A stretch of 64,000 nt of DNA, from the NCBI GenBank assembly GCA_017450465.1, contig JAFSUW010000014.1:1-64000 (forward strand). Direction: 5' to 3'. The notes beneath the pieces were generated by a model. That model saw only the letters and a list, made by a program, of their open reading frames with translations. It ran no database searches and was not told where the DNA came from. Position numbers and translations under genes: made by a program. The DNA is from Clostridia bacterium. Lineage in GTDB: Bacteria > Bacillota > Clostridia > TANB77 > RGIG9151. This document shows, piece after piece, positions 1 to 64,000 of this stretch; position 1 is the stretch's first letter; every line of letters starts with the position of its first letter.

Positions 1-342
1 AATTCATCGAGTTCGCTTCAAGATGGTGCGAAATACATAATAGGAAAAATGGTAGATAGTGATGGCGAGCTGGTGGATAATGATAGTAGCGTAGTTAACT
101 GTGTTGGTATGCAGTACACTAATAATAGCAGGGCAGTATGGGTATGCAGTGGTAATGATAGTGATGGATATACACTTAAAAATGAACAAACATATGCCTG
201 GTTAACTTATTATAGTGGATTAACTGCAACAAATAGTTATTACGGTTCTTATTGTGTAAGTTGTACGTGTGACTCTTATGGTAGATTAGTAATAACACAT
301 TATAATTACGTAGTTGGATATATATACAAGGAAGTTAATTAA
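1..342 (+). CDS. C-terminal fragment of unknown protein (5' end outside window)
   Basis: The reading frame is open from base 1 to a TAA at 340-342, giving at least 113 residues; the start lies outside the window. An internal ATG at 49 has no convincing ribosome binding site. The product is rich in Ser, Thr, Asn and Tyr and has three cysteines in a short span (YCVSCTCDSYG), which would fit an exported or surface protein. I do not recognise the family. A GGGACGGGGGC repeat begins at the base after the stop codon region, so the repeat sits directly against the gene end. Confidence 0.5.
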   Translation, partial: NSSSSLQDGAKYIIGKMVDSDGELVDNDSSVVNCVGMQYTNNSRAVWVCSGNDSDGYTLKNEQTYAWLTYYSGLTATNSYYGSYCVSCTCDSYGRLVITHYNYVVGYIYKEVN

Positions 343-370
343 TGTCACTGGGGACGGGGGCAATGACACA
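343..370 (+). repeat. GGGACGGGGGC repeat, copy 1 (variant)
   Basis: The core GGGACGGGGGCAATGACAC is bounded by TGTCA on the left and TGACA on the right, so the unit is an imperfect palindrome with a G-rich centre. It is the most divergent of five copies and follows a stop codon directly. It is followed by TTATGT after a few bases, as in the other copies. Confidence 0.8.
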
Positions 371-432
371 AGTTATGTAAATAACAAAAAAGCATTCTAA
401 TCGCAACTACTGCAATCAACCTCCGAAGCTTA

Positions 433-460
433 TGTCAGAAGGGACGGGGGCGATTGACCA
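433..460 (+). repeat. GGGACGGGGGC repeat, copy 2
   Basis: TGTCAGAAGGGACGGGGGC followed by GATTGACCA, with GTCA/TGAC ends in inverted orientation. It is nearly identical to copies 3 and 4 and lies in the non-coding region between the partial gene and the HEPN gene. Confidence 0.9.
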
Positions 461-563
461 TAATTATGCAAACTGTCAAATAGCATCATAGCCACGTTCC
501 GTGCAAACAAACGTTAAACATTATGTAGACAGGACGTTAAAATTTAGCACATAAATAAAAAAC

Positions 564-602
564 AAAAAGCTTAAGATTAATCAACAAAATCTTAAGCTTT
601 TT
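564..602 (-). terminator. Bidirectional rho-independent terminator
   Basis: A 14-bp perfect stem, AAAAAGCTTAAGAT (564-577) against its complement (589-602), with an 11-base loop, and A/T runs on both sides so it can act in either direction. It lies 22 bases beyond the stop of the minus-strand HEPN gene and would end the MNT-HEPN transcript. It could also stop read-through from the plus-strand partial gene. Confidence 0.8.
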
Positions 603-624
603 ATTATGCACTTTTATTAACATT

Positions 625-1014
625 TTAACCTATTTTATCAAAAATAAAAGTCGTTATTTTTACAGATAATTCATATAATTTTTTTGCTTGACTGAAAGTA
701 GGCATTTCCATTAACCCATCAGGATACCTTATCGCAACGCCATAATAATTTAGTTCTTCGAATTCTAAACTTTCAAACTCTTTATCAACTTCTGAACACA
801 TTTTTCTTAATGTCTCTAAATTATGAATTTTACCAAAATCAATTTTATTTTTTACTAGATATGCCTTTAATGCTTTTTCTACACTTTGCTGACAATGAAA
901 GCATACCATAGGTGTTAATATTAAACTTTCATCTTCCTCACGATTTAGTTCACGATTCGCAACATCTAAATCCATTTTAGAAAATTTAATCCATTCTAAT
1001 TCGTAATTCTCCAT
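625..1014 (-). CDS. HEPN-domain protein, partner of MNT nucleotidyltransferase
   Basis: This 129-residue protein matches the HEPN family (PF05168 type): an all-helical small protein with the typical segment CFHCQQSVEKALKAYLV near residues 38-54 and RYPDG near residue 96. It is encoded directly after the MNT gene, whose TAA is immediately followed by this ATG, so the two are translationally coupled. HEPN/MNT pairs are known as type VII toxin-antitoxin modules in which HEPN is the RNase toxin. The catalytic R-x4-6-H motif of active HEPN RNases is not visible here, so ribonuclease activity is uncertain. The pair lies in a repeat-rich accessory patch. Confidence 0.85.
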   Translation of the reverse strand: MENYELEWIKFSKMDLDVANRELNREEDESLILTPMVCFHCQQSVEKALKAYLVKNKIDFGKIHNLETLRKMCSEVDKEFESLEFEELNYYGVAIRYPDGLMEMPTFSQAKKLYELSVKITTFIFDKIG

Positions 1015-1326
1015 TTATACCAGTACCCCCTCATTTAAAGCTACTCGTACAATACTTCCGATGCGATTTTTATATTCATCCAATTCGCTATTGGACTTTA
1101 CGATAATATCTGCGTCAATCCATATATCAGCAAGTCTTCTAGTTATTGCACAAGATATTTTTATTTTTAAATCATTTTCAATATCTTCATTAATTACAAC
1201 CAATATATCATAATCACTGTCTGGTCGATAATTTTCCGTTGCACGTGACCCAAATAATAATATTTTTGCTACAGATAGATTAAGTTCTTTCAAAGTTTCA
1301 TAAATGATATTTTTAATTTTATCCAT
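1015..1326 (-). CDS. MNT-type minimal nucleotidyltransferase (antitoxin-like)
   Basis: This 103-residue protein has the minimal nucleotidyltransferase signature: LLFGSRATENYRPDSDYDIL at about residues 23-42, giving GS-x10-DxD, with a third acidic residue in DADII further on. In characterised type VII modules the MNT protein adds AMP to the HEPN toxin and silences it. The start ATG (complement of 1324-1326) follows AAAGGTGAT at a good distance. It is the first gene of a two-gene minus-strand operon with HEPN, and ends at a terminator at 564-602. The family assignment is strong; the modifying activity here is inferred. Confidence 0.88.
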   Translation of the reverse strand: MDKIKNIIYETLKELNLSVAKILLFGSRATENYRPDSDYDILVVINEDIENDLKIKISCAITRRLADIWIDADIIVKSNSELDEYKNRIGSIVRVALNEGVLV

Positions 1327-1363
1327 AAAATCACCTTTAAAATTGTCATTATTTATATATTTT

Positions 1364-1391
1364 ATAGTATCACAACTGTATTTTTTTACAA
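1364..1391 (-). promoter_or_regulatory. Candidate sigma-A promoter for MNT-HEPN operon
   Basis: On the minus strand, TTGTAA (1391-1386), a 16-base spacer and TACTAT (1369-1364), about 38 bases before the MNT start codon. The match is moderate, but position and spacing are suitable. Confidence 0.45.
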
Positions 1392-1422
1392 GTAGTTTTT
1401 ATCACGTTTTTTCGACAATTGT

Positions 1423-1470
1423 TGTCACGAGGGACACGCTTGTCAGAAGGGACGGGGGCGATTGACCACA
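1423..1470 (+). repeat. GGGACGGGGGC repeat, copy 3 (composite)
   Basis: A half unit (TGTCACGAGGGACACGCT, 1423-1440) is followed by a full unit (TGTCAGAAGGGACGGGGGC then GATTGACCACA, 1441-1470). The same half-plus-full order occurs in reverse orientation in copy 5 beyond the transposase, so copies 3 and 5 flank that gene like inverted termini. Confidence 0.9.
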
Positions 1471-1546
1471 ATTATGTAGAGTCGGCAATTGCTACATATA
1501 GCCATATACTGTCAGAACATTCTAAATTTTATGTAATCAAAGTATA

Positions 1547-1584
1547 TAAAAAACAGAGACATTTTTGATAAGTCTCTGTTTTTT
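1547..1584. terminator. Terminator hairpin without an obvious upstream gene
   Basis: AAAAAACAGAGAC (1548-1560) pairs with GTCTCTGTTTTTT (1572-1584), with A-rich and T-rich flanks, so it can act on either strand. It lies between divergent genes (MNT to the left, transposase to the right), where no protein gene is seen to end. It may terminate a short non-coding transcript carrying repeat copy 3, or act on read-through. Confidence 0.65.
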
Positions 1585-1614
1585 ATACTTATTTTTAATA
1601 CTTTGGCTACATAA

Positions 1615-1650
1615 TGTCAGAAGGGACGGGGGCAATTGACCACATTTATG
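1615..1650 (+). repeat. GGGACGGGGGC repeat, copy 4
   Basis: TGTCAGAAGGGACGGGGGC followed by AATTGACCACA and TTTATG. It is the closest plus-orientation copy upstream of the Y1 transposase gene and has the same TGTCA/TGACC inverted ends as the others. Confidence 0.9.
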
Positions 1651-1757
1651 TCGCCCACCAAATTAGATAAATAAACGCGTTAAATCGTGCCATTCAAGCA
1701 TATTATGTAAAAAGCATATCAAATTTTTAACTTTCGACAAATTTTGACAAAAAAGGT

Positions 1758-1790
1758 AAATAATATACGATATAATGTCGTATATTATTT
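1758..1790 (+). promoter_or_regulatory. Perfect 13-bp palindrome in transposase leader
   Basis: AAATAATATACGA (1758-1770) and its exact complement (1778-1790) are separated by TATAATG. The loop contains a perfect -10-like TATAAT, and the right arm runs into a T-run just before the Shine-Dalgarno GAGGAGG at 1795-1801. It could be an operator, a transcription-attenuating hairpin, or a structure recognised by the transposase. The palindrome is certain; its role is inference. Confidence 0.6.
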
Positions 1791-1809
1791 TTTTGAGGAG
1801 GTTTGCGTA

Positions 1810-2499
1810 GTGAGGGTTGCAAGAAAGTATTTACGCACCAATTATTTTCATGTTATGGTGCAAGGAATTAATAAAAGTTACATATTTGAAAAAGCAATAG
1901 ACGCAAAAGTATATATAAGAAACATGTACAAAACTAAGAAAAAGATGGGAGTAAAAGTACTTGCGTACTGCATTATGAGTAATCATGCACATATGCTTTT
2001 ACGTGTAGAAAATTTGCATCAGTTAAGCGAGTATATGCACGATATAAACACCAAGTATGCTATGTATTACAACAAAAGATACAGTAGGGTTGGATATGTG
2101 TTTCGGGACAGGTTTAAGGCCGAGGGGATTTACAAAAAGGACCAGCTGAGCAAATGTATACAGTATATATACAATAACCCAGTAAAAGCGGGTATATGCG
2201 AAAATCCGTGGGAGTATAAATTTAGCAGTTACAAATACATTCATGATAATTCAGAAGCGGAATATGACTTTATTGATGTAGAGCCAAAAGAAAAGATTGA
2301 TTTTGAAAAAGAATTAAATAAATTTCTTAAAGAAAATAAATGTACGTTTTTTGAATTAAAAAATGATAAGGAGAATTTACATAAGTTTGTGCAATTGTTA
2401 AAAAATGATTGTTCGATGTCACTACGTGAAATTAGCGAAAAATTAGGGCTTGGCAGGGAAACGATTAGGAAAATTTTTAACAAAAAACAAGTTACATAA
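1810..2499 (+). CDS. REP-associated tyrosine (Y1/HUH) transposase-like protein
   Basis: A Y1-family (TnpA_REP/RAYT, PF01797) protein of 229 residues. The chosen start is GTG at 1810, eight bases after GAGGAGG; a longer frame from TTG at 1744 would run through the leader palindrome. The HUH motif is seen as SNHAHMLLR and the catalytic Tyr lies in the QYIYNNPVKAG segment. The C-terminal part (SMSLREISEKLGLGRETIRK) looks like a helix-turn-helix, a common RAYT extension. These proteins nick and join single-stranded DNA at REP-type palindromes. Five repeats with palindromic ends surround the gene, and its stop codon lies inside repeat copy 5. It is therefore probably a domesticated RAYT with its target repeats rather than a complete IS200/IS605 element. 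Confidence 0.9.
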   Translation: MRVARKYLRTNYFHVMVQGINKSYIFEKAIDAKVYIRNMYKTKKKMGVKVLAYCIMSNHAHMLLRVENLHQLSEYMHDINTKYAMYYNKRYSRVGYVFRDRFKAEGIYKKDQLSKCIQYIYNNPVKAGICENPWEYKFSSYKYIHDNSEAEYDFIDVEPKEKIDFEKELNKFLKENKCTFFELKNDKENLHKFVQLLKNDCSMSLREISEKLGLGRETIRKIFNKKQVT

Positions 2500-2553
2500 A
2501 TGTGGTCAGTTGCCCCCGTCCCTTCTGACCACACCTGTCCCTCGTGACCACAC
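2494..2553 (-). repeat. GGGACGGGGGC repeat, copy 5 (composite, inverted)
   Basis: Read on the minus strand it contains GGTCACGAGGGACAGG, then GGTCAGAAGGGACGGGGGC, AACTGACCACA and TTTATGT. This is the same half-plus-full composite as copy 3 but in opposite orientation. It begins inside the last codons of the transposase gene. Confidence 0.9.
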
Positions 2554-2560
2554 TAAAATA

Positions 2561-2580
2561 GGGCTAGGTTTCCCTAGCCC
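2561..2580. other. GC-rich hairpin between transposase and secA
   Basis: GGGCTAGG and CCTAGCCC form an 8-bp stem with a TTTC loop. No T-run follows on the plus strand, so it is at best a weak terminator for the transposase; on the minus strand an A/T-rich stretch (TATTTTAGTG) follows the stem. It marks the end of the repeat patch. Confidence 0.5.
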
Positions 2581-2776
2581 GGTTATAGATAGAAGTTCCT
2601 TCTGTAGGGTATGTTTATACAAAACTTCTTTCTACAACATGTTTACTTTACCATATGGTGATTTAAAAATCAACCTATAATTAAACTTAAAGTTACACAT
2701 AAGTAAATAAACAATTTAAATATTGAAAATAATTCCTTTATATGATAGAGTAAAAAGGATGAAGGGGGTTTTTATT

Positions 2777-5536
2777 TTGAGCATTTTTGAGAAGATTTAT
2801 GTAAAAATTTTTGGAACATATAGCAGTAGAGAGATAAAGAGGATTGAACCTATTGTAGATAAAGTTTTTTCTTATGAAGAAGAATATACAAAGCTTACAG
2901 ATAAGGAGTTACAATCAAAAACTAATGAGTTTAAGAAGCGTTTAGAAGACGGTGAAACTTTAGATGATATTCTCCCTGAAGCTTTTGCTACTATGCGTGA
3001 GGCATCCATGCGTGTTCTTGGTATGAAGCATTTTAGGGTGCAAGTTATTGGTGGCATTGTGCTTCATCAAGGTAGAATCGCTGAAATGAAAACAGGTGAA
3101 GGTAAAACTTTGGTTGCTACACTTCCTGTTTACTTAAATGCTTTAACAGGTAAAGGTGTTCATGTTATTACTGTAAACGATTACCTCGCAAAACGTGATA
3201 GCGAATGGATGGGTAAAGTTTATAAGTTTTTGGGGCTCACTGTTGGTCTTGTTATTCATGGCATGACGGGCGAGCAAAAGAAAGAGGCCTATGCCTGCGA
3301 TATCACTTACGGAACAAACAACGAGTATGGTTTTGACTATTTAAGAGATAACATGGTTACGTATAAGGCGCAAATGGTTCAAAGAGATTTACATTATGCG
3401 ATTGTCGATGAGGTGGATAGTATTTTAATTGATGAAGCAAGGACCCCGCTTATTATTTCTGGCCCTGCTGAAAAGTCTACCGATCTATATAAAATTGCAG
3501 ATACTTTTGTTAAGAGATTAAAGCCAAAGATTATAGTAGAAGGCGACGAGAAGGTTATAGATGATGCTGAAGACGGCGATTATGACTACATTGTCGACTT
3601 AAAAGCAAATTCTGCATCGCTTGTTTCACGCGGAATAAAGAAAGCAGAGGAGTATTTTAAGATAGACAATTTGTCGGATATCGAAAACTCTACCATTGCC
3701 CATCATATTAACCAAGCGTTAAAGGCAAATGGTATTATGAAAATAGATAAGGACTACGTTATAAAAGACGGTCAAATCATTATTGTTGATGAATTTACAG
3801 GGCGTCTTATGTTTGGTAGACGTTATAACGAGGGCTTGCACCAAGCTATTGAAGCTAAAGAAGGCGTTCAAATACAAAACGAAAGTAAGACACTTGCTAC
3901 AATTACATTCCAGAACTACTTTAGAATGTATGAAAAACTTGCTGGTATGACTGGTACCGCTATGACCGAGGAACAAGAGTTCCAAGGCATTTACAAACTT
4001 GATGTTATTGAAATACCTACCAATAGACCAATGGCAAGAATTGACCAAAACGACGTGGTTTATGTTACAGAAAGAGCGAAGTTTAATGCGGTTGTAGAAG
4101 ATATAGTACAAAGCCATGAAAAAGGTCAGCCGGTGCTTGTTGGTACGGTTACAATTGAAAAATCTGAACAATTAAGTGCATTGCTAAAAAGACGTGGTAT
4201 TAAGCATGAAGTGTTAAATGCGAAGTATCACGAAAAAGAAGCTGAAATTATCGCACAAGCGGGTAAATTAGGTGCCGTAACTATTGCTACAAACATGGCT
4301 GGTCGTGGTACGGATATTATGCTTGGTGGTAATGCAGAGTATTTGGCAAAGCAGGAAATGAGAAAGCAAAATTACGATGAGGAGCTTATTAACCAAGCAA
4401 CAAGTTTTGCTGAGACCGATGATGAAGAGATATTAAAGGCACGAAAAGTATTTCGTGAGTTAAACGATAAGTTTAAGGCAAAGATTGATATAGAGCGTGA
4501 AGAGGTAACAAGGGCAGGCGGCTTAAAGGTTATTGGTACAGAGCGTCACGAGAGTAGACGTATAGATAATCAGTTACGTGGACGTTCAGGTCGTCAGGGT
4601 GACCCAGGTGAAAGTAGATTCTATATTTCTCTTGATGATGATTTAATGAAGCTATTTGGCGGCGACAGAATCCAGATGATAGCAAATTCAATAGGTGGAG
4701 AGAAGTATGAAAACTTGCCTATCGATATGCGAATTATTTCATCAACAATTGAGAACGCTCAAAAACGTGTTGAAGGACGTAACTTCTCTATAAGAAAGAA
4801 CGTTTTACGTTTTGATGATGTTATGAATGTTCAAAGGGAGACTATTTACGGCGAAAGAAGAAAAGTTTTACTTGGCGAAAACATGAAAGACAATGTAATA
4901 AAGATGGTAACTGGTGTTGCGGACGATTTAGTAGAAACATTTACAGGTGAAAATGCTCATGTAGAAGAGTGGAATTTTGAAAGTTTACGTGTAAAAGTTG
5001 ATGAAATATATGGAATTAAAGACTTTATAGTTCCAAAGTCTAAATGGGAAGAAACAACGAAGGATGGCTTAAAAGAAGATTTAGAGAACCAAGTTTTAGA
5101 TTTATATAAAAAGCGTGAAGAAGAATTTGGCGAGGAAACGATGCGTGAACTTGAACGTGTTATAATGCTTCAAGTTGTAGACCAAAAGTGGATGGACCAC
5201 ATTGATGCAATGGAACAATTAAAACAAGGTATCGGTATTCGTGCATTTGGTCAGCATGACCCAGTTGTTGAGTACAAAAACGAAGGATACGAAATGTTTA
5301 ACGAAATGACTGCCTCAATTCGTGAAGATGTAGCAAAGGCCTTATTCCATATAAGACGTGAGAAAATGCCACACATGAAAGAAGAAGGACCAAGAAACAT
5401 GGTAGAATCGCGTGGAGGGGAGAGTGAGAAACCAAAGACGCAAACAGTACGTAATGGTCAAAAAGTTGGTAGAAATGACCCTTGTCCATGTGGTAGTGGT
5501 AAAAAGTATAAAAATTGTTGTGGGAAAAACGCATAG
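2777..5536 (+). CDS. secA: Protein translocase ATPase SecA
   Basis: SecA is the motor ATPase that drives unfolded preproteins through SecYEG. The 919-residue product has Walker A MKTGEGKT near residue 104, the DEAD-like box [15 protein letters not shown] near 210, helicase motif [10 protein letters not shown], and a C-terminal zinc-binding SEC-C tail [13 protein letters not shown] near 902-914. I place the start at TTG 2777 (protein begins MSIFEKI, as usual in Firmicutes), eight bases after GAAGGGGG; an upstream TTG at 2723 would add 18 atypical residues. The full-length tail suggests SecB-independent binding to lipid or ribosome. Gene order secA then prfB a short distance downstream is common in Firmicutes. 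Two small exported proteins are inserted between them here. Confidence 0.97.
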
Positions 5537-5549
5537 GAGGTATAAACTT

Positions 5550-6080
5550 ATGAAAAAAGTTATTATTTGTTTAGTATTATTAGCAGTAATTTGTGGTTTG
5601 GTGTTTGCAGTAATAAAAATTAACAAAAATAATAAAGATACAGAAAGTGTAATTAATGAAGAAAATGTATTTGCAGTAGAGTATTTTGATAATTATATTC
5701 CAGGTGCTACATATAATATTGCACTTAATAAAGATAAAGTTTTATATGTAACTGTAAATCGTGCTAGTAGCGTACTTAATGAAGATGAAGAGTTAGAAGA
5801 TGGCTCTGTAGAAGAGAGTATGTTTACTTTAAATGATGAAGAATATGACAATGTAATTAATTTATATAACAAAATGAATTTTGATAATGAAAATTATGGC
5901 AGGACCTTTTGTAGTGCTTTGGCAGCACTCGTAAGAGGAGAGGCAGTACTTACAGATAATACATTGGAAGATTATGATAGTAACGAAGATTTGAATGCTG
6001 ATGGTACTGTAACATGGAGAGAATATGGTAATATTCGAGTTAATGAATTAATTGATAGAATAGATCAAGAAGCAGCGTAA
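5550..6080 (+). CDS. Exported EF-hand-like protein (paralog 1)
   Basis: A 176-residue protein with a short Lys start and one hydrophobic segment (residues 4-22), hence a signal anchor or signal peptide, and no lipobox Cys at the right place. The body has a segment YIPGATYNIALNKDKVLYVTVNRASS shared in pattern with the next gene. A single calcium-binding-like loop, DLNADGTVTWRE, lies near the C-terminus and resembles EF-hand or dockerin loops. The start ATG at 5550 follows AGGAGG; the frame continues upstream through the end of secA but has no better start. It lies 13 bases after secA, probably co-transcribed. The function is unknown; a surface or calcium-binding role is inferred. Confidence 0.75.
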   Translation: MKKVIICLVLLAVICGLVFAVIKINKNNKDTESVINEENVFAVEYFDNYIPGATYNIALNKDKVLYVTVNRASSVLNEDEELEDGSVEESMFTLNDEEYDNVINLYNKMNFDNENYGRTFCSALAALVRGEAVLTDNTLEDYDSNEDLNADGTVTWREYGNIRVNELIDRIDQEAA

Positions 6081-6089
6081 ATATTTTGG

Positions 6090-6112
6090 GGGCGACCTTA
6101 GGTCGCCCTTAA
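6090..6112 (+). terminator. Strong GC hairpin between the EF-hand paralogs
   Basis: GGGCGACC and GGTCGCCC form an 8-bp GC-rich stem with a TTA loop, six bases after the preceding stop codon. The tail is TTAAGTATT rather than a clean T-run, so termination may be partial or the hairpin may protect the 3' end of the upstream transcript. Confidence 0.5.
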
Positions 6113-6150
6113 GTATTAAAAAGGAAACCATATAATTTAGGAGAGTACTT

Positions 6151-6741
6151 ATGAAGAAGAAAATTATTATTTTATTACTTTTAGCGATTGTTTGTGTTAT
6201 TGTTGGTGTGATTATACCTAGTACTAAAAATGACGATGTAAATTTTGATGAAGACATAAACTTTGATGAGGATGTTTTTGATGAAGATGTAAATAAAGTA
6301 TTTGTAGTAAAAGATTATTATGATGGTGGTATTCCAGGTAGCCAATATAGTATAGCACTTACCACAGATAAGAAATTGTATGTAAAGTATGTACGTTTTA
6401 GTAGTACTGCTGATTCCTTTGGACCAACAACCACAAAATATGCAACTAGACTTACAAATAAGGAGTTTAAAAAAATAAGGAATATTTATAAAAAGATTGA
6501 TTTTAGTGAAATTAATGGAAAAGCAACATCTTTCTGTGGAGCAATAGAATATATTGCTAGAGGAGATGAAAAGTATAAGGTAGTTGATAATAGCTATGAT
6601 TTAGACAAAGATGGTACTGTAACATATAGCGAAATAGTAATTGCTGAATTGCGTGGTTTTTTCGATAAGAGCGATGATTTAAACAAAGATGGTATTATAA
6701 CATATAGAGAGCATGGGAATGTTTGGCTAAATGATATTTAA
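6151..6741 (+). CDS. Exported EF-hand-like protein (paralog 2)
   Basis: A 196-residue protein related to its upstream neighbour. It has an N-terminal hydrophobic segment (residues 3-22), an acidic Asn/Phe/Asp-rich stretch (repeated NFDED), then GIPGSQYSIALTTDKKLYV, which aligns with the neighbour, and two EF-hand-like loops: DLDKDGTVTYSE near 150 and DLNKDGIITYRE near 177. The start at 6151 follows GGAG. The tandem copy suggests local duplication followed by gain or loss of a loop. I do not recognise a named family; a calcium-dependent exported function is inferred from the loops and signal only. Confidence 0.75.
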   Translation: MKKKIIILLLLAIVCVIVGVIIPSTKNDDVNFDEDINFDEDVFDEDVNKVFVVKDYYDGGIPGSQYSIALTTDKKLYVKYVRFSSTADSFGPTTTKYATRLTNKEFKKIRNIYKKIDFSEINGKATSFCGAIEYIARGDEKYKVVDNSYDLDKDGTVTYSEIVIAELRGFFDKSDDLNKDGIITYREHGNVWLNDI

Positions 6742-6788
6742 ATCATGAAAAATAATAGGATTAGATAATTGTTTATAAGGAGTAAATT

Positions 6789-7902
6789 ATGATTGAATTT
6801 GAAGAGTACAAACAAAGATTAGAAGAGTTAGAAGAAACACTAGGAAAGTTAGGTGTTTCTCTTTGACGTGGCTCACAAAAAGAAAGAGATAGAAGAACTA
6901 GACGTAGAAATTGCTAAAGATGGCTTTTTTAGTGATTTAACTAATTCACAAAAGGTACTTCAAAGAAGTAAAAGTTTAAAAACTTCTGTTGAGAGTTATG
7001 AAAGTTTGAAAAAAGATTTGGAAGATTTAATTACATTAAATTCACTTGCTATGGAAGAAGATGATGAGTCTTTGATAGAAGAAATAGGTAAGGGAATATA
7101 TAAATTAAATAAGCAAATTGAAAAGATGAAATTAAGTAGCCTCCTTTCGGGGCCATATGATAAAAATAATGCTATACTTGCACTTCATGCAGGAGCTGGT
7201 GGAACAGAAGCACAGGACTGGGTAGAAATGCTTTATAGGATGTATAGCAGATGGGCAGAACGAAATGATTTCGCGGTAAAAGAGTTAGATTATCTAGCTG
7301 GTGAAGAAGCAGGTATAAAAAGCGTTACATTTATGGTTATAGGTACAAATGCTTATGGATATCTTTTGGGCGAAAAGGGTGTTCATCGGCTTGTTCGTAT
7401 TTCTCCATTTGATGCAAATAAAAGGCGTCACACGTCTTTTGCGTCGCTTGATGTAATGCCGGAAATCAGTGACGATATTGAGATAAATATAAATCCAGCG
7501 GATTTACGTGTAGATACGTATCGTTCAAGTGGTGCTGGTGGACAACACATTAATAAAACTGAATCGGCAGTAAGAATAACACATATACCAACGGGTGTTG
7601 TGGTATCATGTCAAAACGAGCGTTCACAAATACAAAATCGTGAAACAGCTATGAAAATGCTAAAGTCAAAACTTTTCGAAATAAAAGAGCGTGAGAATTT
7701 AGAGCGTATAGAAGACTTAAAAGGCGATATGAAAGATATCGCTTGGGGAAGCCAAATACGTTCTTACGTGTTTCAACCATATAGTTTAGTAAAAGACCAT
7801 AGAACTAACTTTGAAGTAGGTAATACAGCTGCTGTAATGGATGGAGATATAGATGGCTTTATTGACGAGTATTTGAAATTTAAGGCCGAAGGGAAGATAT
7901 AG
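6789..7902 (+). CDS. prfB: Peptide chain release factor 2, with programmed +1 frameshift
   Basis: RF2 releases finished peptides at UGA and UAA. Translation starts at ATG 6789 after AAGGAG and reads 25 codons to CTT at 6861-6863, followed by an in-frame TGA (6864-6866) and C. Shifting +1 at CTT-TGA-C gives Asp next and continues to 7902, about 370 residues, normal for RF2. A Shine-Dalgarno-like AGGTG sits five bases before the CTT, as in the well-known autoregulatory shift site. The recognition tripeptide SPF (about residue 203) and the hydrolysis motif GGQ (about 249) are present. Low RF2 slows termination at the TGA and favours the shift, so the gene regulates itself. The second frame alone would miss the N-terminus. 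Confidence 0.97.
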
Positions 7903-7910
7903 AAACCAAA

Positions 7911-7957
7911 GCCTTCCCCTTGAGGGGAAGGTGTCGTCGTAGACGACGGATGAGGTG
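7911..7957. repeat. REP-like double-hairpin element
   Basis: CCTTCCCC/GGGGAAGG (7912-7919 with 7924-7931) is followed directly by a second palindrome GTCGTC-GTA-GACGAC (7933-7947) and GGATGAGGTG. It lies between prfB and queH. The GC-rich composition differs from the surroundings and the layout is like short intergenic repeats seen in many Firmicutes. No long T-run follows at once, although TTTTTT occurs at 7961-7966, so weak termination is possible. Confidence 0.6.
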
Positions 7958-7982
7958 TAATTTTTTAGGAAGGGAATAGAAT

Positions 7983-8993
7983 ATGAAATTATTAATGCAT
8001 AGTTGTTGTGGACCATGTTCAACATATCCAATAAAACTATTAAGAGCACAAGACATAGATATAACGTCAATGTGGTTTAACCCAAACATTCATCCATATA
8101 TGGAGTACAAAAATAGGTATGAATCATATAAAAAACTAATGGAAATCGAGAAAATACCAACGATTGAGATAGATAATTATGGCTTAATAGATTTTACAAG
8201 GGCAGTGTATAACCATGAGTATGAACGTTGTAGAACTTGCTATGAGATGCGATTTGATGTAATTGCTAAAACGGCAAAAGAAAAGGGATTTGATGCTTTT
8301 ACATCATCACTTTTTGTAAGCCCTTATCAAAAACACGAGTTATTAAAAACCGTAGCAGAAGAAAAGGCAAAAGAACATGGAATAGAGTTTTTGTACATAG
8401 ATTTTCGTGAAGGTTTTAAGGAAGGGCAAGAAATAGCAAGAGAAATGGGACTATATATGCAAAAATATTGCGGTTGTGTATATAGTGAAGCGGAAAGGTA
8501 CAAAGACGAAAATGCTACTGAAGTAAAACTAAAAAACACCTATGAAATAGTGAAAATAAAGCAAGAAAAGGAACAGTATATGCCACTATTACTAGAGGCA
8601 GATCCAAGTGTAGAATTAGTAGAAAGTTACTTAAAAAACGGCGATTTATACGCATTAAAACTAGATGGTAACGTAGTAAGTGTGGCAGTAGTTGCTAAAT
8701 TAGATGATAGTACATGTGAATTAAAAAACGTGGCAACCAAAGAAGAATATCGGAATATGGGCTATGCAAAGCGACTTATTAAATATTTATTCTCAATATA
8801 TAAACAAAAGTATGCAAAAATGATAGTAGGAACAAGCGAGAATAACATACCATTCTACGTCAAAAGTGGTTTCGATACATATGAAAAGACAGTAAAAAAC
8901 TTTTTTGTAGATAATTATAAGGAAGAAGTTTGGGACAATGGGTTACATTGTATGGACATGTATTATTATGGGAAAAAATTAAAAGGTAAATAG
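7983..8993 (+). CDS. queH: Epoxyqueuosine reductase QueH fused to a GNAT acetyltransferase domain
   Basis: The N-terminal ~190 residues are QueH (DUF208), the last step of queuosine synthesis in tRNA (epoxyqueuosine to queuosine). Visible are the N-terminal Cys pair in SCCGPCS (C8, C9, C12), ERCRTCYEMR near 80-89, and the C-terminal YCGC near 161, the set of cysteines expected for the metal/Fe-S site and redox pair. The remaining ~145 residues look like a GNAT N-acetyltransferase, with the acetyl-CoA loop YRNMGYAKRL and a later ENNIPFYVKSGF segment. Typical stand-alone QueH is about 180-250 residues, so 336 indicates a fusion. The start ATG 7983 follows AGGAAGGGAATAGAAT. The substrate of the acetyltransferase part cannot be told. 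Confidence 0.88.
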   Translation: MKLLMHSCCGPCSTYPIKLLRAQDIDITSMWFNPNIHPYMEYKNRYESYKKLMEIEKIPTIEIDNYGLIDFTRAVYNHEYERCRTCYEMRFDVIAKTAKEKGFDAFTSSLFVSPYQKHELLKTVAEEKAKEHGIEFLYIDFREGFKEGQEIAREMGLYMQKYCGCVYSEAERYKDENATEVKLKNTYEIVKIKQEKEQYMPLLLEADPSVELVESYLKNGDLYALKLDGNVVSVAVVAKLDDSTCELKNVATKEEYRNMGYAKRLIKYLFSIYKQKYAKMIVGTSENNIPFYVKSGFDTYEKTVKNFFVDNYKEEVWDNGLHCMDMYYYGKKLKGK

Positions 8994-9006
8994 GAGGTGA
9001 AATGCC

Positions 9007-10035
9007 TTGGATGATAAATTAATTGGTACGGAGAATAATATTATTTTTTATAATGATGAGGAAGGACAAATTAAAATAGAAGTTATTTTGCAAAATGAAA
9101 ACGTTTGGTTAAATAGTGATTCATTAGCAAAATTATTTAAAATAGATAGAACAGGTATAACAAAACATATTAATAATATTTACAATGATAATGAATTAGA
9201 AGAGAGTTCAACTTGTGCAAAAATTGCACAAGTTCAAAAAGAAGGAAATAGAATTGTTACAAGGGATATTGCTTTTTATAATCTAGATATGATTATTTCT
9301 ATAGGATTTAGAGTAAATTCAAAGACAGCAATTAAGTTTAGAACGTGGGCAAATAAAATAATTAAAGATTATATGATTCAAGGATTTGCGTTAGATGATG
9401 ATAGGTTTATGAAAGGTAGAAAAACAGATCAAGAATATTTTAAAAGGTTACTAGAAAGAGTAAAATTAATTCGTACTAGTGAAAGGATGTTTTATCAAAA
9501 AATTACTGATATTTTTGCAGAATGCTCAATTGATTATGATAATACTAGTGAGATAGCAAGAGAATTTTATGCTGGTATACAAAACAAATTTCACTATGCA
9601 ATAACTGGAGAAACTGCTGCGGAAATAATATATAATAGGGCTAATAATGAAAAACCTAATATGGGATTAACAAACTGGAAAGATTCACCAGATGGGAAAA
9701 TATTAAGATCAGATATAACAATTGCTAAAAATTATCTATCAGAAGCTGAGTTAAAGAATTTAAATAATATTGTAAATATTTTTCTTGATATAGCAGAAGA
9801 CAATGCCGAAAGAAATATACCAATGTACATGAAGGACTGGAAAGAAGAAGTAGATAATGTCTTGAAAATGAGAAAATATAAAATTTTAGAAGGTAAAGGA
9901 AAAATTTCGAAAGTAGATGCAGAAACAAAAGCATCAAAAGAATATGAAAAATTCAAAATTAAGCAAGATAAAAATTATATATCAGATTTTGATAGATTGA
10001 CGCAAGAAACAAAAAAAATAGATGAAAACAAATAA
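9007..10035 (+). CDS. RhuM-family protein
   Basis: This 342-residue protein fits the virulence RhuM family (PF13310) along its whole length. The N-terminal part carries a helix-turn-helix-like segment (WLNSDSLAKLFKIDRTGITK), then NLDMIISIGFRVNSKTAIKFRTWA. The C-terminal part has ITGETAAEIIYNRA and KPNMGLTNWKDS. The start is TTG at 9007, six bases after AGGAGGTGA; nearby ATGs are out of frame. RhuM proteins are common on islands and next to defence genes, but no biochemical role is established to my knowledge. It follows queH by 13 bases. The body is AT-rich even for this genome, consistent with transfer, though that is only an impression. Confidence 0.85.
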   Translation: MDDKLIGTENNIIFYNDEEGQIKIEVILQNENVWLNSDSLAKLFKIDRTGITKHINNIYNDNELEESSTCAKIAQVQKEGNRIVTRDIAFYNLDMIISIGFRVNSKTAIKFRTWANKIIKDYMIQGFALDDDRFMKGRKTDQEYFKRLLERVKLIRTSERMFYQKITDIFAECSIDYDNTSEIAREFYAGIQNKFHYAITGETAAEIIYNRANNEKPNMGLTNWKDSPDGKILRSDITIAKNYLSEAELKNLNNIVNIFLDIAEDNAERNIPMYMKDWKEEVDNVLKMRKYKILEGKGKISKVDAETKASKEYEKFKIKQDKNYISDFDRLTQETKKIDENK

Positions 10036-10061
10036 TTTAGTGTAAATAAAGGAGGATACTT

Positions 10062-10553
10062 ATGAAGTTTGAAAGTAGGTATTACACAACAAAAGAAATG
10101 TATAAAGAGTACATATTTAAGGTGCTATGCAAACATTTAACGATTCTTGGCATAATTGTTGCGGTATGTGCGTTTTTATTGAGTGTCATTTTTATAAATG
10201 AGAGTAAGTTAACCGTTGGGTTAATGTTAGGAGCAGGAATTATTTCTTTACTTACTGCCATTTTTACACCATATGTTACATTAAAGCAGCTACTAGATTT
10301 GGATAGCAAATTACATAGTGGAGTAAAGTATGAAGTAGTTGTTACATTTGATGATAAGATAACATTAACAGAGGGTGCACAAACTATTTCCGTAGACTAT
10401 TCACAAATAATTAAGTATCACAAGTTAAAGACATGTAGCGTTTTAATGTTTTCAAACCAAAATGGTGTGATGTTTGATGAGAATCATTTTACAGTAGGCA
10501 ATAAAGAAGATTTTGATAAATTTATACACGAAAAATGTGAAAACTTAAGGTAG
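10062..10553 (+). CDS. YcxB-like membrane protein
   Basis: A 163-residue protein with two neighbouring membrane segments (about residues 26-46 and 52-72) followed by a soluble domain with the pattern YEVVVTFDDKITLTEGAQTISVDYSQI, typical of YcxB-like proteins (PF14317). The start ATG 10062 follows GGAGG. The cytoplasmic domain function is unknown. It precedes holA by nine bases and is likely co-transcribed. Confidence 0.75.
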   Translation: MKFESRYYTTKEMYKEYIFKVLCKHLTILGIIVAVCAFLLSVIFINESKLTVGLMLGAGIISLLTAIFTPYVTLKQLLDLDSKLHSGVKYEVVVTFDDKITLTEGAQTISVDYSQIIKYHKLKTCSVLMFSNQNGVMFDENHFTVGNKEDFDKFIHEKCENLR

Positions 10554-10562
10554 GGTGATAAT

Positions 10563-11498
10563 GTGATTTACCTAAACTATGGTGAAGAAGAGTTTTTGCG
10601 AGATTACAATACAAAAAAGCAGGTAGAAAGCATAGAATTAAAAAATCCGGGAATGAATTTGGTATATTTAAATGAAGAAACAATAGGTAGATTACCTGAA
10701 TATGCTGAACAAATGCCTTTTTTTGATGAAAAGAAAATAATAGTCGTAAAAAAATCTGGATTATTCGCATCGGGGAGCAAAAAATTGAATGCTAGTCTTG
10801 TAGAAGATACTCTTGAGTATTTAGCAAAAATTCCGGATTTTGTAGAGTTGATTTTTAACGAAGAAGACGTAGACAAGCGTCTTACAGCGTATAAACAAGT
10901 TAGTAAAATCGCAAAGTGTACAGAGTATAAGTATAATAGCATAACCGATTTGGCAAATTGGATTGTGCGAGGAATGAAAAAAGAAGGCGGAGAAATAGAC
11001 TTAAAGGTAGCAGAATATTTGGCAGAAAGTTGCGGCCCATCAATGACATATTTATATACAGAGGTTAAGAAACTTGCAGTTTTAGCAAAAACGGGGGTAG
11101 AAATAACCAATAAAACAATTGACGATGTATGTATGAAGAGTGAGCAAGGAATAATATTTGATTTAACCGATAGCATAGGTAATAAAAATAGCGTAAAGGC
11201 GGTAACGCTTATAAATGACCTTGTGTTGCAAAAACAGGCGGAACAGTATTTGCTTATTATGATATATAAACACATTCGCAATTTATATATGATGAAACTT
11301 GCTGGTGTGCATGGCGCACCGGTAGAGGAGCTAGGAATAAACCCATATGTACTTCGTAAGTTAAACACACAAGTAAATAAGTTTTCGCAGGAAGAATTAA
11401 AGAACTTGCTAAAAAAGTTAATAGAGTTAGATAAGAAAAGTAAATCCGGCGATATTGATGCAAGAATTGGCTTAGAAACAATAGTTTTAGGCATGTAA
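10563..11498 (+). CDS. holA: DNA polymerase III subunit delta
   Basis: HolA is the clamp-loader delta subunit that opens the beta sliding clamp. The 311-residue product has the expected length and family pattern: N-terminal IYLNYGEEEFLRDY, the clamp-contact region around MPFFDEKKIIVVKKSGLF, a lid region, and the C-terminal collar with EQYLLIMIYKHIRNLYMMKLA. The start is GTG at 10563 (the overlapping ATG at 10561 hits TGA at once). No Walker motif is expected in delta. It ends at a clear terminator. The 296-residue frame on the opposite strand here is a shadow. Confidence 0.93.
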   Translation: MIYLNYGEEEFLRDYNTKKQVESIELKNPGMNLVYLNEETIGRLPEYAEQMPFFDEKKIIVVKKSGLFASGSKKLNASLVEDTLEYLAKIPDFVELIFNEEDVDKRLTAYKQVSKIAKCTEYKYNSITDLANWIVRGMKKEGGEIDLKVAEYLAESCGPSMTYLYTEVKKLAVLAKTGVEITNKTIDDVCMKSEQGIIFDLTDSIGNKNSVKAVTLINDLVLQKQAEQYLLIMIYKHIRNLYMMKLAGVHGAPVEELGINPYVLRKLNTQVNKFSQEELKNLLKKLIELDKKSKSGDIDARIGLETIVLGM

Positions 11499-11518
11499 TT
11501 TAATTGACAAGTAAATAA

Positions 11519-11556
11519 AAAAAATGTAATATACGAATGAGTATATTACATTTTTT
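11519..11556 (+). terminator. Rho-independent terminator after holA
   Basis: AAAAAATGTAATATAC (11519-11534) pairs with GTATATTACATTTTTT (11541-11556) around a GAATGA loop, 16 bp in all, and ends in a T-run. It ends 18 bases before the next start codon, and may also act as an attenuator for that gene. Confidence 0.8.
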
Positions 11557-11574
11557 GTTTAAAAAGGAGTGCCT

Positions 11575-12861
11575 ATGGAACTTATATATTTATTGGAAAA
11601 ACCTGAAGAAGATAGGGTAAACGAGATTATAAAAAAAGTAGGGCAAGAGAATTTGTTTTTCTATTCTGCCTTTGATTTTGATGAAAAGACGAACATAGAA
11701 AGGTTTTGCAAAGTTTTCAAAAGTGGAACTTTAAAAGAAGCATCGTCTTTTTTAAGGAATGAGGTTAAACTCGACAAAACAAACATCTTAATAAAAAATT
11801 TTGAAAGACTATTTTCAAAGAGCGATACAAGTATAATAGATTTTGTTTTTAGCTTAAAAGATACGAATGCAAAGATTTATTTACTATCTAAAGATACTGA
11901 TAAAGCAAATGATTTAATTGAAAATTACTTGAAAGATGTAATCACAAAGGTAGATAAGGAAAAAAGGATAAATTTCTTTGACAATATAACTAAAAAGCAG
12001 GAGAGTTTTGTCTATTATAGTATATTTGGCACTAATAGTAGGTATATAAAAAGCATTGATAACACAAAATCGATAAAAGAAAATATAATAAATCTTATAT
12101 TAAAAAAGGATGCAGAGTTTAGGAATGAGCCAGAAAGAATAATGAAAGAAGACCTTCGTACACTATCTGTTTATAACAAAATACTTATGGTAATCGCAAA
12201 AGGTGCAGATACGTTAAATACGATAGCAGAAAAGATGGATATGACGACAAGCACATGTAATAAGTACCTAAACGTGCTTGTTTCACAAAAAGTATTAAGG
12301 AAAGAAAAATCCTTATATGAAACCGACACTAAGCAAAGTAAATACATAATAGATAACAATTTGTTTAGGTTTTATTATTACTTTATTCCAGATAATGCAA
12401 ACATACTCGAACTTGAGAAGTATGAAGATGTATACAATAATATAGAAGAAAATTTCGACAAATTTCTTCAAAAGACTTTTGTAGACATATGTGGAGATTA
12501 TATTTCAAAACTTGCTGATGAAAATAAAATAAAACTAGATATAAAAGAAGAAGGTGCTTTTTGGGACAAGCAAAGTAAGATAGATTTAATAAAAGGAGAT
12601 TCGCTTACAAGTTGTGTAGCAGATTGCTATTATAGAGAAGATTTAGTAGGCATAAAAGCATTTGAGATGCTAAAAAATAATGCTAAAAAGTTAGATGTAG
12701 CAGATAGAAAGTACTATTTATTCTCAAAGAATGGCTTTACTGAAGACTTAAAGAAGCTTGCAAAGAATAGTGATGAATTAAATTTAGTAACATTTGATGA
12801 AATGTTTGAATCAAAAGAGCAGAAAAGTAAGAGATTGTTTTTCTTTAATAAGAAAGGATGA
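11575..12861 (+). CDS. Degenerate ATPase/DUF234-type protein without P-loop
   Basis: The 428-residue product resembles the C-terminal two thirds of archaeal-type AAA ATPases (PF01637 plus DUF234/PF03008): a winged helix (TLNTIAEKMDMTTSTCNKYLNVLVSQKVLRKEKS, about 213-245), then IDNNLFRFYYYFIP, then a nuclease-fold-like end with WDKQSKIDLI. The N-terminal part is shortened, and no Walker A (GxxxxGKS/T) can be seen. I choose ATG 11575, five bases after AAAGGAGT; a GTG at 11569 overlaps that site. It lies between holA and pcrA, six bases from pcrA. Either the ATPase is inactive or the protein acts only in DNA binding or cleavage. The function is unknown. Confidence 0.7.
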   Translation: MELIYLLEKPEEDRVNEIIKKVGQENLFFYSAFDFDEKTNIERFCKVFKSGTLKEASSFLRNEVKLDKTNILIKNFERLFSKSDTSIIDFVFSLKDTNAKIYLLSKDTDKANDLIENYLKDVITKVDKEKRINFFDNITKKQESFVYYSIFGTNSRYIKSIDNTKSIKENIINLILKKDAEFRNEPERIMKEDLRTLSVYNKILMVIAKGADTLNTIAEKMDMTTSTCNKYLNVLVSQKVLRKEKSLYETDTKQSKYIIDNNLFRFYYYFIPDNANILELEKYEDVYNNIEENFDKFLQKTFVDICGDYISKLADENKIKLDIKEEGAFWDKQSKIDLIKGDSLTSCVADCYYREDLVGIKAFEMLKNNAKKLDVADRKYYLFSKNGFTEDLKKLAKNSDELNLVTFDEMFESKEQKSKRLFFFNKKG

Positions 12862-12866
12862 ACTAA

Positions 12867-15116
12867 ATGATAGATTACGGGACATTAAATAAAGAGCAAT
12901 TAGAGGCAGTAAAAACAACAGAAGGGCCACTCCTTATTATAGCTGGCGCTGGTTCTGGTAAAACAAGAGTATTAACGCATAGGGTAGCGTATTTAATATC
13001 CGAAAAAAATGTTAAGCCATACAACATACTTGCAATAACATTTACAAATAAAGCAGCACGCGAGATGAAGGAAAGAGTAGAAAATTTAATAGGCGAGAAT
13101 GAAGCAAAAGATATTTGGATAAGCACATTCCATGCTGCTTGTGTAAGAATTTTAAGACGTGATATTGATAAACTTGGCTTTGATAAAAACTTTGTTATAT
13201 TTGATACATCAGATCAAAAAACACTCATGAAAGAAGTAATGAAAGAGTTAAATTTAGATGACAAAGCATATCCTGTTCAGTATATTTTGGCTGAAATAAG
13301 TAAGGCAAAAAATGCTTTAACTGATACAAAAGCGTTTATGAATATGTATCAAACAGATTTTAGGTTATCTAAAGTAGCAGATGCATATGCACTTTATCAA
13401 AAGAAATTAACTAAAAATAATGCTTTAGATTTTGATGATATTATAATGAAGACAATTACGCTATTTATAGAAAACAGCGATGTTTTAAGCTATTATCAAA
13501 ACAAATTTAAGTACATAATGGTAGATGAGTATCAAGATACAAACACAGCTCAATTTACGCTTGTAAGTTTACTTGCATCTGGTTTTGGCAACATATGTGT
13601 TGTTGGCGATGATGACCAAAGTATATATGGTTGGCGTGGCGCAGATATTAGAAACATTCTAGAGTTTGAAAAGCAGTTTGTTGGTGCAAAGGTAATAAAG
13701 TTAGAGCAAAATTACCGTTCAACAAGCAACATATTAAATGCTGCAAACGAAGTTATAAAGAATAATAAAGGAAGAAAAGCAAAGAAACTTTGGACAGAAA
13801 ACGGTAATGGGCAGAAGGTTCATTATGAAAGACTTGATAATGAATATCAAGAAGGACGTTACATTGTAGACACTATAAAAACCATCATGGATAAAGGCGA
13901 AAGACGTTATTCTGATATAGGCGTTTTATATAGAATGAATGCACAGTCGCGTGTTATAGAAGAAGCACTAATGAGTGAGGCAATTCCATATAAGGTAATT
14001 GGCGGCTTAAGGTTCTATGATAGAAAAGAAATAAAAGATATAATCGCGTACCTTCGTGTGATACACAATCCATCAGATTTTGTAAGTATGAAAAGAATAA
14101 TAAATGTGCCAAAAAGAAGTATTGGTACAACGACGGTAGATAAAATTCAAAGTTACGCAGAATCAAATGGTATTACAGTTTGGGAAGTAATAAACAATAT
14201 TGATAGTATTCCAGGGCTTGCACGTTCTACAAACAACATAAAAGACTTTGTAAAACTAATAAAAGACTTTCGCGAAATGGCAGATAATCAGGAAGAATAC
14301 AGTGTTTCAGATTTAATAACAAGTATAATTGAAGACAGTGGGTATAAACGTGAACTTGAAGCAGAAAACACTGTTGAAAATGAAACTCGTATTGAAAACC
14401 TTATGGAATTTGTTTCTGTTGCTGTAGAGTATGAAAATGAAGCAGAAGAACCAAATTTGGGTGAGTTTTTAGAAAACATTGCACTTGTTGCTGATGTCGA
14501 TGAAGATGAAGGTGAAGATGATGCAGTAACTTTGATGACGCTTCATAGTGCAAAAGGTCTTGAGTTCCCTGTAGTATTTTTGCCTGGACTTGAGGAAGGA
14601 GTTTTCCCAAGTTATAGGTCTATAACGGAAGATGCAGATGTAGAAGAGGAAAGGCGTCTTTGCTATGTTGGTATAACAAGGGCAAGAGAGGAGCTTTATA
14701 TAAGTAGTGCTAGTAGTAGAACGCTTTTTGGTAATACAAGTTATAACAAGCCATCGAGGTTTTTAGAAGAAATTCCGGAAGACTTCATGGAGGGCTATGT
14801 AGAAACAAAAGTGCAAAAAGAGAATTATGAGTATGTTCCAAAAAGACCAAGTTATAATAGTGTGGTGGGCTTTGGGTATGCGTCTAAAATAAATGGATAT
14901 AGTATGGTAGCAGATAGTATAGGAAGTGTAGTAAATAACGATATATCACAGTTTAAGCCGGGAGTACATGTAAATCATAGGAAATTTGGCTATGGCATAA
15001 TTTCATCTGTAGAACCAGAAGGCGACGACTTAAAGCTTGAGATAATGTTTGATTCAGTAGGAATGAAAAGACTAATGGCCAAGTACGCACAATTAGAAGT
15101 AATGAATAACGAATAA
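12867..15116 (+). CDS. pcrA: ATP-dependent DNA helicase PcrA (UvrD/Rep family)
   Basis: A 3'-5' superfamily 1A helicase for repair and removal of proteins from DNA. The 749-residue product has AGAGSGKT (Walker A, about 26-33), DEYQDTN (about 219), GDDDQSIYGWRGAD (about 247), the EQNYRST motif, TLHSAKGLEF (about 557) and YVGITRAREEL. The C-terminal end (HRKFGYGIISSVEPEGDD and following) is the Tudor-like domain that binds RNA polymerase in Gram-positive PcrA. The start ATG 12867 follows AAAGGATG. Length is normal. Confidence 0.95.
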   Translation: MIDYGTLNKEQLEAVKTTEGPLLIIAGAGSGKTRVLTHRVAYLISEKNVKPYNILAITFTNKAAREMKERVENLIGENEAKDIWISTFHAACVRILRRDIDKLGFDKNFVIFDTSDQKTLMKEVMKELNLDDKAYPVQYILAEISKAKNALTDTKAFMNMYQTDFRLSKVADAYALYQKKLTKNNALDFDDIIMKTITLFIENSDVLSYYQNKFKYIMVDEYQDTNTAQFTLVSLLASGFGNICVVGDDDQSIYGWRGADIRNILEFEKQFVGAKVIKLEQNYRSTSNILNAANEVIKNNKGRKAKKLWTENGNGQKVHYERLDNEYQEGRYIVDTIKTIMDKGERRYSDIGVLYRMNAQSRVIEEALMSEAIPYKVIGGLRFYDRKEIKDIIAYLRVIHNPSDFVSMKRIINVPKRSIGTTTVDKIQSYAESNGITVWEVINNIDSIPGLARSTNNIKDFVKLIKDFREMADNQEEYSVSDLITSIIEDSGYKRELEAENTVENETRIENLMEFVSVAVEYENEAEEPNLGEFLENIALVADVDEDEGEDDAVTLMTLHSAKGLEFPVVFLPGLEEGVFPSYRSITEDADVEEERRLCYVGITRAREELYISSASSRTLFGNTSYNKPSRFLEEIPEDFMEGYVETKVQKENYEYVPKRPSYNSVVGFGYASKINGYSMVADSIGSVVNNDISQFKPGVHVNHRKFGYGIISSVEPEGDDLKLEIMFDSVGMKRLMAKYAQLEVMNNE

Positions 15117-15150
15117 TGAATAATAAATAATTATTAATTCTTCATTATTC
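15111..15150 (+). terminator. AT-rich hairpin after pcrA
   Basis: GAATAATGAA (15111-15120) pairs with TTCATTATTC (15141-15150), with a smaller inner AATAATTATT palindrome. The left arm overlaps the pcrA stop codon, and TTAATTAATTTATTC follows. It probably terminates pcrA, or is a short AT palindromic repeat. Confidence 0.5.
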
Positions 15151-15175
15151 ATTCTTAATTAATTTATTCTGGGGG

Positions 15176-15772
15176 GTGGTTACTATTTACACTGTAAAAC
15201 AACATGGCAATGCCGAGATAGTTGAAAAGCGTTCGAAATTTATTGCAGATGTGTATCCTGTTGATACTCAAAAAGAAGCAACAGATATAATAAATAAAAC
15301 AAAAAAAGACATGGTAGGAGCAAAGCATGTTGTATATGCGTATGTAATAGAAGGCGAAAGTTTATATACGAAGTACAGTGATGATGGTGAACCTCAAGGA
15401 ACCGCCGGAGTTCCAATATTAAATTTACTTGAAAAGATGGAACTTAGGAATGTAGTAGTTGTTGTTACAAGATATTTTGGCGGCATACTTCTTGGCACGG
15501 GTGGACTTGTTCGTGCGTATACAGATGCTGCAAAATTGGGCATTAAAGAAGCAGAAAGAATAGAAGTAATAAAGAAAACCAAGATAACACTAGAAATACC
15601 GTATGAAATGAAAGATAAGATATCTTTTTATATAAAAAAGCAGGAGTATGAAGAAAAAGAAGTTTATTATAGTGAAAAAATAAAAATGTCTGTAAATGTT
15701 CCCGACACGGATGTAGATAAATTTACCAAAGACGTCAGCGAATTAACGGAGGGAAATGTAAAATTTTTCTAA
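15176..15772 (+). CDS. yigZ: YigZ/IMPACT-family protein
   Basis: This 198-residue protein matches the YigZ (YvyE, IMPACT/UPF0029) family: GAKHVVYAYVIEGES, then YSDDGEPQGTAG, and RYFGGILLGTGGLVRAY, followed by the C-terminal ferredoxin-like part. Bacterial members may act at the ribosome or in translation control; the role is not settled. The start is uncertain. GTG at 15176 lies inside the GGGGGGTGG stretch that would have to serve as ribosome binding site. A start at ATT 15185 (MYTVKQHG) would have the right spacing but uses a rare codon. Confidence 0.88.
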   Translation: MVTIYTVKQHGNAEIVEKRSKFIADVYPVDTQKEATDIINKTKKDMVGAKHVVYAYVIEGESLYTKYSDDGEPQGTAGVPILNLLEKMELRNVVVVVTRYFGGILLGTGGLVRAYTDAAKLGIKEAERIEVIKKTKITLEIPYEMKDKISFYIKKQEYEEKEVYYSEKIKMSVNVPDTDVDKFTKDVSELTEGNVKFF

Positions 15773-15776
15773 AAAA

Positions 15777-15793
15777 TGACGAAAATTGTCGAT
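15777..15793 (+). promoter_or_regulatory. Two candidate 0A boxes upstream of spo0A
   Basis: TGACGAA (15777-15783) fits the Spo0A box core TGNCGAA exactly, and TGTCGAT (15787-15793) differs from it by the last base. They are about 40-55 bases before the -35 element of the candidate spo0A promoter and suggest autoregulation. Confidence 0.4.
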
Positions 15794-15833
15794 AAATAGC
15801 ATTATATCGCGATATTTTCTACCACAAAAAGTA

Positions 15834-15863
15834 TTGATTTTTTACAAAATACCATTATATAAT
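15834..15863 (+). promoter_or_regulatory. Candidate sigma-A promoter of spo0A
   Basis: TTGATT (15834-15839), an 18-base spacer and a perfect TATAAT (15858-15863). It lies about 44 bases before the spo0A start codon. A second -35-like TTTACA at 15841 is too near the -10. Confidence 0.55.
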
Positions 15864-15906
15864 GTTGATTGTGTTTTGGTTACTAAAGAAAAAAGGGGGA
15901 ATTTCA

Positions 15907-16719
15907 TTGAAAGACAAGATTAGTATTTTGGTTGCTGATGACAGCAAGGAGTTTGCGAATATAGTAAAAGAATTTTTGACAAGGTATGATGATTTTGATG
16001 TAGTTGGTGTTGCTAATGATGGTAACGAGGCAATAGAAAAGATACTCGATACAAAGCCAGATGTAGTAATTTTAGATATTATAATGCCATGTATTGATGG
16101 AATAGGAGTTTTGCAAAAGATAAACGAAAGTGATATTGATAAAAAACCAATAGTTTTAGTATTATCTGCTGTATCACAAGAGAAAATGACAAAAGATGCG
16201 ATAGCGCTTGGTGCATACTGTTTTATGCTAAAACCATTTGACTTAGAAGTTTTGGCAAAAAGAATAAAAGATGTGTATGAAGAGAAAAATTCAGAAAAAG
16301 ATTTTTACACAGGGGCAATATTCGAAAAGAAAAATCAATATATAATCCCCAAAAGATTAAGACCAACGGATGATGTAGAGGTAGAAGTTACAAACATAAT
16401 ACATGATATTGGTGTGCCAGCACATATAAAAGGGCATCAATATTTAAGAGAAGCAATAATGCTTGTAATGAAAGACAATGATATATTAAATGGTATTACA
16501 AAACAACTTTATCCAACAGTTGCGAACACATTTAATACTACACCTAGTCGTGTAGAACGTGCCATAAGGCATGCAATAGAAGTAGCATGGGGTAGAGGAA
16601 AAATAGATACACTAGAATCAGTTTTTGGCTATACTATAAATATGGGGAAAGGTAAGCCAACAAACAGTGAATTTATTGCTATGATTGCAGATAAATTGCG
16701 CCTAGAGATGAAGGTGTAG
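15907..16719 (+). CDS. spo0A: Sporulation master response regulator Spo0A
   Basis: Spo0A, when phosphorylated, switches on entry into sporulation. The 270-residue product has a receiver domain with acidic pair D11-D12, phosphoacceptor D57 in VVILDIIMP, and Lys in FMLKPFD. A linker precedes the Spo0A-specific effector domain from about residue 150, with the recognition region [24 protein letters not shown] choose TTG 15907, after AAGGGGGAATTTCA; the upstream ATG at 15862 would overlap the -10 element. This gene is strong evidence that the organism can form endospores. It has candidate 0A boxes and a promoter in front of it. Confidence 0.97.
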
Positions 16720-16757
16720 AAGCAATTTTTTTAATATATAAAATAACAAAATAAATA

Positions 16758-16786
16758 TTGTAAAAATAAATCGAATATGCTAACAT
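16758..16786 (+). promoter_or_regulatory. Candidate sigma-A promoter of pyrG
   Basis: TTGTAA (16758-16763), a 17-base spacer and TAACAT (16781-16786). If used, transcription would start near 16793, directly at the terminator-like hairpin before pyrG. Confidence 0.5.
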
Positions 16787-16792
16787 GATAGA

Positions 16793-16828
16793 AGAAAAAT
16801 AAAACAGATATGTTTTATTTTTCTTTTT
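16793..16828 (+). terminator. Terminator hairpin in the pyrG leader
   Basis: AGAAAAATAAAAC (16793-16805) pairs with GTTTTATTTTTCT (16812-16824) around AGATAT, followed by TTTT. It can end spo0A transcription. It also lies just after the candidate pyrG promoter and could be an attenuator, as known for pyrG in other Firmicutes. The GGGC initial transcript needed for the classical reiterative-transcription mechanism is not seen here. Confidence 0.7.
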
Positions 16829-16851
16829 GTTTATATAAGGAGGATTGAAAC

Positions 16852-18447
16852 ATGGCTAAATATATTTTTGTAACAGGCGGTGTAGTATCAGGACTAGGAA
16901 AAGGAATAACAGCAGCATCTTTGGGAAGACTATTAAAAGCAAGAGGTTACAAAGTAAAAAACCAAAAATTTGATCCATATATAAATGTAGATCCAGGGAC
17001 AATGAGCCCTTATCAACATGGTGAAGTTTTTGTTACAGAAGATGGAGCAGAAACGGATTTAGACCTTGGACACTATGAAAGATTTATTGATGAAAATTTA
17101 AGTAAAAATAGTAGTATAACGAGTGGAAAGATATATTGGGAAGTAATAAATAAAGAAAGACGTGGCGATTTCTTAGGCGGAACAGTTCAAGTTATTCCAC
17201 ATATAACAACAGAAATAAAAGAAAAAGCATATGCTGTTGGTAAAGAAGACAATACAGATATAGTAATAACAGAAATAGGCGGAACAGTAGGAGATATTGA
17301 GTCTTTAGCATTTTTAGAAGCGATAAGACAAGTAAGCATTGATGTTGGAAAAGAAAATGTTGCTTATATACATGTAACATTAGTCCCATACCTTGGTATG
17401 TCAGGAGAATTAAAAACAAAGCCAACACAACAAAGTGTAAAAGAACTTAGAAACATTGGTATTCAACCAGATATAATAGTATGTAGAACAGAAAAGCCAT
17501 TAAATGATGAATTAAAGGCAAAGATAGCACTATTTTGTAATGTACAAGCAAAAAATGTATTACAAAATTTAGATGCTGAAAGTCTTTATGATGTGCCTCT
17601 TATGCTTGAAGAAGAAGGATTAGCAGATAGAGTTTGCGAAACGCTTGGGTTAGAAATTAAAAAGCCAGATTTATCTGAATGGCGGAAAATGACTCAAATG
17701 AGCAAAAACTTGACGAAAGAAGTATCAATCGCAATAGTAGGAAAATATGTAGAACTTCACGATGCATACATAAGTATTGCAGAATCATTAAAACACGCTG
17801 GTATAGCACTTGGTGCAAAAATAGATATTATGTGGATAAATGCTGAAGAAGTAAATGAGAAAAATTATAAAGAATTATTAGTAAATGCGGATGGAATACT
17901 TGTTCCAGGTGGATTTGGCAATCGTGGAATAGAAGGTAAAATACTTGCTGTAAAATATGCTCGTGAAAACGATGTGCCATACTTTGGTATATGTCTTGGA
18001 ATGCAAATGGCAGTAATAGAATTTGCAAGAAATGTTTTAGGATATAAAGATGCAAATAGCACAGAAATAAACCCTGATACAAAGCATCCTGTAATTCATA
18101 TAATGGAATATCAAAAATCAATAAGCGACAAAGGTGGCACAATGCGTCTTGGTAAATATCCATGTAAAATTACACCTAATACAAATATGGCTAAAGCATA
18201 TAAAGTAGATTTAATAGAAGAAAGGCATAGACATAGATACGAATTTAATAACGACTATAGAGATGAAATGCAAGAGAAGGGTTTAGTTATATCTGGAGTA
18301 TCACCAGATAATACATTGGTAGAAACAGTTGAAATAAAGAATCACAAGTGGTTCACTGGAGTACAATATCATCCAGAGTTTAAGTCAAGACCAAACAGAC
18401 CACATCCATTGTTTGTGGAATTCGTAAAACATTCGTTGAAGGATTAG
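16852..18447 (+). CDS. pyrG: CTP synthase
   Basis: CTP synthase converts UTP to CTP with ATP and glutamine. The 531-residue product has the N-terminal synthetase domain ([23 protein letters not shown], residues 3-25, with P-loop) and the C-terminal class I glutaminase with PGGFGNRG and catalytic Cys in GICLGMQ (about residue 380) and HPEF near the end. The start ATG 16852 follows AAGGAGG. Length is standard. Confidence 0.97.
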
Positions 18448-18685
18448 TAATGTATGGCGGGTATTAATTGCCACAACCGAAAAACAGGCATATTAATTTA
18501 CACAGTTTAAACATTGAAAAATATCGAATGTTACAGAAATGTTTCAATTTTGTTAAAAACAAAAAAAACGCTAAAGTCTAAAAGAAACATTCCGATATAT
18601 TATAAGGAATTTGAAAGGAAAAAACTTCGCAAATTACCAAATAGTTTCTCAAAAGTTACAATTTTGTTACACTTTTCAAAAACTA
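18448..18685. other. AT-rich intergenic region between pyrG and the S-layer promoter
   Basis: This stretch has no convincing gene. A 64-codon frame at 18514-18708 has no ribosome binding site, is made of AAA/TTA-rich low-complexity codons and runs over the S-layer promoter, so I do not accept it. No clear terminator for pyrG is seen. GTTACA-ATTTTGTTACA, a short direct repeat of TTTTGTTA, lies at about 18656-18670, just before the S-layer promoter. Confidence 0.5.
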
Positions 18686-18714
18686 TTTACAAAAAAAAAA
18701 CTATATAATATAAT
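18686..18714 (+). promoter_or_regulatory. Strong sigma-A promoter of the S-layer gene
   Basis: TTTACA (18686-18691), a 17-base spacer containing an A-run, and perfect TATAAT (18709-18714). The start of transcription would be near 18721, leaving a leader of about 155 bases before the start codon. Confidence 0.75.
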
Positions 18715-18720
18715 ACGCTT

Positions 18721-18875
18721 GAAATGGAGAATTTTCCGTTCTCCTTTCAATATATAAAAAGTAAGTTAGGTTATCAAAAGATAAAATCGAAAGAAAGGCA
18801 TAACCTAACCCTTAAAAAGTAAGTACAATTTGCCTTTCTTTCAAAACAAATTTTTTATAAGGAGGAGTTTTTCGT
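18721..18875 (+). promoter_or_regulatory. Structured 5' leader of the S-layer mRNA
   Basis: Three stems can be drawn. GGAGAA/TTCTCC (18726-18743) is near the 5' end. GTTAGGTTAT (18765-18774) pairs with ATAACCTAAC (18800-18809). AAAGAAAGGCA (18790-18800) pairs with TGCCTTTCTTT (18831-18841). The last two are interleaved and share A18800. The ribosome site AAGGAGGAG follows at 18858-18866. Long structured leaders are known to stabilise S-layer mRNAs; that role is inferred here. Confidence 0.6.
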
Positions 18876-21836
18876 ATGAAGAGCTTAAAGAAAACACTAG
18901 TACTTTTAGTAGTTCTTTCAATGCTTTTAAGCGCAATTTCACCAGTTTTTGCTGTAAAGTTTAACGATGAAATTCCAGAAGCTTATTGGGAACATGCTAA
19001 CAAGTTAGCAGCAGTTGGAGTAATTGCCGGAGATCAAAACGGTAACTTCAATGCAACAAGTAATATTACAAGAGCTGAAATGGCTGTTATTGTCTGCAAA
19101 ATGGCAGGCTTAAATGAAGCTTCAGCTACAGCAAGCAAGAACATTCCTTCAATTTTCAGTGATGTTCCTGCAGGTGAATGGTACACAGGTTGGGTTAACT
19201 TAGCAGTTGACAATGGTATGATTGCTGGTTTCCCTGATCAAACATTCAGACCAAACGATCCATTAACAACAAACCAAGCTATTACATTAGTTGTTAAATC
19301 ACTAGGTAAAGGCGTATATGTTGACAAAATGGGAACATGGCCTGGAAACTATGTACAAGAAGCAGCTAAACTTGGATTAACAAATGATATGGTTGATACA
19401 GGTTCAGACTTAGCTAACAGAGGTAACGTAGCAATCTTAGCTTGGGAAGCATTACAAGTTGGTACTTGGGATGTTATCGAAACAAGCTTAGAGAGTGGAG
19501 AAGTTACACTTAGTGAATCAGATTCATTATTAGAAAAATACTTCAAAGATTTCGTAGCTGGTAAAGGTACAGCAAGAGATCCTTACAAAGTAAAATTAGT
19601 TGATGATGCAGTTGTTGTTAAATCAGGTAGAACAACTAGTGACTTAGGTGCAAACCAAATCACATTAGCTGTTGAAGCTGGTAAAACAAAATTCAATGGT
19701 GAAAGAACATGGGGCGACGACACAATCGCTGAATACATTGATGCACAAAACAAACCTAAGAAAAATGCAAAAGAAGCTACATATGCTGGAGAAGACCAAG
19801 AAGATGATATCATCGCTTACGTTCCAGAAGATGTTGCAAGCATTGCAAGCTTAGTTGGTAAGAAAGTTACAGTATTATTCGGAGCTGAAAACAAAGTTGC
19901 ATTATTATATGTAACAGAAGATACAGTTGACGATGTACTTGTTACAGAATGGAATGAAGAAGATAACAAACTTACAGTTGGTGACACAACATACAAAGTA
20001 AAAGCAGGAACAGTAGTATCAGTATTCAACCATGAAATTGGTGAAGGTGCAGATGCTATCACAGCAGTTATTGTTGATGCTTTAGGTGTTGAAAACCCAG
20101 CTATGACATTCAACAGAGCATTAAAAGCTGACATCACATTAGATGCTAATAACAAGATTGATGCAGTTAACTTCACATTTGGTGAAGAAGTTCCAGAAGC
20201 TATCTTAGATGGTATCGTTGTTGAACAAGGTATCGTTAAGACAGTTACAAAAGCTGGCGTAATCAGAAGATTAGATGGCGCAAGCTTCTTCGGTGGAAAA
20301 GAAGTTGAAGAATTAGATGATGACGATGATATCAGACTTATCAAAGACGGAGAAGTTGTTACATTTGCTGACATTGCAGAAGGCGATGTAATCACAGCTG
20401 TTAAAGTTAATGGTGAATATGAAATCGTTTACATTTCAACTGAAAGAGCTGAAGGTAAAGTAAACACTGTTGAAGATTATACTTTCAAAACAGATAGTGA
20501 CGAATTATTCACAACTATGAGACCTGTTATTAACTTAGAAGGTGAATTCGAAGATGCTGAAGCAGTTGCTAATAGAGATGAACTTATCGATTTATTAAAT
20601 GAAGAAGTAGAATTCTACTTAAACTTCACAGGTGAAATCGTTGGTGCTATCACATCAGCAGAAGCTACAGGTAAAACACTTGGTGTTGTAGCAAAAGATA
20701 CTGGTGATACTAAGTATGATGATGACGATAGAGAATATCTTGAAGTTAAAATCTTAACAGATGATGGCGAATCAAAACGTTATTCAATTTACAATTCTAA
20801 GAAGAGTGAAGATGAGCTTCCAGCTAACAATGGTGAAGATGGAGATGCTCAAATAGTATACGCTAACGGCTTACATAAAGGTGATTTAGTTGTATTTGAA
20901 GCTGATGCAAATAGAAAGATTAAATCAAACAAGATTGAAAGAGTAGTTGCTGATGCAGAATACTCATTCACATCAGAAAAAGGTGTAACAGCTTTAGTTG
21001 TTGATCCTGATGATTTAACAGGTAATGAAGGTAAGAAGAGATTAGTTGTAGGTGAAGGCGAAAACGCTAAGACATACAACTGGAAAGATTCAACAGTATC
21101 ATTTGCAACAATTAGCCCTAAGGGTAAAACAGAAATCGTAAAAGATGGTTGGGGATCATTAATCAACGCTGCTGATGAAATAGCAGAACTTGATAGTGAT
21201 GCATATATATTCGTAAAAGGCACAAAGATTATCTACTTTGCAGCTGCATACGATGCATATCAATCATCAGATGAAATCTTTGGTTTACGTTTAGACAATA
21301 GCCAAAAATGGACTGTAAATGATGACGAAGATAAAGTATTCGAAATCAAATTCTTCACAGCTGAAGATGAAGCTTTCACAAAAGAAATTTTAGAAGCTGA
21401 CAATGGTACAGTTGCACAACGTGGATTTGCTAAATTCACATATTCAGATGATGAAATTGATGCAATCACAGCTTTAATCACAGATATCAAAGCATTTGCT
21501 GATTTAGATGATGATGATGCAGTAGCTCCTATCGTAGTTGGTGCTGAATCATTAGTAAATGGTGCTGTAAAAGCTCAATTCAAAGTTGACGAAGCTGAAC
21601 TTGATGACAAGGGTGGTCAAATTATCTACTCTGCAGAAGAAGAAGATCCAGACGAGCAACCATATGCTCAACTTGGAACAGTTGACTTAGATGAAGATGC
21701 TATAATCTTCGACTTCTCAAATTACAAGACACCAACAGTTATTTCAATAGACGATATTGAAAAAGGTGACTATGTAATCTGCTTCAAGGGTGAAGGCGAC
21801 GAAGATGCTACAGTAGTAGTAGTATTCGCTCAATAA
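18876..21836 (+). CDS. S-layer protein with three SLH domains
   Basis: A 986-residue exported protein. A signal peptide (cleavage likely after SPVFA, residue 26) is followed by three SLH-type repeats: about 28-80 (EAYWEHANKLAAVGVIAGDQNGNF), 92-143 (GEWYTGWVNLAVDNGMIAGFPDQTF) and 148-190 (YVQEAAKLGLTNDM, more divergent). SLH domains bind pyruvylated secondary cell-wall polymer. The remaining ~790 residues are acidic and rich in Asp, Glu, Ala and Val, with no enzyme motif, as in lattice-forming S-layer subunits. Codon use is strongly uniform and differs from neighbours, as in very highly expressed genes. A strong promoter, long leader and strong terminator support that. A surface-glycan cluster follows, so it may be glycosylated. 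Confidence 0.92.
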   Translation: MKSLKKTLVLLVVLSMLLSAISPVFAVKFNDEIPEAYWEHANKLAAVGVIAGDQNGNFNATSNITRAEMAVIVCKMAGLNEASATASKNIPSIFSDVPAGEWYTGWVNLAVDNGMIAGFPDQTFRPNDPLTTNQAITLVVKSLGKGVYVDKMGTWPGNYVQEAAKLGLTNDMVDTGSDLANRGNVAILAWEALQVGTWDVIETSLESGEVTLSESDSLLEKYFKDFVAGKGTARDPYKVKLVDDAVVVKSGRTTSDLGANQITLAVEAGKTKFNGERTWGDDTIAEYIDAQNKPKKNAKEATYAGEDQEDDIIAYVPEDVASIASLVGKKVTVLFGAENKVALLYVTEDTVDDVLVTEWNEEDNKLTVGDTTYKVKAGTVVSVFNHEIGEGADAITAVIVDALGVENPAMTFNRALKADITLDANNKIDAVNFTFGEEVPEAILDGIVVEQGIVKTVTKAGVIRRLDGASFFGGKEVEELDDDDDIRLIKDGEVVTFADIAEGDVITAVKVNGEYEIVYISTERAEGKVNTVEDYTFKTDSDELFTTMRPVINLEGEFEDAEAVANRDELIDLLNEEVEFYLNFTGEIVGAITSAEATGKTLGVVAKDTGDTKYDDDDREYLEVKILTDDGESKRYSIYNSKKSEDELPANNGEDGDAQIVYANGLHKGDLVVFEADANRKIKSNKIERVVADAEYSFTSEKGVTALVVDPDDLTGNEGKKRLVVGEGENAKTYNWKDSTVSFATISPKGKTEIVKDGWGSLINAADEIAELDSDAYIFVKGTKIIYFAAAYDAYQSSDEIFGLRLDNSQKWTVNDDEDKVFEIKFFTAEDEAFTKEILEADNGTVAQRGFAKFTYSDDEIDAITALITDIKAFADLDDDDAVAPIVVGAESLVNGAVKAQFKVDEAELDDKGGQIIYSAEEEDPDEQPYAQLGTVDLDEDAIIFDFSNYKTPTVISIDDIEKGDYVICFKGEGDEDATVVVVFAQ

Positions 21837-21843
21837 TAAAAAT

Positions 21844-21876
21844 AAAAAAGAGAGACTTTAAGTCTCTCTTTTTTTA
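21844..21876 (+). terminator. Strong terminator after the S-layer gene
   Basis: AAAAAAGAGAGAC and GTCTCTCTTTTTTT form a long stem around TTTAA and end in a T-run, starting eight bases after the stop codon. Confidence 0.9.
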
Positions 21877-21915
21877 TGTTTAAAATTAGATGTATAAATT
21901 ATTGCTTGTCGCTGA

Positions 21916-22038
21916 GTTTGTCAAATATTTGCGTTTTGGCTGCGTTAAACTTCGCATCGAAAATCCTCAACGTACAACTCGTACGTTTCCGGTTTTCTCG
22001 CTCGTTTGCCTTGCCAAAACATCAAATCTTTGACAAAC
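21916..22038. repeat. Foldback element A (nested imperfect palindrome)
   Basis: The outer arms GTTTGTCAAATATTTGCG (from 21916) and their partner ending at 22038 pair with few mismatches and both carry GTTTTGGC/GCCAAAAC (21933-21940 with 22013-22020). Further in are GAAAATCC/GGTTTTC and an apical AACGTAC-AACTC-GTACGTT. The whole 123 bases can fold on itself. No open frame of note lies inside. Confidence 0.75.
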
Positions 22039-22076
22039 ATAAAGTTTAAATATATAAAATTATGATTTTAGTTTAA

Positions 22077-22269
22077 TCTCTTTAATAACCATAGCGAACG
22101 ATTAAATGAAGTTTGCAACATTTCTCCAAAATAGTTTTTGGTGGTCAAAAAAACTGGATGTTTTTTTGAGTGAGGATCGATGCAGGATGCATCTATCGCG
22201 CGACCACCAATTATTTTGGTAAGAAATGTTAACAAACGTAATGGTTAGTTCACGTGGTTATTAAAGAGA
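22077..22269. repeat. Foldback element B (193-bp imperfect palindrome)
   Basis: The ends are a perfect 14-bp inverted pair, TCTCTTTAATAACC (22077-22090) and GGTTATTAAAGAGA (22256-22269). The inner part pairs again through AACATTTCT/AGAAATGTT, CCAAAATA/TATTTTGG and TTGGTGGTC/GACCACCAA. The central ~55 bases include a small GATGCAGGATGCATC palindrome. It has no coding capacity and stands between the S-layer gene and the glycan cluster. Confidence 0.78.
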
Positions 22270-22274
22270 AAGAC

Positions 22275-22324
22275 AAACAATAATTTGCCTAAATGATTTA
22301 TAAAATTGTAGATTATTGTTTTTT
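22275..22324 (+). terminator. Terminator-like hairpin before the glycan cluster
   Basis: AAACAATAAT (22275-22284) pairs with ATTATTGTTT (22312-22321), followed by more T. It lies 31 bases before the first cluster gene and could end transcripts crossing the foldback elements. Confidence 0.45.
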
Positions 22325-22354
22325 AAAATAATATAATAACCATTAGGTGATACA

Positions 22355-23419
22355 ATGAAAATAATTATAAATGGATTACAATTGAATAACGAGAATTCTG
22401 GCATAGGCAAAATGTTACTAGAAATAGTAAATAAGTTAAGCAAAACTCATGATATTACAGTAATTGTTCCAAAAGGTATAGAGCTTGATAATATAAACAC
22501 GATAGAAATACCATATAAAAATAGCCAAAAAATACGTAGAAGTGTTTATCAAAGTTTTTTACTTGGTAAGAAGTATTGTGAGAATGCTATATTAATTACT
22601 ACTGACTCAAAGATACCATTAATAATTCCAAAAACTACAGTAGTTTTGCCGATTATAACAGATTTAGCATTGTTTAAGATGCCAGAAAGTTATGCTTTTT
22701 TTCAACGTATTTTGTGGAAAATGCAGTATAAAGTCTTGCTAAAACATTGTAAAAAATATATTGCTATATCAAATAGTACTAAAAAAGATATGATAGATAT
22801 TTTAAAAATAAATGATAGCGATATAAAGGTTATATATTGTGCAGCAAATGATGATATACAGAATATAGAAGGAGCATGTGATGATTTGCCTAAAAAATAT
22901 ATGTTTTTCATTGGAAATATGAATCCAAGAAAAAATATATTAAAAATTTATGAGGCATATAAGAAAGCAAAATTAGCCTTAAATTTGCCACACAAATTAG
23001 TCATAGCGGGCCCGATTGGGTGGAGATATAAAAAGATACTTAGAAAATTAAAAAACGATTCTGAAGTCATTTTGAAAGGATATGTTACTGAAGAAGAAAA
23101 AGTGGCACTATATAAAAATGCAGATATCTTTTTATTTCCAACACTTTACGAGGGCTTTGGTATACCAATACTTGAAGCGCAAGCATTAGGTATACCAGTA
23201 ATTACGAGTAACAACTCTTCAATGCCGGAAGTGGCAGGAGATGGTGCTATTTTAGTAAATCCAAATGATGTAGAGGAAATAACTAGTGCGATAGAGAAAT
23301 TAGTAGATGATGAAAAATTAAGGCAAGAATTAATGAAAAAGGGATATGAAAATGTAAAACGTTTTTCTTGGGAAAAGGTAGCGATAGAAATAGGAGAAAT
23401 CATTAAGGAGGAGCAATAA
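22355..23419 (+). CDS. GT4-family glycosyltransferase
   Basis: A 354-residue retaining glycosyltransferase with the GT-B fold. The C-terminal half has the GT4 pattern: FIGNMNPRKNILKIYEAY, VIAGPIGWRYKK, NADIFLFPTLYEGFGIPILEAQALGIPVI with the EX7E pair (about 266-274), and SMPEVAGDGAILVNP. This resembles mannosyltransferases of capsule and O-antigen clusters, and GDP-mannose supply genes follow, so mannose transfer is likely but unproven. The start ATG 22355 follows AGGTGA. Its TAA shares a base with the next ATG, so it is tightly coupled. It is the first gene of the cluster. Confidence 0.88.
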   Translation: MKIIINGLQLNNENSGIGKMLLEIVNKLSKTHDITVIVPKGIELDNINTIEIPYKNSQKIRRSVYQSFLLGKKYCENAILITTDSKIPLIIPKTTVVLPIITDLALFKMPESYAFFQRILWKMQYKVLLKHCKKYIAISNSTKKDMIDILKINDSDIKVIYCAANDDIQNIEGACDDLPKKYMFFIGNMNPRKNILKIYEAYKKAKLALNLPHKLVIAGPIGWRYKKILRKLKNDSEVILKGYVTEEEKVALYKNADIFLFPTLYEGFGIPILEAQALGIPVITSNNSSMPEVAGDGAILVNPNDVEEITSAIEKLVDDEKLRQELMKKGYENVKRFSWEKVAIEIGEIIKEEQ

Positions 23420-25104
23420 TGGATTACAAAACTAATTTTGATTTATGGAAAGAAAACGTAAAAGATACTGAGCTACTTACTGAATTAAATTCGTTAACAG
23501 AAGAAGAAAGAGAAGAGAGTTTTTATAAAAATCTTGAATTTGGTACTGGAGGGCTTCGAGGAGTTATAGGTGTTGGAACAAATAGAATGAACATATATAC
23601 AGTAATGAAAGCGTCTCAGGGCTATGCAAATTACTTAAGAAACAACAATAAAAAATCAGTTGGTATAGCATATGATAGTAGAAATAAATCAACATTATTT
23701 GCTAAAAAAGCAGCAGAAGTCTTTGCAGCAAATGGTATAAAGGTGTATATTTATAAAGAGCTTATGCCAACGCCAATGCTTTCTTTTGCGGTTCGTGAAC
23801 TAAGTTTAGATGGTGGTATTGTAATAACTGCAAGCCATAACCCTGCAAAATATAACGGATATAAAGTATATGGTGAAGATGGCTGTCAGATAACAGATAC
23901 AGTGGCAAATGGTATTTTAAACGAGATAGAGAAAATAGATATATTTAGTAGCATAAAAAATATTGATTTTGAAAAGGCCAAAGAGGAAGGAAAGATAGAG
24001 TACATAAGCGATGATATGCTTGAGGTATATATGAATTATGCTTTTTGTAGGACTCTTCATAAAAGTTATGTGCCAAAAGAATTAAAAATAGTTTATACGC
24101 CATTAAATGGTACTGGCTTAAAACCAGTTACTAAAATTTTAGCTAAGGCGGGTTATAAAAATATACTTATACCAAAAGAGCAAGAGATGCCAGATGGGAA
24201 TTTTACAACATGTAAAAAACCAAATCCTGAAGAAGAGGCAGCATTAACACTCGCAATTAACCTTGCAAAAGAAAATGATTTTGACGTAGTTTTAGCAACA
24301 GATCCAGACTGTGATAGAGTGGGTGTTGCAGTTAAAGATGGCACAAAGTATAAATTGATATCTGGTAACGAAATGGGAGTACTTCTCTTAAATTATATTT
24401 GTGAAACTACAAAACTACCTAATAATCCAATAGCAATCAAAACTATTGTTACAACTGATATGGCAGAAAAAATCGCTAAAAACTATGGTATAGAAATAAT
24501 AAATGTTCTAACCGGATTTAAATACATTGGTGAGCAGATTGGCTATTTAGAGGAAAAACATGAACTTGATCGTTATATTTTTGGATTTGAAGAAAGCTAT
24601 GGATATTTAACTCATACAAAAGCTCGTGATAAAGACGCTATTGATACGAGTTTGACAATTTGTGAAATGATAAATTATTATAAGGTACAAGGAAAGAGTT
24701 TAGTTAAAGTATTAAACGAGTTGTATGAAAAGTATGGTTATTTTAATCAAAAATTAAAGTCATTTGAATTTACAGGTGTAGATGGTAGTGATAAAATGAA
24801 CAAGGTAGTGGATACTTTAAGGGCGAATCCATTAAATACAATAGTTGGCGATAATCTTATTGTTAAAGAAGATTATAAGGTATCCGAAAAAGATTACGTA
24901 GATGGTAAAGTAGAAAAAATTACTTTGCCAAAGTCTAATGTGATAAAGTTAATTTTTGAAAATGATGTAAGTGTTACAGTAAGACCATCAGGAACAGAGC
25001 CAAAGTTAAAGCTATACTATTCAGTAAAGGGACAAGATGAGAGTAATGCAGAAAGTTTAATGAATGGTGTGATTAGCGGTTTTGAAAAATATTTAGGGTT
25101 ATAG
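23419..25104 (+). CDS. Alpha-phosphohexomutase (phosphoglucomutase/phosphomannomutase)
   Basis: A 561-residue enzyme of the alpha-D-phosphohexomutase superfamily that interconverts hexose 6- and 1-phosphates. The phosphoserine loop TASHNPAKYNGYK lies near 137-149, the metal loop DPDCDRVG near 295, the sugar loop GFEESYGY near 390 and the phosphate loop RPSGTEPKLKLY near 523. The length and N-terminal GTGGLRG fit the PgcA/phosphomannomutase type of Gram-positives. With manC next, its product is probably mannose 1-phosphate (and glucose 1-phosphate for RmlA). It overlaps the preceding gene by one base. Confidence 0.93.
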   Translation: MDYKTNFDLWKENVKDTELLTELNSLTEEEREESFYKNLEFGTGGLRGVIGVGTNRMNIYTVMKASQGYANYLRNNNKKSVGIAYDSRNKSTLFAKKAAEVFAANGIKVYIYKELMPTPMLSFAVRELSLDGGIVITASHNPAKYNGYKVYGEDGCQITDTVANGILNEIEKIDIFSSIKNIDFEKAKEEGKIEYISDDMLEVYMNYAFCRTLHKSYVPKELKIVYTPLNGTGLKPVTKILAKAGYKNILIPKEQEMPDGNFTTCKKPNPEEEAALTLAINLAKENDFDVVLATDPDCDRVGVAVKDGTKYKLISGNEMGVLLLNYICETTKLPNNPIAIKTIVTTDMAEKIAKNYGIEIINVLTGFKYIGEQIGYLEEKHELDRYIFGFEESYGYLTHTKARDKDAIDTSLTICEMINYYKVQGKSLVKVLNELYEKYGYFNQKLKSFEFTGVDGSDKMNKVVDTLRANPLNTIVGDNLIVKEDYKVSEKDYVDGKVEKITLPKSNVIKLIFENDVSVTVRPSGTEPKLKLYYSVKGQDESNAESLMNGVISGFEKYLGL

Positions 25105-25122
25105 TTACTAAGGAGGCATTCT

Positions 25123-26190
25123 ATGAAAACAGCAGTGCTAATTATGGCAGGAGGTCATGGAGAACGTTTTTGGCCACGGAGTCGTAAAAATTTACCTAAA
25201 CAGTTTTTGAACATAACAGATAAAGAAAAAACAATGATTAGGTTAACGGTAGAGCGCATACTTCCACTTGTAAACATAGAAGATGTGTATATACTGACTA
25301 ATAAAGATTATTTTGGTTTAGTAAAAGAGCAATTGCCTGACTTACCAGAAGCAAATATTATTTGTGAGCCAGTAAGCCGTAATACAGCACCATGTATAGG
25401 GCTTGGTGCAATGTATGTTTCTAAAAAAGATACTGATGCAGTAATGTTTGTTTTACCATCAGATCATTTAATAAAAAATACAGAGGAATTTTTAAAAATT
25501 TTAAAAAATGCGAAGGAAATTGCAGAGTCTGGTGAGAATTTAGTTACAATAGGGATAACGCCAAATTATCCTGAAACGGGTTATGGATATATAAAATACT
25601 TAAAAGACATGAATAATGGTAGTTTTTCTGTGGATAAATTTGTGGAAAAGCCAAACATAGATAAGGCAAAAGAATATTTGGCTGATGGAAAGTATCTATG
25701 GAATAGTGGTATGTTTATTTTTACGGCTAGTACAATACTAAAAAACATGGAAAAATTTATGCCAGATACTTTTAATAAATTAAGTAAAATAAAAGAAGTA
25801 ATAGGGACAGAAAAGGAACAAGAAGTTTTATATGAGGAATTTCAAAAAATAGAGAAACAATCTATAGATTATGGTATAATGGAAAAGGCAAGTAATATTT
25901 TTACCATACCAGGTAGCTTTGGATGGGATGATGTTGGTTCCTGGGTAGGCCTTGGCCGAATTAATGAAAAAGATGAAAATGATAATGTATTACTTGGAAA
26001 TACTGTTACAGTAAATACAAATGGTTGTATTATTTGTGGTAATAAAAGGTTAATTGCTACACTAAATGTCAAAGATTTGGTTATAGTAGATACAGAGGAT
26101 GCTATACTTATTAGTGATAAGAATAGTACAAATAATATTAAAGAAATAATTAATAAAGTAAAAGAGAGTAGCGGGGAAAAATACTTATGA
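25123..26190 (+). CDS. manC: Mannose-1-phosphate guanylyltransferase
   Basis: It makes GDP-mannose from mannose 1-phosphate and GTP. The 355-residue product has the nucleotidyltransferase signature MAGGHGERFWPRSRKNLPKQFL (residues 8-29), the DHLI segment in LPSDHLIKN, FVEKPNIDKA and SFGWDDVGSW. It lacks the C-terminal phosphomannose isomerase domain of longer bifunctional enzymes. The start ATG 25123 follows AAGGAGG. Its end overlaps wzm by four bases. It supplies substrate for Gmd further on and for mannosyltransferases. Confidence 0.95.
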   Translation: MKTAVLIMAGGHGERFWPRSRKNLPKQFLNITDKEKTMIRLTVERILPLVNIEDVYILTNKDYFGLVKEQLPDLPEANIICEPVSRNTAPCIGLGAMYVSKKDTDAVMFVLPSDHLIKNTEEFLKILKNAKEIAESGENLVTIGITPNYPETGYGYIKYLKDMNNGSFSVDKFVEKPNIDKAKEYLADGKYLWNSGMFIFTASTILKNMEKFMPDTFNKLSKIKEVIGTEKEQEVLYEEFQKIEKQSIDYGIMEKASNIFTIPGSFGWDDVGSWVGLGRINEKDENDNVLLGNTVTVNTNGCIICGNKRLIATLNVKDLVIVDTEDAILISDKNSTNNIKEIINKVKESSGEKYL

Positions 26191-26963
26191 AAATATTAAA
26201 AGAATTGTATGATTACAGAGAAATGATTTTTAATTTAGTAAAGAAGGAATTAAGAGGAAGATACAAGGGTTCGGTTTTGGGCTTTTTATGGACGTTTATT
26301 AACCCATTATTCCAGCTTATAATTTATACAATAGTTTTCTCATATATTATGAGATCAGGTATAGATAAATATTATTTATTTTTGTTTGTGGCACTTATTC
26401 CTTGGATATTTTTCCAAACATCACTTCAAGGAGGGGCTGCATCAATTATTACCCAAAAAAGTTTGGTAACAAAGATATATTTTCCGCGTGAAGTAATTCC
26501 GGTATCTTTTGTTACAAGTTGCTTTATGAATATGCTATTTTGTTTTGTTATTATATTTATAGTAGTGGGGCTTGCGGGTGTAAAATTATCTTTGCTGGGG
26601 CTTTTATGTTTGCCTATCGTAATGCTTGTTGAATATCTTTTAGCATTGGGCTTTACGATGATCGCATCTGCGGTTACAGTTTATTTTAGAGATTTTGAGC
26701 ACATTTTAGGGATAATAGTTATGGCATGGATGTACTTAACACCAATCATTTTTGCATTAGATATAGTTCCAGATGCTTTTATGCCAATATTCAAGTATAA
26801 TCCACTTACTTATGTAATAGAAGCATATCGAGATATTTTATATGCAGGTGGAGTTCCACAAATGAGTGAGCTTTTATATTCGTTTATAGTAGGCGTAGTA
26901 GTTGTTGTTATAGGATTTATAGTGTTTGCAAAGTTAAAACGTCATTTTGCGGAGGAATTATAA
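26187..26963 (+). CDS. wzm: Polysaccharide ABC transporter, permease (Wzm type)
   Basis: An ABC-2 type permease of 258 residues with six predicted membrane helices and the family pattern KKELRGRYKGSVLGFLWTFINPLFQLIIY near the N-terminus. Such proteins export undecaprenyl-linked O-antigen, teichoic acid or S-layer glycans with a Wzt ATPase. The gene overlaps manC by four bases and wzt by one base, so the pair is translationally coupled. Confidence 0.93.
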   Translation: MKILKELYDYREMIFNLVKKELRGRYKGSVLGFLWTFINPLFQLIIYTIVFSYIMRSGIDKYYLFLFVALIPWIFFQTSLQGGAASIITQKSLVTKIYFPREVIPVSFVTSCFMNMLFCFVIIFIVVGLAGVKLSLLGLLCLPIVMLVEYLLALGFTMIASAVTVYFRDFEHILGIIVMAWMYLTPIIFALDIVPDAFMPIFKYNPLTYVIEAYRDILYAGGVPQMSELLYSFIVGVVVVVIGFIVFAKLKRHFAEEL

Positions 26964-28297
26964 TGGAAAATGGGAATGTAATAGAGCTTAAGAATATATA
27001 CAAAAAATTTGATTTATACGTAGATAAAAGGCAAAGTTTTAAGGAAAAATTCTTGTTCCATCCAGCAAACAACCATACTGAAGTAGTGGTACTAGATGAT
27101 ATATCACTTAGTATAAAAAAAGGCGAATCGGTAGGTTTAATTGGGCGGAATGGATGCGGAAAAAGCACGTTATTAAAACTTATTTCTAGAATTATGTATC
27201 CAGAAAAAGGAACTGTTGCTGTAGAAGGTAGAGTGTCTAGCTTAATAGAACTTGGTGCAGGTTTCCATCCAGATATGAGTGGTAGAGAAAATATTTTTAT
27301 TAATGCTTCTATTTTAGGGCTTTCTAAAAAGGAAACTGAAGAGCGTATGGCACAGATTATAGAGTTTTCTGAACTTGGTGATTTTATTGATAATCCAATA
27401 AGAACGTACTCTTCCGGTATGTATATGCGTCTTGCTTTTGCTGTTGCGATAAATGTAGATGCTGATATTTTACTTATAGATGAGATTTTATCGGTAGGAG
27501 ATATTAGTTTCCAAAAGAAATGTTTTGAAAAGTTAAAAGAGATTAAATCTCGTGGGACAACTATTGTTATTGTTTCACACTCACTTGGACAGATTGAAAA
27601 ACTTTGTAATAAATCTTATTGGATTGAAGGTGGAAAAATTATTTGTGAGGGTAGTCCTAAAGCTGTTCACAAGAGGTACTTAAAATACATGAATCAAGAT
27701 GTTGAGGAAGTAATAAAAGAGGAAAAAGAAGAGGAAGAAAGAATAGAAGGAGTGACAGAAGAACCGAAAGTAGAAGAGCCAAAATCAGAAGAGCCAAAAG
27801 TAGAGGAACCACCTAAAGAAGATACTGAAGAGGTGCATGAAGATGTTTTGATTGAAACAGAGGAGCTTAGGAAAAATTCAAAGCGTTGGGGTAGTCGTGA
27901 AGTTGAAATAACATCGGTGGAGCTATTAGATGATAATGGTAACGCCAAAGGAAGTTTTAAAACTGGCGAAAATATCACAATAGTTATGAAGTATAATGCA
28001 AAAAAGCGTATAAGAAACATTGTTGCGGGTATTGGTATATTTAGAGCAGATGGTGTTAACTGTTACGGAACAAATACCTTAATAGATAAATTAAAGGGCT
28101 TAACGGTTTATAAAAATGGTGAAGTTATTTGCAAGGTAAAGAATAACTTGTTAGAAGGCAATTATTTATTAGATGTTGCACTTCATGAACCTAGTGGATA
28201 TGCGTATGATTATTATAGAGAAGTTTGCAAATTTAACGTAAAAGATGATTTGGTTGAGGCAGGTATCATAAGGCTTGACCATACATGGAAGTATTAG
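26963..28297 (+). CDS. wzt: Polysaccharide ABC transporter, ATPase with C-terminal Wzt domain
   Basis: A 444-residue ABC ATPase. Walker A GRNGCGKST near 60, signature YSSGMYMRL near 150, Walker B ILLIDE near 170, and H-loop VSHS are all intact. From about 247 to 297 there is an unusual acidic, Pro/Glu/Lys-rich linker with EEPKVEEPKSEEPKVEEPP repeats. From about 305 to the end there is a beta-rich domain (VEITSVELLDDNGN onward) like the Wzt carbohydrate-binding domain, which in known systems recognises a chain-end modification before export. Together with the coiled-coil methyltransferase further downstream this points to terminator-dependent export. Confidence 0.93.
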   Translation: MENGNVIELKNIYKKFDLYVDKRQSFKEKFLFHPANNHTEVVVLDDISLSIKKGESVGLIGRNGCGKSTLLKLISRIMYPEKGTVAVEGRVSSLIELGAGFHPDMSGRENIFINASILGLSKKETEERMAQIIEFSELGDFIDNPIRTYSSGMYMRLAFAVAINVDADILLIDEILSVGDISFQKKCFEKLKEIKSRGTTIVIVSHSLGQIEKLCNKSYWIEGGKIICEGSPKAVHKRYLKYMNQDVEEVIKEEKEEEERIEGVTEEPKVEEPKSEEPKVEEPPKEDTEEVHEDVLIETEELRKNSKRWGSREVEITSVELLDDNGNAKGSFKTGENITIVMKYNAKKRIRNIVAGIGIFRADGVNCYGTNTLIDKLKGLTVYKNGEVICKVKNNLLEGNYLLDVALHEPSGYAYDYYREVCKFNVKDDLVEAGIIRLDHTWKY

Positions 28298-28307
28298 GAG
28301 GGTTACA

Positions 28308-29174
28308 ATGAAAGGAATTATTTTGGCAGGTGGAAAAGGAACAAGACTATATCCAATGACACAAGTTGTATCAAAACAACTATTAAATGTTTATGATAAG
28401 CCACTTATTTATTATCCATTATCAACTTTGTTACTTGCAGATATTAAAGATATACTAATTATAACAACAAGTACAGATGTAGATAATTATAAAAAGCTTT
28501 TTGGTAATGGAGAAAACTTAGGTATAAAGATGTCTTACAAAGTTCAAGACGAGCCAAATGGTATAGCAGAAGCATTTGTTATAGGTGAAGATTTTATTGG
28601 TGATGACAATGTATGTTTAATTTTGGGAGACAATGTTTTCTATGGTGGTGATTTCGTAAATATTTTGCAAGAAGCAAAAAATATAAAAGAAGGCGGAATC
28701 ATTTTTGCTTATCCTGTGGCAAATCCTGAAAGTTTTGGGGTAGTTGAGTTTGATGAAACTGGCAAAGCTATTTCTATAGAAGAAAAGCCAAAGATACCAA
28801 AGTCAAAATTTGCAGTACCTGGATTATATTTTTATGACAATGAAGTAATAAACATTGCTAAAAACTTAAAGAAATCAGCTAGAGGGGAATATGAAATAAC
28901 TGATGTTAACCTAGAGTATTTAAGACAAGGTAAGTTAAATGTAAAACAATTAAGCCGTGGACTTGCATGGCTTGATACAGGAACTCCAGAAAGCATACTA
29001 AAAGCGTCAGAATTTGTATATACAATTCAAGCAAGGCAAGGGCAGTACATATCTTGTATTGAAGAAATTGCTTGGAGACGTGGTTTTATCGATAATAAAA
29101 AATTGATTGAAATAGGTAATAAACTCAAAATGACTGACTACGGGAAATATATTTTATCTTTAGTGGGTGAATAA
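28308..29174 (+). CDS. rmlA: Glucose-1-phosphate thymidylyltransferase
   Basis: RmlA joins glucose 1-phosphate and dTTP to dTDP-glucose. The 288-residue product starts MKGIILAGGKGTRLYPMT and has the family patterns SKQLLNVYDKPLIYYPLSTL, LGDNVFYG and EEKPKIPKSKFAVPGLYFYD. I choose ATG 28308, just after AGGAGGG; an upstream in-frame start at 28275 lies inside wzt. The partner genes rmlB, rmlC and rmlD are not in this window, so the final dTDP sugar is not determined here. Confidence 0.95.
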   Translation: MKGIILAGGKGTRLYPMTQVVSKQLLNVYDKPLIYYPLSTLLLADIKDILIITTSTDVDNYKKLFGNGENLGIKMSYKVQDEPNGIAEAFVIGEDFIGDDNVCLILGDNVFYGGDFVNILQEAKNIKEGGIIFAYPVANPESFGVVEFDETGKAISIEEKPKIPKSKFAVPGLYFYDNEVINIAKNLKKSARGEYEITDVNLEYLRQGKLNVKQLSRGLAWLDTGTPESILKASEFVYTIQARQGQYISCIEEIAWRRGFIDNKKLIEIGNKLKMTDYGKYILSLVGE

Positions 29175-30513
29175 AGTGATAAGAAAAAATCAACAAGTGC
29201 TAAACTCCATTCAAAAGATAATAGACCTAGTAATACTTTTTATTTCAATAGTAGCAGCATATTATATAAGATTTTATAAAACTGATTTGGAGCATTTAGA
29301 ATTATCTTTCTATATGTCGAGTGCAGTTATAATTATGCCACTTTACTTATGGACATGTAGTATATGTAATTTGTACAAGCCATTTAGAACCAATAATTTA
29401 ATTTACGAATTTTTACGAATTTTAGAAGCAACAGTAATAATTGCGGTTATCGCACTTGCGCTTTCTAATTTACTAAAAATCGTAAATGTATCAAGACTAG
29501 TAATATTATATTCAATGATAGTGAATGTAGTATTATTAACTGCGTTCAGATTTTCTTTAAGAATATTTTTAAGGAAAATACGATCTAGTGGGCATAACAT
29601 AAAATATATTTTGTTAATAGGTAAAAACGATGGATTAGTGCAAATTGCTCAAAAATTATCTAGTAAAGATGAATATGGATATGTCGTTACTAATTATAAG
29701 GGGAGTATAGGAAACTTAAATAAGTATTTAAGAAACAATTTAGTTGATGAAATTTTTGTTGCGACTGAGGATAATGACGATTTAGAAGCAATATATGGAT
29801 TATGTGAGAAATTTGGCATAAAGATAAATATTATACCTGCGTATGGTAAGTTTTTATTCAAAAGAATATATGTTGATGAATTTATTGGAATTCCAATAAT
29901 AAACGTTAGAGAGATTCCACTTGAAAGTATAGTAAATAGGGCAAACAAGAGAATTTTTGATATTTTAATTTCTATAATATCAATTATTGTTTTACTTCCT
30001 TTGTCGCTTATTGTGGCTATTTTAATAAAAGCTACTTCAAAAGGACCTGTTATATATAAACAAAGAAGGGTAAGTTATAACAGAAGACTATTTTATATGT
30101 ACAAATTCCGTTCTATGAAGGTAGATGAATCTTTTAAGGGCAATGTAAAAGCCGATGAAGATGAAAGATGTACAAAGGTAGGTAAGTTTATTAGAAAGTA
30201 TAAAATTGACGAAATACCGCAGTTATTTAATGTGTTAAAAGGTGATATGAGTTTGGTAGGACCAAGACCAGAAATTCCAACTTTAGTTAAACAGTATCAA
30301 GATGAAATTCCAAATTATATGCTTAAGCATCAAGTAAAAGCAGGTATGACAGGACTTGCACAGGTAAATGGATATATGGGTGATACTTCTATAAAAAAAC
30401 GTATAGAATTCGATAATAAGTATATTAACGAGTGGAGTATGTGGCTCGATATAAAGATATTATTTCTTACTTTGCCAAGTATATTTAAGAAAAGTGACGT
30501 TACAGAAGATTAA
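29167..30513 (+). CDS. Initiating phosphoglycosyltransferase (WbaP/WsaP type)
   Basis: A polyprenyl-phosphate sugar-1-phosphate transferase of 448 residues that starts glycan assembly on undecaprenyl phosphate. The N-terminal part has four to five membrane helices (about 18-115) and a CoA-binding-like soluble domain. The C-terminal ~190 residues are the catalytic bacterial sugar transferase domain, with a re-entrant hydrophobic helix, then FRSMKVDE, RKYKIDEIPQLFNVLKGDMSLVGPRPE and GMTGLAQVNG. GTG 29167 is the listed start and overlaps rmlA by eight bases; GTG 29176 is an alternative. Similar proteins start S-layer glycan chains with galactose or glucose. Confidence 0.92.
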   Translation: MNKVIRKNQQVLNSIQKIIDLVILFISIVAAYYIRFYKTDLEHLELSFYMSSAVIIMPLYLWTCSICNLYKPFRTNNLIYEFLRILEATVIIAVIALALSNLLKIVNVSRLVILYSMIVNVVLLTAFRFSLRIFLRKIRSSGHNIKYILLIGKNDGLVQIAQKLSSKDEYGYVVTNYKGSIGNLNKYLRNNLVDEIFVATEDNDDLEAIYGLCEKFGIKINIIPAYGKFLFKRIYVDEFIGIPIINVREIPLESIVNRANKRIFDILISIISIIVLLPLSLIVAILIKATSKGPVIYKQRRVSYNRRLFYMYKFRSMKVDESFKGNVKADEDERCTKVGKFIRKYKIDEIPQLFNVLKGDMSLVGPRPEIPTLVKQYQDEIPNYMLKHQVKAGMTGLAQVNGYMGDTSIKKRIEFDNKYINEWSMWLDIKILFLTLPSIFKKSDVTED

Positions 30514-30530
30514 GGGGGAACTATTGTAAG

Positions 30531-31592
30531 ATGAAAAAAATTTTGTTTGCTGCTTCTACAATAGAACATATAAAAAATTTTCATATGCCGTATCTTGCGG
30601 ATTTAAAGAATAGTGATAATGAGATTGATATATTAGTAGATAAAGAAGAAGAATTGCCGTATGTAGAAAAAGTGCATACAACAAAACTAAAAAAAAGATT
30701 TATAAGTTTTACTAATCTTATGGAAATTTCTAAAATAAAAAAATTGTTAGAAAAAGAGCAGTATGATTTAGTAATTCTTCATACTACGCTCACTAGTTTT
30801 TATGTAAGAATGGCAGTAAAATCAATGAAGCATAAGCCAAAGGTAATATATATGTGCCATGGTTATTTGTTTAAGGATAAACACGGACTAAAAAATAGAT
30901 TATTACTTCATTGCGAAAAAAAGGTAGCAAAAGTTACAGATAAGTTAATTGTAATGAATGTTGAAGATCATAAAATAGCAGTAAAATATAGACTAGGTAA
31001 AGAAATATATTTTACTAATGGAATTGGCTTTGATAGTAAAAAATTTGAATTTAATAATAAACTAAAAGAAGAAACCAGAAAAACATATAATTTTAATAAT
31101 AACGATATATTGTTCTTAAATGTAGCGGAGTTTTCAAACAGAAAAAATCAAAAAGCATTAATTAATGCTTTTCGTAAAATAGATGATGAGAATATAAAAT
31201 TAGTTTTAGCAGGTGCAGGTAAGAAGCAAAAAAGTTGTGAGAAGTTAAGTAAAAGGCTAAAATTACGTGATAGAGTATATTTTATGAATTATGTGTATGA
31301 TATACAAAAACTTTATGAAGCGTGTGATTATTATATAAGTGCAAGTAAATCAGAAGGGATACCGTTTAGTGTTTTAGAGGCCGCCAATATGGGATTGCCA
31401 CTTGTTTTAAGTAATATAAAAGGTCATAGAGATATATTAAAAGATGCGAATGGCCTCCTTTTTAGTAGAGAAAAAGAAATTCCGGCGAAAATGCATGATA
31501 TATTAATTTATAAAAAATCAAAAAATGATTTAAGTAAATTTGACTTAAATGCGGTAAAAAAACAAATTATGGACATATATTGTGATGAATAG
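30531..31592 (+). CDS. GT4-family glycosyltransferase (EpsD/PglA-like)
   Basis: A 353-residue GT-B enzyme. The N-terminus MKKILFAASTIEHIKNFHMPYL and VILHTTLTSFYVRMA fit EpsD-like transferases, and the C-terminal half has NVAEFSNRKNQKALINAF, VLAGAGKK and ISASKSEGIPFSVLEAANMGLPLV with the EX7E pair. It is placed directly after the initiating transferase, so it probably adds the second or an early sugar. The start ATG 30531 lies behind AGGGGGAAC. The sugar donor is unknown. Confidence 0.87.
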   Translation: MKKILFAASTIEHIKNFHMPYLADLKNSDNEIDILVDKEEELPYVEKVHTTKLKKRFISFTNLMEISKIKKLLEKEQYDLVILHTTLTSFYVRMAVKSMKHKPKVIYMCHGYLFKDKHGLKNRLLLHCEKKVAKVTDKLIVMNVEDHKIAVKYRLGKEIYFTNGIGFDSKKFEFNNKLKEETRKTYNFNNNDILFLNVAEFSNRKNQKALINAFRKIDDENIKLVLAGAGKKQKSCEKLSKRLKLRDRVYFMNYVYDIQKLYEACDYYISASKSEGIPFSVLEAANMGLPLVLSNIKGHRDILKDANGLLFSREKEIPAKMHDILIYKKSKNDLSKFDLNAVKKQIMDIYCDE

Positions 31593-31611
31593 TTGTACAT
31601 AGGAGGAAAAC

Positions 31612-33459
31612 ATGAACGCTATATACACAAAAATAAAAGATAACATTTTATTAATTGGAGTATGGCTACTATACTTCTTTTTGGTATGTGTAAACATGAG
31701 TAGCCCTGATAATTTAAGGATTGTACCTTATGATACTTTTAATAGTGTAGTAATCACGATTTTTAATTTTGTAACAATTATGGTTATAATAAAAAGTTTT
31801 TCTTTTATAGCAAAGTCAAAACTTATCATATTTTCTGAATTATTTTTGATTTCTTATTATGTATCAATATATTTTAATAGGCCTGACTATAGCAAGAATG
31901 TTATTTGGGTACCAATGATGATATTTAATGCGTTTATATTGGCAAGAGCTATTTGTAATAAAAAAGAAAACGTTGAAAAGTTATTAATTACTTTGGCAAG
32001 CGTTTTATCATTTATTGGTCTAGTTAGCATAGATATGGCGTCATGTAAGTTTATAGCAGCTTATATGGGGCTTATTATAAAATTATTTACAGGGTTGAAT
32101 TTCATGACTATCAAAATTGTAGAAACCGGTGAAAGAATAAAGTCTATAATGACCAACCCAAATATGTTTGCATCATTTATGGGTGTAGGAATTTTTATAA
32201 GTCTATATCTGTGTGAGCATAGCAAATATAAGAAGCTAGCAGTAGCTATGCTACTTATAGATGTTGTTTCGTTTATGTATGCGTTTAGTTTAGGTGCAAC
32301 TTTAATGCTTGCGGGTGCATTTTTAATATATTTTATAGTAAACATGAAAAATAGTTTAGCAAAGAAACTTTTTATAGTCCTTACAACTGGAGTGATTAGT
32401 GTATTTTGTGTAGGTACTGGTATAAAAGGTATAGGAGTAGCAGGTTTTATTACATATGTGCCACTTATTTCACTTTTTGTAGGATTTGTTTTTTTACTTG
32501 GAATTTTTGAAAAAGAAAAAGATATATTAAGTAGTAAATTTATTAAACCATTTATTATAGCGGTATGTTCGGTAGGTATTATAGTATTAGTTTTAGCATT
32601 TACAGTGATTGGTAAAGTAAAATTTACAGAAAATGCTTTGGAAAAGTCACTATCAGTACGTCTTAATTCTGGTGAATATGTTTTGAAATTGGAATTTGAC
32701 GATGCTTTAACATATGATATTGAAGTTCAAGGGCAAACTTTTGAACAGGCAAGTAGTAGAAATTTTGATGTGCTATATAATGAAAATGTATCAGGAAGTA
32801 ATGTAGAAGTACCATTTGAAACTATGGAGAATAATAGGGCAATAAAAGTTACAATAAAGCCAGAAGGCCAAGTAAATTTACTTAGTGCAAGGTTATATGA
32901 TAAAAATGATAGTTTAATTAAAAAGATAAAAATAAATTATTTATTAATACCAGATTTTGTTGAAAATAGATTATCTCCATTTAGCTCTAACCAAAATGCT
33001 TTACAAAGATTTGTGTTTTTCGCAGATGGGTTAAAAATTTGGCGATTAAATCCGTTAATTGGTAAGGGACCAGGAGCGTTTTTTATACATTTTAGGGATG
33101 TCCAGACAACACAGTATAATACGTGGTCATCGCATAATTTTTTTATAGACACATTATGTGATAGTGGCTTGTTTGGTGCCATATCACTAATTTCTATGAT
33201 TTTATTTGCAATATATTTAGTTATAAAGAATAGAAACAATGAATTTATTCTAGTTTTAGGTGTTATACTTATTTTTATGGTGGCTCATTCAATGATAGAA
33301 ATAAATTTTATTTATGCACCATATATGATAACATTGGGTCTTGTTCTAGGTATGATTTCATCTAATTCGGATGAAAAATTAAGCAAAGGTGGAATAGATA
33401 ACAATTTTGTCATAATTCTGGTTTTGAGTTTAATAAATGTGGTGTTTAATGTTATGTAA
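31612..33459 (+). CDS. O-antigen ligase/polymerase-like membrane protein
   Basis: A 615-residue integral membrane protein with about 12 hydrophobic helices and the O-antigen ligase (Wzy/WaaL, PF04932) pattern: MTNPNMFASFMGVGIF near 180 and, late, NPLIGKGPGAFFIHF followed by SSHNFFIDTLCDSGLFGA. A ~110-residue extracytoplasmic loop (about 345-450) carries a beta-rich insertion (SVRLNSGEYVLKLEFD). Such proteins polymerise glycans or transfer them to lipid or protein. Since Wzm/Wzt export normally needs no Wzy, transfer of the exported chain to an acceptor, possibly the S-layer protein, is the more attractive guess. The start follows AGGAGG. Confidence 0.85.
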   Translation: MNAIYTKIKDNILLIGVWLLYFFLVCVNMSSPDNLRIVPYDTFNSVVITIFNFVTIMVIIKSFSFIAKSKLIIFSELFLISYYVSIYFNRPDYSKNVIWVPMMIFNAFILARAICNKKENVEKLLITLASVLSFIGLVSIDMASCKFIAAYMGLIIKLFTGLNFMTIKIVETGERIKSIMTNPNMFASFMGVGIFISLYLCEHSKYKKLAVAMLLIDVVSFMYAFSLGATLMLAGAFLIYFIVNMKNSLAKKLFIVLTTGVISVFCVGTGIKGIGVAGFITYVPLISLFVGFVFLLGIFEKEKDILSSKFIKPFIIAVCSVGIIVLVLAFTVIGKVKFTENALEKSLSVRLNSGEYVLKLEFDDALTYDIEVQGQTFEQASSRNFDVLYNENVSGSNVEVPFETMENNRAIKVTIKPEGQVNLLSARLYDKNDSLIKKIKINYLLIPDFVENRLSPFSSNQNALQRFVFFADGLKIWRLNPLIGKGPGAFFIHFRDVQTTQYNTWSSHNFFIDTLCDSGLFGAISLISMILFAIYLVIKNRNNEFILVLGVILIFMVAHSMIEINFIYAPYMITLGLVLGMISSNSDEKLSKGGIDNNFVIILVLSLINVVFNVM

Positions 33460-33524
33460 TTTGGTTAATAATAAAGTTAAAATAATATCATTTAAATGTT
33501 GATAATTGTATTTTATAATGATAG

Positions 33525-33556
33525 AATAACTATGCGGTAGCATAGTTATTTTTATG
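33525..33556 (+). terminator. Hairpin with T-run between ligase-like gene and coiled-coil methyltransferase
   Basis: AATAACTATGC (33525-33535) and GCATAGTTATT (33540-33550) around GGTA, followed by TTTAT. A TATAAT at 33514-33519, with weak TTTAAA 17 bases before it, lies directly upstream. The hairpin can be a terminator for the genes before it or an attenuator in the leader of the gene after it. Confidence 0.6.
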
Positions 33557-33572
33557 TAAAGCGGGTGAGACG

Positions 33573-35516
33573 ATGTCTAGCGAGCAAGAAAACGAGGATA
33601 TTCCTATATCCTACGAACATAGAATAATAAAAGAAGACTTAAAAGAGCTAAAAAGTCTATGTGTAATTGAAACTAATTATCCAATAAAATCACATAGTAA
33701 AATTTTTGGTCCTTTTATAGTACTTTTAAAAAAGATTATGCGAAAAGTTGTAAATAAATCGCTTGGTTGGTATATTAATCCATTAGTAGAGCAACAAAAT
33801 AAAGTAAACATGAGTGTTGTTGAAATATTAGAATTATATGATAAGTCGATAGAAAACAATATAGGTAAGTGTTTAGATGAATTAGATCGGCATGATGCAC
33901 TAATTGATGCTATTGATAAAAGAGTTGAAGAACTCAAAGATCAAAACGAAGACTCACATAAACTATTTACTGAAAGTATAGATAATATAAAAACATCTAT
34001 AGAGCAAAATGATGAGTCACATAGATTGCTATCTGAAAATATAAATGGTGTAGCAAAGCATACTGATGATTTGGAAAATAGTTTTAGAATTTTTACAGAG
34101 CAAAATGATGAATCACATAGATTGTTATCCGAAAATATAGATAGTGTGGAAACGCATACAGCTAATTTGGAAAATAGTTTTAGAATTTTTACAGAACAAA
34201 ATGATGAGTCGCATAGATTGTTATCCGAAAATATAGATAGTGTGGAAACGCATACAGCTAATTTGGAAAATAGTTTTAGAATTTTTACGGAACAAAATGA
34301 TGAGTCGCATAGATTGTTATCCGAAAATATAGATAGTGTGGAAACGCATACAGCTAATTTGGAAAATAGTTTTAGAATTTTTACAGAACAAAATGATGAG
34401 TCGCATAGATTGTTATCCGAAAATATAGATAATGTGGCAGCTTATACAGAAAATGTAGAAAAAAGTCTTAGAATTTATTCTGAACAAAATGATGAGTCAC
34501 ATAAATTATTATCTGACAATACTAATAGTGTATCAAAGCGTACTCAAGATATAAGCGATAGCTTAAAAAGAACAATAATACAAAATGAAGAAAAATGTGT
34601 AAACTTAATTTCCAATATTGAAAGTGTAGCAAAGCAGACTGAAGAAGTAAATGAGTCATTATTAAGGGTAATAGCACAAAATGATGAGTCGCATAAGAAC
34701 TTAGGGCTTAATATTGAAAGTGTAAACAATCAAAGAATAGATAGTTTTAATGAATTAGAAGCTAAAATTAAAGAGCATACAGACAAATTAAAATACATGA
34801 CACGTGTACTAAATATAGATTGTGATACAAAACTTTTGAATAAGCGTATTAATTATCTTGATTTTGAAAATAGATTTAGAGGTACACGTAAAGAAATAAT
34901 GGAAAAGCAGCGCCAATTTGTGCACTACTTTAGGGATACAAGCCATGGCGCAGAGATTTTAGACATTGGTTCTGGTAGAGGAGAATTCCTTGAACTAATG
35001 GCAAATGAAGAAATAAAAGCATATGGTGTAGATGTGTATAAGCCGTTTGTAACGTATTGTAGAAGAAGAGGTTTTAGAGTTGAAAACGATGATGCTTTGT
35101 CACATTTATCAAAAATACCAGATAGCGTTCTTGGTGGCATATTTATGGACTCGGTTGTTGAACATGTATCGGATGACTATTTAGTTAATCTTGTAGGGCT
35201 TTTATATAAAAAATTACGACCAGGCTGTTATTGTATAATAACAACTCCAAATCCAGAAACACTTGCTGGGTTAAACTGTTTTAATATAGATTTGGAACAT
35301 AAAAAACCAATACACTATTTAACACTTGAGTATTTACTAAAAAAAGAAAATTTTACGGAAGTAACAAGATATGAAACAAAAGAAGCCGATTTCCCTATAA
35401 AAATATCGAAATTAGAGGGCAATTTTCCAAATAAAACTGAATTTAATGCTGGAATTGATGAAATTAACAAGTTTGTATTTGGAAATAGGGAGTATGTTGT
35501 AATTGCTAGAAAATAG
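33573..35516 (+). CDS. Repeat coiled-coil protein with C-terminal SAM methyltransferase
   Basis: A 647-residue protein. After a basic N-terminal part comes a long helical region with eight 32-residue repeats (about 144-399), of type EQNDESHRLLSENIDSVETH; copies 2-4 are identical at protein level, copies 6-8 have drifted. The C-terminal ~210 residues are a class I methyltransferase with motif I ILDIGSGRGEF near 462, acidic GVDVY, and MDSVVEHVSDDYLVNL. The arrangement, coiled coil plus chain-modifying enzyme next to Wzm/Wzt, resembles WbdD, where the coiled coil measures chain length and methylation ends growth. WbdD has its coiled coil after the enzyme; here it is before. Role as chain terminator is inferred. 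The start ATG 33573 follows GGGTGAG. Confidence 0.88.
   Translation: MSSEQENEDIPISYEHRIIKEDLKELKSLCVIETNYPIKSHSKIFGPFIVLLKKIMRKVVNKSLGWYINPLVEQQNKVNMSVVEILELYDKSIENNIGKCLDELDRHDALIDAIDKRVEELKDQNEDSHKLFTESIDNIKTSIEQNDESHRLLSENINGVAKHTDDLENSFRIFTEQNDESHRLLSENIDSVETHTANLENSFRIFTEQNDESHRLLSENIDSVETHTANLENSFRIFTEQNDESHRLLSENIDSVETHTANLENSFRIFTEQNDESHRLLSENIDNVAAYTENVEKSLRIYSEQNDESHKLLSDNTNSVSKRTQDISDSLKRTIIQNEEKCVNLISNIESVAKQTEEVNESLLRVIAQNDESHKNLGLNIESVNNQRIDSFNELEAKIKEHTDKLKYMTRVLNIDCDTKLLNKRINYLDFENRFRGTRKEIMEKQRQFVHYFRDTSHGAEILDIGSGRGEFLELMANEEIKAYGVDVYKPFVTYCRRRGFRVENDDALSHLSKIPDSVLGGIFMDSVVEHVSDDYLVNLVGLLYKKLRPGCYCIITTPNPETLAGLNCFNIDLEHKKPIHYLTLEYLLKKENFTEVTRYETKEADFPIKISKLEGNFPNKTEFNAGIDEINKFVFGNREYVVIARK
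34002..34769 (+). repeat. 96-bp tandem repeats inside the coiled-coil gene
   Basis: Units of 96 bp start at 34002, 34098, 34194, 34290, 34386, 34482, 34578 and 34674. The three at 34098-34385 are nearly identical in DNA, with only a few changed bases; the flanking ones are progressively diverged. Each encodes 32 residues, so unit gain or loss keeps the reading frame. Confidence 0.95.
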
Positions 35517-35533
35517 GTATGGGGGAGTATTTA

Positions 35534-37918
35534 ATGAATAAAAAAATTGAAGTTAGTATTTATCTGCAAAATGGGAGTACACTTATAAAACAAACAGATT
35601 TTTTGCGATATGATGAGGAGAATTTTCAAGCTTCATTAGATATAGATGTCCCAGAGCAAATTTCTGAAATATATGTAGAGTTTTCTGGCATTACAATTTT
35701 TAAGGATTTTATAGTGCTTTCAGATAAAGGTAAAATAGGATATAAAAATTTAAATGGAATTAATATAAAAAATTTAGATTATTTTGTTACAGAGAAGCCA
35801 AAGATCTCTATAGATATTAGAGGCGAAGGAATAAGTTATATTAGATTAAAAGCTGAAATGTTTAGTTTTGGCCGTGATTACATAGATTTAATTAGTGATT
35901 TAGCTGATCTTTCTAGAATATACTGTGAAAAAGAAGAAGCTTGTGAGAAGTTAGAGCAACAGTTAAAAGAATTAATGGAATATAAGCAAAAATATTTAGA
36001 TATATTGCCTGAAACTGAAGAGTTGCGAAAGAAAATAGAAGAATTAAAAAATTTGGTGGATTATAAGAAAAGGTATACAGATATCTTAAGTGAAAAAGTC
36101 GATTTAGAAAATAAAGTTAATATGCTTCAAGTACAATATGACTCTATAGCTAATTCAAAAAGTTGGAAATTAACTAAACCAATACGTGTATGTTTAGATG
36201 CGATTAAACGATGCAAATTTGCAATGTGGTTAAAAAATAAAGATAAAGTATCTGATAAAGATATAGAAACTAATAAAAAAGAAGAAATAGATGAAAATTA
36301 TAGTTTTGAAAATAATATTAAAATTAGTGCTATTGTCGCAGTAAATGATAAAAATAAAGAGTTCTTAAAAGATACTATTCGTTCTTTGATGGCTCAAAAA
36401 TATAATAATTTAGAAATCTATTTAATAAATTATGGTGCTAATGTTTCAAAAGGACTTGAAAAGATAGTAAAAGAGTCAAGTAGACGTGATAAAAGAGTAG
36501 TTTTAAAAAGAGTTAGATACAAGCAAAGTAAATCACAAAGTATAGAAAATGCATTAAAAAATATAAGTGGCGATTATGCTGTTTTGGTAAATGAAGGTGA
36601 TATTGTTGCTGAGAATGCTTTTTTAGAAATTGCAATGGAAGTTAATAAGAATAATGCTGATTTTATATATTGTGATGAAGATAAATTTAAGAATACAGTT
36701 GAAACAACGTTTGACCCATATTTTAAGCCAGATTTTTCTCCGGATACTCTAAGAACGCATAACTATATTTCTAATTTTATCGCGTTTAATAAAAATTTGT
36801 TAAACGATGTTAATTTTGAAAACTTAAATAATGAAGCGTATGATTATGATTTAACATTAAGATTAACTGAAAAAGCGAAAAATATAGTTCATATTCCTAA
36901 ACTTTTATATCATATGAGATATTTTGGAAGCGAAAATTGTGAATATGTGTTTCCTAAGCAATATGATGATACTGCTGCAATACAAGTTTTGACGGAGCAT
37001 TTAAGAAGAATAGGAAGAAAAGGAGTTGTAACTAAATCAGATTATCCAAATATTTATAGAATTACATATGATATAAGTATTAATCCACTTATTTCTATTA
37101 TAATTCTAAATAAGGACAAAGTTACTTATTTAAAAAAATGTATTGATTCTATAGTTAATAAAAGTACATATAAGAATTATGAAATAATAGTTGTGGAGAA
37201 TAATAGTGTAGAAAATAAAACTTTTGAATATTATCAACAAATAAAGCAAAATAAAAAAATAAAAGTTATAACATATGATAAATCGACAACTTTTAATTTT
37301 TCGGCAATAAATAATTATGCAGTTGAAACTACTGCAAAAGGTGATATGATACTTTTACTTAATAATGATACTGAAATAATAACTCCTAATTGGATAGAAG
37401 AAATGCTTATGTATGCACAATTTGATGAAGTAGGTATTGTTGGTGCAAAGTTATATTATCCTAATGGTGCACTTCAGCACGTTGGTGTAGGCGTAGGTCT
37501 TATGGGAGTTTCAGCGCATTATTTTATGGGATATCCTAAAGATTTTCATGGCTATTTTGGAAGAATAAATTGTACACAAGATTTGGGTGCTGTTACTGGC
37601 GCATGTTTAATGGTTAGTAGGAAGAAATTTGATGAAGTTGGTGGGCTTGATGAAGGACTGGCTGTTGCATATAATGATATTGACTTTTGTTTGAAAATTC
37701 TTACAAAAGGTTATAAAGTAGTTTTTACACCATATGCAGAGCTTTATCATGCTGAATCCCTAACTAGAGGTTATTCTGATGCAACATTTGAGTCATCGAT
37801 GATTGAATTAAATGAAAAGAAAAGATTTCTTCTTGCCTGGGGGAAATTTATTGAAAAAGGCGATCCTTATTATAATAAGAATTTACCTCATACATTTGAT
37901 ATGAAACAACCAAAATAG
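35534..37918 (+). CDS. Dual GT2 glycosyltransferase (copy 1)
   Basis: A 794-residue protein with an N-terminal beta-rich domain (1-130), a coiled coil (about 135-205), the link SKSWKLTKPIRV, and two GT-A/GT2 domains. The first domain (about 262-480) has FIYCDEDKF in place of a classical DxD. The second (about 517-740) has ISIIILNKDK, NNDTEIITPNWIEEM and GACLMVSRKKFDEVGGLDEG with YNDIDFCLKI. Both may add sugars in turn, as in O-antigen rhamnan or mannan synthases. I choose ATG 35534, six bases after GGGGGAG; the ATG at 35519 lies before that site. A paralog with the same layout lies at 40578. Confidence 0.88.
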   Translation: MNKKIEVSIYLQNGSTLIKQTDFLRYDEENFQASLDIDVPEQISEIYVEFSGITIFKDFIVLSDKGKIGYKNLNGINIKNLDYFVTEKPKISIDIRGEGISYIRLKAEMFSFGRDYIDLISDLADLSRIYCEKEEACEKLEQQLKELMEYKQKYLDILPETEELRKKIEELKNLVDYKKRYTDILSEKVDLENKVNMLQVQYDSIANSKSWKLTKPIRVCLDAIKRCKFAMWLKNKDKVSDKDIETNKKEEIDENYSFENNIKISAIVAVNDKNKEFLKDTIRSLMAQKYNNLEIYLINYGANVSKGLEKIVKESSRRDKRVVLKRVRYKQSKSQSIENALKNISGDYAVLVNEGDIVAENAFLEIAMEVNKNNADFIYCDEDKFKNTVETTFDPYFKPDFSPDTLRTHNYISNFIAFNKNLLNDVNFENLNNEAYDYDLTLRLTEKAKNIVHIPKLLYHMRYFGSENCEYVFPKQYDDTAAIQVLTEHLRRIGRKGVVTKSDYPNIYRITYDISINPLISIIILNKDKVTYLKKCIDSIVNKSTYKNYEIIVVENNSVENKTFEYYQQIKQNKKIKVITYDKSTTFNFSAINNYAVETTAKGDMILLLNNDTEIITPNWIEEMLMYAQFDEVGIVGAKLYYPNGALQHVGVGVGLMGVSAHYFMGYPKDFHGYFGRINCTQDLGAVTGACLMVSRKKFDEVGGLDEGLAVAYNDIDFCLKILTKGYKVVFTPYAELYHAESLTRGYSDATFESSMIELNEKKRFLLAWGKFIEKGDPYYNKNLPHTFDMKQPK

Positions 37919-37958
37919 GGCTTTTTATGTTATAAAACAAATTGGAGGAGATAAAGAT

Positions 37959-38813
37959 ATGTACGATTTTTTGATAGACAATGCAAATTATGAAATGGAA
38001 AGTAATATACTATTTAACAAAAAAGATGGTTTTAATGCGATAAAAACTAATTTCCCTGTTGATGGTCATGATGTGTATGATAACATAGAAGAAAAATCAT
38101 TTTGGTTTCAACACAGGATAAAATGTGTAACAGAAATAATGAAAAAATTTATAAAGCCAAAAAGTCAAATACTTGATTTAGGTGGAGGAAATGGATTTAA
38201 TACAAAGCATTTAAGTGATTTAGGTTATGATACTATTTTAATGGAGCCATCGCTTAGTGCATGTAAAAATGCGTCAAAACGTGGAGTTAAAAATATAATT
38301 TTAAGTATACTTACAGATGATAATGTAAAAAATAATTCACTTCCAAATGTATCTATGTTTGATGTACTTGAGTGTGTGCAAGATGATAGGCAGACGTTAA
38401 AAACAGTATATTCTAAATTAAAAAAAGGTGGCCATTTAATAATGGTTGTTCCAGCATTTAAGTCACTGTGGTCACAAGAAGATATTGATATAGGTAATGT
38501 AAGAAGGTTTTCAAAAAAAGATACTGAGAAAATGCTTCAAGAGCTTGGATACAAAATTGAATATTCAAATTATTTATTTGAGTTTTTGTTTGCACCTATT
38601 TTCTTTGAACGTGCATTAAAAGATAAAATATTTAAGCGTAAATATGATAATTATACTGAAAAGAAAAAGCTAATAGATAGTCAGCATAATATCGGTAATA
38701 ATGCTATTGTAAGTAAAGGAGTAGAATTTTGTTGTAATAGAGAATATAAAAAGATTCTTAAGAATAAAAAGATTCCTTTTGGAAGTAGTATAGTGATAAT
38801 AGCAAAAAAATAA
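37959..38813 (+). CDS. Class I SAM-dependent methyltransferase
   Basis: A 284-residue methyltransferase with motif I ILDLGGGNGFNTKHL near residue 71, acidic MEPSLS after strand two, and FDVLECVQDDRQTLKTVYSKLKKGGHLIMVVPA. The C-terminal part has a hydrophobic-basic tail typical of small-molecule or polyprenyl-linked-sugar methyltransferases found beside DPM-like GT2 genes. The next gene is such a GT2. It may methylate a glycan residue; the target is unknown. The start ATG 37959 follows GGAGGAG. Confidence 0.85.
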   Translation: MYDFLIDNANYEMESNILFNKKDGFNAIKTNFPVDGHDVYDNIEEKSFWFQHRIKCVTEIMKKFIKPKSQILDLGGGNGFNTKHLSDLGYDTILMEPSLSACKNASKRGVKNIILSILTDDNVKNNSLPNVSMFDVLECVQDDRQTLKTVYSKLKKGGHLIMVVPAFKSLWSQEDIDIGNVRRFSKKDTEKMLQELGYKIEYSNYLFEFLFAPIFFERALKDKIFKRKYDNYTEKKKLIDSQHNIGNNAIVSKGVEFCCNREYKKILKNKKIPFGSSIVIIAKK

Positions 38814-38826
38814 AGGAGTGTTATAA

Positions 38827-39540
38827 ATGGCTTTAAGTGTTGTACTTCTTGCGTATAATGAGGCAGAAAATTTAATTAATTTGCTACCTAGAATAAACAA
38901 AGTAATTGATGGAATGAAAATAGATTATGATGTTTTTATAATTGATTCTCCTAATTCTACAGATAACACAGAAGAAGTTTGTAAGAAAAATAATGCAAAG
39001 TATGTAGTACAAGAATTCCCGAATTATTCTGGAGCATTTATGACAGGGATAAAGTATGCAGATAAAGATAGAGTGTTAGTTATGGATGCAGACGATTCAC
39101 ATAATCCAGATTCTATTCCAGCAATTTATAGTAAATTTAGTGAAGGAAATGATATAGTAATAGGTAGTAGATATACAAAAGGAGGTAAAACGCACGACTT
39201 TTGGTATCATATTGTAATGTCTAAACTTTTAAATTTTGTCATGCGCCTTGTAGTAGGAGTTAAGGCAAGAGACATTTCAACGAGTTTTAGAATATATGAT
39301 GCAAAGCAACTAAAAGCTGTAGAATTAAAAAGAAATAACTATGATGTGTTACAAGAAGTAATATTAAAAATGAAATTTAATAATCCTAAATTAAAAATAG
39401 ATGAAGTGCCAATTACGTTTGATAAAAGGGCATATGGTAAATCAAAGCGAAAGTTTTTGAAATTTGCAATTGGTTATATAACTTCAGTTACATATTTCAT
39501 TGGGTTAAGTATAAAAAATGTATTTAGCAAAAAAAAATAA
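38827..39540 (+). CDS. GT2 glycosyltransferase, dolichyl-phosphate-mannose-synthase-like
   Basis: A 237-residue GT-A enzyme with the DPM1-type layout: VVLLAYNEAENLINLLP, DVFIIDSPNSTDNTEEV, DADDSHNPDSIP (donor/metal site), GSRYTKGGK and KARDISTSFRIY. No C-terminal membrane helices are present. Such enzymes make polyprenyl-phosphate sugars from GDP-mannose or related donors, which are then used by membrane GT-C enzymes; several GT-C-like membrane proteins occur later in this window. The start ATG 38827 follows AAAGGAG. Confidence 0.87.
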   Translation: MALSVVLLAYNEAENLINLLPRINKVIDGMKIDYDVFIIDSPNSTDNTEEVCKKNNAKYVVQEFPNYSGAFMTGIKYADKDRVLVMDADDSHNPDSIPAIYSKFSEGNDIVIGSRYTKGGKTHDFWYHIVMSKLLNFVMRLVVGVKARDISTSFRIYDAKQLKAVELKRNNYDVLQEVILKMKFNNPKLKIDEVPITFDKRAYGKSKRKFLKFAIGYITSVTYFIGLSIKNVFSKKK

Positions 39541-39556
39541 CATAGGTGGTGTATAT

Positions 39557-40564
39557 ATGAAAAGAGCATTAATAACAGGCATAACAGGACAAGATGGATC
39601 ATTTTTGGCAGAGTTATTACTTTCAAAAGGATATGAAGTTTATGGACTAATAAGACGCAAAAGCACCCTTGATTATGGTAAGGTAGAACACTTAAAGAAT
39701 GACATAAAGTTTGTTACGGGTGATATGACAGATTTTGTATCACTTGTAAATGCAGTAAAAGAATCTAAGCCAGACGAAGTGTATAATTTGGCAGCACAAT
39801 CATTTGTAGCTGCAAGTTTTGGACAACCAGTGCTTACTTTTTCAGTTAATGCAATGGGGTGTGAGAATTTACTTGAAGCGATAAAACAGGAAAAAAGCGA
39901 TGCAAGATTTTATCAAGCATCGACTTCTGAACTTTTTGGTAATACAAAAGAAAGACCACAAAATGAAAAAACATCGTTTAAGCCAGAAAGTCCTTACGCT
40001 ATATCTAAACTTGCTGCTCATTATATAACCCAAAATTATAGAGATGGGTATGGCATATTTGCAAGTACGGGGATTTTATTTAACCATGAAAGTGAAAGAC
40101 GCGGAAAAGAATTTGTTACAAGAAAAGTTACTGATGGGGTTGCCAAAATAAAATTAGGAAAGCAAGAATATATAGAACTTGGAAATTTAGATGCTAGAAG
40201 AGATTGGGGATATTCTAAGGAATATGTAAGAGCAATTTGGCTTATTTTGCAGCAAGAAAAACCAGATGATTTTGTTATAGCAACAGGCGAATCGCATACG
40301 GTAAGAGAGTTTGTAGAACTTGCATTTAAATATGCTGGAATAGATATTGTTTGGCAAGGAACTGGGGTAGATGAGGTTGCTATTAATACGGCAAACAATA
40401 AAGTTGTGGTTAAAATAAATAAACAATTTTTTAGGCCACTTGATGTTAATTATTTAGTTGGTGATTCTACAAAAGCATTTAATACTTTTGGATGGAAGAG
40501 TGAAGTATCTTTTGAAGAATTAGTAAAACTTATGGTAGAAAATGATCTAAAAGAAAATTGTTAA
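39557..40564 (+). CDS. gmd: GDP-mannose 4,6-dehydratase
   Basis: Gmd converts GDP-mannose to GDP-4-keto-6-deoxymannose. The 335-residue SDR-fold product has the nucleotide loop ALITGITGQDGSFLAELLL (residues 4-22), EVYNLAAQSFV, ASTSELFG with catalytic Thr-Ser-Glu, and the YAISKLAAHY Tyr-Lys pair; FNHESERRGKEFVTRK is the usual Gmd signature. I choose ATG 39557, after AGGTGGTG; the frame upstream overlaps the preceding gene end. The 4-keto sugar can go to GDP-perosamine by the aminotransferase at 45965, or to rhamnose or fucose by enzymes not seen here. Confidence 0.95.
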   Translation: MKRALITGITGQDGSFLAELLLSKGYEVYGLIRRKSTLDYGKVEHLKNDIKFVTGDMTDFVSLVNAVKESKPDEVYNLAAQSFVAASFGQPVLTFSVNAMGCENLLEAIKQEKSDARFYQASTSELFGNTKERPQNEKTSFKPESPYAISKLAAHYITQNYRDGYGIFASTGILFNHESERRGKEFVTRKVTDGVAKIKLGKQEYIELGNLDARRDWGYSKEYVRAIWLILQQEKPDDFVIATGESHTVREFVELAFKYAGIDIVWQGTGVDEVAINTANNKVVVKINKQFFRPLDVNYLVGDSTKAFNTFGWKSEVSFEELVKLMVENDLKENC

Positions 40565-40577
40565 TGGAGGATAGCAA

Positions 40578-43022
40578 ATGTCACAGCAAAATATTGTAAC
40601 GGTATATTTTTTAGATGATTTTTTTAATGTAAAAACGACTAAGACGTTTGAATATAGCTTACCTATCTTTTCTCTTAATTTATCGATTCCTAAAAGTATA
40701 ACGAAAATATTTCTTGAATTTAATGATATTATAGTATTAAAAGATGTAATAGTTCAATCAGGCATAGGTACAATTCCGTATGAAAATGCAAATGGTATGC
40801 AATTTAACAATGTTAATTATTTTATTTCAAAAACGCCACAAATATCTATATGCGTAAAAGATGCAAAGAAAATACAGATAGATATGAAAATTTTTAGATT
40901 TTCTAAGAAATATTTAAGTTTGCTTACAGCAATTATAGAAGCTTCGAAGGAAATTGATAAAGGAGAAGCTAGATACGAAAAAGTTCTTAGTGAATTTAAC
41001 GAATTAAATGAGTATAAAGAAAATTATTTAAATGTTGAACCGCATTATGAAGAATTGGAGCAGGAGTTCCAAAAACTATCTGTATATAAAGAATATCAAA
41101 ACAAGTATTTAGATACCGTAAAATCTAATAATATGTTAAAAAAGCAAGTAGAAGAGCTAGAATTGAAGTACAATACTATATCGAATTCGAGATTTTGGAA
41201 GATAACCTGGCCAATCAGAAAGATAGCTGGTTTTATAAGAAAAAATAAGATTGCGATTATTATTTGGAAAGTTTGTAAAAGTTTAAGAAATGAAGGTCTT
41301 AAAAAAACATATATAAAAATAAAAAATAAATTACATTTTTCTAAGAAAAATTATAATGCACAAGATAGCATGATAACAGCAGATGAAATAGAAAAACAAA
41401 TTAATGTGGTTTTTCCTAAAGATTTGTGTGTTAGTATAGTGCTGGTTTTAACAGATGGTGTGAAATGTGTAGATGAAACGATAGAATCGGTTTTATCACA
41501 AACATATAAAAATTTTGAATTATTTATTGTGAAATGCACAAGTAACATTCCTGAATCAGCAGAAAAGTATATACGAAAAAAAGAAAATTTGGATAAAAGA
41601 ATAATATATAAAGATTTAAGGGGCAAAAATAAAGTAGAAGGCCTTGCCTATTCATTAAGTAATGTTCATGGGGATTATATTTTATTATTAAATCAAAATG
41701 ATATATTATCAGTAAATGCATTATTTGAAGTTGCCAAAGCAAGTTGTTATAAAAATGCTGATTTTATATATTGTGATGAAGATAAATTTGATACCAATAT
41801 AAAAAAAGCTTTTGATCCGTTTTTTAAGCCAGATTTTTCTCTAGATGTCTTAAGAACTTATAATTATATATCAAATTTTATTGCATTTGATAAAGCTTTA
41901 TTAAGTCAAATTGAATTATCTAAACTATTTTGTGACGCATATGATTATGATTTGACATTAAGATTAATAGAAAAAGCAAAAAATATAGTTCATATACCTA
42001 AAATATTATATCATTTAAGATATGAAAAACTTGATGATAAAAAGTATATTTTGCCTAAAGTTTATGATTTTGAGGAACAAAAGAAAATAGTAGAAGAACA
42101 TTTTAATCGGATAAACAGAAAAGCAAATGTTTTAAGAACTAATATCGATGGAATATGTAAAATAGAATATTCTCTTGTTGATGAACCATTAGTATCCATT
42201 ATAATATTAAATAGAGATAAAGTTGCTTACTTAAAAAAATGTATAGATTCAATCATTTCTAAAACAACTTATAAGAATTATGAAATTGTGATAGTAGAAA
42301 ATGGTAGTGAGGAAGATAGAACATTTGAGTATTATAATGTCTTAAAGTTAAATGATAATATAAAAATTGTAGATTATAGTGTTTCACCAGAGTTTAATTA
42401 TTCTTCAATGAATAATTATGCAGTTTCTGATGTGGCAAAAGGAGAAGTTTTACTATTCTTAAATAATGATACTGAAGTTATTACAGCCAATTGGATACAG
42501 GAGATGCTTATGTATGCACAATTTGAAGATGTTGGGGTTGTTGGTGCAAAGCTATATTATCCAAATGGAAAAATTCAGCATGCTGGTGTTGGTGTTGGAC
42601 TTATGGGTGTTGCAGCACATTATTTTCTAAATGCACAGAAGGAAGACGACGGCTATTTTTATAGAATTAACTCTGTACAAAATTTAAGTGCAGTTACAGG
42701 TGCATGTTTAATGATTAGAAAGGAAGTATTTGATAAAGTAAATGGATTTGATGAAAGCTTTGCGATAGCATATAATGACATTGATTTATGCTTAAAAGTT
42801 TTGAGTAAATCATATAATATAGTATATACACCATATGCAGAGCTTTATCATGAAGAATCTGTAACACGAGGTCATCCAGATGAATCGTTGGAGAAAAGCA
42901 AAATAGAAACAGAAGAAAGAAGAAGATTTGTAGATAGGTGGAAAAGTTTTTGTGAAACAGGAGATCCATATTATAACGTAAATTTATCAAGCAATAGTGT
43001 AGATTTTAAGTCATTTAATTAA
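40578..43022 (+). CDS. Dual GT2 glycosyltransferase (copy 2)
   Basis: An 814-residue paralog of the protein at 35534, with the same order: N-terminal beta-rich domain (1-120), coiled coil (about 130-200), the link SRFWKITWPIRK, a first GT2 domain (about 283-500, with IYCDEDKF), and a second (about 536-760) with VSIIILNRDK, NNDTEVITANWIQEM and GACLMIRKEVFDKVNG. The two copies are most alike in the second domain, so they may have similar donors but different acceptors. The start ATG 40578 follows ATGGAGGATAG. It precedes the radical SAM gene by 11 bases. Confidence 0.88.
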   Translation: MSQQNIVTVYFLDDFFNVKTTKTFEYSLPIFSLNLSIPKSITKIFLEFNDIIVLKDVIVQSGIGTIPYENANGMQFNNVNYFISKTPQISICVKDAKKIQIDMKIFRFSKKYLSLLTAIIEASKEIDKGEARYEKVLSEFNELNEYKENYLNVEPHYEELEQEFQKLSVYKEYQNKYLDTVKSNNMLKKQVEELELKYNTISNSRFWKITWPIRKIAGFIRKNKIAIIIWKVCKSLRNEGLKKTYIKIKNKLHFSKKNYNAQDSMITADEIEKQINVVFPKDLCVSIVLVLTDGVKCVDETIESVLSQTYKNFELFIVKCTSNIPESAEKYIRKKENLDKRIIYKDLRGKNKVEGLAYSLSNVHGDYILLLNQNDILSVNALFEVAKASCYKNADFIYCDEDKFDTNIKKAFDPFFKPDFSLDVLRTYNYISNFIAFDKALLSQIELSKLFCDAYDYDLTLRLIEKAKNIVHIPKILYHLRYEKLDDKKYILPKVYDFEEQKKIVEEHFNRINRKANVLRTNIDGICKIEYSLVDEPLVSIIILNRDKVAYLKKCIDSIISKTTYKNYEIVIVENGSEEDRTFEYYNVLKLNDNIKIVDYSVSPEFNYSSMNNYAVSDVAKGEVLLFLNNDTEVITANWIQEMLMYAQFEDVGVVGAKLYYPNGKIQHAGVGVGLMGVAAHYFLNAQKEDDGYFYRINSVQNLSAVTGACLMIRKEVFDKVNGFDESFAIAYNDIDLCLKVLSKSYNIVYTPYAELYHEESVTRGHPDESLEKSKIETEERRRFVDRWKSFCETGDPYYNVNLSSNSVDFKSFN

Positions 43023-43033
43023 GGAGGTAAAAA

Positions 43034-44062
43034 ATGAGTACAGTAACTAATAATTTTAATGCGGATGAAAAAATACTAAAATATGTAGACAAGCTAGATT
43101 ATTTCTTTAATTCGCATAAGACATTAATTGTAGTAGAGTTTGATTTAACGAACAAATGCAATAACAGATGCCCTAAATGTTGTGGCATAAACGAAAACAA
43201 CAAAGAACTTAATAAAGAACAAATTGACAACATAATTTATGGCTTAAATGCATTAGAATGTAAAGGTGCAATTTTATCTGGTGGTGGTGAACCATTAATT
43301 AGTCCTTATTTTGAATATGCCTTAAAGAAACTTAGAAATTGTGGAATAAAATGTGGAGTAAATTCTAATGGGCTTGCGTTAAATGAAAAGTTATCGTATT
43401 TAATTGCAGAAAATTGTGAATATTTAAGAATTAGTTTAGATGCAGCTACTCCTGAAATTTATAAATTGACACATGGAATGGATGAAAAATGCTTTAATCA
43501 AACGTTAGAAAATATAAAGAATTTTGCAAGAATCAAGAAAGAAATTGGTAGTAGTACAAGTTTTGGTGTCGGTTTCTTAACAAGTAAAGATACTGAGCGT
43601 GATATGGAGGGCTTTGTAAAACTTACGCGTGATCTTGGAGTAGATTTTGCACAATTTAGACCATTTACAGAAGATATGCTTGATATAACTGAAAAGTATA
43701 ATGAATTAAAAGAAAAATATGAAACAGATGATTTTAAGGTTCGTGCGTCTATGCAAAAATATAGAGAAATGGGAACTTTAGGTGAAAGACCATATAATAA
43801 ATGTAGCGGGATGTTCTTTTCTACAGTTATTACAGCAAATGCAAAAGTGTTTGCTTGTCTTCATCATAGGCAAGATGATAAATATTTTTTAGGTGATATA
43901 ACAGATAAAGATAGTTTAGAAAATATATTTCGTTCAGCACGTATGAGGGAAGTTTATGAAAGTATTGATTGTAGCAAATGCCCACCTCTTTGTAGAAACG
44001 ATGTGTTTAATAGAACATTAAATACACTTTCATTAGATGTAGGACACAAAGAATTTCTATGA
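43034..44062 (+). CDS. Radical SAM protein with C-terminal extra Fe-S region
   Basis: A 342-residue radical SAM enzyme. The cluster motif is C42-x3-C46-x2-C49 in NKCNNRCPKC, followed by AILSGGGEPLISP (SAM-binding GGE) and LRISLDAATPEIY. The C-terminal part has further cysteines (YNKCSGMFF, FACLHH, CSKCPPLC) as in SPASM or twitch domains that bind one or two more clusters. Members inside polysaccharide clusters may remodel sugars, but the substrate cannot be told. The start ATG 43034 follows AAGGAGG. It is flanked by glycosyltransferases. Confidence 0.88.
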   Translation: MSTVTNNFNADEKILKYVDKLDYFFNSHKTLIVVEFDLTNKCNNRCPKCCGINENNKELNKEQIDNIIYGLNALECKGAILSGGGEPLISPYFEYALKKLRNCGIKCGVNSNGLALNEKLSYLIAENCEYLRISLDAATPEIYKLTHGMDEKCFNQTLENIKNFARIKKEIGSSTSFGVGFLTSKDTERDMEGFVKLTRDLGVDFAQFRPFTEDMLDITEKYNELKEKYETDDFKVRASMQKYREMGTLGERPYNKCSGMFFSTVITANAKVFACLHHRQDDKYFLGDITDKDSLENIFRSARMREVYESIDCSKCPPLCRNDVFNRTLNTLSLDVGHKEFL

Positions 44063-44101
44063 TATTTGAGTTGAAAGTATTATTTTAAGGAGGAGAAAAA
44101 A

Positions 44102-45484
44102 TTGGATTTAAAAGGTATAAAATTAAAGGGATTACCATTATTAATATTTATGCAAACGGTTTGGTCTTCAAGACCTGATTTACAACCTTTGTTTTCATAT
44201 CCAATTTCAGAGGATTTTATACAACCAAGTTTTTTGGATTGGCTTATAAATAATGCACCTCAAGAATATGGATTTGAAGCGGAAGTTTTAGAGGAGATAA
44301 TTTCTAAATTAGAAAAAAATGAGAGAAAAAAGATTTTCAATGTTGCAACAAGCCGAGATAAAGATGATAGCATAGAAAACGCATACAAAAAAGGAATAAA
44401 TTTGTTTGCATTTATACGTGGAGAATTTGGTATTGGAGAAGGAGGCCGTAGAACTGCGGCATCTATTGCTAAAACTACTATTGATTTTAATATTATAGAT
44501 TTAGCGAAAAATGATGGACTTCATAAAGAAACTAATAATACCTGGCAGAATAAAATAAAAAAGACATTAGACTATGATATAAACGTTTTCCATTGTAACA
44601 TTGATGGACTAGGCAAGGAAGAATTATCAAGAGAAGTATTAGATAGAAGGTATAATATTGGTTATTGGGTGTGGGAACTTACAGAATTCCCTGATAAATG
44701 GGTTCATTTTTTTGATTATTTTAATGAAATTTGGACACCTTCGAATTTTTCAGCTTCTGTAATTAGTAAAAAAGCTAATTGCCCAGTCATAACTGTTCCA
44801 CATTCAATTGAAACTAAAACAGATTCAAAATATAATAGGGATTATTTCCATTTACCTAAAGATAAATTCTTATTTGTGTTTATGTATGATATTTTAAGTT
44901 CTACAGATAGAAAAAATCCTAAAGCTGTTATAGAGGCTTTTAAAAAAGCATTTCCTAATAATAAAAATGTTGGATTAGTTGTAAAATTAAATAATGCTAA
45001 ATATGGAAAAGAAGTTATTGAGAAGCTAGATAAGCTAAAGGAAGAAATTGAAAATTTATATGTTATAGAGGGTACATTGCCAAAAATAGAAGTAAATTCT
45101 TTAATTAATTGTTGTGATGTATTTGTATCATTGCATAGAGCAGAAGGATTTGGTCTTTGCATTGCTGAAGCAATGTATTTAGGTAAGCCAGTAATAGGTA
45201 CAGGATATTCAGGTAATACTGATTTTATGCGATTTGATAACTCTTGTATGGTTAAATATAAAAAAATTCCTGTAGATGTAACTTATGCAACTGTATCTGG
45301 TGAGAATCAATTTTGGGCAGAAGCTGATGTAAATGATGCTGCGAAATATATGGTAAAACTTTATGAAGATAGAAGTTATTATAACGAAATAGCAAGTAAC
45401 GGGCAAAAAACTATACGTGAAGAGTTCTCAGATACTGCAGTTGGCAAGATTATACAAAATAGGATAAAGTTTTTAAGAGGTTAA
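44102..45484 (+). CDS. GT4-family glycosyltransferase, long form
   Basis: A 460-residue GT-B enzyme. It begins at TTG 44102, seven bases after AAGGAGGAG. A short N-terminal region (1-95) of its own precedes the GT4 body: FAFIRGEFGIGEGGRRTA, IGYWVWELTEFPDKW, EIWTPSNFSASV, then NPKAVIEAFKKAF and FVSLHRAEGFGLCIAEAMYLGKPVIGTGYSGNTDFM. This GIGEG...WVWE...EGFGL pattern is common in mannosyltransferases of capsule and O-antigen loci. The donor is probably GDP-mannose or a derivative; this is inference. Confidence 0.87.
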   Translation: MDLKGIKLKGLPLLIFMQTVWSSRPDLQPLFSYPISEDFIQPSFLDWLINNAPQEYGFEAEVLEEIISKLEKNERKKIFNVATSRDKDDSIENAYKKGINLFAFIRGEFGIGEGGRRTAASIAKTTIDFNIIDLAKNDGLHKETNNTWQNKIKKTLDYDINVFHCNIDGLGKEELSREVLDRRYNIGYWVWELTEFPDKWVHFFDYFNEIWTPSNFSASVISKKANCPVITVPHSIETKTDSKYNRDYFHLPKDKFLFVFMYDILSSTDRKNPKAVIEAFKKAFPNNKNVGLVVKLNNAKYGKEVIEKLDKLKEEIENLYVIEGTLPKIEVNSLINCCDVFVSLHRAEGFGLCIAEAMYLGKPVIGTGYSGNTDFMRFDNSCMVKYKKIPVDVTYATVSGENQFWAEADVNDAAKYMVKLYEDRSYYNEIASNGQKTIREEFSDTAVGKIIQNRIKFLRG

Positions 45485-45546
45485 ACAGATAAAAATAATA
45501 GTTGTATGTTTAGTACTTAAAAACAATAAAAATGGAGAATAATGTT

Positions 45547-45972
45547 ATGATTGAGTACATTAAAAATGGTGATGAAACGTTAGGAATAATAATTAGGTCA
45601 AGTTTCGAAAAGGATGGAATAGAGTTTTTTACTCCAGGAGACTATTCGCAACAACTTGCTTACATGAAAAGACCAACTGGATATGAAATACAACCGCATA
45701 TACACAATATTGTACAAAGGGAAGTTTTTTATACACAAGAAGTATTATATATAAAAAGGGGAATACTTAAAGTTGATTTTTATTCTAAAGATAAAAAATA
45801 TCTTGAGAGTAGAACAGTAACTACAGGAGATGTGATACTTCTTGCTTCTGGTGGACATGGTATGGAAGTAATTGAAGAAGTAGAGATGTTTGAAATAAAG
45901 CAAGGTCCATATCTTGGAGATATGGATAAAGTAAGGTTTAATAAAAACGAAGGAGAAGCAAAAAATGGATAA
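45547..45972 (+). CDS. Small cupin-domain protein of the glycan cluster
   Basis: A protein of 141 residues with a single cupin fold: PTGYEIQPHIHN, REVFYTQEVLYIKRGILKVDFYS, TVTTGDVILLASGGHGMEVIEE. Its metal-binding His pair (HIH) is visible. I choose ATG 45547, nine bases after a GGAG; an upstream ATG at 45532 overlaps that site. It overlaps the aminotransferase gene by eight bases, so the two are coupled. It may act on a nucleotide sugar, for instance as an isomerase or sensor, but the sequence does not fit the FdtA or RmlC patterns I know. The function is unknown. Confidence 0.75.
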   Translation: MIEYIKNGDETLGIIIRSSFEKDGIEFFTPGDYSQQLAYMKRPTGYEIQPHIHNIVQREVFYTQEVLYIKRGILKVDFYSKDKKYLESRTVTTGDVILLASGGHGMEVIEEVEMFEIKQGPYLGDMDKVRFNKNEGEAKNG

Positions 45973-47092
45973 ATTTATACCAGTAAATACACCGCTATTA
46001 GATGGTAATGAGAAAAAATACGTTGAAGAATGTGTAGAAACGGGATGGATTTCTTCAGAGGGTGAGTTTGTAAAACGTTTTGAAGAGAGTATGGCACATT
46101 TTGTTGATAGAAAATATGGCATATCTGTTACTAATGCAACAGCAGGTTTAGAAGTGGCTGTTGCGGCTCTTGGATTAAAAGCTGGCGATGAGGTAATCAT
46201 GCCAACTTTTACTATTGTTTCTTGTATAATTCCACTAGTAAATAGAGGGATTGTACCAGTTTTAATAGATTCAGATGAGAAAACATTTAATATGAATGTT
46301 GACGAAATTGAGTCAAAAATAACACCTAAAACAAGAGCTATTATGGTTGTACATATTTATGGCCTTACTGTTGAGATGGATAAGGTATTAGAATTAGCTA
46401 AAAAATATAACTTAAAGATTATTGAAGATGCAGCAGAGGTTCATGGGCAAACTTATAAAGGTAAAAAGTGTGGATCGTTTGGTGACATTAGTGTATTTAG
46501 TTTTTATGCAAATAAGATAATTGCAACAGGCGAAGGCGGAATGATAGTAACAGATAGTGAGGAGCTTGCAACTAAATGTAAGTCGATTAGAAATTTATGT
46601 TTTAAACCTGAACGGAGATTTGTGCATGACGAACTTGGCTTTAACTATAGGATGACAAATACACAGGCAGCAATAGGGCTTGCACAACTTGAAAAAATAG
46701 ATGAGCATATTGAAAAGAAACATTTTATAGGTCGAAAATACACTGAATTATTAAAAGATGTTGATTCAATAAATTTACCTATTGCCAAAACGGATTACTG
46801 TGAAAATATCTATTGGGTTTATGCGATTACATTAAAAAAAGATTATAAAATGAATGCTATTCAAGTTATGGATAAACTAAAAGAAGAAGGAATAGGGACA
46901 AGACCATTTTTCTATCCAATGCATAAGCAACCTGTGTTTAATAATAAAGGGATGTTTGTGAATGAAAAATATGAAGGAGCGGAGTATATATCTGAAAAAG
47001 GTTTTTATGTTCCAAGTGGTATTGGAATAACAGAAGAAGAAATGGAGATAGTAGCTGATAAAGTGAAAAAAGTGCTAAAGATGGGAGAATAA
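45965..47092 (+). CDS. DegT/DnrJ/EryC1 aminotransferase, GDP-perosamine synthase-like
   Basis: A PLP-dependent sugar aminotransferase of 375 residues. It has VTNATAGLEVAVAAL (cofactor phosphate), EDAAEVHGQTYKGKKCGSFGDISVFSFYANKIIATGEGGMI with the cofactor Lys in YANKII, and NYRMTNTQAAIG. The end RPFFYPMHKQPVF is typical of perosamine synthases. With gmd in the same cluster, formation of GDP-perosamine from GDP-4-keto-6-deoxymannose and glutamate is the best guess. Related enzymes use other 4-keto sugars, so the substrate needs proof. The start ATG 45965 follows GAAGGAG within the cupin gene. Confidence 0.9.
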   Translation: MDKFIPVNTPLLDGNEKKYVEECVETGWISSEGEFVKRFEESMAHFVDRKYGISVTNATAGLEVAVAALGLKAGDEVIMPTFTIVSCIIPLVNRGIVPVLIDSDEKTFNMNVDEIESKITPKTRAIMVVHIYGLTVEMDKVLELAKKYNLKIIEDAAEVHGQTYKGKKCGSFGDISVFSFYANKIIATGEGGMIVTDSEELATKCKSIRNLCFKPERRFVHDELGFNYRMTNTQAAIGLAQLEKIDEHIEKKHFIGRKYTELLKDVDSINLPIAKTDYCENIYWVYAITLKKDYKMNAIQVMDKLKEEGIGTRPFFYPMHKQPVFNNKGMFVNEKYEGAEYISEKGFYVPSGIGITEEEMEIVADKVKKVLKMGE

Positions 47093-47094
47093 AA

Positions 47095-49254
47095 ATGACT
47101 AAGAAAATCAATGTAACTTTTTTAATTGGCTGCTTAATAGGGGCAATTATATTTGTTTCATTGTATGGAGTAAGTACGCTCAATGTTACTTATGATGATT
47201 GGCTACTAGCAAGCTCTGGAGACCTTACATGCGAATATATAGGATGGTTGTTTTTTAGAAATACTCCATGGAGTTTCCCAATTGGCAATGTTGAGGGTCT
47301 TATATATCCTTGTACAATGTCTATAATTATGAACGATTCAATTCCATTGTTTGCAATATTTTTCAAAATTTTTAATAATATTTTGCCTGAAACTTTTCAG
47401 TATTGGGGGATATGGGAATTAATTTGTTTTATGCTTCAAGGCGGGATTTCTGCAGTTATTTTAAACAAAGTTACTAATAATAAGGTTGTATCATGTGTTG
47501 GCTCTACATTTTTTTGTATTTCTACGATAATGGTTGTAAGAGCTTTCCTGCATACCGCTTTAAGTGGTGGACAATTTATAATATTGCTTTCTATTTTGCT
47601 ATGGTTGTATAAAGATAAATTTAGCACTTTAAAAGAGAGATGTTTGCTTTGGGGTATAATAAGCTTTTTATGTGTTACTGTTAATATTTACTTTTTCCCG
47701 ATGGTTTTTTCAATTTTATGTTTTATGTTATTGTATGAATTTGTTAATAAAAAAGTAACTATAAAAAGTAGTGTATTTCTAATAGCATTTGTATTTGGTA
47801 TTACTGTATTTTTTTGGTGGTTTTTTGGAGGATTTGCTAGTAAATCAGAAGTATCAATAGCAAATGGAGCAAACAATGGAGAATATACAGCAAATTTAAA
47901 TACCTTTATTAATCCGCGATGGGCTTGGGATATTAATACATCTAAGTTTTTAAGTATGCTTGATTATAGCCAAGTTGGTAGTTACGAGGGATATGCGTAT
48001 TTAGGAGTAGGAGTAATTGTACTGTTAATTCTAGATTTGGTATTATGCATAACCAATAAAACAGCTAGAGGAAATAGGGAGAAATGGTCATTAAAAAGCT
48101 ATTTGCATAATGAAAGCACATATATTATTTTGTGTGGAATGTTTTTAATATTAATTGCTTCTTTTCCACAAATTACTTTTGGAAAATATGTGCTGTTTAG
48201 ATTTCCTGTTTTTAAAATATTTACATATATTTTTAGTGTATTTTTTAGTAATGGAAGATTTTTATGGCCTGTATGGTATGTAATAGTTATATATGCTATA
48301 TATGTGATAAGCAAATATTGCAAGACATATGTTGCGATAGTTATACTTATAGTTACTTTATTGATACAGTATATTGATGTGGGAGGGTTGTTCAGATATA
48401 GAATTGGCTCAGATATAGTTTATGAGTCACCATTAAAATCAAGTGCTTGGGAAGAAATTGCAGAAGATAAAACTCAAATATTTTTGATGGACAATTTTAT
48501 TAATATGGGTGCTAGAGGAAGAGGTTGGCATGAGTTTACTTATGAAATATTTGCGTATAATCATGGACTTGCCATAAATGACACATATACAAGTAAAAAA
48601 GATGAGAAATATATTAGAGAACTAAAAGAAATCGAATGGGAAGAACTTTTATCTGGGAATCCGGATGAAAATAAAATATACATCTTTAATGATATACCAT
48701 CTTATCAAATAGTGAAAATGGGAGTACTTAATATTTATGAAGTAGATGATAGGATAATAGGACTAGTTAATAAGCTTTTGTATTATGATGATGTCAAAGA
48801 AATTGATGCAAATAGATATCAAGCATATACTTTTACTAAAGATGTAAATTTTACATCTAATGAGAGCGAAAAAGCCGAGGGTGTATCTATAAGAACATCG
48901 TATGAGACTGAACCAGATGGAACATGGACAAGTGGTGATAGAACAAATGTCTATTTTAAAATTGATGACATAGGTGAAGATATATATGTGAATATAAATT
49001 TAGTTGATGCTAGGCCAAACGTCTTAGCGGAAATTGTTATAAATGATTCGCTTAAATATAATATAGATGTTAAAAAACGTGGTATACAAAGTTTCTTTAT
49101 CCCGAAGGAACTTTTAGAGCAGGGGGTAGTTGATGCAAGTTTTTATGTTAAAAACGCAAATAGCCCTGCAGAATTAGGAACAGGTAGCGATACAAGGGTA
49201 CTTGGTATAAAATTATCATCTGTTTCGCTTACAAAAAATAAAATTGAAAATTAG
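47095..49254 (+). CDS. DUF6311-like polytopic membrane protein (copy 1)
   Basis: A 719-residue protein with about ten membrane helices in the first ~430 residues and a large C-terminal extracytoplasmic part. Near the N-terminus is NVTYDDWLLASSGDL, an acidic pair in the first outer loop as in GT-C glycosyltransferases, then FFRNTPWSFPIGNVEGLIYP and DSIPLFAIFFKI, which I associate with DUF6311. The extracytoplasmic end has beta-rich text (YNIDVKKRGIQSFFIPKELLEQG). It starts two bases after the aminotransferase and closes the cluster. It is probably a lipid-sugar-dependent transferase that decorates the glycan outside the membrane; this is inference. Confidence 0.78.
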   Translation: MTKKINVTFLIGCLIGAIIFVSLYGVSTLNVTYDDWLLASSGDLTCEYIGWLFFRNTPWSFPIGNVEGLIYPCTMSIIMNDSIPLFAIFFKIFNNILPETFQYWGIWELICFMLQGGISAVILNKVTNNKVVSCVGSTFFCISTIMVVRAFLHTALSGGQFIILLSILLWLYKDKFSTLKERCLLWGIISFLCVTVNIYFFPMVFSILCFMLLYEFVNKKVTIKSSVFLIAFVFGITVFFWWFFGGFASKSEVSIANGANNGEYTANLNTFINPRWAWDINTSKFLSMLDYSQVGSYEGYAYLGVGVIVLLILDLVLCITNKTARGNREKWSLKSYLHNESTYIILCGMFLILIASFPQITFGKYVLFRFPVFKIFTYIFSVFFSNGRFLWPVWYVIVIYAIYVISKYCKTYVAIVILIVTLLIQYIDVGGLFRYRIGSDIVYESPLKSSAWEEIAEDKTQIFLMDNFINMGARGRGWHEFTYEIFAYNHGLAINDTYTSKKDEKYIRELKEIEWEELLSGNPDENKIYIFNDIPSYQIVKMGVLNIYEVDDRIIGLVNKLLYYDDVKEIDANRYQAYTFTKDVNFTSNESEKAEGVSIRTSYETEPDGTWTSGDRTNVYFKIDDIGEDIYVNINLVDARPNVLAEIVINDSLKYNIDVKKRGIQSFFIPKELLEQGVVDASFYVKNANSPAELGTGSDTRVLGIKLSSVSLTKNKIEN

Positions 49255-49330
49255 ATAATTAAAGTAAAGCGAAGAAAAATAAAGAAAAACAGAGTTCAAC
49301 TTCTGAGAATTAAAAAAATCAAAAAAAGCC

Positions 49331-49359
49331 CTTGACACAGATTATGTTTAGCTTTATAA
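49331..49359 (+). promoter_or_regulatory. Consensus sigma-A promoter of rplM-rpsI
   Basis: Perfect TTGACA (49331-49336), 17-base spacer, perfect TATAAT (49354-49359). Transcription would begin about 37 bases before rplM. This is the best sigma-A promoter in the window, as expected for ribosomal protein genes. Confidence 0.9.
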
Positions 49360-49402
49360 TGTAACAGTATGTTAAATAAGTAATTTGAAAGGAAGGGTAT
49401 TA

Positions 49403-49840
49403 ATGAACGGTACACACATCGTAAAGGCAAGTGAAATCGAAAGAAAATGGTACTTAATCGATGCTGACGGTTTAGTATTAGGAAGACTTGCAAGTGAAGT
49501 AGCAAAAATCTTAAGAGGAAAAAACAAACCAACATATTCAACAAATACAGATTGCGGAGATTATGTAATTGTAGTTAATGTTGATAAAATTGTTCTTACT
49601 GGAGATAAATTAAATCAAAAAGTATATAGACATCACACAGGTTTCCCAGGTGGATTAAAAGAAGTTGTTGCAAAGGATATGCTTGATAAGAAACCTGAAA
49701 GATTATTTGAAACAGCAGTAAAAGGTATGCTCCCTAAGAATGCTTTAGGTAGAGAAATGTTCAGAAAATTAAAAGTTTACGCTGGAGAAGCTCATGATCA
49801 TGAAGCTCAAAAACCAGAAAAACTCGAGATTAAGGCGTAA
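49403..49840 (+). CDS. rplM: Ribosomal protein L13
   Basis: L13 of the large ribosomal subunit, 145 residues. Typical features are [28 protein letters not shown] near the start, [26 protein letters not shown] and [11 protein letters not shown] choose ATG 49403, after GGAAGGG; the listed longer frame would begin before that site. It is followed by rpsI after 14 bases in the usual L13-S9 operon. Confidence 0.97.
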
Positions 49841-49854
49841 GGGGGTTAAGTTAA

Positions 49855-50247
49855 ATGGCTAAAAATTATTTTTATGGAACAGGTAGAAGAAAAGAATCAG
49901 TTGCAAGAGTAAGAATAGTACCTGGTAAAGGCAAAATCACAATAAATGGTAGAACAATTGAAGAGTTCTTTGGTTTAGAAACACTTAGAATGATAGTAAA
50001 ACAACCATTAGTTGTTACAAATACAGAAGCTAAGTATGATGTAATAGCTAAAGTTATTGGTGGTGGATATACAGGTCAAGCAGGAGCTGTAAGACATGGT
50101 TTATCAAGAGCGTTACTTCAAGCAAATGAAGAAAATAGAGCAGTATTAAAACAAAATGGTTTCTTAACAAGAGATCCAAGAATGAAGGAAAGAAAGAAAT
50201 ACGGCTTAAAGAAAGCAAGAAAAGCACCACAATTCTCAAAGAGATAA
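49855..50247 (+). CDS. rpsI: Ribosomal protein S9
   Basis: S9 of the small ribosomal subunit, 130 residues. It has [28 protein letters not shown] at the N-terminus, [20 protein letters not shown] in the centre, and the basic C-terminal tail [25 protein letters not shown] that reaches the P-site tRNA. The start follows GGGGG. The operon ends at a terminator ten bases on. Confidence 0.97.
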
Positions 50248-50256
50248 TTTTATGGA

Positions 50257-50287
50257 TACAGTACCAATTCGGTACTGTATTTTTTTG
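50257..50287 (+). terminator. Terminator after rpsI
   Basis: ATACAGTACC (50257-50266) and GGTACTGTAT (50271-50280) with AATTC loop, followed by a T-run. Confidence 0.9.
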
Positions 50288-50299
50288 TTTTAAATTATA

Positions 50300-50372
50300 T
50301 TGTCGACATTATTCGACAAATACCTACAAAACTTGACAAAAAAACATTAAAAATTTGGCGTAAAATGACGAA
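50300..50372 (+). promoter_or_regulatory. Cluster of 0A-box-like sites upstream of agrB
   Basis: TTGTCGAC (50300-50307), TTCGACAA (50312-50319, an exact TTGTCGAA on the minus strand) and TGACGAA (50366-50372, exact TGNCGAA core). They lie about 40-115 bases before the -35 element of the candidate agr promoter. They suggest direct Spo0A control of the agr genes. The short motif can arise by chance in AT-rich DNA. Confidence 0.4.
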
Positions 50373-50412
50373 AAATGTAGAAAATTGTTGTAAAAAAATG
50401 GTAAAAAAGTAA

Positions 50413-50441
50413 TTGACTAGCATGTTAAAACTTAGTATCAT
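50413..50441 (+). promoter_or_regulatory. Candidate sigma-A promoter of agrB-agrD
   Basis: TTGACT (50413-50418), a 17-base spacer and TATCAT (50436-50441), about 40 bases before the agrB start codon. The TTG at 50413, which could be read as a start codon, is better explained as this -35 element. Confidence 0.6.
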
Positions 50442-50481
50442 TAAATTAACCAAGACACAAAACACTAAAGGAGTGGGAAAT

Positions 50482-51099
50482 ATGTTAGAAGAAATTGGAG
50501 AAATGGTAAGTGATACTGTAGTAGAAAATGTAGAATCTTCGTCTCCTAATCAAAAAGAGATAGTTAAGTATACCGTAGAGCAGCTCGTAGGCGAGTTTTT
50601 GAAGATTATTTTAATGGCGGCAATAGCTATATATTTTAAGATAGGGACACTTTTACTGATAGCTATTTTTTCAATGGCGATATATAGAATTCCGTCAGGG
50701 GGAGTTCATTTTAAGGGACATGTTTCCTGCTTCGTTGCTAGTTGTTTGATATTCTTTGGCAATGTCTTTATTTCAATGAATTTAAGAGGTGCGTATTTAG
50801 ATTGTTTATACTTTTTTATATTTTTATTCAATATACCAATAATTTATTACTTCGCACCAGCGGATACTGAAATGAAGCCAATAGTTAGTAAAAAACTTCG
50901 AAGAAACTTAAGAATTATTTCGTATGTTTGTATGATAGCAACAATTTTAATAGGTAGATTCGTTATTACTGATTTAACTATAAGAAATATATTTATAATA
51001 GGTACACTGTTTCAGAGTTTAACAATGTTACCATTTGCTTATAAAATAGCAGGTACAAAGTATGGATTTCGTGATGGAATCTATGAACCACAAATTTAG
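50482..51099 (+). CDS. agrB: AgrB-like autoinducer-peptide processing protease
   Basis: AgrB is a membrane cysteine protease that cuts AgrD and forms the cyclic autoinducer peptide. The 205-residue product has the family signature YRIPSGGVHFKGHVSCFVAS, with catalytic H76 and C83, and about five to six membrane helices. I choose ATG 50482 after AAGGAGTGGG; the longer frame from 50413 would start at the -35 element. Its small partner agrD follows 67 bases downstream. Upstream sequence carries 0A-box-like sites. No response regulator gene agrA is near, but an AgrC-like kinase lies 10 kb away. Confidence 0.93.
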   Translation: MLEEIGEMVSDTVVENVESSSPNQKEIVKYTVEQLVGEFLKIILMAAIAIYFKIGTLLLIAIFSMAIYRIPSGGVHFKGHVSCFVASCLIFFGNVFISMNLRGAYLDCLYFFIFLFNIPIIYYFAPADTEMKPIVSKKLRRNLRIISYVCMIATILIGRFVITDLTIRNIFIIGTLFQSLTMLPFAYKIAGTKYGFRDGIYEPQI

Positions 51100-51166
51100 G
51101 TTATATGGGTAATGCGCGCAACCCCTATACATATATTCAAAAGAAAATAAAAAGGAGGAGTTATTT

Positions 51167-51295
51167 ATGAAGAAAATGTTAAGCAAGGTTGTTAACAAAG
51201 TATCAAATATTTATGCAGGGATGTCATCAAATGCATCAATAATGTTGATTTTAGGTCAAACAAAAGCACCTAAATGCTTAGTAAAGAAAGACTAA
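51167..51295 (+). CDS. agrD: AgrD-like cyclic autoinducer peptide precursor (42 residues)
   Basis: A short gene directly after agrB with AAGGAGGAG before ATG 51167. The product has an amphipathic basic N-terminus (MKKMLSKVVNKVSNIYAG), a central SSNASIMLILGQ and a polar tail TKAPKCLVKKD, the usual three-part AgrD layout. The tail matches the P-K-x-L end found in clostridial AgrD. In most AgrD the ring residue is Cys; here the aligned position seems to be Ser24 (S-I-M-L-I), which would give a lactone, and the only Cys is C37 in the tail. The ring assignment is inferred. A strong terminator follows. Confidence 0.82.
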   Translation: MKKMLSKVVNKVSNIYAGMSSNASIMLILGQTKAPKCLVKKD

Positions 51296-51307
51296 TTAAG
51301 TAAAGTT

Positions 51308-51343
51308 AAAAATCCTCTCAACCGGTCCTTGAGAGGATTTTTT
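51308..51343 (+). terminator. Terminator after agrD
   Basis: AAAAATCCTCTCAA (51308-51321) pairs with TTGAGAGGATTTTT (51329-51342) around CCGGTCC, with T-run. It begins 13 bases after the agrD stop. Confidence 0.92.
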
Positions 51344-51366
51344 GTTTTTTATAAGTAACTGATATG

Positions 51367-51395
51367 TTGTAATTCTTTTTTCCAAATGATATAAT
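51367..51395 (+). promoter_or_regulatory. Sigma-A promoter of the second DUF6311-like gene
   Basis: TTGTAA (51367-51372), 17-base spacer, perfect TATAAT (51390-51395), about 41 bases before the start codon. Confidence 0.7.
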
Positions 51396-51436
51396 GACCT
51401 GTATGTAGTAGTTAATTAAGTGAATGGGGGAGAAAA

Positions 51437-53587
51437 ATGGAGAAAAGATGGAAGGCAATGGTAGCAATAGGTGCTTTAATAGGTGCCTTAATATTTATAT
51501 TGTTATATGGAACGGCTATTTTGGATGTAACCTATGATGATTGGTTATTAGTAGCTAAAGAAGATGAGACAAATAGTTATATTGGTTGGCTCTTTTTAAG
51601 AAAAAGTGCGTTTAGTTTTCCGCTTGGCCAAGTTTCTGGTCTTCTATATCCATATGTAATTTCAATATTGCATTCTGACTCTGTACCACTACTAGCTATA
51701 TTTTTTAGAGCGTTTAACAAATTTTTGCCTGAGACATTTCAATATTTTGGATGGTTTGTTTTTTTATGCTTTATTTTACAAGGTGCATTATCAACGATAT
51801 TGATTAATAAAATTATAAAAAATAAGGTTATTTCTTGTCTTTCTTCTGTATTTTTTTGTATAGCCCCAATATTATTGATAAGAGCTTTTGGACATATGCC
51901 ATTATGTGCACATTTTATTATATTATTAGCGATGATTATGTGGGTATATAAAGATGAGCTAAGTACAAAAAAGAGGATGATAATATGCACAGTAGAAGTC
52001 CTTTTATGTATATCCATAGAAATCTATTTTTTGCCTATGGCGTTTACGTTATTATTTTTTATGCTTCTATATGAAGTTGTTAATAAAAAGATCAAAATTT
52101 GGAATGGTGTTTTTTTATTATTGTATTTTTTGTTTTGCGTATTAGTATTTTCTCTTCTTTTTGAAAGTGGTAGTAATGCGAAACTTGTGCAGTATGCTAT
52201 ACCAGGTGAAGCTGGACAGTGTTCTTTAAATTTTAATGCATTTTTTAATCCTGGTAGATCTGGTTTTAATACATCTAGTTTGTTTAATATGCTCCCAGAT
52301 TTCAAAGAAGGTGATTATGAAGGCTATTCATATCTAGGTTTAGGTTTAGTATGCTTACTAATGATAGGAGTATTTGGAAGTATTTATAACAAAATTGGAA
52401 GTAAAAAAGATTGTAAAAAAATTAAATTTGCAGGATTTAAGAAAATATTAGAAAGTGAATATTTTTATATTATTTTATGTGCAGTGTTTTTAATATGTAT
52501 AGCTGCATTACCAAGATTTACGTTTAATGATAAATTACTTTTTACATTGCCATTACCAAGATTTGTGACGTTTATTTTTGCAATGCTTCGCGCAAATGGA
52601 AGGTTTATCTGGCCAGTTTGGTATTTGATATTAACTTTTTCTATATATTTAGTAAATAAAAATTTCTCAAAAAATTCAGTAATTGTCATTCTTTGCTTAT
52701 GTTTAATTATTCAACATATTGATATACATCCTGTATATGATTTTGAAAGTGAAACGTCGGCTGGTATAGTTTATGAATCTCCATTAAAATCTGCAGCTTG
52801 GGATGAAATATTAAAAGGAAAGAAAGAAATATTCGTATTAGATGAGCTTTCTAATAGGCGAATTAATGGTAATGGAGCACATGAGTTTACTTATGAGATT
52901 TTAGCTTTTAAAAATGATATGGTCATAAATGATACGTATAGCAGTAGAAAAAATGATAAATTGCTAGATCATGATAAAGAAATAGAGTCCAATAAGATTT
53001 TTTCTGGTAATGCAGATAGTGAAAAAATATATGTTTTTTACAAAAAACCAATGTTAGAATATCTAAAGTGTAAGAATTTTTATGTATATAATTTTGATGG
53101 TGAATATATAGGGTTGGCTGACAAATTATCAGATCAGTATACACCAATTTCAGCAGAAGATGTATATACGAAGTACAATATAGGTGAATTAGTCAATTTT
53201 ACTTCGACAGGAGAAAATGAAATTGATGGTGTAATTAATAAGTTTGATTATTTTCCTGAGGATGCAGGGACTTGGACAGACGATGATGAAAGCATATATT
53301 TTTGGTTGGGTGAAACTGAGGATGATTTATATCTTAATATAAATGTAGTAGGTACGTTTGTACCATATGATTCTAAAATTATTATTAATGATAGTCTAGA
53401 ATATAAAATAGATTTACAAACATTAGGGCAAAAGAAGTTTTATATTCCAAGTAGTCTCTTAACAGATAAATTCGTAAAAGCTAATATATTGGTTGATGAT
53501 ATTAAAAGCCCATATGAGTTATATAATTCAGATGATGTGAGACAATTAGGATTGCAAATTGAATCTATTTCATTGACTGAAAATTAG
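51437..53587 (+). CDS. DUF6311-like polytopic membrane protein (copy 2)
   Basis: A 716-residue paralog of the protein at 47095, similar along the whole length: DVTYDDWLLVAKEDE with the acidic pair, FLRKSAFSFPLGQVSGLLYP, DSVPLLAIFFRAFNKFLPETFQYFG, about ten membrane helices and a C-terminal extracytoplasmic part with YKIDLQTLGQKKFYIPSSLL. It has its own promoter, outside the glycan operon, and starts at ATG 51437 after GGGGGAG. A GT-C-like sugar transferase role outside the membrane is inferred. The gene for L13, S9 and the agr pair separate the two copies. Confidence 0.78.
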   Translation: MEKRWKAMVAIGALIGALIFILLYGTAILDVTYDDWLLVAKEDETNSYIGWLFLRKSAFSFPLGQVSGLLYPYVISILHSDSVPLLAIFFRAFNKFLPETFQYFGWFVFLCFILQGALSTILINKIIKNKVISCLSSVFFCIAPILLIRAFGHMPLCAHFIILLAMIMWVYKDELSTKKRMIICTVEVLLCISIEIYFLPMAFTLLFFMLLYEVVNKKIKIWNGVFLLLYFLFCVLVFSLLFESGSNAKLVQYAIPGEAGQCSLNFNAFFNPGRSGFNTSSLFNMLPDFKEGDYEGYSYLGLGLVCLLMIGVFGSIYNKIGSKKDCKKIKFAGFKKILESEYFYIILCAVFLICIAALPRFTFNDKLLFTLPLPRFVTFIFAMLRANGRFIWPVWYLILTFSIYLVNKNFSKNSVIVILCLCLIIQHIDIHPVYDFESETSAGIVYESPLKSAAWDEILKGKKEIFVLDELSNRRINGNGAHEFTYEILAFKNDMVINDTYSSRKNDKLLDHDKEIESNKIFSGNADSEKIYVFYKKPMLEYLKCKNFYVYNFDGEYIGLADKLSDQYTPISAEDVYTKYNIGELVNFTSTGENEIDGVINKFDYFPEDAGTWTDDDESIYFWLGETEDDLYLNINVVGTFVPYDSKIIINDSLEYKIDLQTLGQKKFYIPSSLLTDKFVKANILVDDIKSPYELYNSDDVRQLGLQIESISLTEN

Positions 53588-53618
53588 AGTTAAAATATTA
53601 AAAAAACTGCTAAATCTA

Positions 53619-53647
53619 GAAGGATTTTGAATATTTATGTAGAATTT
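53619..53647 (+). promoter_or_regulatory. Sigma-H promoter of spoVG
   Basis: GAAGGATTT (53619-53627), 11-base spacer, GTAGAATTT (53639-53647). Both halves fit the Bacillus sigma-H consensus RNAGGAWWW and RNNGAATWW at every position. It lies 39 bases before the spoVG start codon. spoVG is a classic sigma-H gene in Bacillus. Confidence 0.8.
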
Positions 53648-53685
53648 AAAAATAACAAAAATTAACATAAAGGCGGTGCTGTACA

Positions 53686-53976
53686 ATGGAAATAACAGAC
53701 ATAAGAGTAAGGAAAATCGATTCAAACAGTAAAATGAAAGCAATAGTATCAATAACAATTGATAATGAATTCGTAGTTCATGATATCAAAGTTATTGAAA
53801 GCCCAACAAGATTATTCATAGCAATGCCAAGCAGACAAAACAAAGAAGGAGAATATAAGGATATAGCTCATCCTATTAACTCTGAAACAAGAGAAAAACT
53901 TCAAACAGCTATCTTAGAAGCTTATGATAAAGCTTTAAAAGAAGAACCAGCTGCTGAAACTGCAGAGGAAGAGTAG
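53686..53976 (+). CDS. spoVG: Septation/sporulation regulator SpoVG
   Basis: SpoVG is a small nucleic-acid-binding regulator of septation, sporulation and surface genes. The 96-residue product has the conserved [39 protein letters not shown] and [23 protein letters not shown]; the acidic C-terminal tail ([11 protein letters not shown]) is variable in the family. The start ATG 53686 follows AAAGGCGGTG. A sigma-H promoter lies directly upstream and a terminator follows. Confidence 0.96.
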
Positions 53977-54003
53977 TATTTTATTATATATTTAGTAAAC
54001 AAC

Positions 54004-54054
54004 AAGAGGCGCCCTATATTGACATATGGTCTTTTTTAGGGTATCCTCTTTTTT
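54004..54054 (+). terminator. Terminator after spoVG
   Basis: AAGAGG and CCCTA (54004-54016) pair with TAGGG and CCTCTT (54037-54050) with a small internal loop, then TTTT. It stands between spoVG and the uvrC ribosome site. Confidence 0.75.
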
Positions 54055-54076
54055 GTTTGAAATTATAGGAGGAACA

Positions 54077-55885
54077 ATGTTTGATATAAAAGAAAATTTG
54101 CGAAAACTTCCTGAAAAACCGGGAGTATATATAATGCGTGATGAGAATAACATTATACTTTACGTTGGAAAAGCCATAAACTTAAAACGTAGGGTAAGTT
54201 CGTATTTTCGCAAAACACGTAAATCTAGTAGAATAGAGAAAATGGTAACAAAGATTGACCATTTTGAATATATCATAACTGATAATGAAGTAGAGGCACT
54301 AGTATTAGAATGTAATCTTATCAAAAAGCATCGCCCACAATATAATGTAATGCTAAAGGACGATAAGACATATCCTTATATAAAAGTTACCATTAAAGAG
54401 ACATTCCCACGTGTATTTATTACCCGCAAAGTAATAGAAGATGGCTCAAAATATTATGGGCCTTATACTGATGTAACAGCAGTAAAAGAGATGCTTTACT
54501 TTGTAAAAACCTTGTTCCCATTAAAATCTTGCAAGACAGATTTTAAGACTATAAATAAAAATCATAGGCCATGCTTAAATTATCATATAAAAAAGTGTTT
54601 AGCACCTTGCACAGGTAATATAAGTAAAGAAGTTTATCACGAGATGATAGACAAAGTATGTGATTTTTTAAGCGGTAAATATGAAGAAGTGGTAAAAAAA
54701 TTAACCGATGAAATGAATGATTACTCTAAAAATATGGAGTATGAAAAAGCAGCTTCGGTTCGTGATAAAATAAATAGTATAAAAAAGGCGAGCGAGAAAC
54801 AAAAAGTATCTAAATTTAATAATGAAGATAGTGACGTAATAGGTCTTAGTAAGTATGAAGGAAGAGCATGTGTTGAAGTTTTAACAATACGTGGAGGTAA
54901 GTTGCTAGGCCAAGAACAGTATAAATTTGAAGGCGTAGAAGATGACGACGATGAAGAAATTATTTCTATGTTCTTAAAACAATTTTATAGTACAAGACTA
55001 TATATTCCAAAGAAAATTGTTATTAGATATGAACTAGAGGATATAAATGTTATAGAAGAATGGCTTGGTGGTTTAAAACAAAGTAAAGTAGAAATAAAAG
55101 TACCAAGTAAAGGTGAAAATGCTAGAATACTTGATATGGCTGAGAAAAATGCGTTTAATTCACTTAAAAACTCTGTAACCAAAGATGATAGTGAGGCTAT
55201 TGTGTTAAAGCTTTATGAAGTTTTACATTTATCAAAAATGCCTAAAAAGATAGAATCTTACGATATTTCAAACCTCGGAAACGAAAATATAGTAGGAGCA
55301 ATGATTACCGTAGTAAATGGCAAACTTATGCCAAATTTATATAGAAAATTTAAGATGAAATATAATGAAACACAAGATGATGTGAGTTGTACGTATGAAA
55401 TGTTAACTAGAAGACTAAATCATGTTGAAGGTGAGGATGAAGCTTTTTCTACATTACCAGATTTAATTTTGGCCGATGGTGGCAAGAATCAAGTTGGAGC
55501 AATAAAGAGAGCTTTATTAGAGCATAACTGCGATGTAGAAGTTGTAGGAATGATAAAAGATAACAAGCATAAAATAAAGGCATTACTTGTAAATAATAGA
55601 GCTATACCTATATCAAAGCATCCAGAATTATTAAAATTTATCTTTATGGTGCAAGAAGAGGTGCATAGATTTGCTATTACGTATCATAGAAGTTTACGAA
55701 GTAAAGCACTTGAAGATTCTGAATTAGACGGCATTGAAGGTGTTGGCGAAAAAAGAAAAATAAAGTTGTTGCAACATTTTAAAACAATTGATAGAATTAA
55801 AGAGGCAACTGTTGAAGAATTACTTAAAGTAGATGGAATGAATGAAAAATTAGCGGAAAATATATATAAATTTTTTAATCACTAA
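54077..55885 (+). CDS. uvrC: Excinuclease ABC subunit C
   Basis: UvrC makes the two incisions in nucleotide excision repair. The 602-residue product has the GIY-YIG domain (PGVYIMRDENNIILYVGKAINLKRRVSSYF, about 14-43), the Cys-rich link (PCLNYHIKKCLAPCTG), the UVR motif (YSKNMEYEKAASVRDKI), the RNase-H-like domain (YDISNLGNENIVGAMITV, LILADGGKNQV) and C-terminal helix-hairpin-helix (IEGVGEKRKIKLL). I choose ATG 54077, after AGGAGG; the longer frame runs through the spoVG terminator. Length is normal. Confidence 0.96.
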   Translation: MFDIKENLRKLPEKPGVYIMRDENNIILYVGKAINLKRRVSSYFRKTRKSSRIEKMVTKIDHFEYIITDNEVEALVLECNLIKKHRPQYNVMLKDDKTYPYIKVTIKETFPRVFITRKVIEDGSKYYGPYTDVTAVKEMLYFVKTLFPLKSCKTDFKTINKNHRPCLNYHIKKCLAPCTGNISKEVYHEMIDKVCDFLSGKYEEVVKKLTDEMNDYSKNMEYEKAASVRDKINSIKKASEKQKVSKFNNEDSDVIGLSKYEGRACVEVLTIRGGKLLGQEQYKFEGVEDDDDEEIISMFLKQFYSTRLYIPKKIVIRYELEDINVIEEWLGGLKQSKVEIKVPSKGENARILDMAEKNAFNSLKNSVTKDDSEAIVLKLYEVLHLSKMPKKIESYDISNLGNENIVGAMITVVNGKLMPNLYRKFKMKYNETQDDVSCTYEMLTRRLNHVEGEDEAFSTLPDLILADGGKNQVGAIKRALLEHNCDVEVVGMIKDNKHKIKALLVNNRAIPISKHPELLKFIFMVQEEVHRFAITYHRSLRSKALEDSELDGIEGVGEKRKIKLLQHFKTIDRIKEATVEELLKVDGMNEKLAENIYKFFNH

Positions 55886-55897
55886 AGGAGAATGACT

Positions 55898-56482
55898 ATG
55901 TTTTCATATATAAAAGGAACTTTAGCGGATAAAACGCGTGAAATAGCAATAATAGAAGCTGGTGGAATAGGGTATAAGATATTTATACCCTATTCGACGT
56001 ATCAAGCATTGCCACAAGTAGGCGAAGAAGCAAAATTAAATACATATATGGCTATTCGTGAAAATGATGTAAGTTTATTCGGATTTGCATCAAGCGAGGA
56101 GCTTAGATTATTTGAACTTCTAATTTCGGTAAGTGGAATAGGGCCTAAGGTTGCAAGTGGAATACTTTCAGATATAAGCGTAGCTGAATTTAGTATAGCT
56201 GTAATATCTAATGACGTAAGTAGGCTAACAAAGATATCTGGAGTTGGCAAAAAGACAGCTGAAAGAATGATAGTTGAGTTAAAAGATAAGATGAAGAAAG
56301 AAGACATTGAAACAATAGATATTCCAGAAATAAAAGCGGTAGATAATGATGATACAGAAGAAGCAATAGCAGCTTTGCAGGTTTTGGGCTATCCAAATAA
56401 AGAAGCAGTGTTAATGGTTGGTAGAGTATATAAAGAAGGATTATCAGTAGAAGAAATTATAAAATTAGCATTAAAATCTTAG
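55898..56482 (+). CDS. ruvA: Holliday junction helicase subunit RuvA
   Basis: RuvA binds four-way junctions and recruits RuvB. The 194-residue product starts MFSYIKGTLADK, has helix-hairpin-helix parts VSGIGPKVASGIL and ISGVGKKTAERMIVELKDK, and the C-terminal RuvB-contact domain (EEAIAALQVLGY). I choose ATG 55898, eight bases after GGAG; ATG 55892 lies too near. ruvB, often the next gene, is not here: a transketolase gene follows, so ruvB must be elsewhere. Confidence 0.95.
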   Translation: MFSYIKGTLADKTREIAIIEAGGIGYKIFIPYSTYQALPQVGEEAKLNTYMAIRENDVSLFGFASSEELRLFELLISVSGIGPKVASGILSDISVAEFSIAVISNDVSRLTKISGVGKKTAERMIVELKDKMKKEDIETIDIPEIKAVDNDDTEEAIAALQVLGYPNKEAVLMVGRVYKEGLSVEEIIKLALKS

Positions 56483-56498
56483 TTTAAGGGGGAGTCAA

Positions 56499-57332
56499 AT
56501 GTATACCAATGAGGAGCTACAAAAAATTGCTACATTCGTTCGACGCGACATAGTAGAACAAGTATATAATGCAAAATCAGGACATCCAGGTGGTGCACTT
56601 TCTTGTACGGATATATTAACAGCTTTGTACTTTAATGTTATGAATTTAGACCCTAAAAATCCAACTTGGGAGGATAGAGATAGATTTATATTATCAAAAG
56701 GACATTCAAGTCCTGCTCTTTACTCAGTTTTAGCAAGAAGGGGGTTTTATGATGTCGGTAGTATTAAAAGTTTTAGAAAAACTGGTAGCGTTTTTCAAGG
56801 GCATCCAGCTTTAGGAAAAGTTCCAGGAGTGGATATGACAAATGGCTCGCTTGGACAAGGCTTTTCAATAGCAAATGGTATGGCACTTGCTGCAAAATTA
56901 GATAACAAAAAATATAATGTATATGTAATGCTTGGTGATGGCGAATTAGAAGAAGGGCAAAACTGGGAAGCAGCTATGACTGCTGCACATTATAAATTAA
57001 ATAATGTAATTGCAATAGTAGACAATAATGGATTACAAATAGATGGTAAAATAACAGAAGTAAAAAGTCCAGAGCCAATAGCAGATAAATTTAGGGCTTT
57101 CGGATTTAATGTTTATGAGATAGATGGTCATAATTTTGATGAAATTATGGAAGCGTTTAATAGAGCAAAAAATAGTATTGATACGCCAAATGTAATAATT
57201 GCCAAAACTACTAAGGGAAAAGGAATTAGTTTTATGGAAGATAACATTGGCTGGCATGGCAAGGCACCAAACGATGAAGAATATAATAAAGCTTTATCAG
57301 AACTTGGGGGTGGAAACTATGGGGTCAACTAG
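56499..57332 (+). CDS. Transketolase, N-terminal subunit
   Basis: The thiamine-diphosphate half of a split transketolase of the non-oxidative pentose phosphate pathway. The 277-residue product has SGHPGGALSCTDILTALYF, SKGHSSPALYS, GSLGQGFSIANGMAL and the cofactor motif GDGELEEGQNWEAAM to NN (GDG-x-NN, with IVDNNGLQIDG). It overlaps the second half by 14 bases, so the two are made together. Split transketolases are common in Clostridia. Confidence 0.95.
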   Translation: MYTNEELQKIATFVRRDIVEQVYNAKSGHPGGALSCTDILTALYFNVMNLDPKNPTWEDRDRFILSKGHSSPALYSVLARRGFYDVGSIKSFRKTGSVFQGHPALGKVPGVDMTNGSLGQGFSIANGMALAAKLDNKKYNVYVMLGDGELEEGQNWEAAMTAAHYKLNNVIAIVDNNGLQIDGKITEVKSPEPIADKFRAFGFNVYEIDGHNFDEIMEAFNRAKNSIDTPNVIIAKTTKGKGISFMEDNIGWHGKAPNDEEYNKALSELGGGNYGVN

Positions 57333-58239
57333 ACAAGCTTACGGTGAAGCATTAGCATATTTTGGTAGGCAGAATAAAAATATAGTTGTATTAGATGCAG
57401 ATGTAGCAAAAGCAACTAAAACTGAAATATTCAAAAAAGAGTTCCCAGATAGATTTTTTGATATGGGAATAGCTGAAGCAGATATGATAGGTACAGCGGC
57501 AGGGCTTGCTACATGTGGCAAAACGGTATTTGCAAGTTCGTTTGCAATATTTGCAGTAGGACGTGCCTTTGAACAAATAAGAAATTCTGTTGCATATCCA
57601 AATTTAAACGTAAAAGTTGCTGCAACGCATTCTGGAATAAGCGTTGGTGAAGATGGTGCAACACACCAAGCCATAGAAGATATTGCATTGATGCGTGCTG
57701 TTCCAAATATAAAAATAATAGTACCTTGTGACCAATATGAAACAAAATGGGCAGTAAAGACAGCAATAGAAACAGATGGACCTTTTTATATACGTCTTGG
57801 CAGATGTGATGTGCCTGATGTATATAGTGAGACAGAAAGTTTTACTTTTGGTAAAGGAAAAACTTTGGTAGAAGGTAATGATATAACGATAGTAGCAACA
57901 GGTATGATGGTATCACGTGCAGTAGATGCGGCAAATGCATTAAAGAATGAGGGAATAAGTGCACGTGTTATTGATATGCACACAATAAAGCCGATTGATG
58001 AAGATATTTTGGTAAAAGCAGCTACTGAAACAAAGAAAATATTTACGGTAGAAGAGCATAATATCTTAGGTGGCCTTGGTGGTGCAGCATGTGAAGTAGT
58101 AGCGGAAAAATGCCCAACAAAAGTGATAAGAATTGGTGTAAACGATGAATTTGGTCAGTCGGGTAAGGCAGAGGAGCTCCTTAAACTTTATGGGCTTGAT
58201 GTAGATGGTATTGTTGGAAAAGTAAAAGAAAACTTATAG
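57319..58239 (+). CDS. Transketolase, C-terminal subunit
   Basis: The pyrimidine-binding and C-terminal half of the split transketolase, 306 residues: TRQAYGEALAYFGRQNKNIVVLDADVAKAT, FDMGIAEADMIGTAAGLATCGK (catalytic Glu in IAEADM), ATHSGISVGEDGATHQAIEDIALMRAVPN and EEHNILGGLGGAACEVV. I choose ATG 57319, after GGGGGTGGAAAC; the listed frame begins further up inside the first half. It could also be close to 1-deoxyxylulose-type enzymes, but the pairing with the N-terminal subunit supports transketolase. Confidence 0.94.
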   Translation: MGSTRQAYGEALAYFGRQNKNIVVLDADVAKATKTEIFKKEFPDRFFDMGIAEADMIGTAAGLATCGKTVFASSFAIFAVGRAFEQIRNSVAYPNLNVKVAATHSGISVGEDGATHQAIEDIALMRAVPNIKIIVPCDQYETKWAVKTAIETDGPFYIRLGRCDVPDVYSETESFTFGKGKTLVEGNDITIVATGMMVSRAVDAANALKNEGISARVIDMHTIKPIDEDILVKAATETKKIFTVEEHNILGGLGGAACEVVAEKCPTKVIRIGVNDEFGQSGKAEELLKLYGLDVDGIVGKVKENL

Positions 58240-58249
58240 AGGTAGTACT

Positions 58250-58792
58250 ATGAAAAAAGTATTAAAGATATTAGCATATTTGTGTTGCATAATATTGGGC
58301 ATTTTTTATGTGGTTATTATATATTTAGGTATAAATGCCAAAAATACTACGAGTACTGAATATCGGCTTTTCTTTATAGAAGATAAGTTAAAATACTATC
58401 CAATAAATGATGCTTTGTCATATAATTTGGGTGATGAAATTGATTATTCTAATATGAATGATACAAGTACATATCTTGATTCGTTAAGGATTGGAAACAG
58501 GTCTATTACTATAGAGGAAGATGGAGCACTTTATATAGACGGAGAAAATGCGAGAATCTTTTTTAAGGGTATAGAGAAAAAGGATTTAACATTAGAATTG
58601 GCTTTAGGCCAAATAGAAGACTATGAAAGTATAAATGTTTATATAAATGATAATGAGATTTATAAATTTACTCAAGAGCAAGATTATGCGTTATATGAAA
58701 TAAAAAAAGAATATATAGGTGATGATGGCTTAATAGAGCTTAAACTTGATTCTACTGATAAAGTAAAATTAAATAAAATAAAAATATATTAA
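58250..58792 (+). CDS. Unknown single-pass membrane-anchored protein
   Basis: A 180-residue protein with one N-terminal membrane helix (about 5-28) and an extracytoplasmic beta-rich domain (LDSLRIGNRSITIEEDGALYIDGENARIFFKG; INVYINDNEIYKFTQEQDYALYEI). I do not recognise a family. The pattern of the outer domain is like the C-terminal parts of the DUF6311-like proteins and of the membrane protein at 60004. It precedes a PIG-V-like gene by nine bases, so a role with membrane glycosyltransferases is possible. Confidence 0.6.
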   Translation: MKKVLKILAYLCCIILGIFYVVIIYLGINAKNTTSTEYRLFFIEDKLKYYPINDALSYNLGDEIDYSNMNDTSTYLDSLRIGNRSITIEEDGALYIDGENARIFFKGIEKKDLTLELALGQIEDYESINVYINDNEIYKFTQEQDYALYEIKKEYIGDDGLIELKLDSTDKVKLNKIKIY

Positions 58793-58801
58793 GAGGGTAT
58801 T

Positions 58802-59950
58802 ATGGAAGATAAATTAACTGGATTTGATAAAAAAAAAGCAATCATATTTAGTATATTGTGTATAATACTTTCTAGACTACTTATTTTTGGAATATATTAT
58901 ATACAATATAAAGATGTGGGTACATTTAGTGAAATGCTTCAATTTGGTGATGCTTCAAGATATGTAGAGATAATGCAAAGTGGTTACAGTGGCATAACAG
59001 ATTCAGATGGCTTATCTAGTTATGCCTTTTTTCCGTTATATCCACTTTTATTTAAAATAATTCATATAATTATACCGATAAATCCATATATACTTGCATT
59101 TTTTGTAAGCAGTATAATTACGGGAATTGCACTATATGTATCTTTTAAATATTTATATATAACTAGAAAAAGTAATACATATGGAATACTTTTTGCAATT
59201 CTTATGTCTTTCGGTGCTTATACAATTTATAATTCACTCTTTTATACAGAAAGTTTGTTTTTCCTGTTACTTGTGCTAGGGCTATATTTTTTAGAAGATA
59301 AAAAATATATAAAAGCAGGTGTATGTGGGGCTTTTTTAAGTGCAACCAAGTTGGTAGGAAGTCTTTTTGTTTTCGCAATAATTGCAAAGTATGTAGTAGA
59401 ATTTATGAAAGATAAAAAAATAAATAAAAATACGATAAGAGAATTAATAATAAATGCGCTAAAGGACGAAAGGTTTTTAATAGCGGTATTTATTGTGCCA
59501 TTAGGACTTTTAATACATATGTTTTATTTATATAGAATTGTTGGAGATCCGTTTGCATTTATCCGTTCGCATAAGGCATGGGGACGCAAAGTAGATTCCC
59601 TAGGATTGCCTCATATTGCATATTCTTTGTTTAATTATAAATATAATACCAAAGAATTTGCGTTTGCAGTGCTAAATGTTTTTTGTATATTTTTAACAGC
59701 AATGTCTATGGAAAAGTATAAACCAGTAGAATGTGTAATGTGCTTTTTATTCACGTTTACTATATTAGCCCAAGGAGAACTTTATAGTATAGGTAGATTT
59801 ATAGCGGGACTGGTTGTATACATGTTTACTTTAAATGATTTGTTGGTAAAAAGTATAAAACCAGTGAAAATTATTGGCACATTAGTTTGGATAGGAATAG
59901 GTATATATGGTATAATTCTTGTCTTTGAAAAGTCGTGGAGTATGTTTTAG
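58802..59950 (+). CDS. PIG-V/GT-C-like membrane mannosyltransferase
   Basis: A 382-residue polytopic protein with about eight to ten helices. The first outer loop has FGDASRYVEIMQSGYSGI and the text SSYAFFPLYPLLFKII, followed by YNSLFYTESLFFLLLVLGLYFLEDKKY; this D-x3-Y, FFPLYPLL and Y-x-ES pattern is that of PIG-V-type GT-C mannosyltransferases, which use polyprenyl-phosphate mannose. The DPM-like GT2 in this window could supply that donor. The start ATG 58802 follows AGAGGG. The acceptor is unknown. Confidence 0.8.
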   Translation: MEDKLTGFDKKKAIIFSILCIILSRLLIFGIYYIQYKDVGTFSEMLQFGDASRYVEIMQSGYSGITDSDGLSSYAFFPLYPLLFKIIHIIIPINPYILAFFVSSIITGIALYVSFKYLYITRKSNTYGILFAILMSFGAYTIYNSLFYTESLFFLLLVLGLYFLEDKKYIKAGVCGAFLSATKLVGSLFVFAIIAKYVVEFMKDKKINKNTIRELIINALKDERFLIAVFIVPLGLLIHMFYLYRIVGDPFAFIRSHKAWGRKVDSLGLPHIAYSLFNYKYNTKEFAFAVLNVFCIFLTAMSMEKYKPVECVMCFLFTFTILAQGELYSIGRFIAGLVVYMFTLNDLLVKSIKPVKIIGTLVWIGIGIYGIILVFEKSWSMF

Positions 59951-60003
59951 AAGGATATATGGAAACGTGTTAACAAAGCTTAATATTAAATGGAGATGAA
60001 ATT

Positions 60004-61878
60004 ATGAAAAAAAATATTAATATACCTAAAATAATAAAATACACTGCATGGGTTCTTTTTATATTTACAATATGCTTTTATTTCTACACGTTGATAGTAG
60101 GAATGAATTTTATTGACACAGATATGTCTGGCGAGATGATTTTAGGAAGAAAACTGTTTGAAGAAAAAACATTACTTACGCAGAATTGGTTTTATTCAGC
60201 TGAATTAAGATTGCTCGATCCACCTATAATTTTTGCGATACTTTTTAATTTTTTTAATAATTGGAAAATCGTTAGAATAATAAGTACACTCATTTTTTAT
60301 ACTTTAATGCTATTTTGTATATATGTTTTTTGTAAGGAAAACGATTTAAAAGATGAATTTCCACTATTGGGCATAATATTGTCAGTGCCTTTTTGTTATA
60401 TATACTGGTACTATACGTTATTAAGTACTGTTTATTTACCAAAAATGATTATACCTATCATATGTATGGCATTGGCGTTAAGATTTCTTAAGCAAAAAAA
60501 ATATAAGTATTTAACAATATTGGCTATTATAGCATTTATATCAGGGTTAGAAAGTCTTAGAAGTATGTTGACCTTTTTTATACCACTGTTATTATCTAGT
60601 ATTGCTATTTATATTTTTGATGAAAACAAAGATAAGGAAAGCAGTTCTTTATTGCGTATTACTATTTTCTCCAGTGGAGCTACGTTTTTAGGATGTTTGA
60701 TAAGCGAACTATTTTTGCGGAAGATGTATATTTTCCATAATTATACAGAACTAGAGTATATAAGGTTTTCACTTAATGACGTAGAAGGAGTAATTAATTC
60801 ATGGCTACGTTGTTTGGGATATATTACTGGGGAAAAAGTTTTTTCGTTTGTGCTTTTTAATAATTTGGTATGTGCGCTAACTGTATTTTTAATAATTTTA
60901 AGTATAGTTTGGTTTTTTAGGAATTATAAAAACTTGAATATTAAAATAAAATATATTTATTTGTATTTGATATTCGCATTTTTGATTACATTTGTGGAGC
61001 ATGTTTTCTCTAATATGGAAGTGCAAGAATTACATTTTTTAACTGTGGCGATATTTGTATTTCCAATTATATTTATATATTTATGTAATAGTAAATTAAA
61101 GGATAATACAAAGAAAATTGCAATACTTGGTTATACTTTTTTAATACTAGTAACAGGCATTATTAATTTTGTATATAAGGAAGATGAAATAGGAAGTAAA
61201 CCAGAATTGGTTACAATAAGTAAAGTATTACAAGATAAAGAATATAAAAATGGATATGCAACTTTTTGGAATAGCAATCTTCTAACAGAATTTTCTAATG
61301 GAGAAATAAAAGTTAAGCATTATATTGATTTAAATAATTTAATTGATTGGAATATATACGGATGGTTACAATCAACGGATGCATTAAAAGGTGAATTTGA
61401 AGGGAAGGTTTTCTTAATTTTATCAAGAGAAGAAGTGGAAGAATTATCTAATGAGAAAATGTCTAATTTTATAATATATTCTTCTGATGATTATGAAGTA
61501 TATGGATTTCAAGATTTTGAAACTATGAGAAATGTAATAGGATATTTTTACTTTAATAAAAATCTTGAAAATGGCGAAGATAAAAATGGGAAGAGATATT
61601 TGTATAAAAATGGTATATCGAAAGGACCTTATTGGAGGCTGGATAAAGGAGAATATAGAGTAACAGTTAACGGAGAAAATTTAAATGTTTTAGATTATTA
61701 TATTCATGACTTGGATAATAACGATAATGTCGAATATACTTTGGATAGTTTAACTAGTAATATGGCAACTTTAAGTATGTCTTTCACTGAGAGTATAGAA
61801 AAATTAGAAATTATTTTTAGCAATAATTCTGATGTGACTAGTGTGTTAGAAAATGTTGAGATAAAAAAGATAAATTAA
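60004..61878 (+). CDS. Large polytopic membrane protein, GT-C-like
   Basis: A 624-residue protein with about ten to eleven membrane helices up to residue ~390 and a ~230-residue extracytoplasmic C-terminus. The first outer loop FIDTDMSGEMILGRKLFEEKTLL has acidic residues as in GT-C enzymes. I do not recognise the family. With the two genes before it, it forms a small group of membrane proteins that may modify the cell surface. The start ATG 60004 lies behind GGAGATGAA. It ends three bases from the convergent kinase gene, with no terminator between. Confidence 0.7.
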   Translation: MKKNINIPKIIKYTAWVLFIFTICFYFYTLIVGMNFIDTDMSGEMILGRKLFEEKTLLTQNWFYSAELRLLDPPIIFAILFNFFNNWKIVRIISTLIFYTLMLFCIYVFCKENDLKDEFPLLGIILSVPFCYIYWYYTLLSTVYLPKMIIPIICMALALRFLKQKKYKYLTILAIIAFISGLESLRSMLTFFIPLLLSSIAIYIFDENKDKESSSLLRITIFSSGATFLGCLISELFLRKMYIFHNYTELEYIRFSLNDVEGVINSWLRCLGYITGEKVFSFVLFNNLVCALTVFLIILSIVWFFRNYKNLNIKIKYIYLYLIFAFLITFVEHVFSNMEVQELHFLTVAIFVFPIIFIYLCNSKLKDNTKKIAILGYTFLILVTGIINFVYKEDEIGSKPELVTISKVLQDKEYKNGYATFWNSNLLTEFSNGEIKVKHYIDLNNLIDWNIYGWLQSTDALKGEFEGKVFLILSREEVEELSNEKMSNFIIYSSDDYEVYGFQDFETMRNVIGYFYFNKNLENGEDKNGKRYLYKNGISKGPYWRLDKGEYRVTVNGENLNVLDYYIHDLDNNDNVEYTLDSLTSNMATLSMSFTESIEKLEIIFSNNSDVTSVLENVEIKKIN

Positions 61879-61881
61879 TTT

Positions 61882-63195
61882 TTACTTTCCTTTTGGAATA
61901 ATCAACTTTTGCAAAAACATTTTATCACTAGTTTCAGTTGTAAGCACAACATTTGGGTACTTACTAAGAATCTGTTTAACTTTATATAGCCCAAGACCTC
62001 TATCGTTGCCTTTACTTGAAACACCTTTTTCAAAAATTTTATCATTAGCCAAAGATTTTTTAGAGTATGTATTTGAAAGTTCAATGGTAGTAGTGTTTTT
62101 TAGCTCTGAAACAAGCAAATTAATTTTCTTAACTTTAGTAGAGCTTGCTGCTTCAATAGCGTTATCTAAAAATATTCCAAGAATTCTAGTGAAATCAAAT
62201 TCGTTAATTTCAAGATTCTCTAGTGTTCCGAGTATTTCAAAGTTCATTCTCACGTTATTTTTTAAGCACTTTTGGTATTTTGCAGTAAGGAGACCAAAAA
62301 TAGTAGGATTTTTAATCAAATTTGGGTTTAATTTGTCAAGAGTGCTAATTGCTTTAGATTCATCTAGTGTCTGTTCAAAGAATTTCTTAAGTGCATCCCA
62401 TTTTTCAAGCTGAATATATCCATTAATAGTAGCAAGAGTGTTAGAATAGTCATGTTTAAATGTACGAAGCCCATCAACTAAGTTTTCAAGAGTAGTAATA
62501 TAGTTTTGTTGATAAATTTGACGTTCAGCGTTAACCGCTTGTTTTACACTATTGTTTGTATTTATTATGCTAATAACCATAAGGAAAATCAAAGAAAATA
62601 TGTTTAAGAATATAATCCAAATAGGAAGTGGTTTATTATCAAAGTATAGAATGATTATTACACAGTTTGGTAGTATTAATAAAAATGTTAGTAAAATGTT
62701 AATAAGTGTGTAATAACTTCTTTTACGTTCATTGTCTGAAGCAATTTTTATAAGTTTAAAATGCTTTATAAGAATAAAGAAAATATACATGCAGGTAGCT
62801 ATCAAAATAGAACCAATATAGAAAATACTTGGGTTATTTGCAAGTTCATCAAATGAAGATAGACCAAGTAGAGTAACTAAAGTAAATGATAAAAGTATAT
62901 CAAGGATAGAGGTAGCAAGAAGAATAAAAAGGCAAATTGTAAGAATATTAGTCCATTTAGATTTTGTTACGACAAAGATAACGAAAAACATAATTATTGG
63001 AGGTACAAGCCAAGAAATAGAATATGGAAGTACATTTTTTGAGATAGTAGTAATGAGTACTTCGATTATAGAAAAAAGGATTATATTTCTTATTTTTACC
63101 TTTTTGTCAAGGATAGAAAAGGCAATAAGAAATTCTGCCATAACTTCAAATACTCTAATTATAAAAGTAAAAATTGTATTTAATGAATAATCCAT
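61882..63195 (-). CDS. AgrC-like sensor histidine kinase (GHKL family)
   Basis: A 437-residue kinase on the minus strand. The N-terminal ~215 residues have six to seven membrane helices, as in AgrC peptide receptors. After a short coiled coil comes the phosphoacceptor region LRTFKHDYSNTLATINGY (His in KHDYSN), then the ATPase with N-box ILGIFLDNAIEAA and G-box SSKGNDRGLGLYKVKQIL. I choose the ATG whose complement ends at 63195, after TAGGAGG; the frame to 63219 passes that site. It probably senses the AgrD-derived peptide made from 51167, but no agrA-type regulator gene is adjacent. Confidence 0.88.
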   Translation of the reverse strand: MDYSLNTIFTFIIRVFEVMAEFLIAFSILDKKVKIRNIILFSIIEVLITTISKNVLPYSISWLVPPIIMFFVIFVVTKSKWTNILTICLFILLATSILDILLSFTLVTLLGLSSFDELANNPSIFYIGSILIATCMYIFFILIKHFKLIKIASDNERKRSYYTLINILLTFLLILPNCVIIILYFDNKPLPIWIIFLNIFSLIFLMVISIINTNNSVKQAVNAERQIYQQNYITTLENLVDGLRTFKHDYSNTLATINGYIQLEKWDALKKFFEQTLDESKAISTLDKLNPNLIKNPTIFGLLTAKYQKCLKNNVRMNFEILGTLENLEINEFDFTRILGIFLDNAIEAASSTKVKKINLLVSELKNTTTIELSNTYSKKSLANDKIFEKGVSSKGNDRGLGLYKVKQILSKYPNVVLTTETSDKMFLQKLIIPKGK

Positions 63196-63297
63196 AATAA
63201 TTCCTCCTAGAAAGTGCACAAAAATAATTGTAGTATTCTAAAAACTAAAAAACCATATACCTATTTGTTAATAAATTTTATAAAAACAATTTAAATA

Positions 63298-63326
63298 TTG
63301 CTTTTTTACTAATGTTATGGTATTAT
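63298..63326 (+). promoter_or_regulatory. Candidate sigma-A promoter of rpsF operon
   Basis: TTGCTT (63298-63303), 17-base spacer, TATTAT (63321-63326), about 66 bases before rpsF. The leader includes a hairpin ACTCCAC-ATTAA-GTGGGGT (63345-63363), which might be an S6:S18 autoregulatory site; that part is a guess. Confidence 0.55.
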
Positions 63327-63391
63327 GTATAGGCAGTCTACCTTACTCCACATTAAGTGGGGTCAGAAAAGTCCAAAAGGAGGTGAAATGA

Positions 63392-63700
63392 ATGCTCAAC
63401 AAATACGAAACAATTTATATCTTAAAGCCAACTTTAGAAGCAGATGCAATAAAGGCAAATGTTGAGAAATTCAATGGTTTAATCGAAAGTGAGGGTGGTA
63501 AGGTTTCCGAAACTCAAGAATGGGGAATGAAGAAACTTGCTTATCCTATCCAAAAGATAGAACAAGGTTATTATGTTTTAACTAATTTTGAAGCAAACCC
63601 TGAATTTATAAGTGAACTTGAAAGTGTTTATAAAATTACTGACGATGTAATGAAATTTATTACAGTAAAAAAAGAAGAAGAAAAAGAAGTAAAAGAATAA
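63392..63700 (+). CDS. rpsF: Ribosomal protein S6
   Basis: S6 of the small ribosomal subunit, 102 residues: KYETIYILKPTLEADAI, GLIESEGGKVSETQEWGMKKLAYPIQKIEQGYYVLTNFE and a C-terminal acidic/basic tail. The start ATG 63392 lies five bases after AAAAGGAGGTGA; an overlapping ATG at 63388 is out of frame. It is followed by ssb, the normal rpsF-ssb-rpsR order. Confidence 0.97.
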   Translation: MLNKYETIYILKPTLEADAIKANVEKFNGLIESEGGKVSETQEWGMKKLAYPIQKIEQGYYVLTNFEANPEFISELESVYKITDDVMKFITVKKEEEKEVKE

Positions 63701-63719
63701 TTGGTTTGGAGGGGTTAAA

Positions 63720-64000
63720 GTGTTAAATAAAGTTATTTTAATGGGAAGACTGACAAAAGATCCTGAAGTCAGATATACAAGTAATACAAATACTTTAGTG
63801 TGTTCTTTTACACTTGCGGTTGATAGAAGCTTTAAGCGTGAAGGTCAACCAACAGCAGATTTTATAAATATTGTTGCTTGGAGTAAAACTGGTGAATTTT
63901 GTAGTAAATACTTTACAAAAGGTCAACAGGTTGCAGTAACAGGCAGACTTCAAACACGTAATTATGATGATAAAGATGGCAAAAAAGTATATGTGACAGA
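63720..64000 (+). CDS. ssb: Single-stranded DNA-binding protein (3' end outside window)
   Basis: The first 93 codons of ssb. The start is GTG 63720, after GGAGGGG. The text begins LNKVILMGRLTKDPEVRYT and continues with CSFTLAVDRSF, DFINIVAWSKTGEFCSKYFTKGQQVAVTGRLQTRNY, the OB-fold core of bacterial SSB. It protects single-stranded DNA in replication and repair. The C-terminal acidic tip lies outside the window; rpsR is expected next. Confidence 0.96.
   Translation, partial: MLNKVILMGRLTKDPEVRYTSNTNTLVCSFTLAVDRSFKREGQPTADFINIVAWSKTGEFCSKYFTKGQQVAVTGRLQTRNYDDKDGKKVYVT

Follow-up and report, generated by a model that had tools for sequence, protein, structure and literature searches.

The terminator WbdD of Escherichia coli O9a caps the glycan chain from the far end of a coiled coil that measures ~200 Å, and changes in the length of this coil change the length of the chain (PMC5082667). 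The WbdD cap is read by the C-terminal domain of Wzt before export, and the O8 terminator is a methyltransferase that lacks a kinase (PMC3482155). The Klebsiella systems studied all have their terminator at a distal position on a coil (PMC11231755). For the S-layer glycan of Geobacillus stearothermophilus, a methyl cap attributed to WsaE has been proposed as both stop and export signal (PMC2943079).

The window analyzed here, a 64,000-nt stretch of DNA from a Clostridia bacterium, carries a glycan-export cluster whose features are listed in Table 1. The gene at 33573-35516 encodes a protein in which an anchor, a helical repeat arm and a methyltransferase follow each other, and this methyltransferase very probably acts on the glycan exported by the Wzm-Wzt pair of its own cluster.

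Table 1. Positions in the window of the glycan-export genes and of the parts of the gene at 33573-35516.
Feature	Position	Strand	Evidence and remarks
Wzm, exporter permease	26187..26963	+	PF01061; NF050109/NF050053
Wzt, exporter ATPase with C-terminal carbohydrate-binding domain	26963..28297	+	PF00005, PF14524
Wzt_C domain, aa 306-437 of Wzt, proposed cap reader	27878..28273	+	PF14524, E 3.8e-32
Polyprenyl glycosylphosphotransferase, chain initiator, WbaP-like	29167..30513	+	PF02397; TIGR03025 above cut-off
Wzy_C O-antigen-ligase-like membrane protein, candidate transferase of the finished glycan	31612..33459	+	PF04932, E 1.1e-5, below gathering score
Whole gene: anchor, helical repeat arm and methyltransferase	33573..35516	+	647 aa
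Conserved anchor motif, aa 38-85	33684..33827	+	SH.K..GP.IVL.KK..RK...WYINP.VEQQ..N; anchor profile E 3.7e-17, this protein being among the rows of the profile
Helical arm, aa 86-424	33828..34844	+	339 aa, no proline; hydrophobic period 3.56 = 32/9
Eight 32-residue (96-nt) tandem repeats, aa 144-399	34002..34769	+	
Repeat units 2-4 (recent duplications)	34098..34385	+	protein identical, DNA 96-99% identical
Class I SAM-dependent methyltransferase, 3dli type, aa 425-647	34845..35513	+	
Tandem GT2 protein, candidate polymerase	35519..37918	+	PF00535, two stretches; 2 bp after the gene at 33573-35516
Second, stand-alone methyltransferase (alternative capper or decorator)	37959..38813	+	Methyltransf_23
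Second tandem GT2 protein	40578..43022	+	PF00535, two stretches

The cluster contains the gene set of an ABC-transporter-dependent glycan pathway, with Wzm, a Wzt having a carbohydrate-binding domain, an initiating transferase, and GT2 and GT4 proteins. GDP-mannose genes encoding ManC, phosphomannomutase and GMD were also found. The genes of an slg cluster are likewise present, namely Wzm/Wzt, a WbaP-like initiator and a Wzy_C transferase, the match of the latter lying below the Pfam gathering score. By analogy, the cluster is similar to the slg clusters for S-layer protein glycosylation (PMC2943079), and an SLH-domain protein of 986 aa encoded directly upstream of it (18876-21836) is a possible glycan acceptor. 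The two tandem GT2 proteins each have some 250 additional residues at the N-terminus, consisting of a non-helical-looking start, a coil-like stretch and then a basic segment of the SKSWKLTKPIR type. A radical SAM/SPASM protein (43034-44062, Pfam E 1.8e-15) is encoded within the cluster, and rplM-rpsI together with an AgrB-like gene lies between the genes of two DUF6311 proteins (47095-49254, 719 aa; 51437-53587, 716 aa).

Within the arm, repeat units start at aa 144, 176, 208, 240, 272, 304, 336 and 368 with zero indels, and Tandem Repeats Finder returned a 96-nt array of 5.5 copies (91% match, score 801). The protein sequences of units 2-4 are 100% identical and their nucleotide differences are exclusively synonymous, which together with the high DNA identity indicates recent duplication. 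Self-similarity of the arm at lag 32 was 30 s.d. over that of shuffles preserving the hydrophobic/polar pattern. The stretch aa 80-424 contains no proline and three glycines, and its hydrophobic residues recur with a period of 3.56 (32/9), equivalent to heptads plus one four-residue stutter per unit. Since a column-shuffled control matched the hydrophobic power of this stretch in 55 of 2000 cases, the periodicity by itself is modest evidence for a coiled coil.

The initial annotation had described eight 32-residue repeats in a helical region before a class I methyltransferase, in a cluster with Wzm and a Wzt having an extra C-terminal domain. The exact units at aa 144-399, together with Pfam, PDB 3dli and AlphaFold2, agree with the first part, the Pfam matches to PF01061, PF00005 and PF14524 (E 3.8e-32) agree with the second, and the position of the methyltransferase at aa 425-647 places the coil ahead of the enzyme, as had been stated. 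The description had not mentioned the conserved anchor at aa 38-85 or the four genes that separate Wzt from the gene at 33573-35516.

The methyltransferase domain matches MetW/Methyltransf_23/11 in Pfam and carries the SAM-binding motif DIGSGRGE. Against PDB 3dli, E was 6.7e-40 and the target TM-score in fold comparison was 0.94, so that fold, sequence similarity and SAM-binding motif all place the domain among the 3dli-type class I methyltransferases. Four positions that are nearly invariant in the family differ in the window protein (S467 for C, S527 for Q, T557 for E, and Y582 for P).

A search of the genome collection with a five-sequence alignment yielded at least 400 encoded relatives. 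The best 80 of these at least 400 were from Bacillota (Ruminococcus, Paenibacillus, Thermohalobacter, and others), methanogenic archaea, Acidobacteria, Nitrospirae, Wirthbacteria, Cloacimonadota and others, and nearly all of the 80 have an N-terminal segment, a helical region and then a C-terminal methyltransferase. The proposal of a separate evolution of the ruler in a Gram-positive was therefore too narrow, the order of coil and then enzyme being the norm across Bacillota, methanogenic archaea and several other phyla. The order is not universal: a relative on Shinella plasmid p4 (L036:6001-7221), directly after Wzt, has the reversed, WbdD-like arrangement with the methyltransferase first and a likely coil behind, and a Gram-positive methyl cap had already been proposed for WsaE (PMC2943079).

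The full-length window protein, used as a query with 146 relatives, gave no match besides itself, and pattern scans of genome and viral contigs for the methyltransferase only gave zero relatives. In the literature searched, no description of the broad anchor-arm-methyltransferase family, no biochemistry on any of its members and no paper on an archaeal Wzm/Wzt system with a capping coil were found. Some Methanosarcina members of the family lie in open frames of ~1100 aa (L156, L161-L165, L168, and L169), and a related protein (L061) has an extra N-terminal part ahead of the anchor, containing further methyltransferase-like sequence and a likely beta-rich domain. A 1113-aa protein (G896), suspected by its length to be WsaE-like, was rejected for its GT-TPR-MTase-GT layout.

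The anchor module had zero matches in curated Pfam and NCBIfam. Measured by hydrophobic moment, aa 42-59 are the most amphipathic 18-residue stretch of the protein, with a net charge of +5. The anchor profile, built from fused proteins with the window protein among its rows, matched 48 family methyltransferases and 14 separate small ORFs (124-176 aa). Eleven of these 14 follow the methyltransferase gene in Ruminococcus-type loci, where anchor and methyltransferase are on separate proteins. Small proteins (133-176 aa) with an anchor and a short coil, encoded next to Wzt or the methyltransferase, were observed just after the methyltransferase in L048, L056, L064, L065, L069, L071, L075, L076, L078, L084 and L107, and with no family methyltransferase nearby in L182:9250-9699, L183:8580-9053 and L184:10194-10595.

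Linkage to the exporter was observed throughout the family. In the 62 relatives with more than 3 kb of upstream sequence, Wzt is directly upstream in 37, and both Wzm and Wzt are present in the locus in 45. In a sample of 391 genomes of the window's class, Wzt_C was found in 66 and the methyltransferase (E<1e-20) in six, all of them among those 66 (hypergeometric 1.9e-5, a value that treats the genomes as independent, though they are related). When the Wzt C-domain of the window was used as query in the same sample, eight other genomes matched at 1e-35 to 1e-24, followed by the next at 7e-8. These eight include all five other methyltransferase-bearing genomes (7.6e-10, again treating related genomes as independent). 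In the remaining three, which lack a family methyltransferase, Wzt is followed directly or at a short distance by a small anchor protein, indicating that the anchor module has some additional role; this undescribed module accompanies one type of Wzm-Wzt exporter even without the methyltransferase. In the window's own order, the genomes with Wzt_C lack methyltransferase and anchor alike, and their Wzt is of another type. An origin of the cluster as an ordinary one of its order was rejected for this reason, and exporter and methyltransferase appear to have arrived together.

These data also bear on whether the enzyme caps the chain or decorates it. A decorating methyltransferase would modify the sugars of the repeat unit or a precursor, the coil would be a tether to the membrane complex, and another protein (e.g., that at 37959-38813) would form the cap. 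The second methyltransferase of the cluster and the four divergent positions of the window enzyme are in line with decoration, but a decorator need not show the ties that this family has to a cap-reading Wzt and to a single Wzt_C type, and decoration is regarded as very unlikely.

Arm length was taken as the distance from anchor to methyltransferase. The arm of the window protein is the longest of the 49 measured, with 339 residues, followed by one of 210, and the median is about 110; lengths range from 20 to 339 aa, and many relatives have short arms of 20-60 aa. Significant tandem repeats, scoring above all 100 shuffles, were found in 15 of 41 arms, with best lags of 7, 10, 11, 15, 23, 32, 45 and 60. 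In six Methanosarcina-type orthologues, whose methyltransferase parts are 74-83% identical, the arm segments have 76, 98, 98, 98, 105 and 131 residues. They differ by 0, 7, 22, 33 or 55 residues, and against L044 also by 26 and 29; the steps of 22, 33 and 55 correspond to 2, 3 or 5 eleven-residue units and are located inside the repeat. Duplication that preserves the helix phase explains the whole-unit steps, and selection may act on arm length. A close relative of the window carrying the gene at 33573-35516 was not found.

An enzyme that caps without a ruler would end the chains and mark them for Wzt_C, with the arm as a scaffold or oligomerization rod that recruits glycosyltransferases and with a kinetically determined chain length. 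Such an enzyme could well have arms anywhere between 20 and 339 aa, and in some members the anchor is indeed on a separate small protein, with or without the methyltransferase. However, the arms are proline-poor and helical and change in whole repeat units while the methyltransferase is conserved, and the window arm has grown through recent duplications that differ only at synonymous sites, so that capping without a ruler is considered unlikely.

Structure prediction of the arm, which had been suggested as a check, confirmed the helical region but did not give a continuous extended rod. The AlphaFold2 monomer of the window protein has a short helix at 12-29, an amphipathic helix at 46-63, and long helices at 65-220, 228-370 and 381-413 at moderate confidence, followed by the methyltransferase with a pLDDT of about 98. 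The second AlphaFold model, of a family member from Thermosediminibacterales (L090), has the same anchor-arm-methyltransferase layout. In both monomer models the helix is interrupted near mid-arm, at aa 221-227 in the window protein and at 222-227 in L090. A helical arm and a basic amphipathic segment are present, the monomer models being compatible with both an extended arm and a hairpin. In a hairpin, the enzyme would work beside the membrane, and arm length would tune stiffness or oligomer state, not reach. The mid-helix break in both models suits this fold, but modelling one chain of a homo-oligomeric coiled coil does not decide between the two folds, and the broken unit shares its sequence with units 2 and 4, which are predicted helical, so the break in the window protein may be an artefact. 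The hairpin is judged distinctly unlikely.

The favored reading of the protein is an anchored chain terminator and ruler with inverted polarity, and the full mechanism is given a slightly better than even chance. The basic amphipathic helix (aa 42-63) would lie at the inner surface of the membrane, next to both the polymerase and Wzm-Wzt. The 339-residue arm, as an oligomeric coiled coil, would hold the C-terminal methyltransferase off the membrane, with a reach of about 50 nm if straight (figured at 1.5 Å per residue). The lipid-linked growing chain would be methylated at its non-reducing end only once long enough to reach the enzyme, and this methylation would halt growth and create the mark for the Wzt_C domain ahead of export. 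Gain or loss of a 96-nt repeat would then shift the arm, and hence glycan length, in steps of ~4.7 nm. If the membrane binds the N-terminal anchor, the methyltransferase at the C-terminus takes the distal position, so that the logic of WbdD would hold with its polarity reversed.

This terminator and ruler is favored by the family-wide linkage to Wzm/Wzt, the common Wzt_C type, the changes of arm length by whole repeat units, the conserved anchor-arm-methyltransferase layout and the published WbdD precedent. Against it weigh the mid-helix break, which suits a hairpin joining both ends; the many short arms; the anchor without methyltransferase in three of the eight genomes sharing this Wzt_C type; the split proteins of the Ruminococcus type; and the four divergent near-invariant positions. 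The modest periodicity, the location of Wzt four genes away and the second methyltransferase of the cluster, which could form the cap, weigh in the same direction. Of the earlier claim that the protein stops and caps chains, a capping methyltransferase on a helical arm, tied to Wzm/Wzt with a carbohydrate-binding Wzt_C, is supported; the terminator-ruler reading comes out strengthened, and the complete mechanism keeps the more guarded standing given above.

On a broader scale, it is possible, at somewhat less than an even chance, that the family represents a widespread and so far undescribed class of chain terminators in Gram-positives and archaea, with an anchor, a repeat-built coiled coil and a distal methyltransferase, with stepwise evolution of glycan length, and as a mirror image of WbdD derived from another methyltransferase lineage. 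If so, glycan length would evolve one repeat unit at a time, with slippage of the repeats within a lineage as a possible mechanism, and the class could be the length factor that is still missing for Gram-positive S-layer-type glycans. The family is a concrete candidate that would extend the ruler idea to archaea, and its naturally occurring arms, which differ in length by exact repeat steps, provide a test bed for the ruler model.

Compared with known proteins, the methyltransferase shares fold and sequence family with PDB 3dli of Archaeoglobus fulgidus, a structural genomics entry; unlike the window protein, 3dli is a 240-residue chain without an arm, and its structure record gives no function. 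No kinase domain was matched by Pfam in the window protein, the remaining sequence of which is helical. Profile A1 against all PDB chains (E<=1e-5) recovered 12 sequences, none named WbdD, and WbdD was absent from the 50 best fold matches of the methyltransferase. Membership of WbdD was rejected on the basis of the reversed domain order and of these comparisons, which recovered no sequence relationship.

The WsaE cluster of Geobacillus stearothermophilus is similar to that of the window in being Gram-positive, with Wzm/Wzt export, a WbaP-like initiator and a Wzy_C transferase (PMC2943079). In contrast to the window protein, WsaE has an N-terminal methyltransferase fused to two rhamnosyltransferases, and coiled coils are unmentioned in PMC2943079. 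WbbB of Klebsiella O12 and ORF6/ORF7 of Klebsiella O7/O4 resemble the arrangement predicted for the window protein in having the terminator at the distal end of the coil. In WbbB and in ORF6 of O7, polymerase modules are part of the same polypeptide, whereas the window protein has the methyltransferase only; in O4 a sugar (Kdo) transferase adds the cap, and in O7 the cap consists of methyl phosphate, as opposed to the methyltransferase here (PMC11231755).

WbdD itself (E. coli O9a/O8 and Klebsiella O3/O5) combines a capping enzyme and a coiled coil in one protein (PMC3482155, PMC5082667, PMC11231755), as does the window protein, for which capping and the coiled coil are predicted. Both have an amphipathic segment at the end opposite to the enzyme, with a predicted membrane location in the window protein, along with ABC export and a Wzt C-domain that reads the cap in WbdD systems and is the proposed cap reader here. 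They differ in that the enzyme of the window protein is C-terminal instead of N-terminal and, by the comparisons above, of another methyltransferase lineage, its anchor is N-terminal, and its arm is longer and has exact tandem repeats; at about 50 nm if straight, this arm would be two to three times that of WbdD. The best reading is that the protein at 33573-35516 works like WbdD and, as far as sequence comparison indicates, is not a relative of it.
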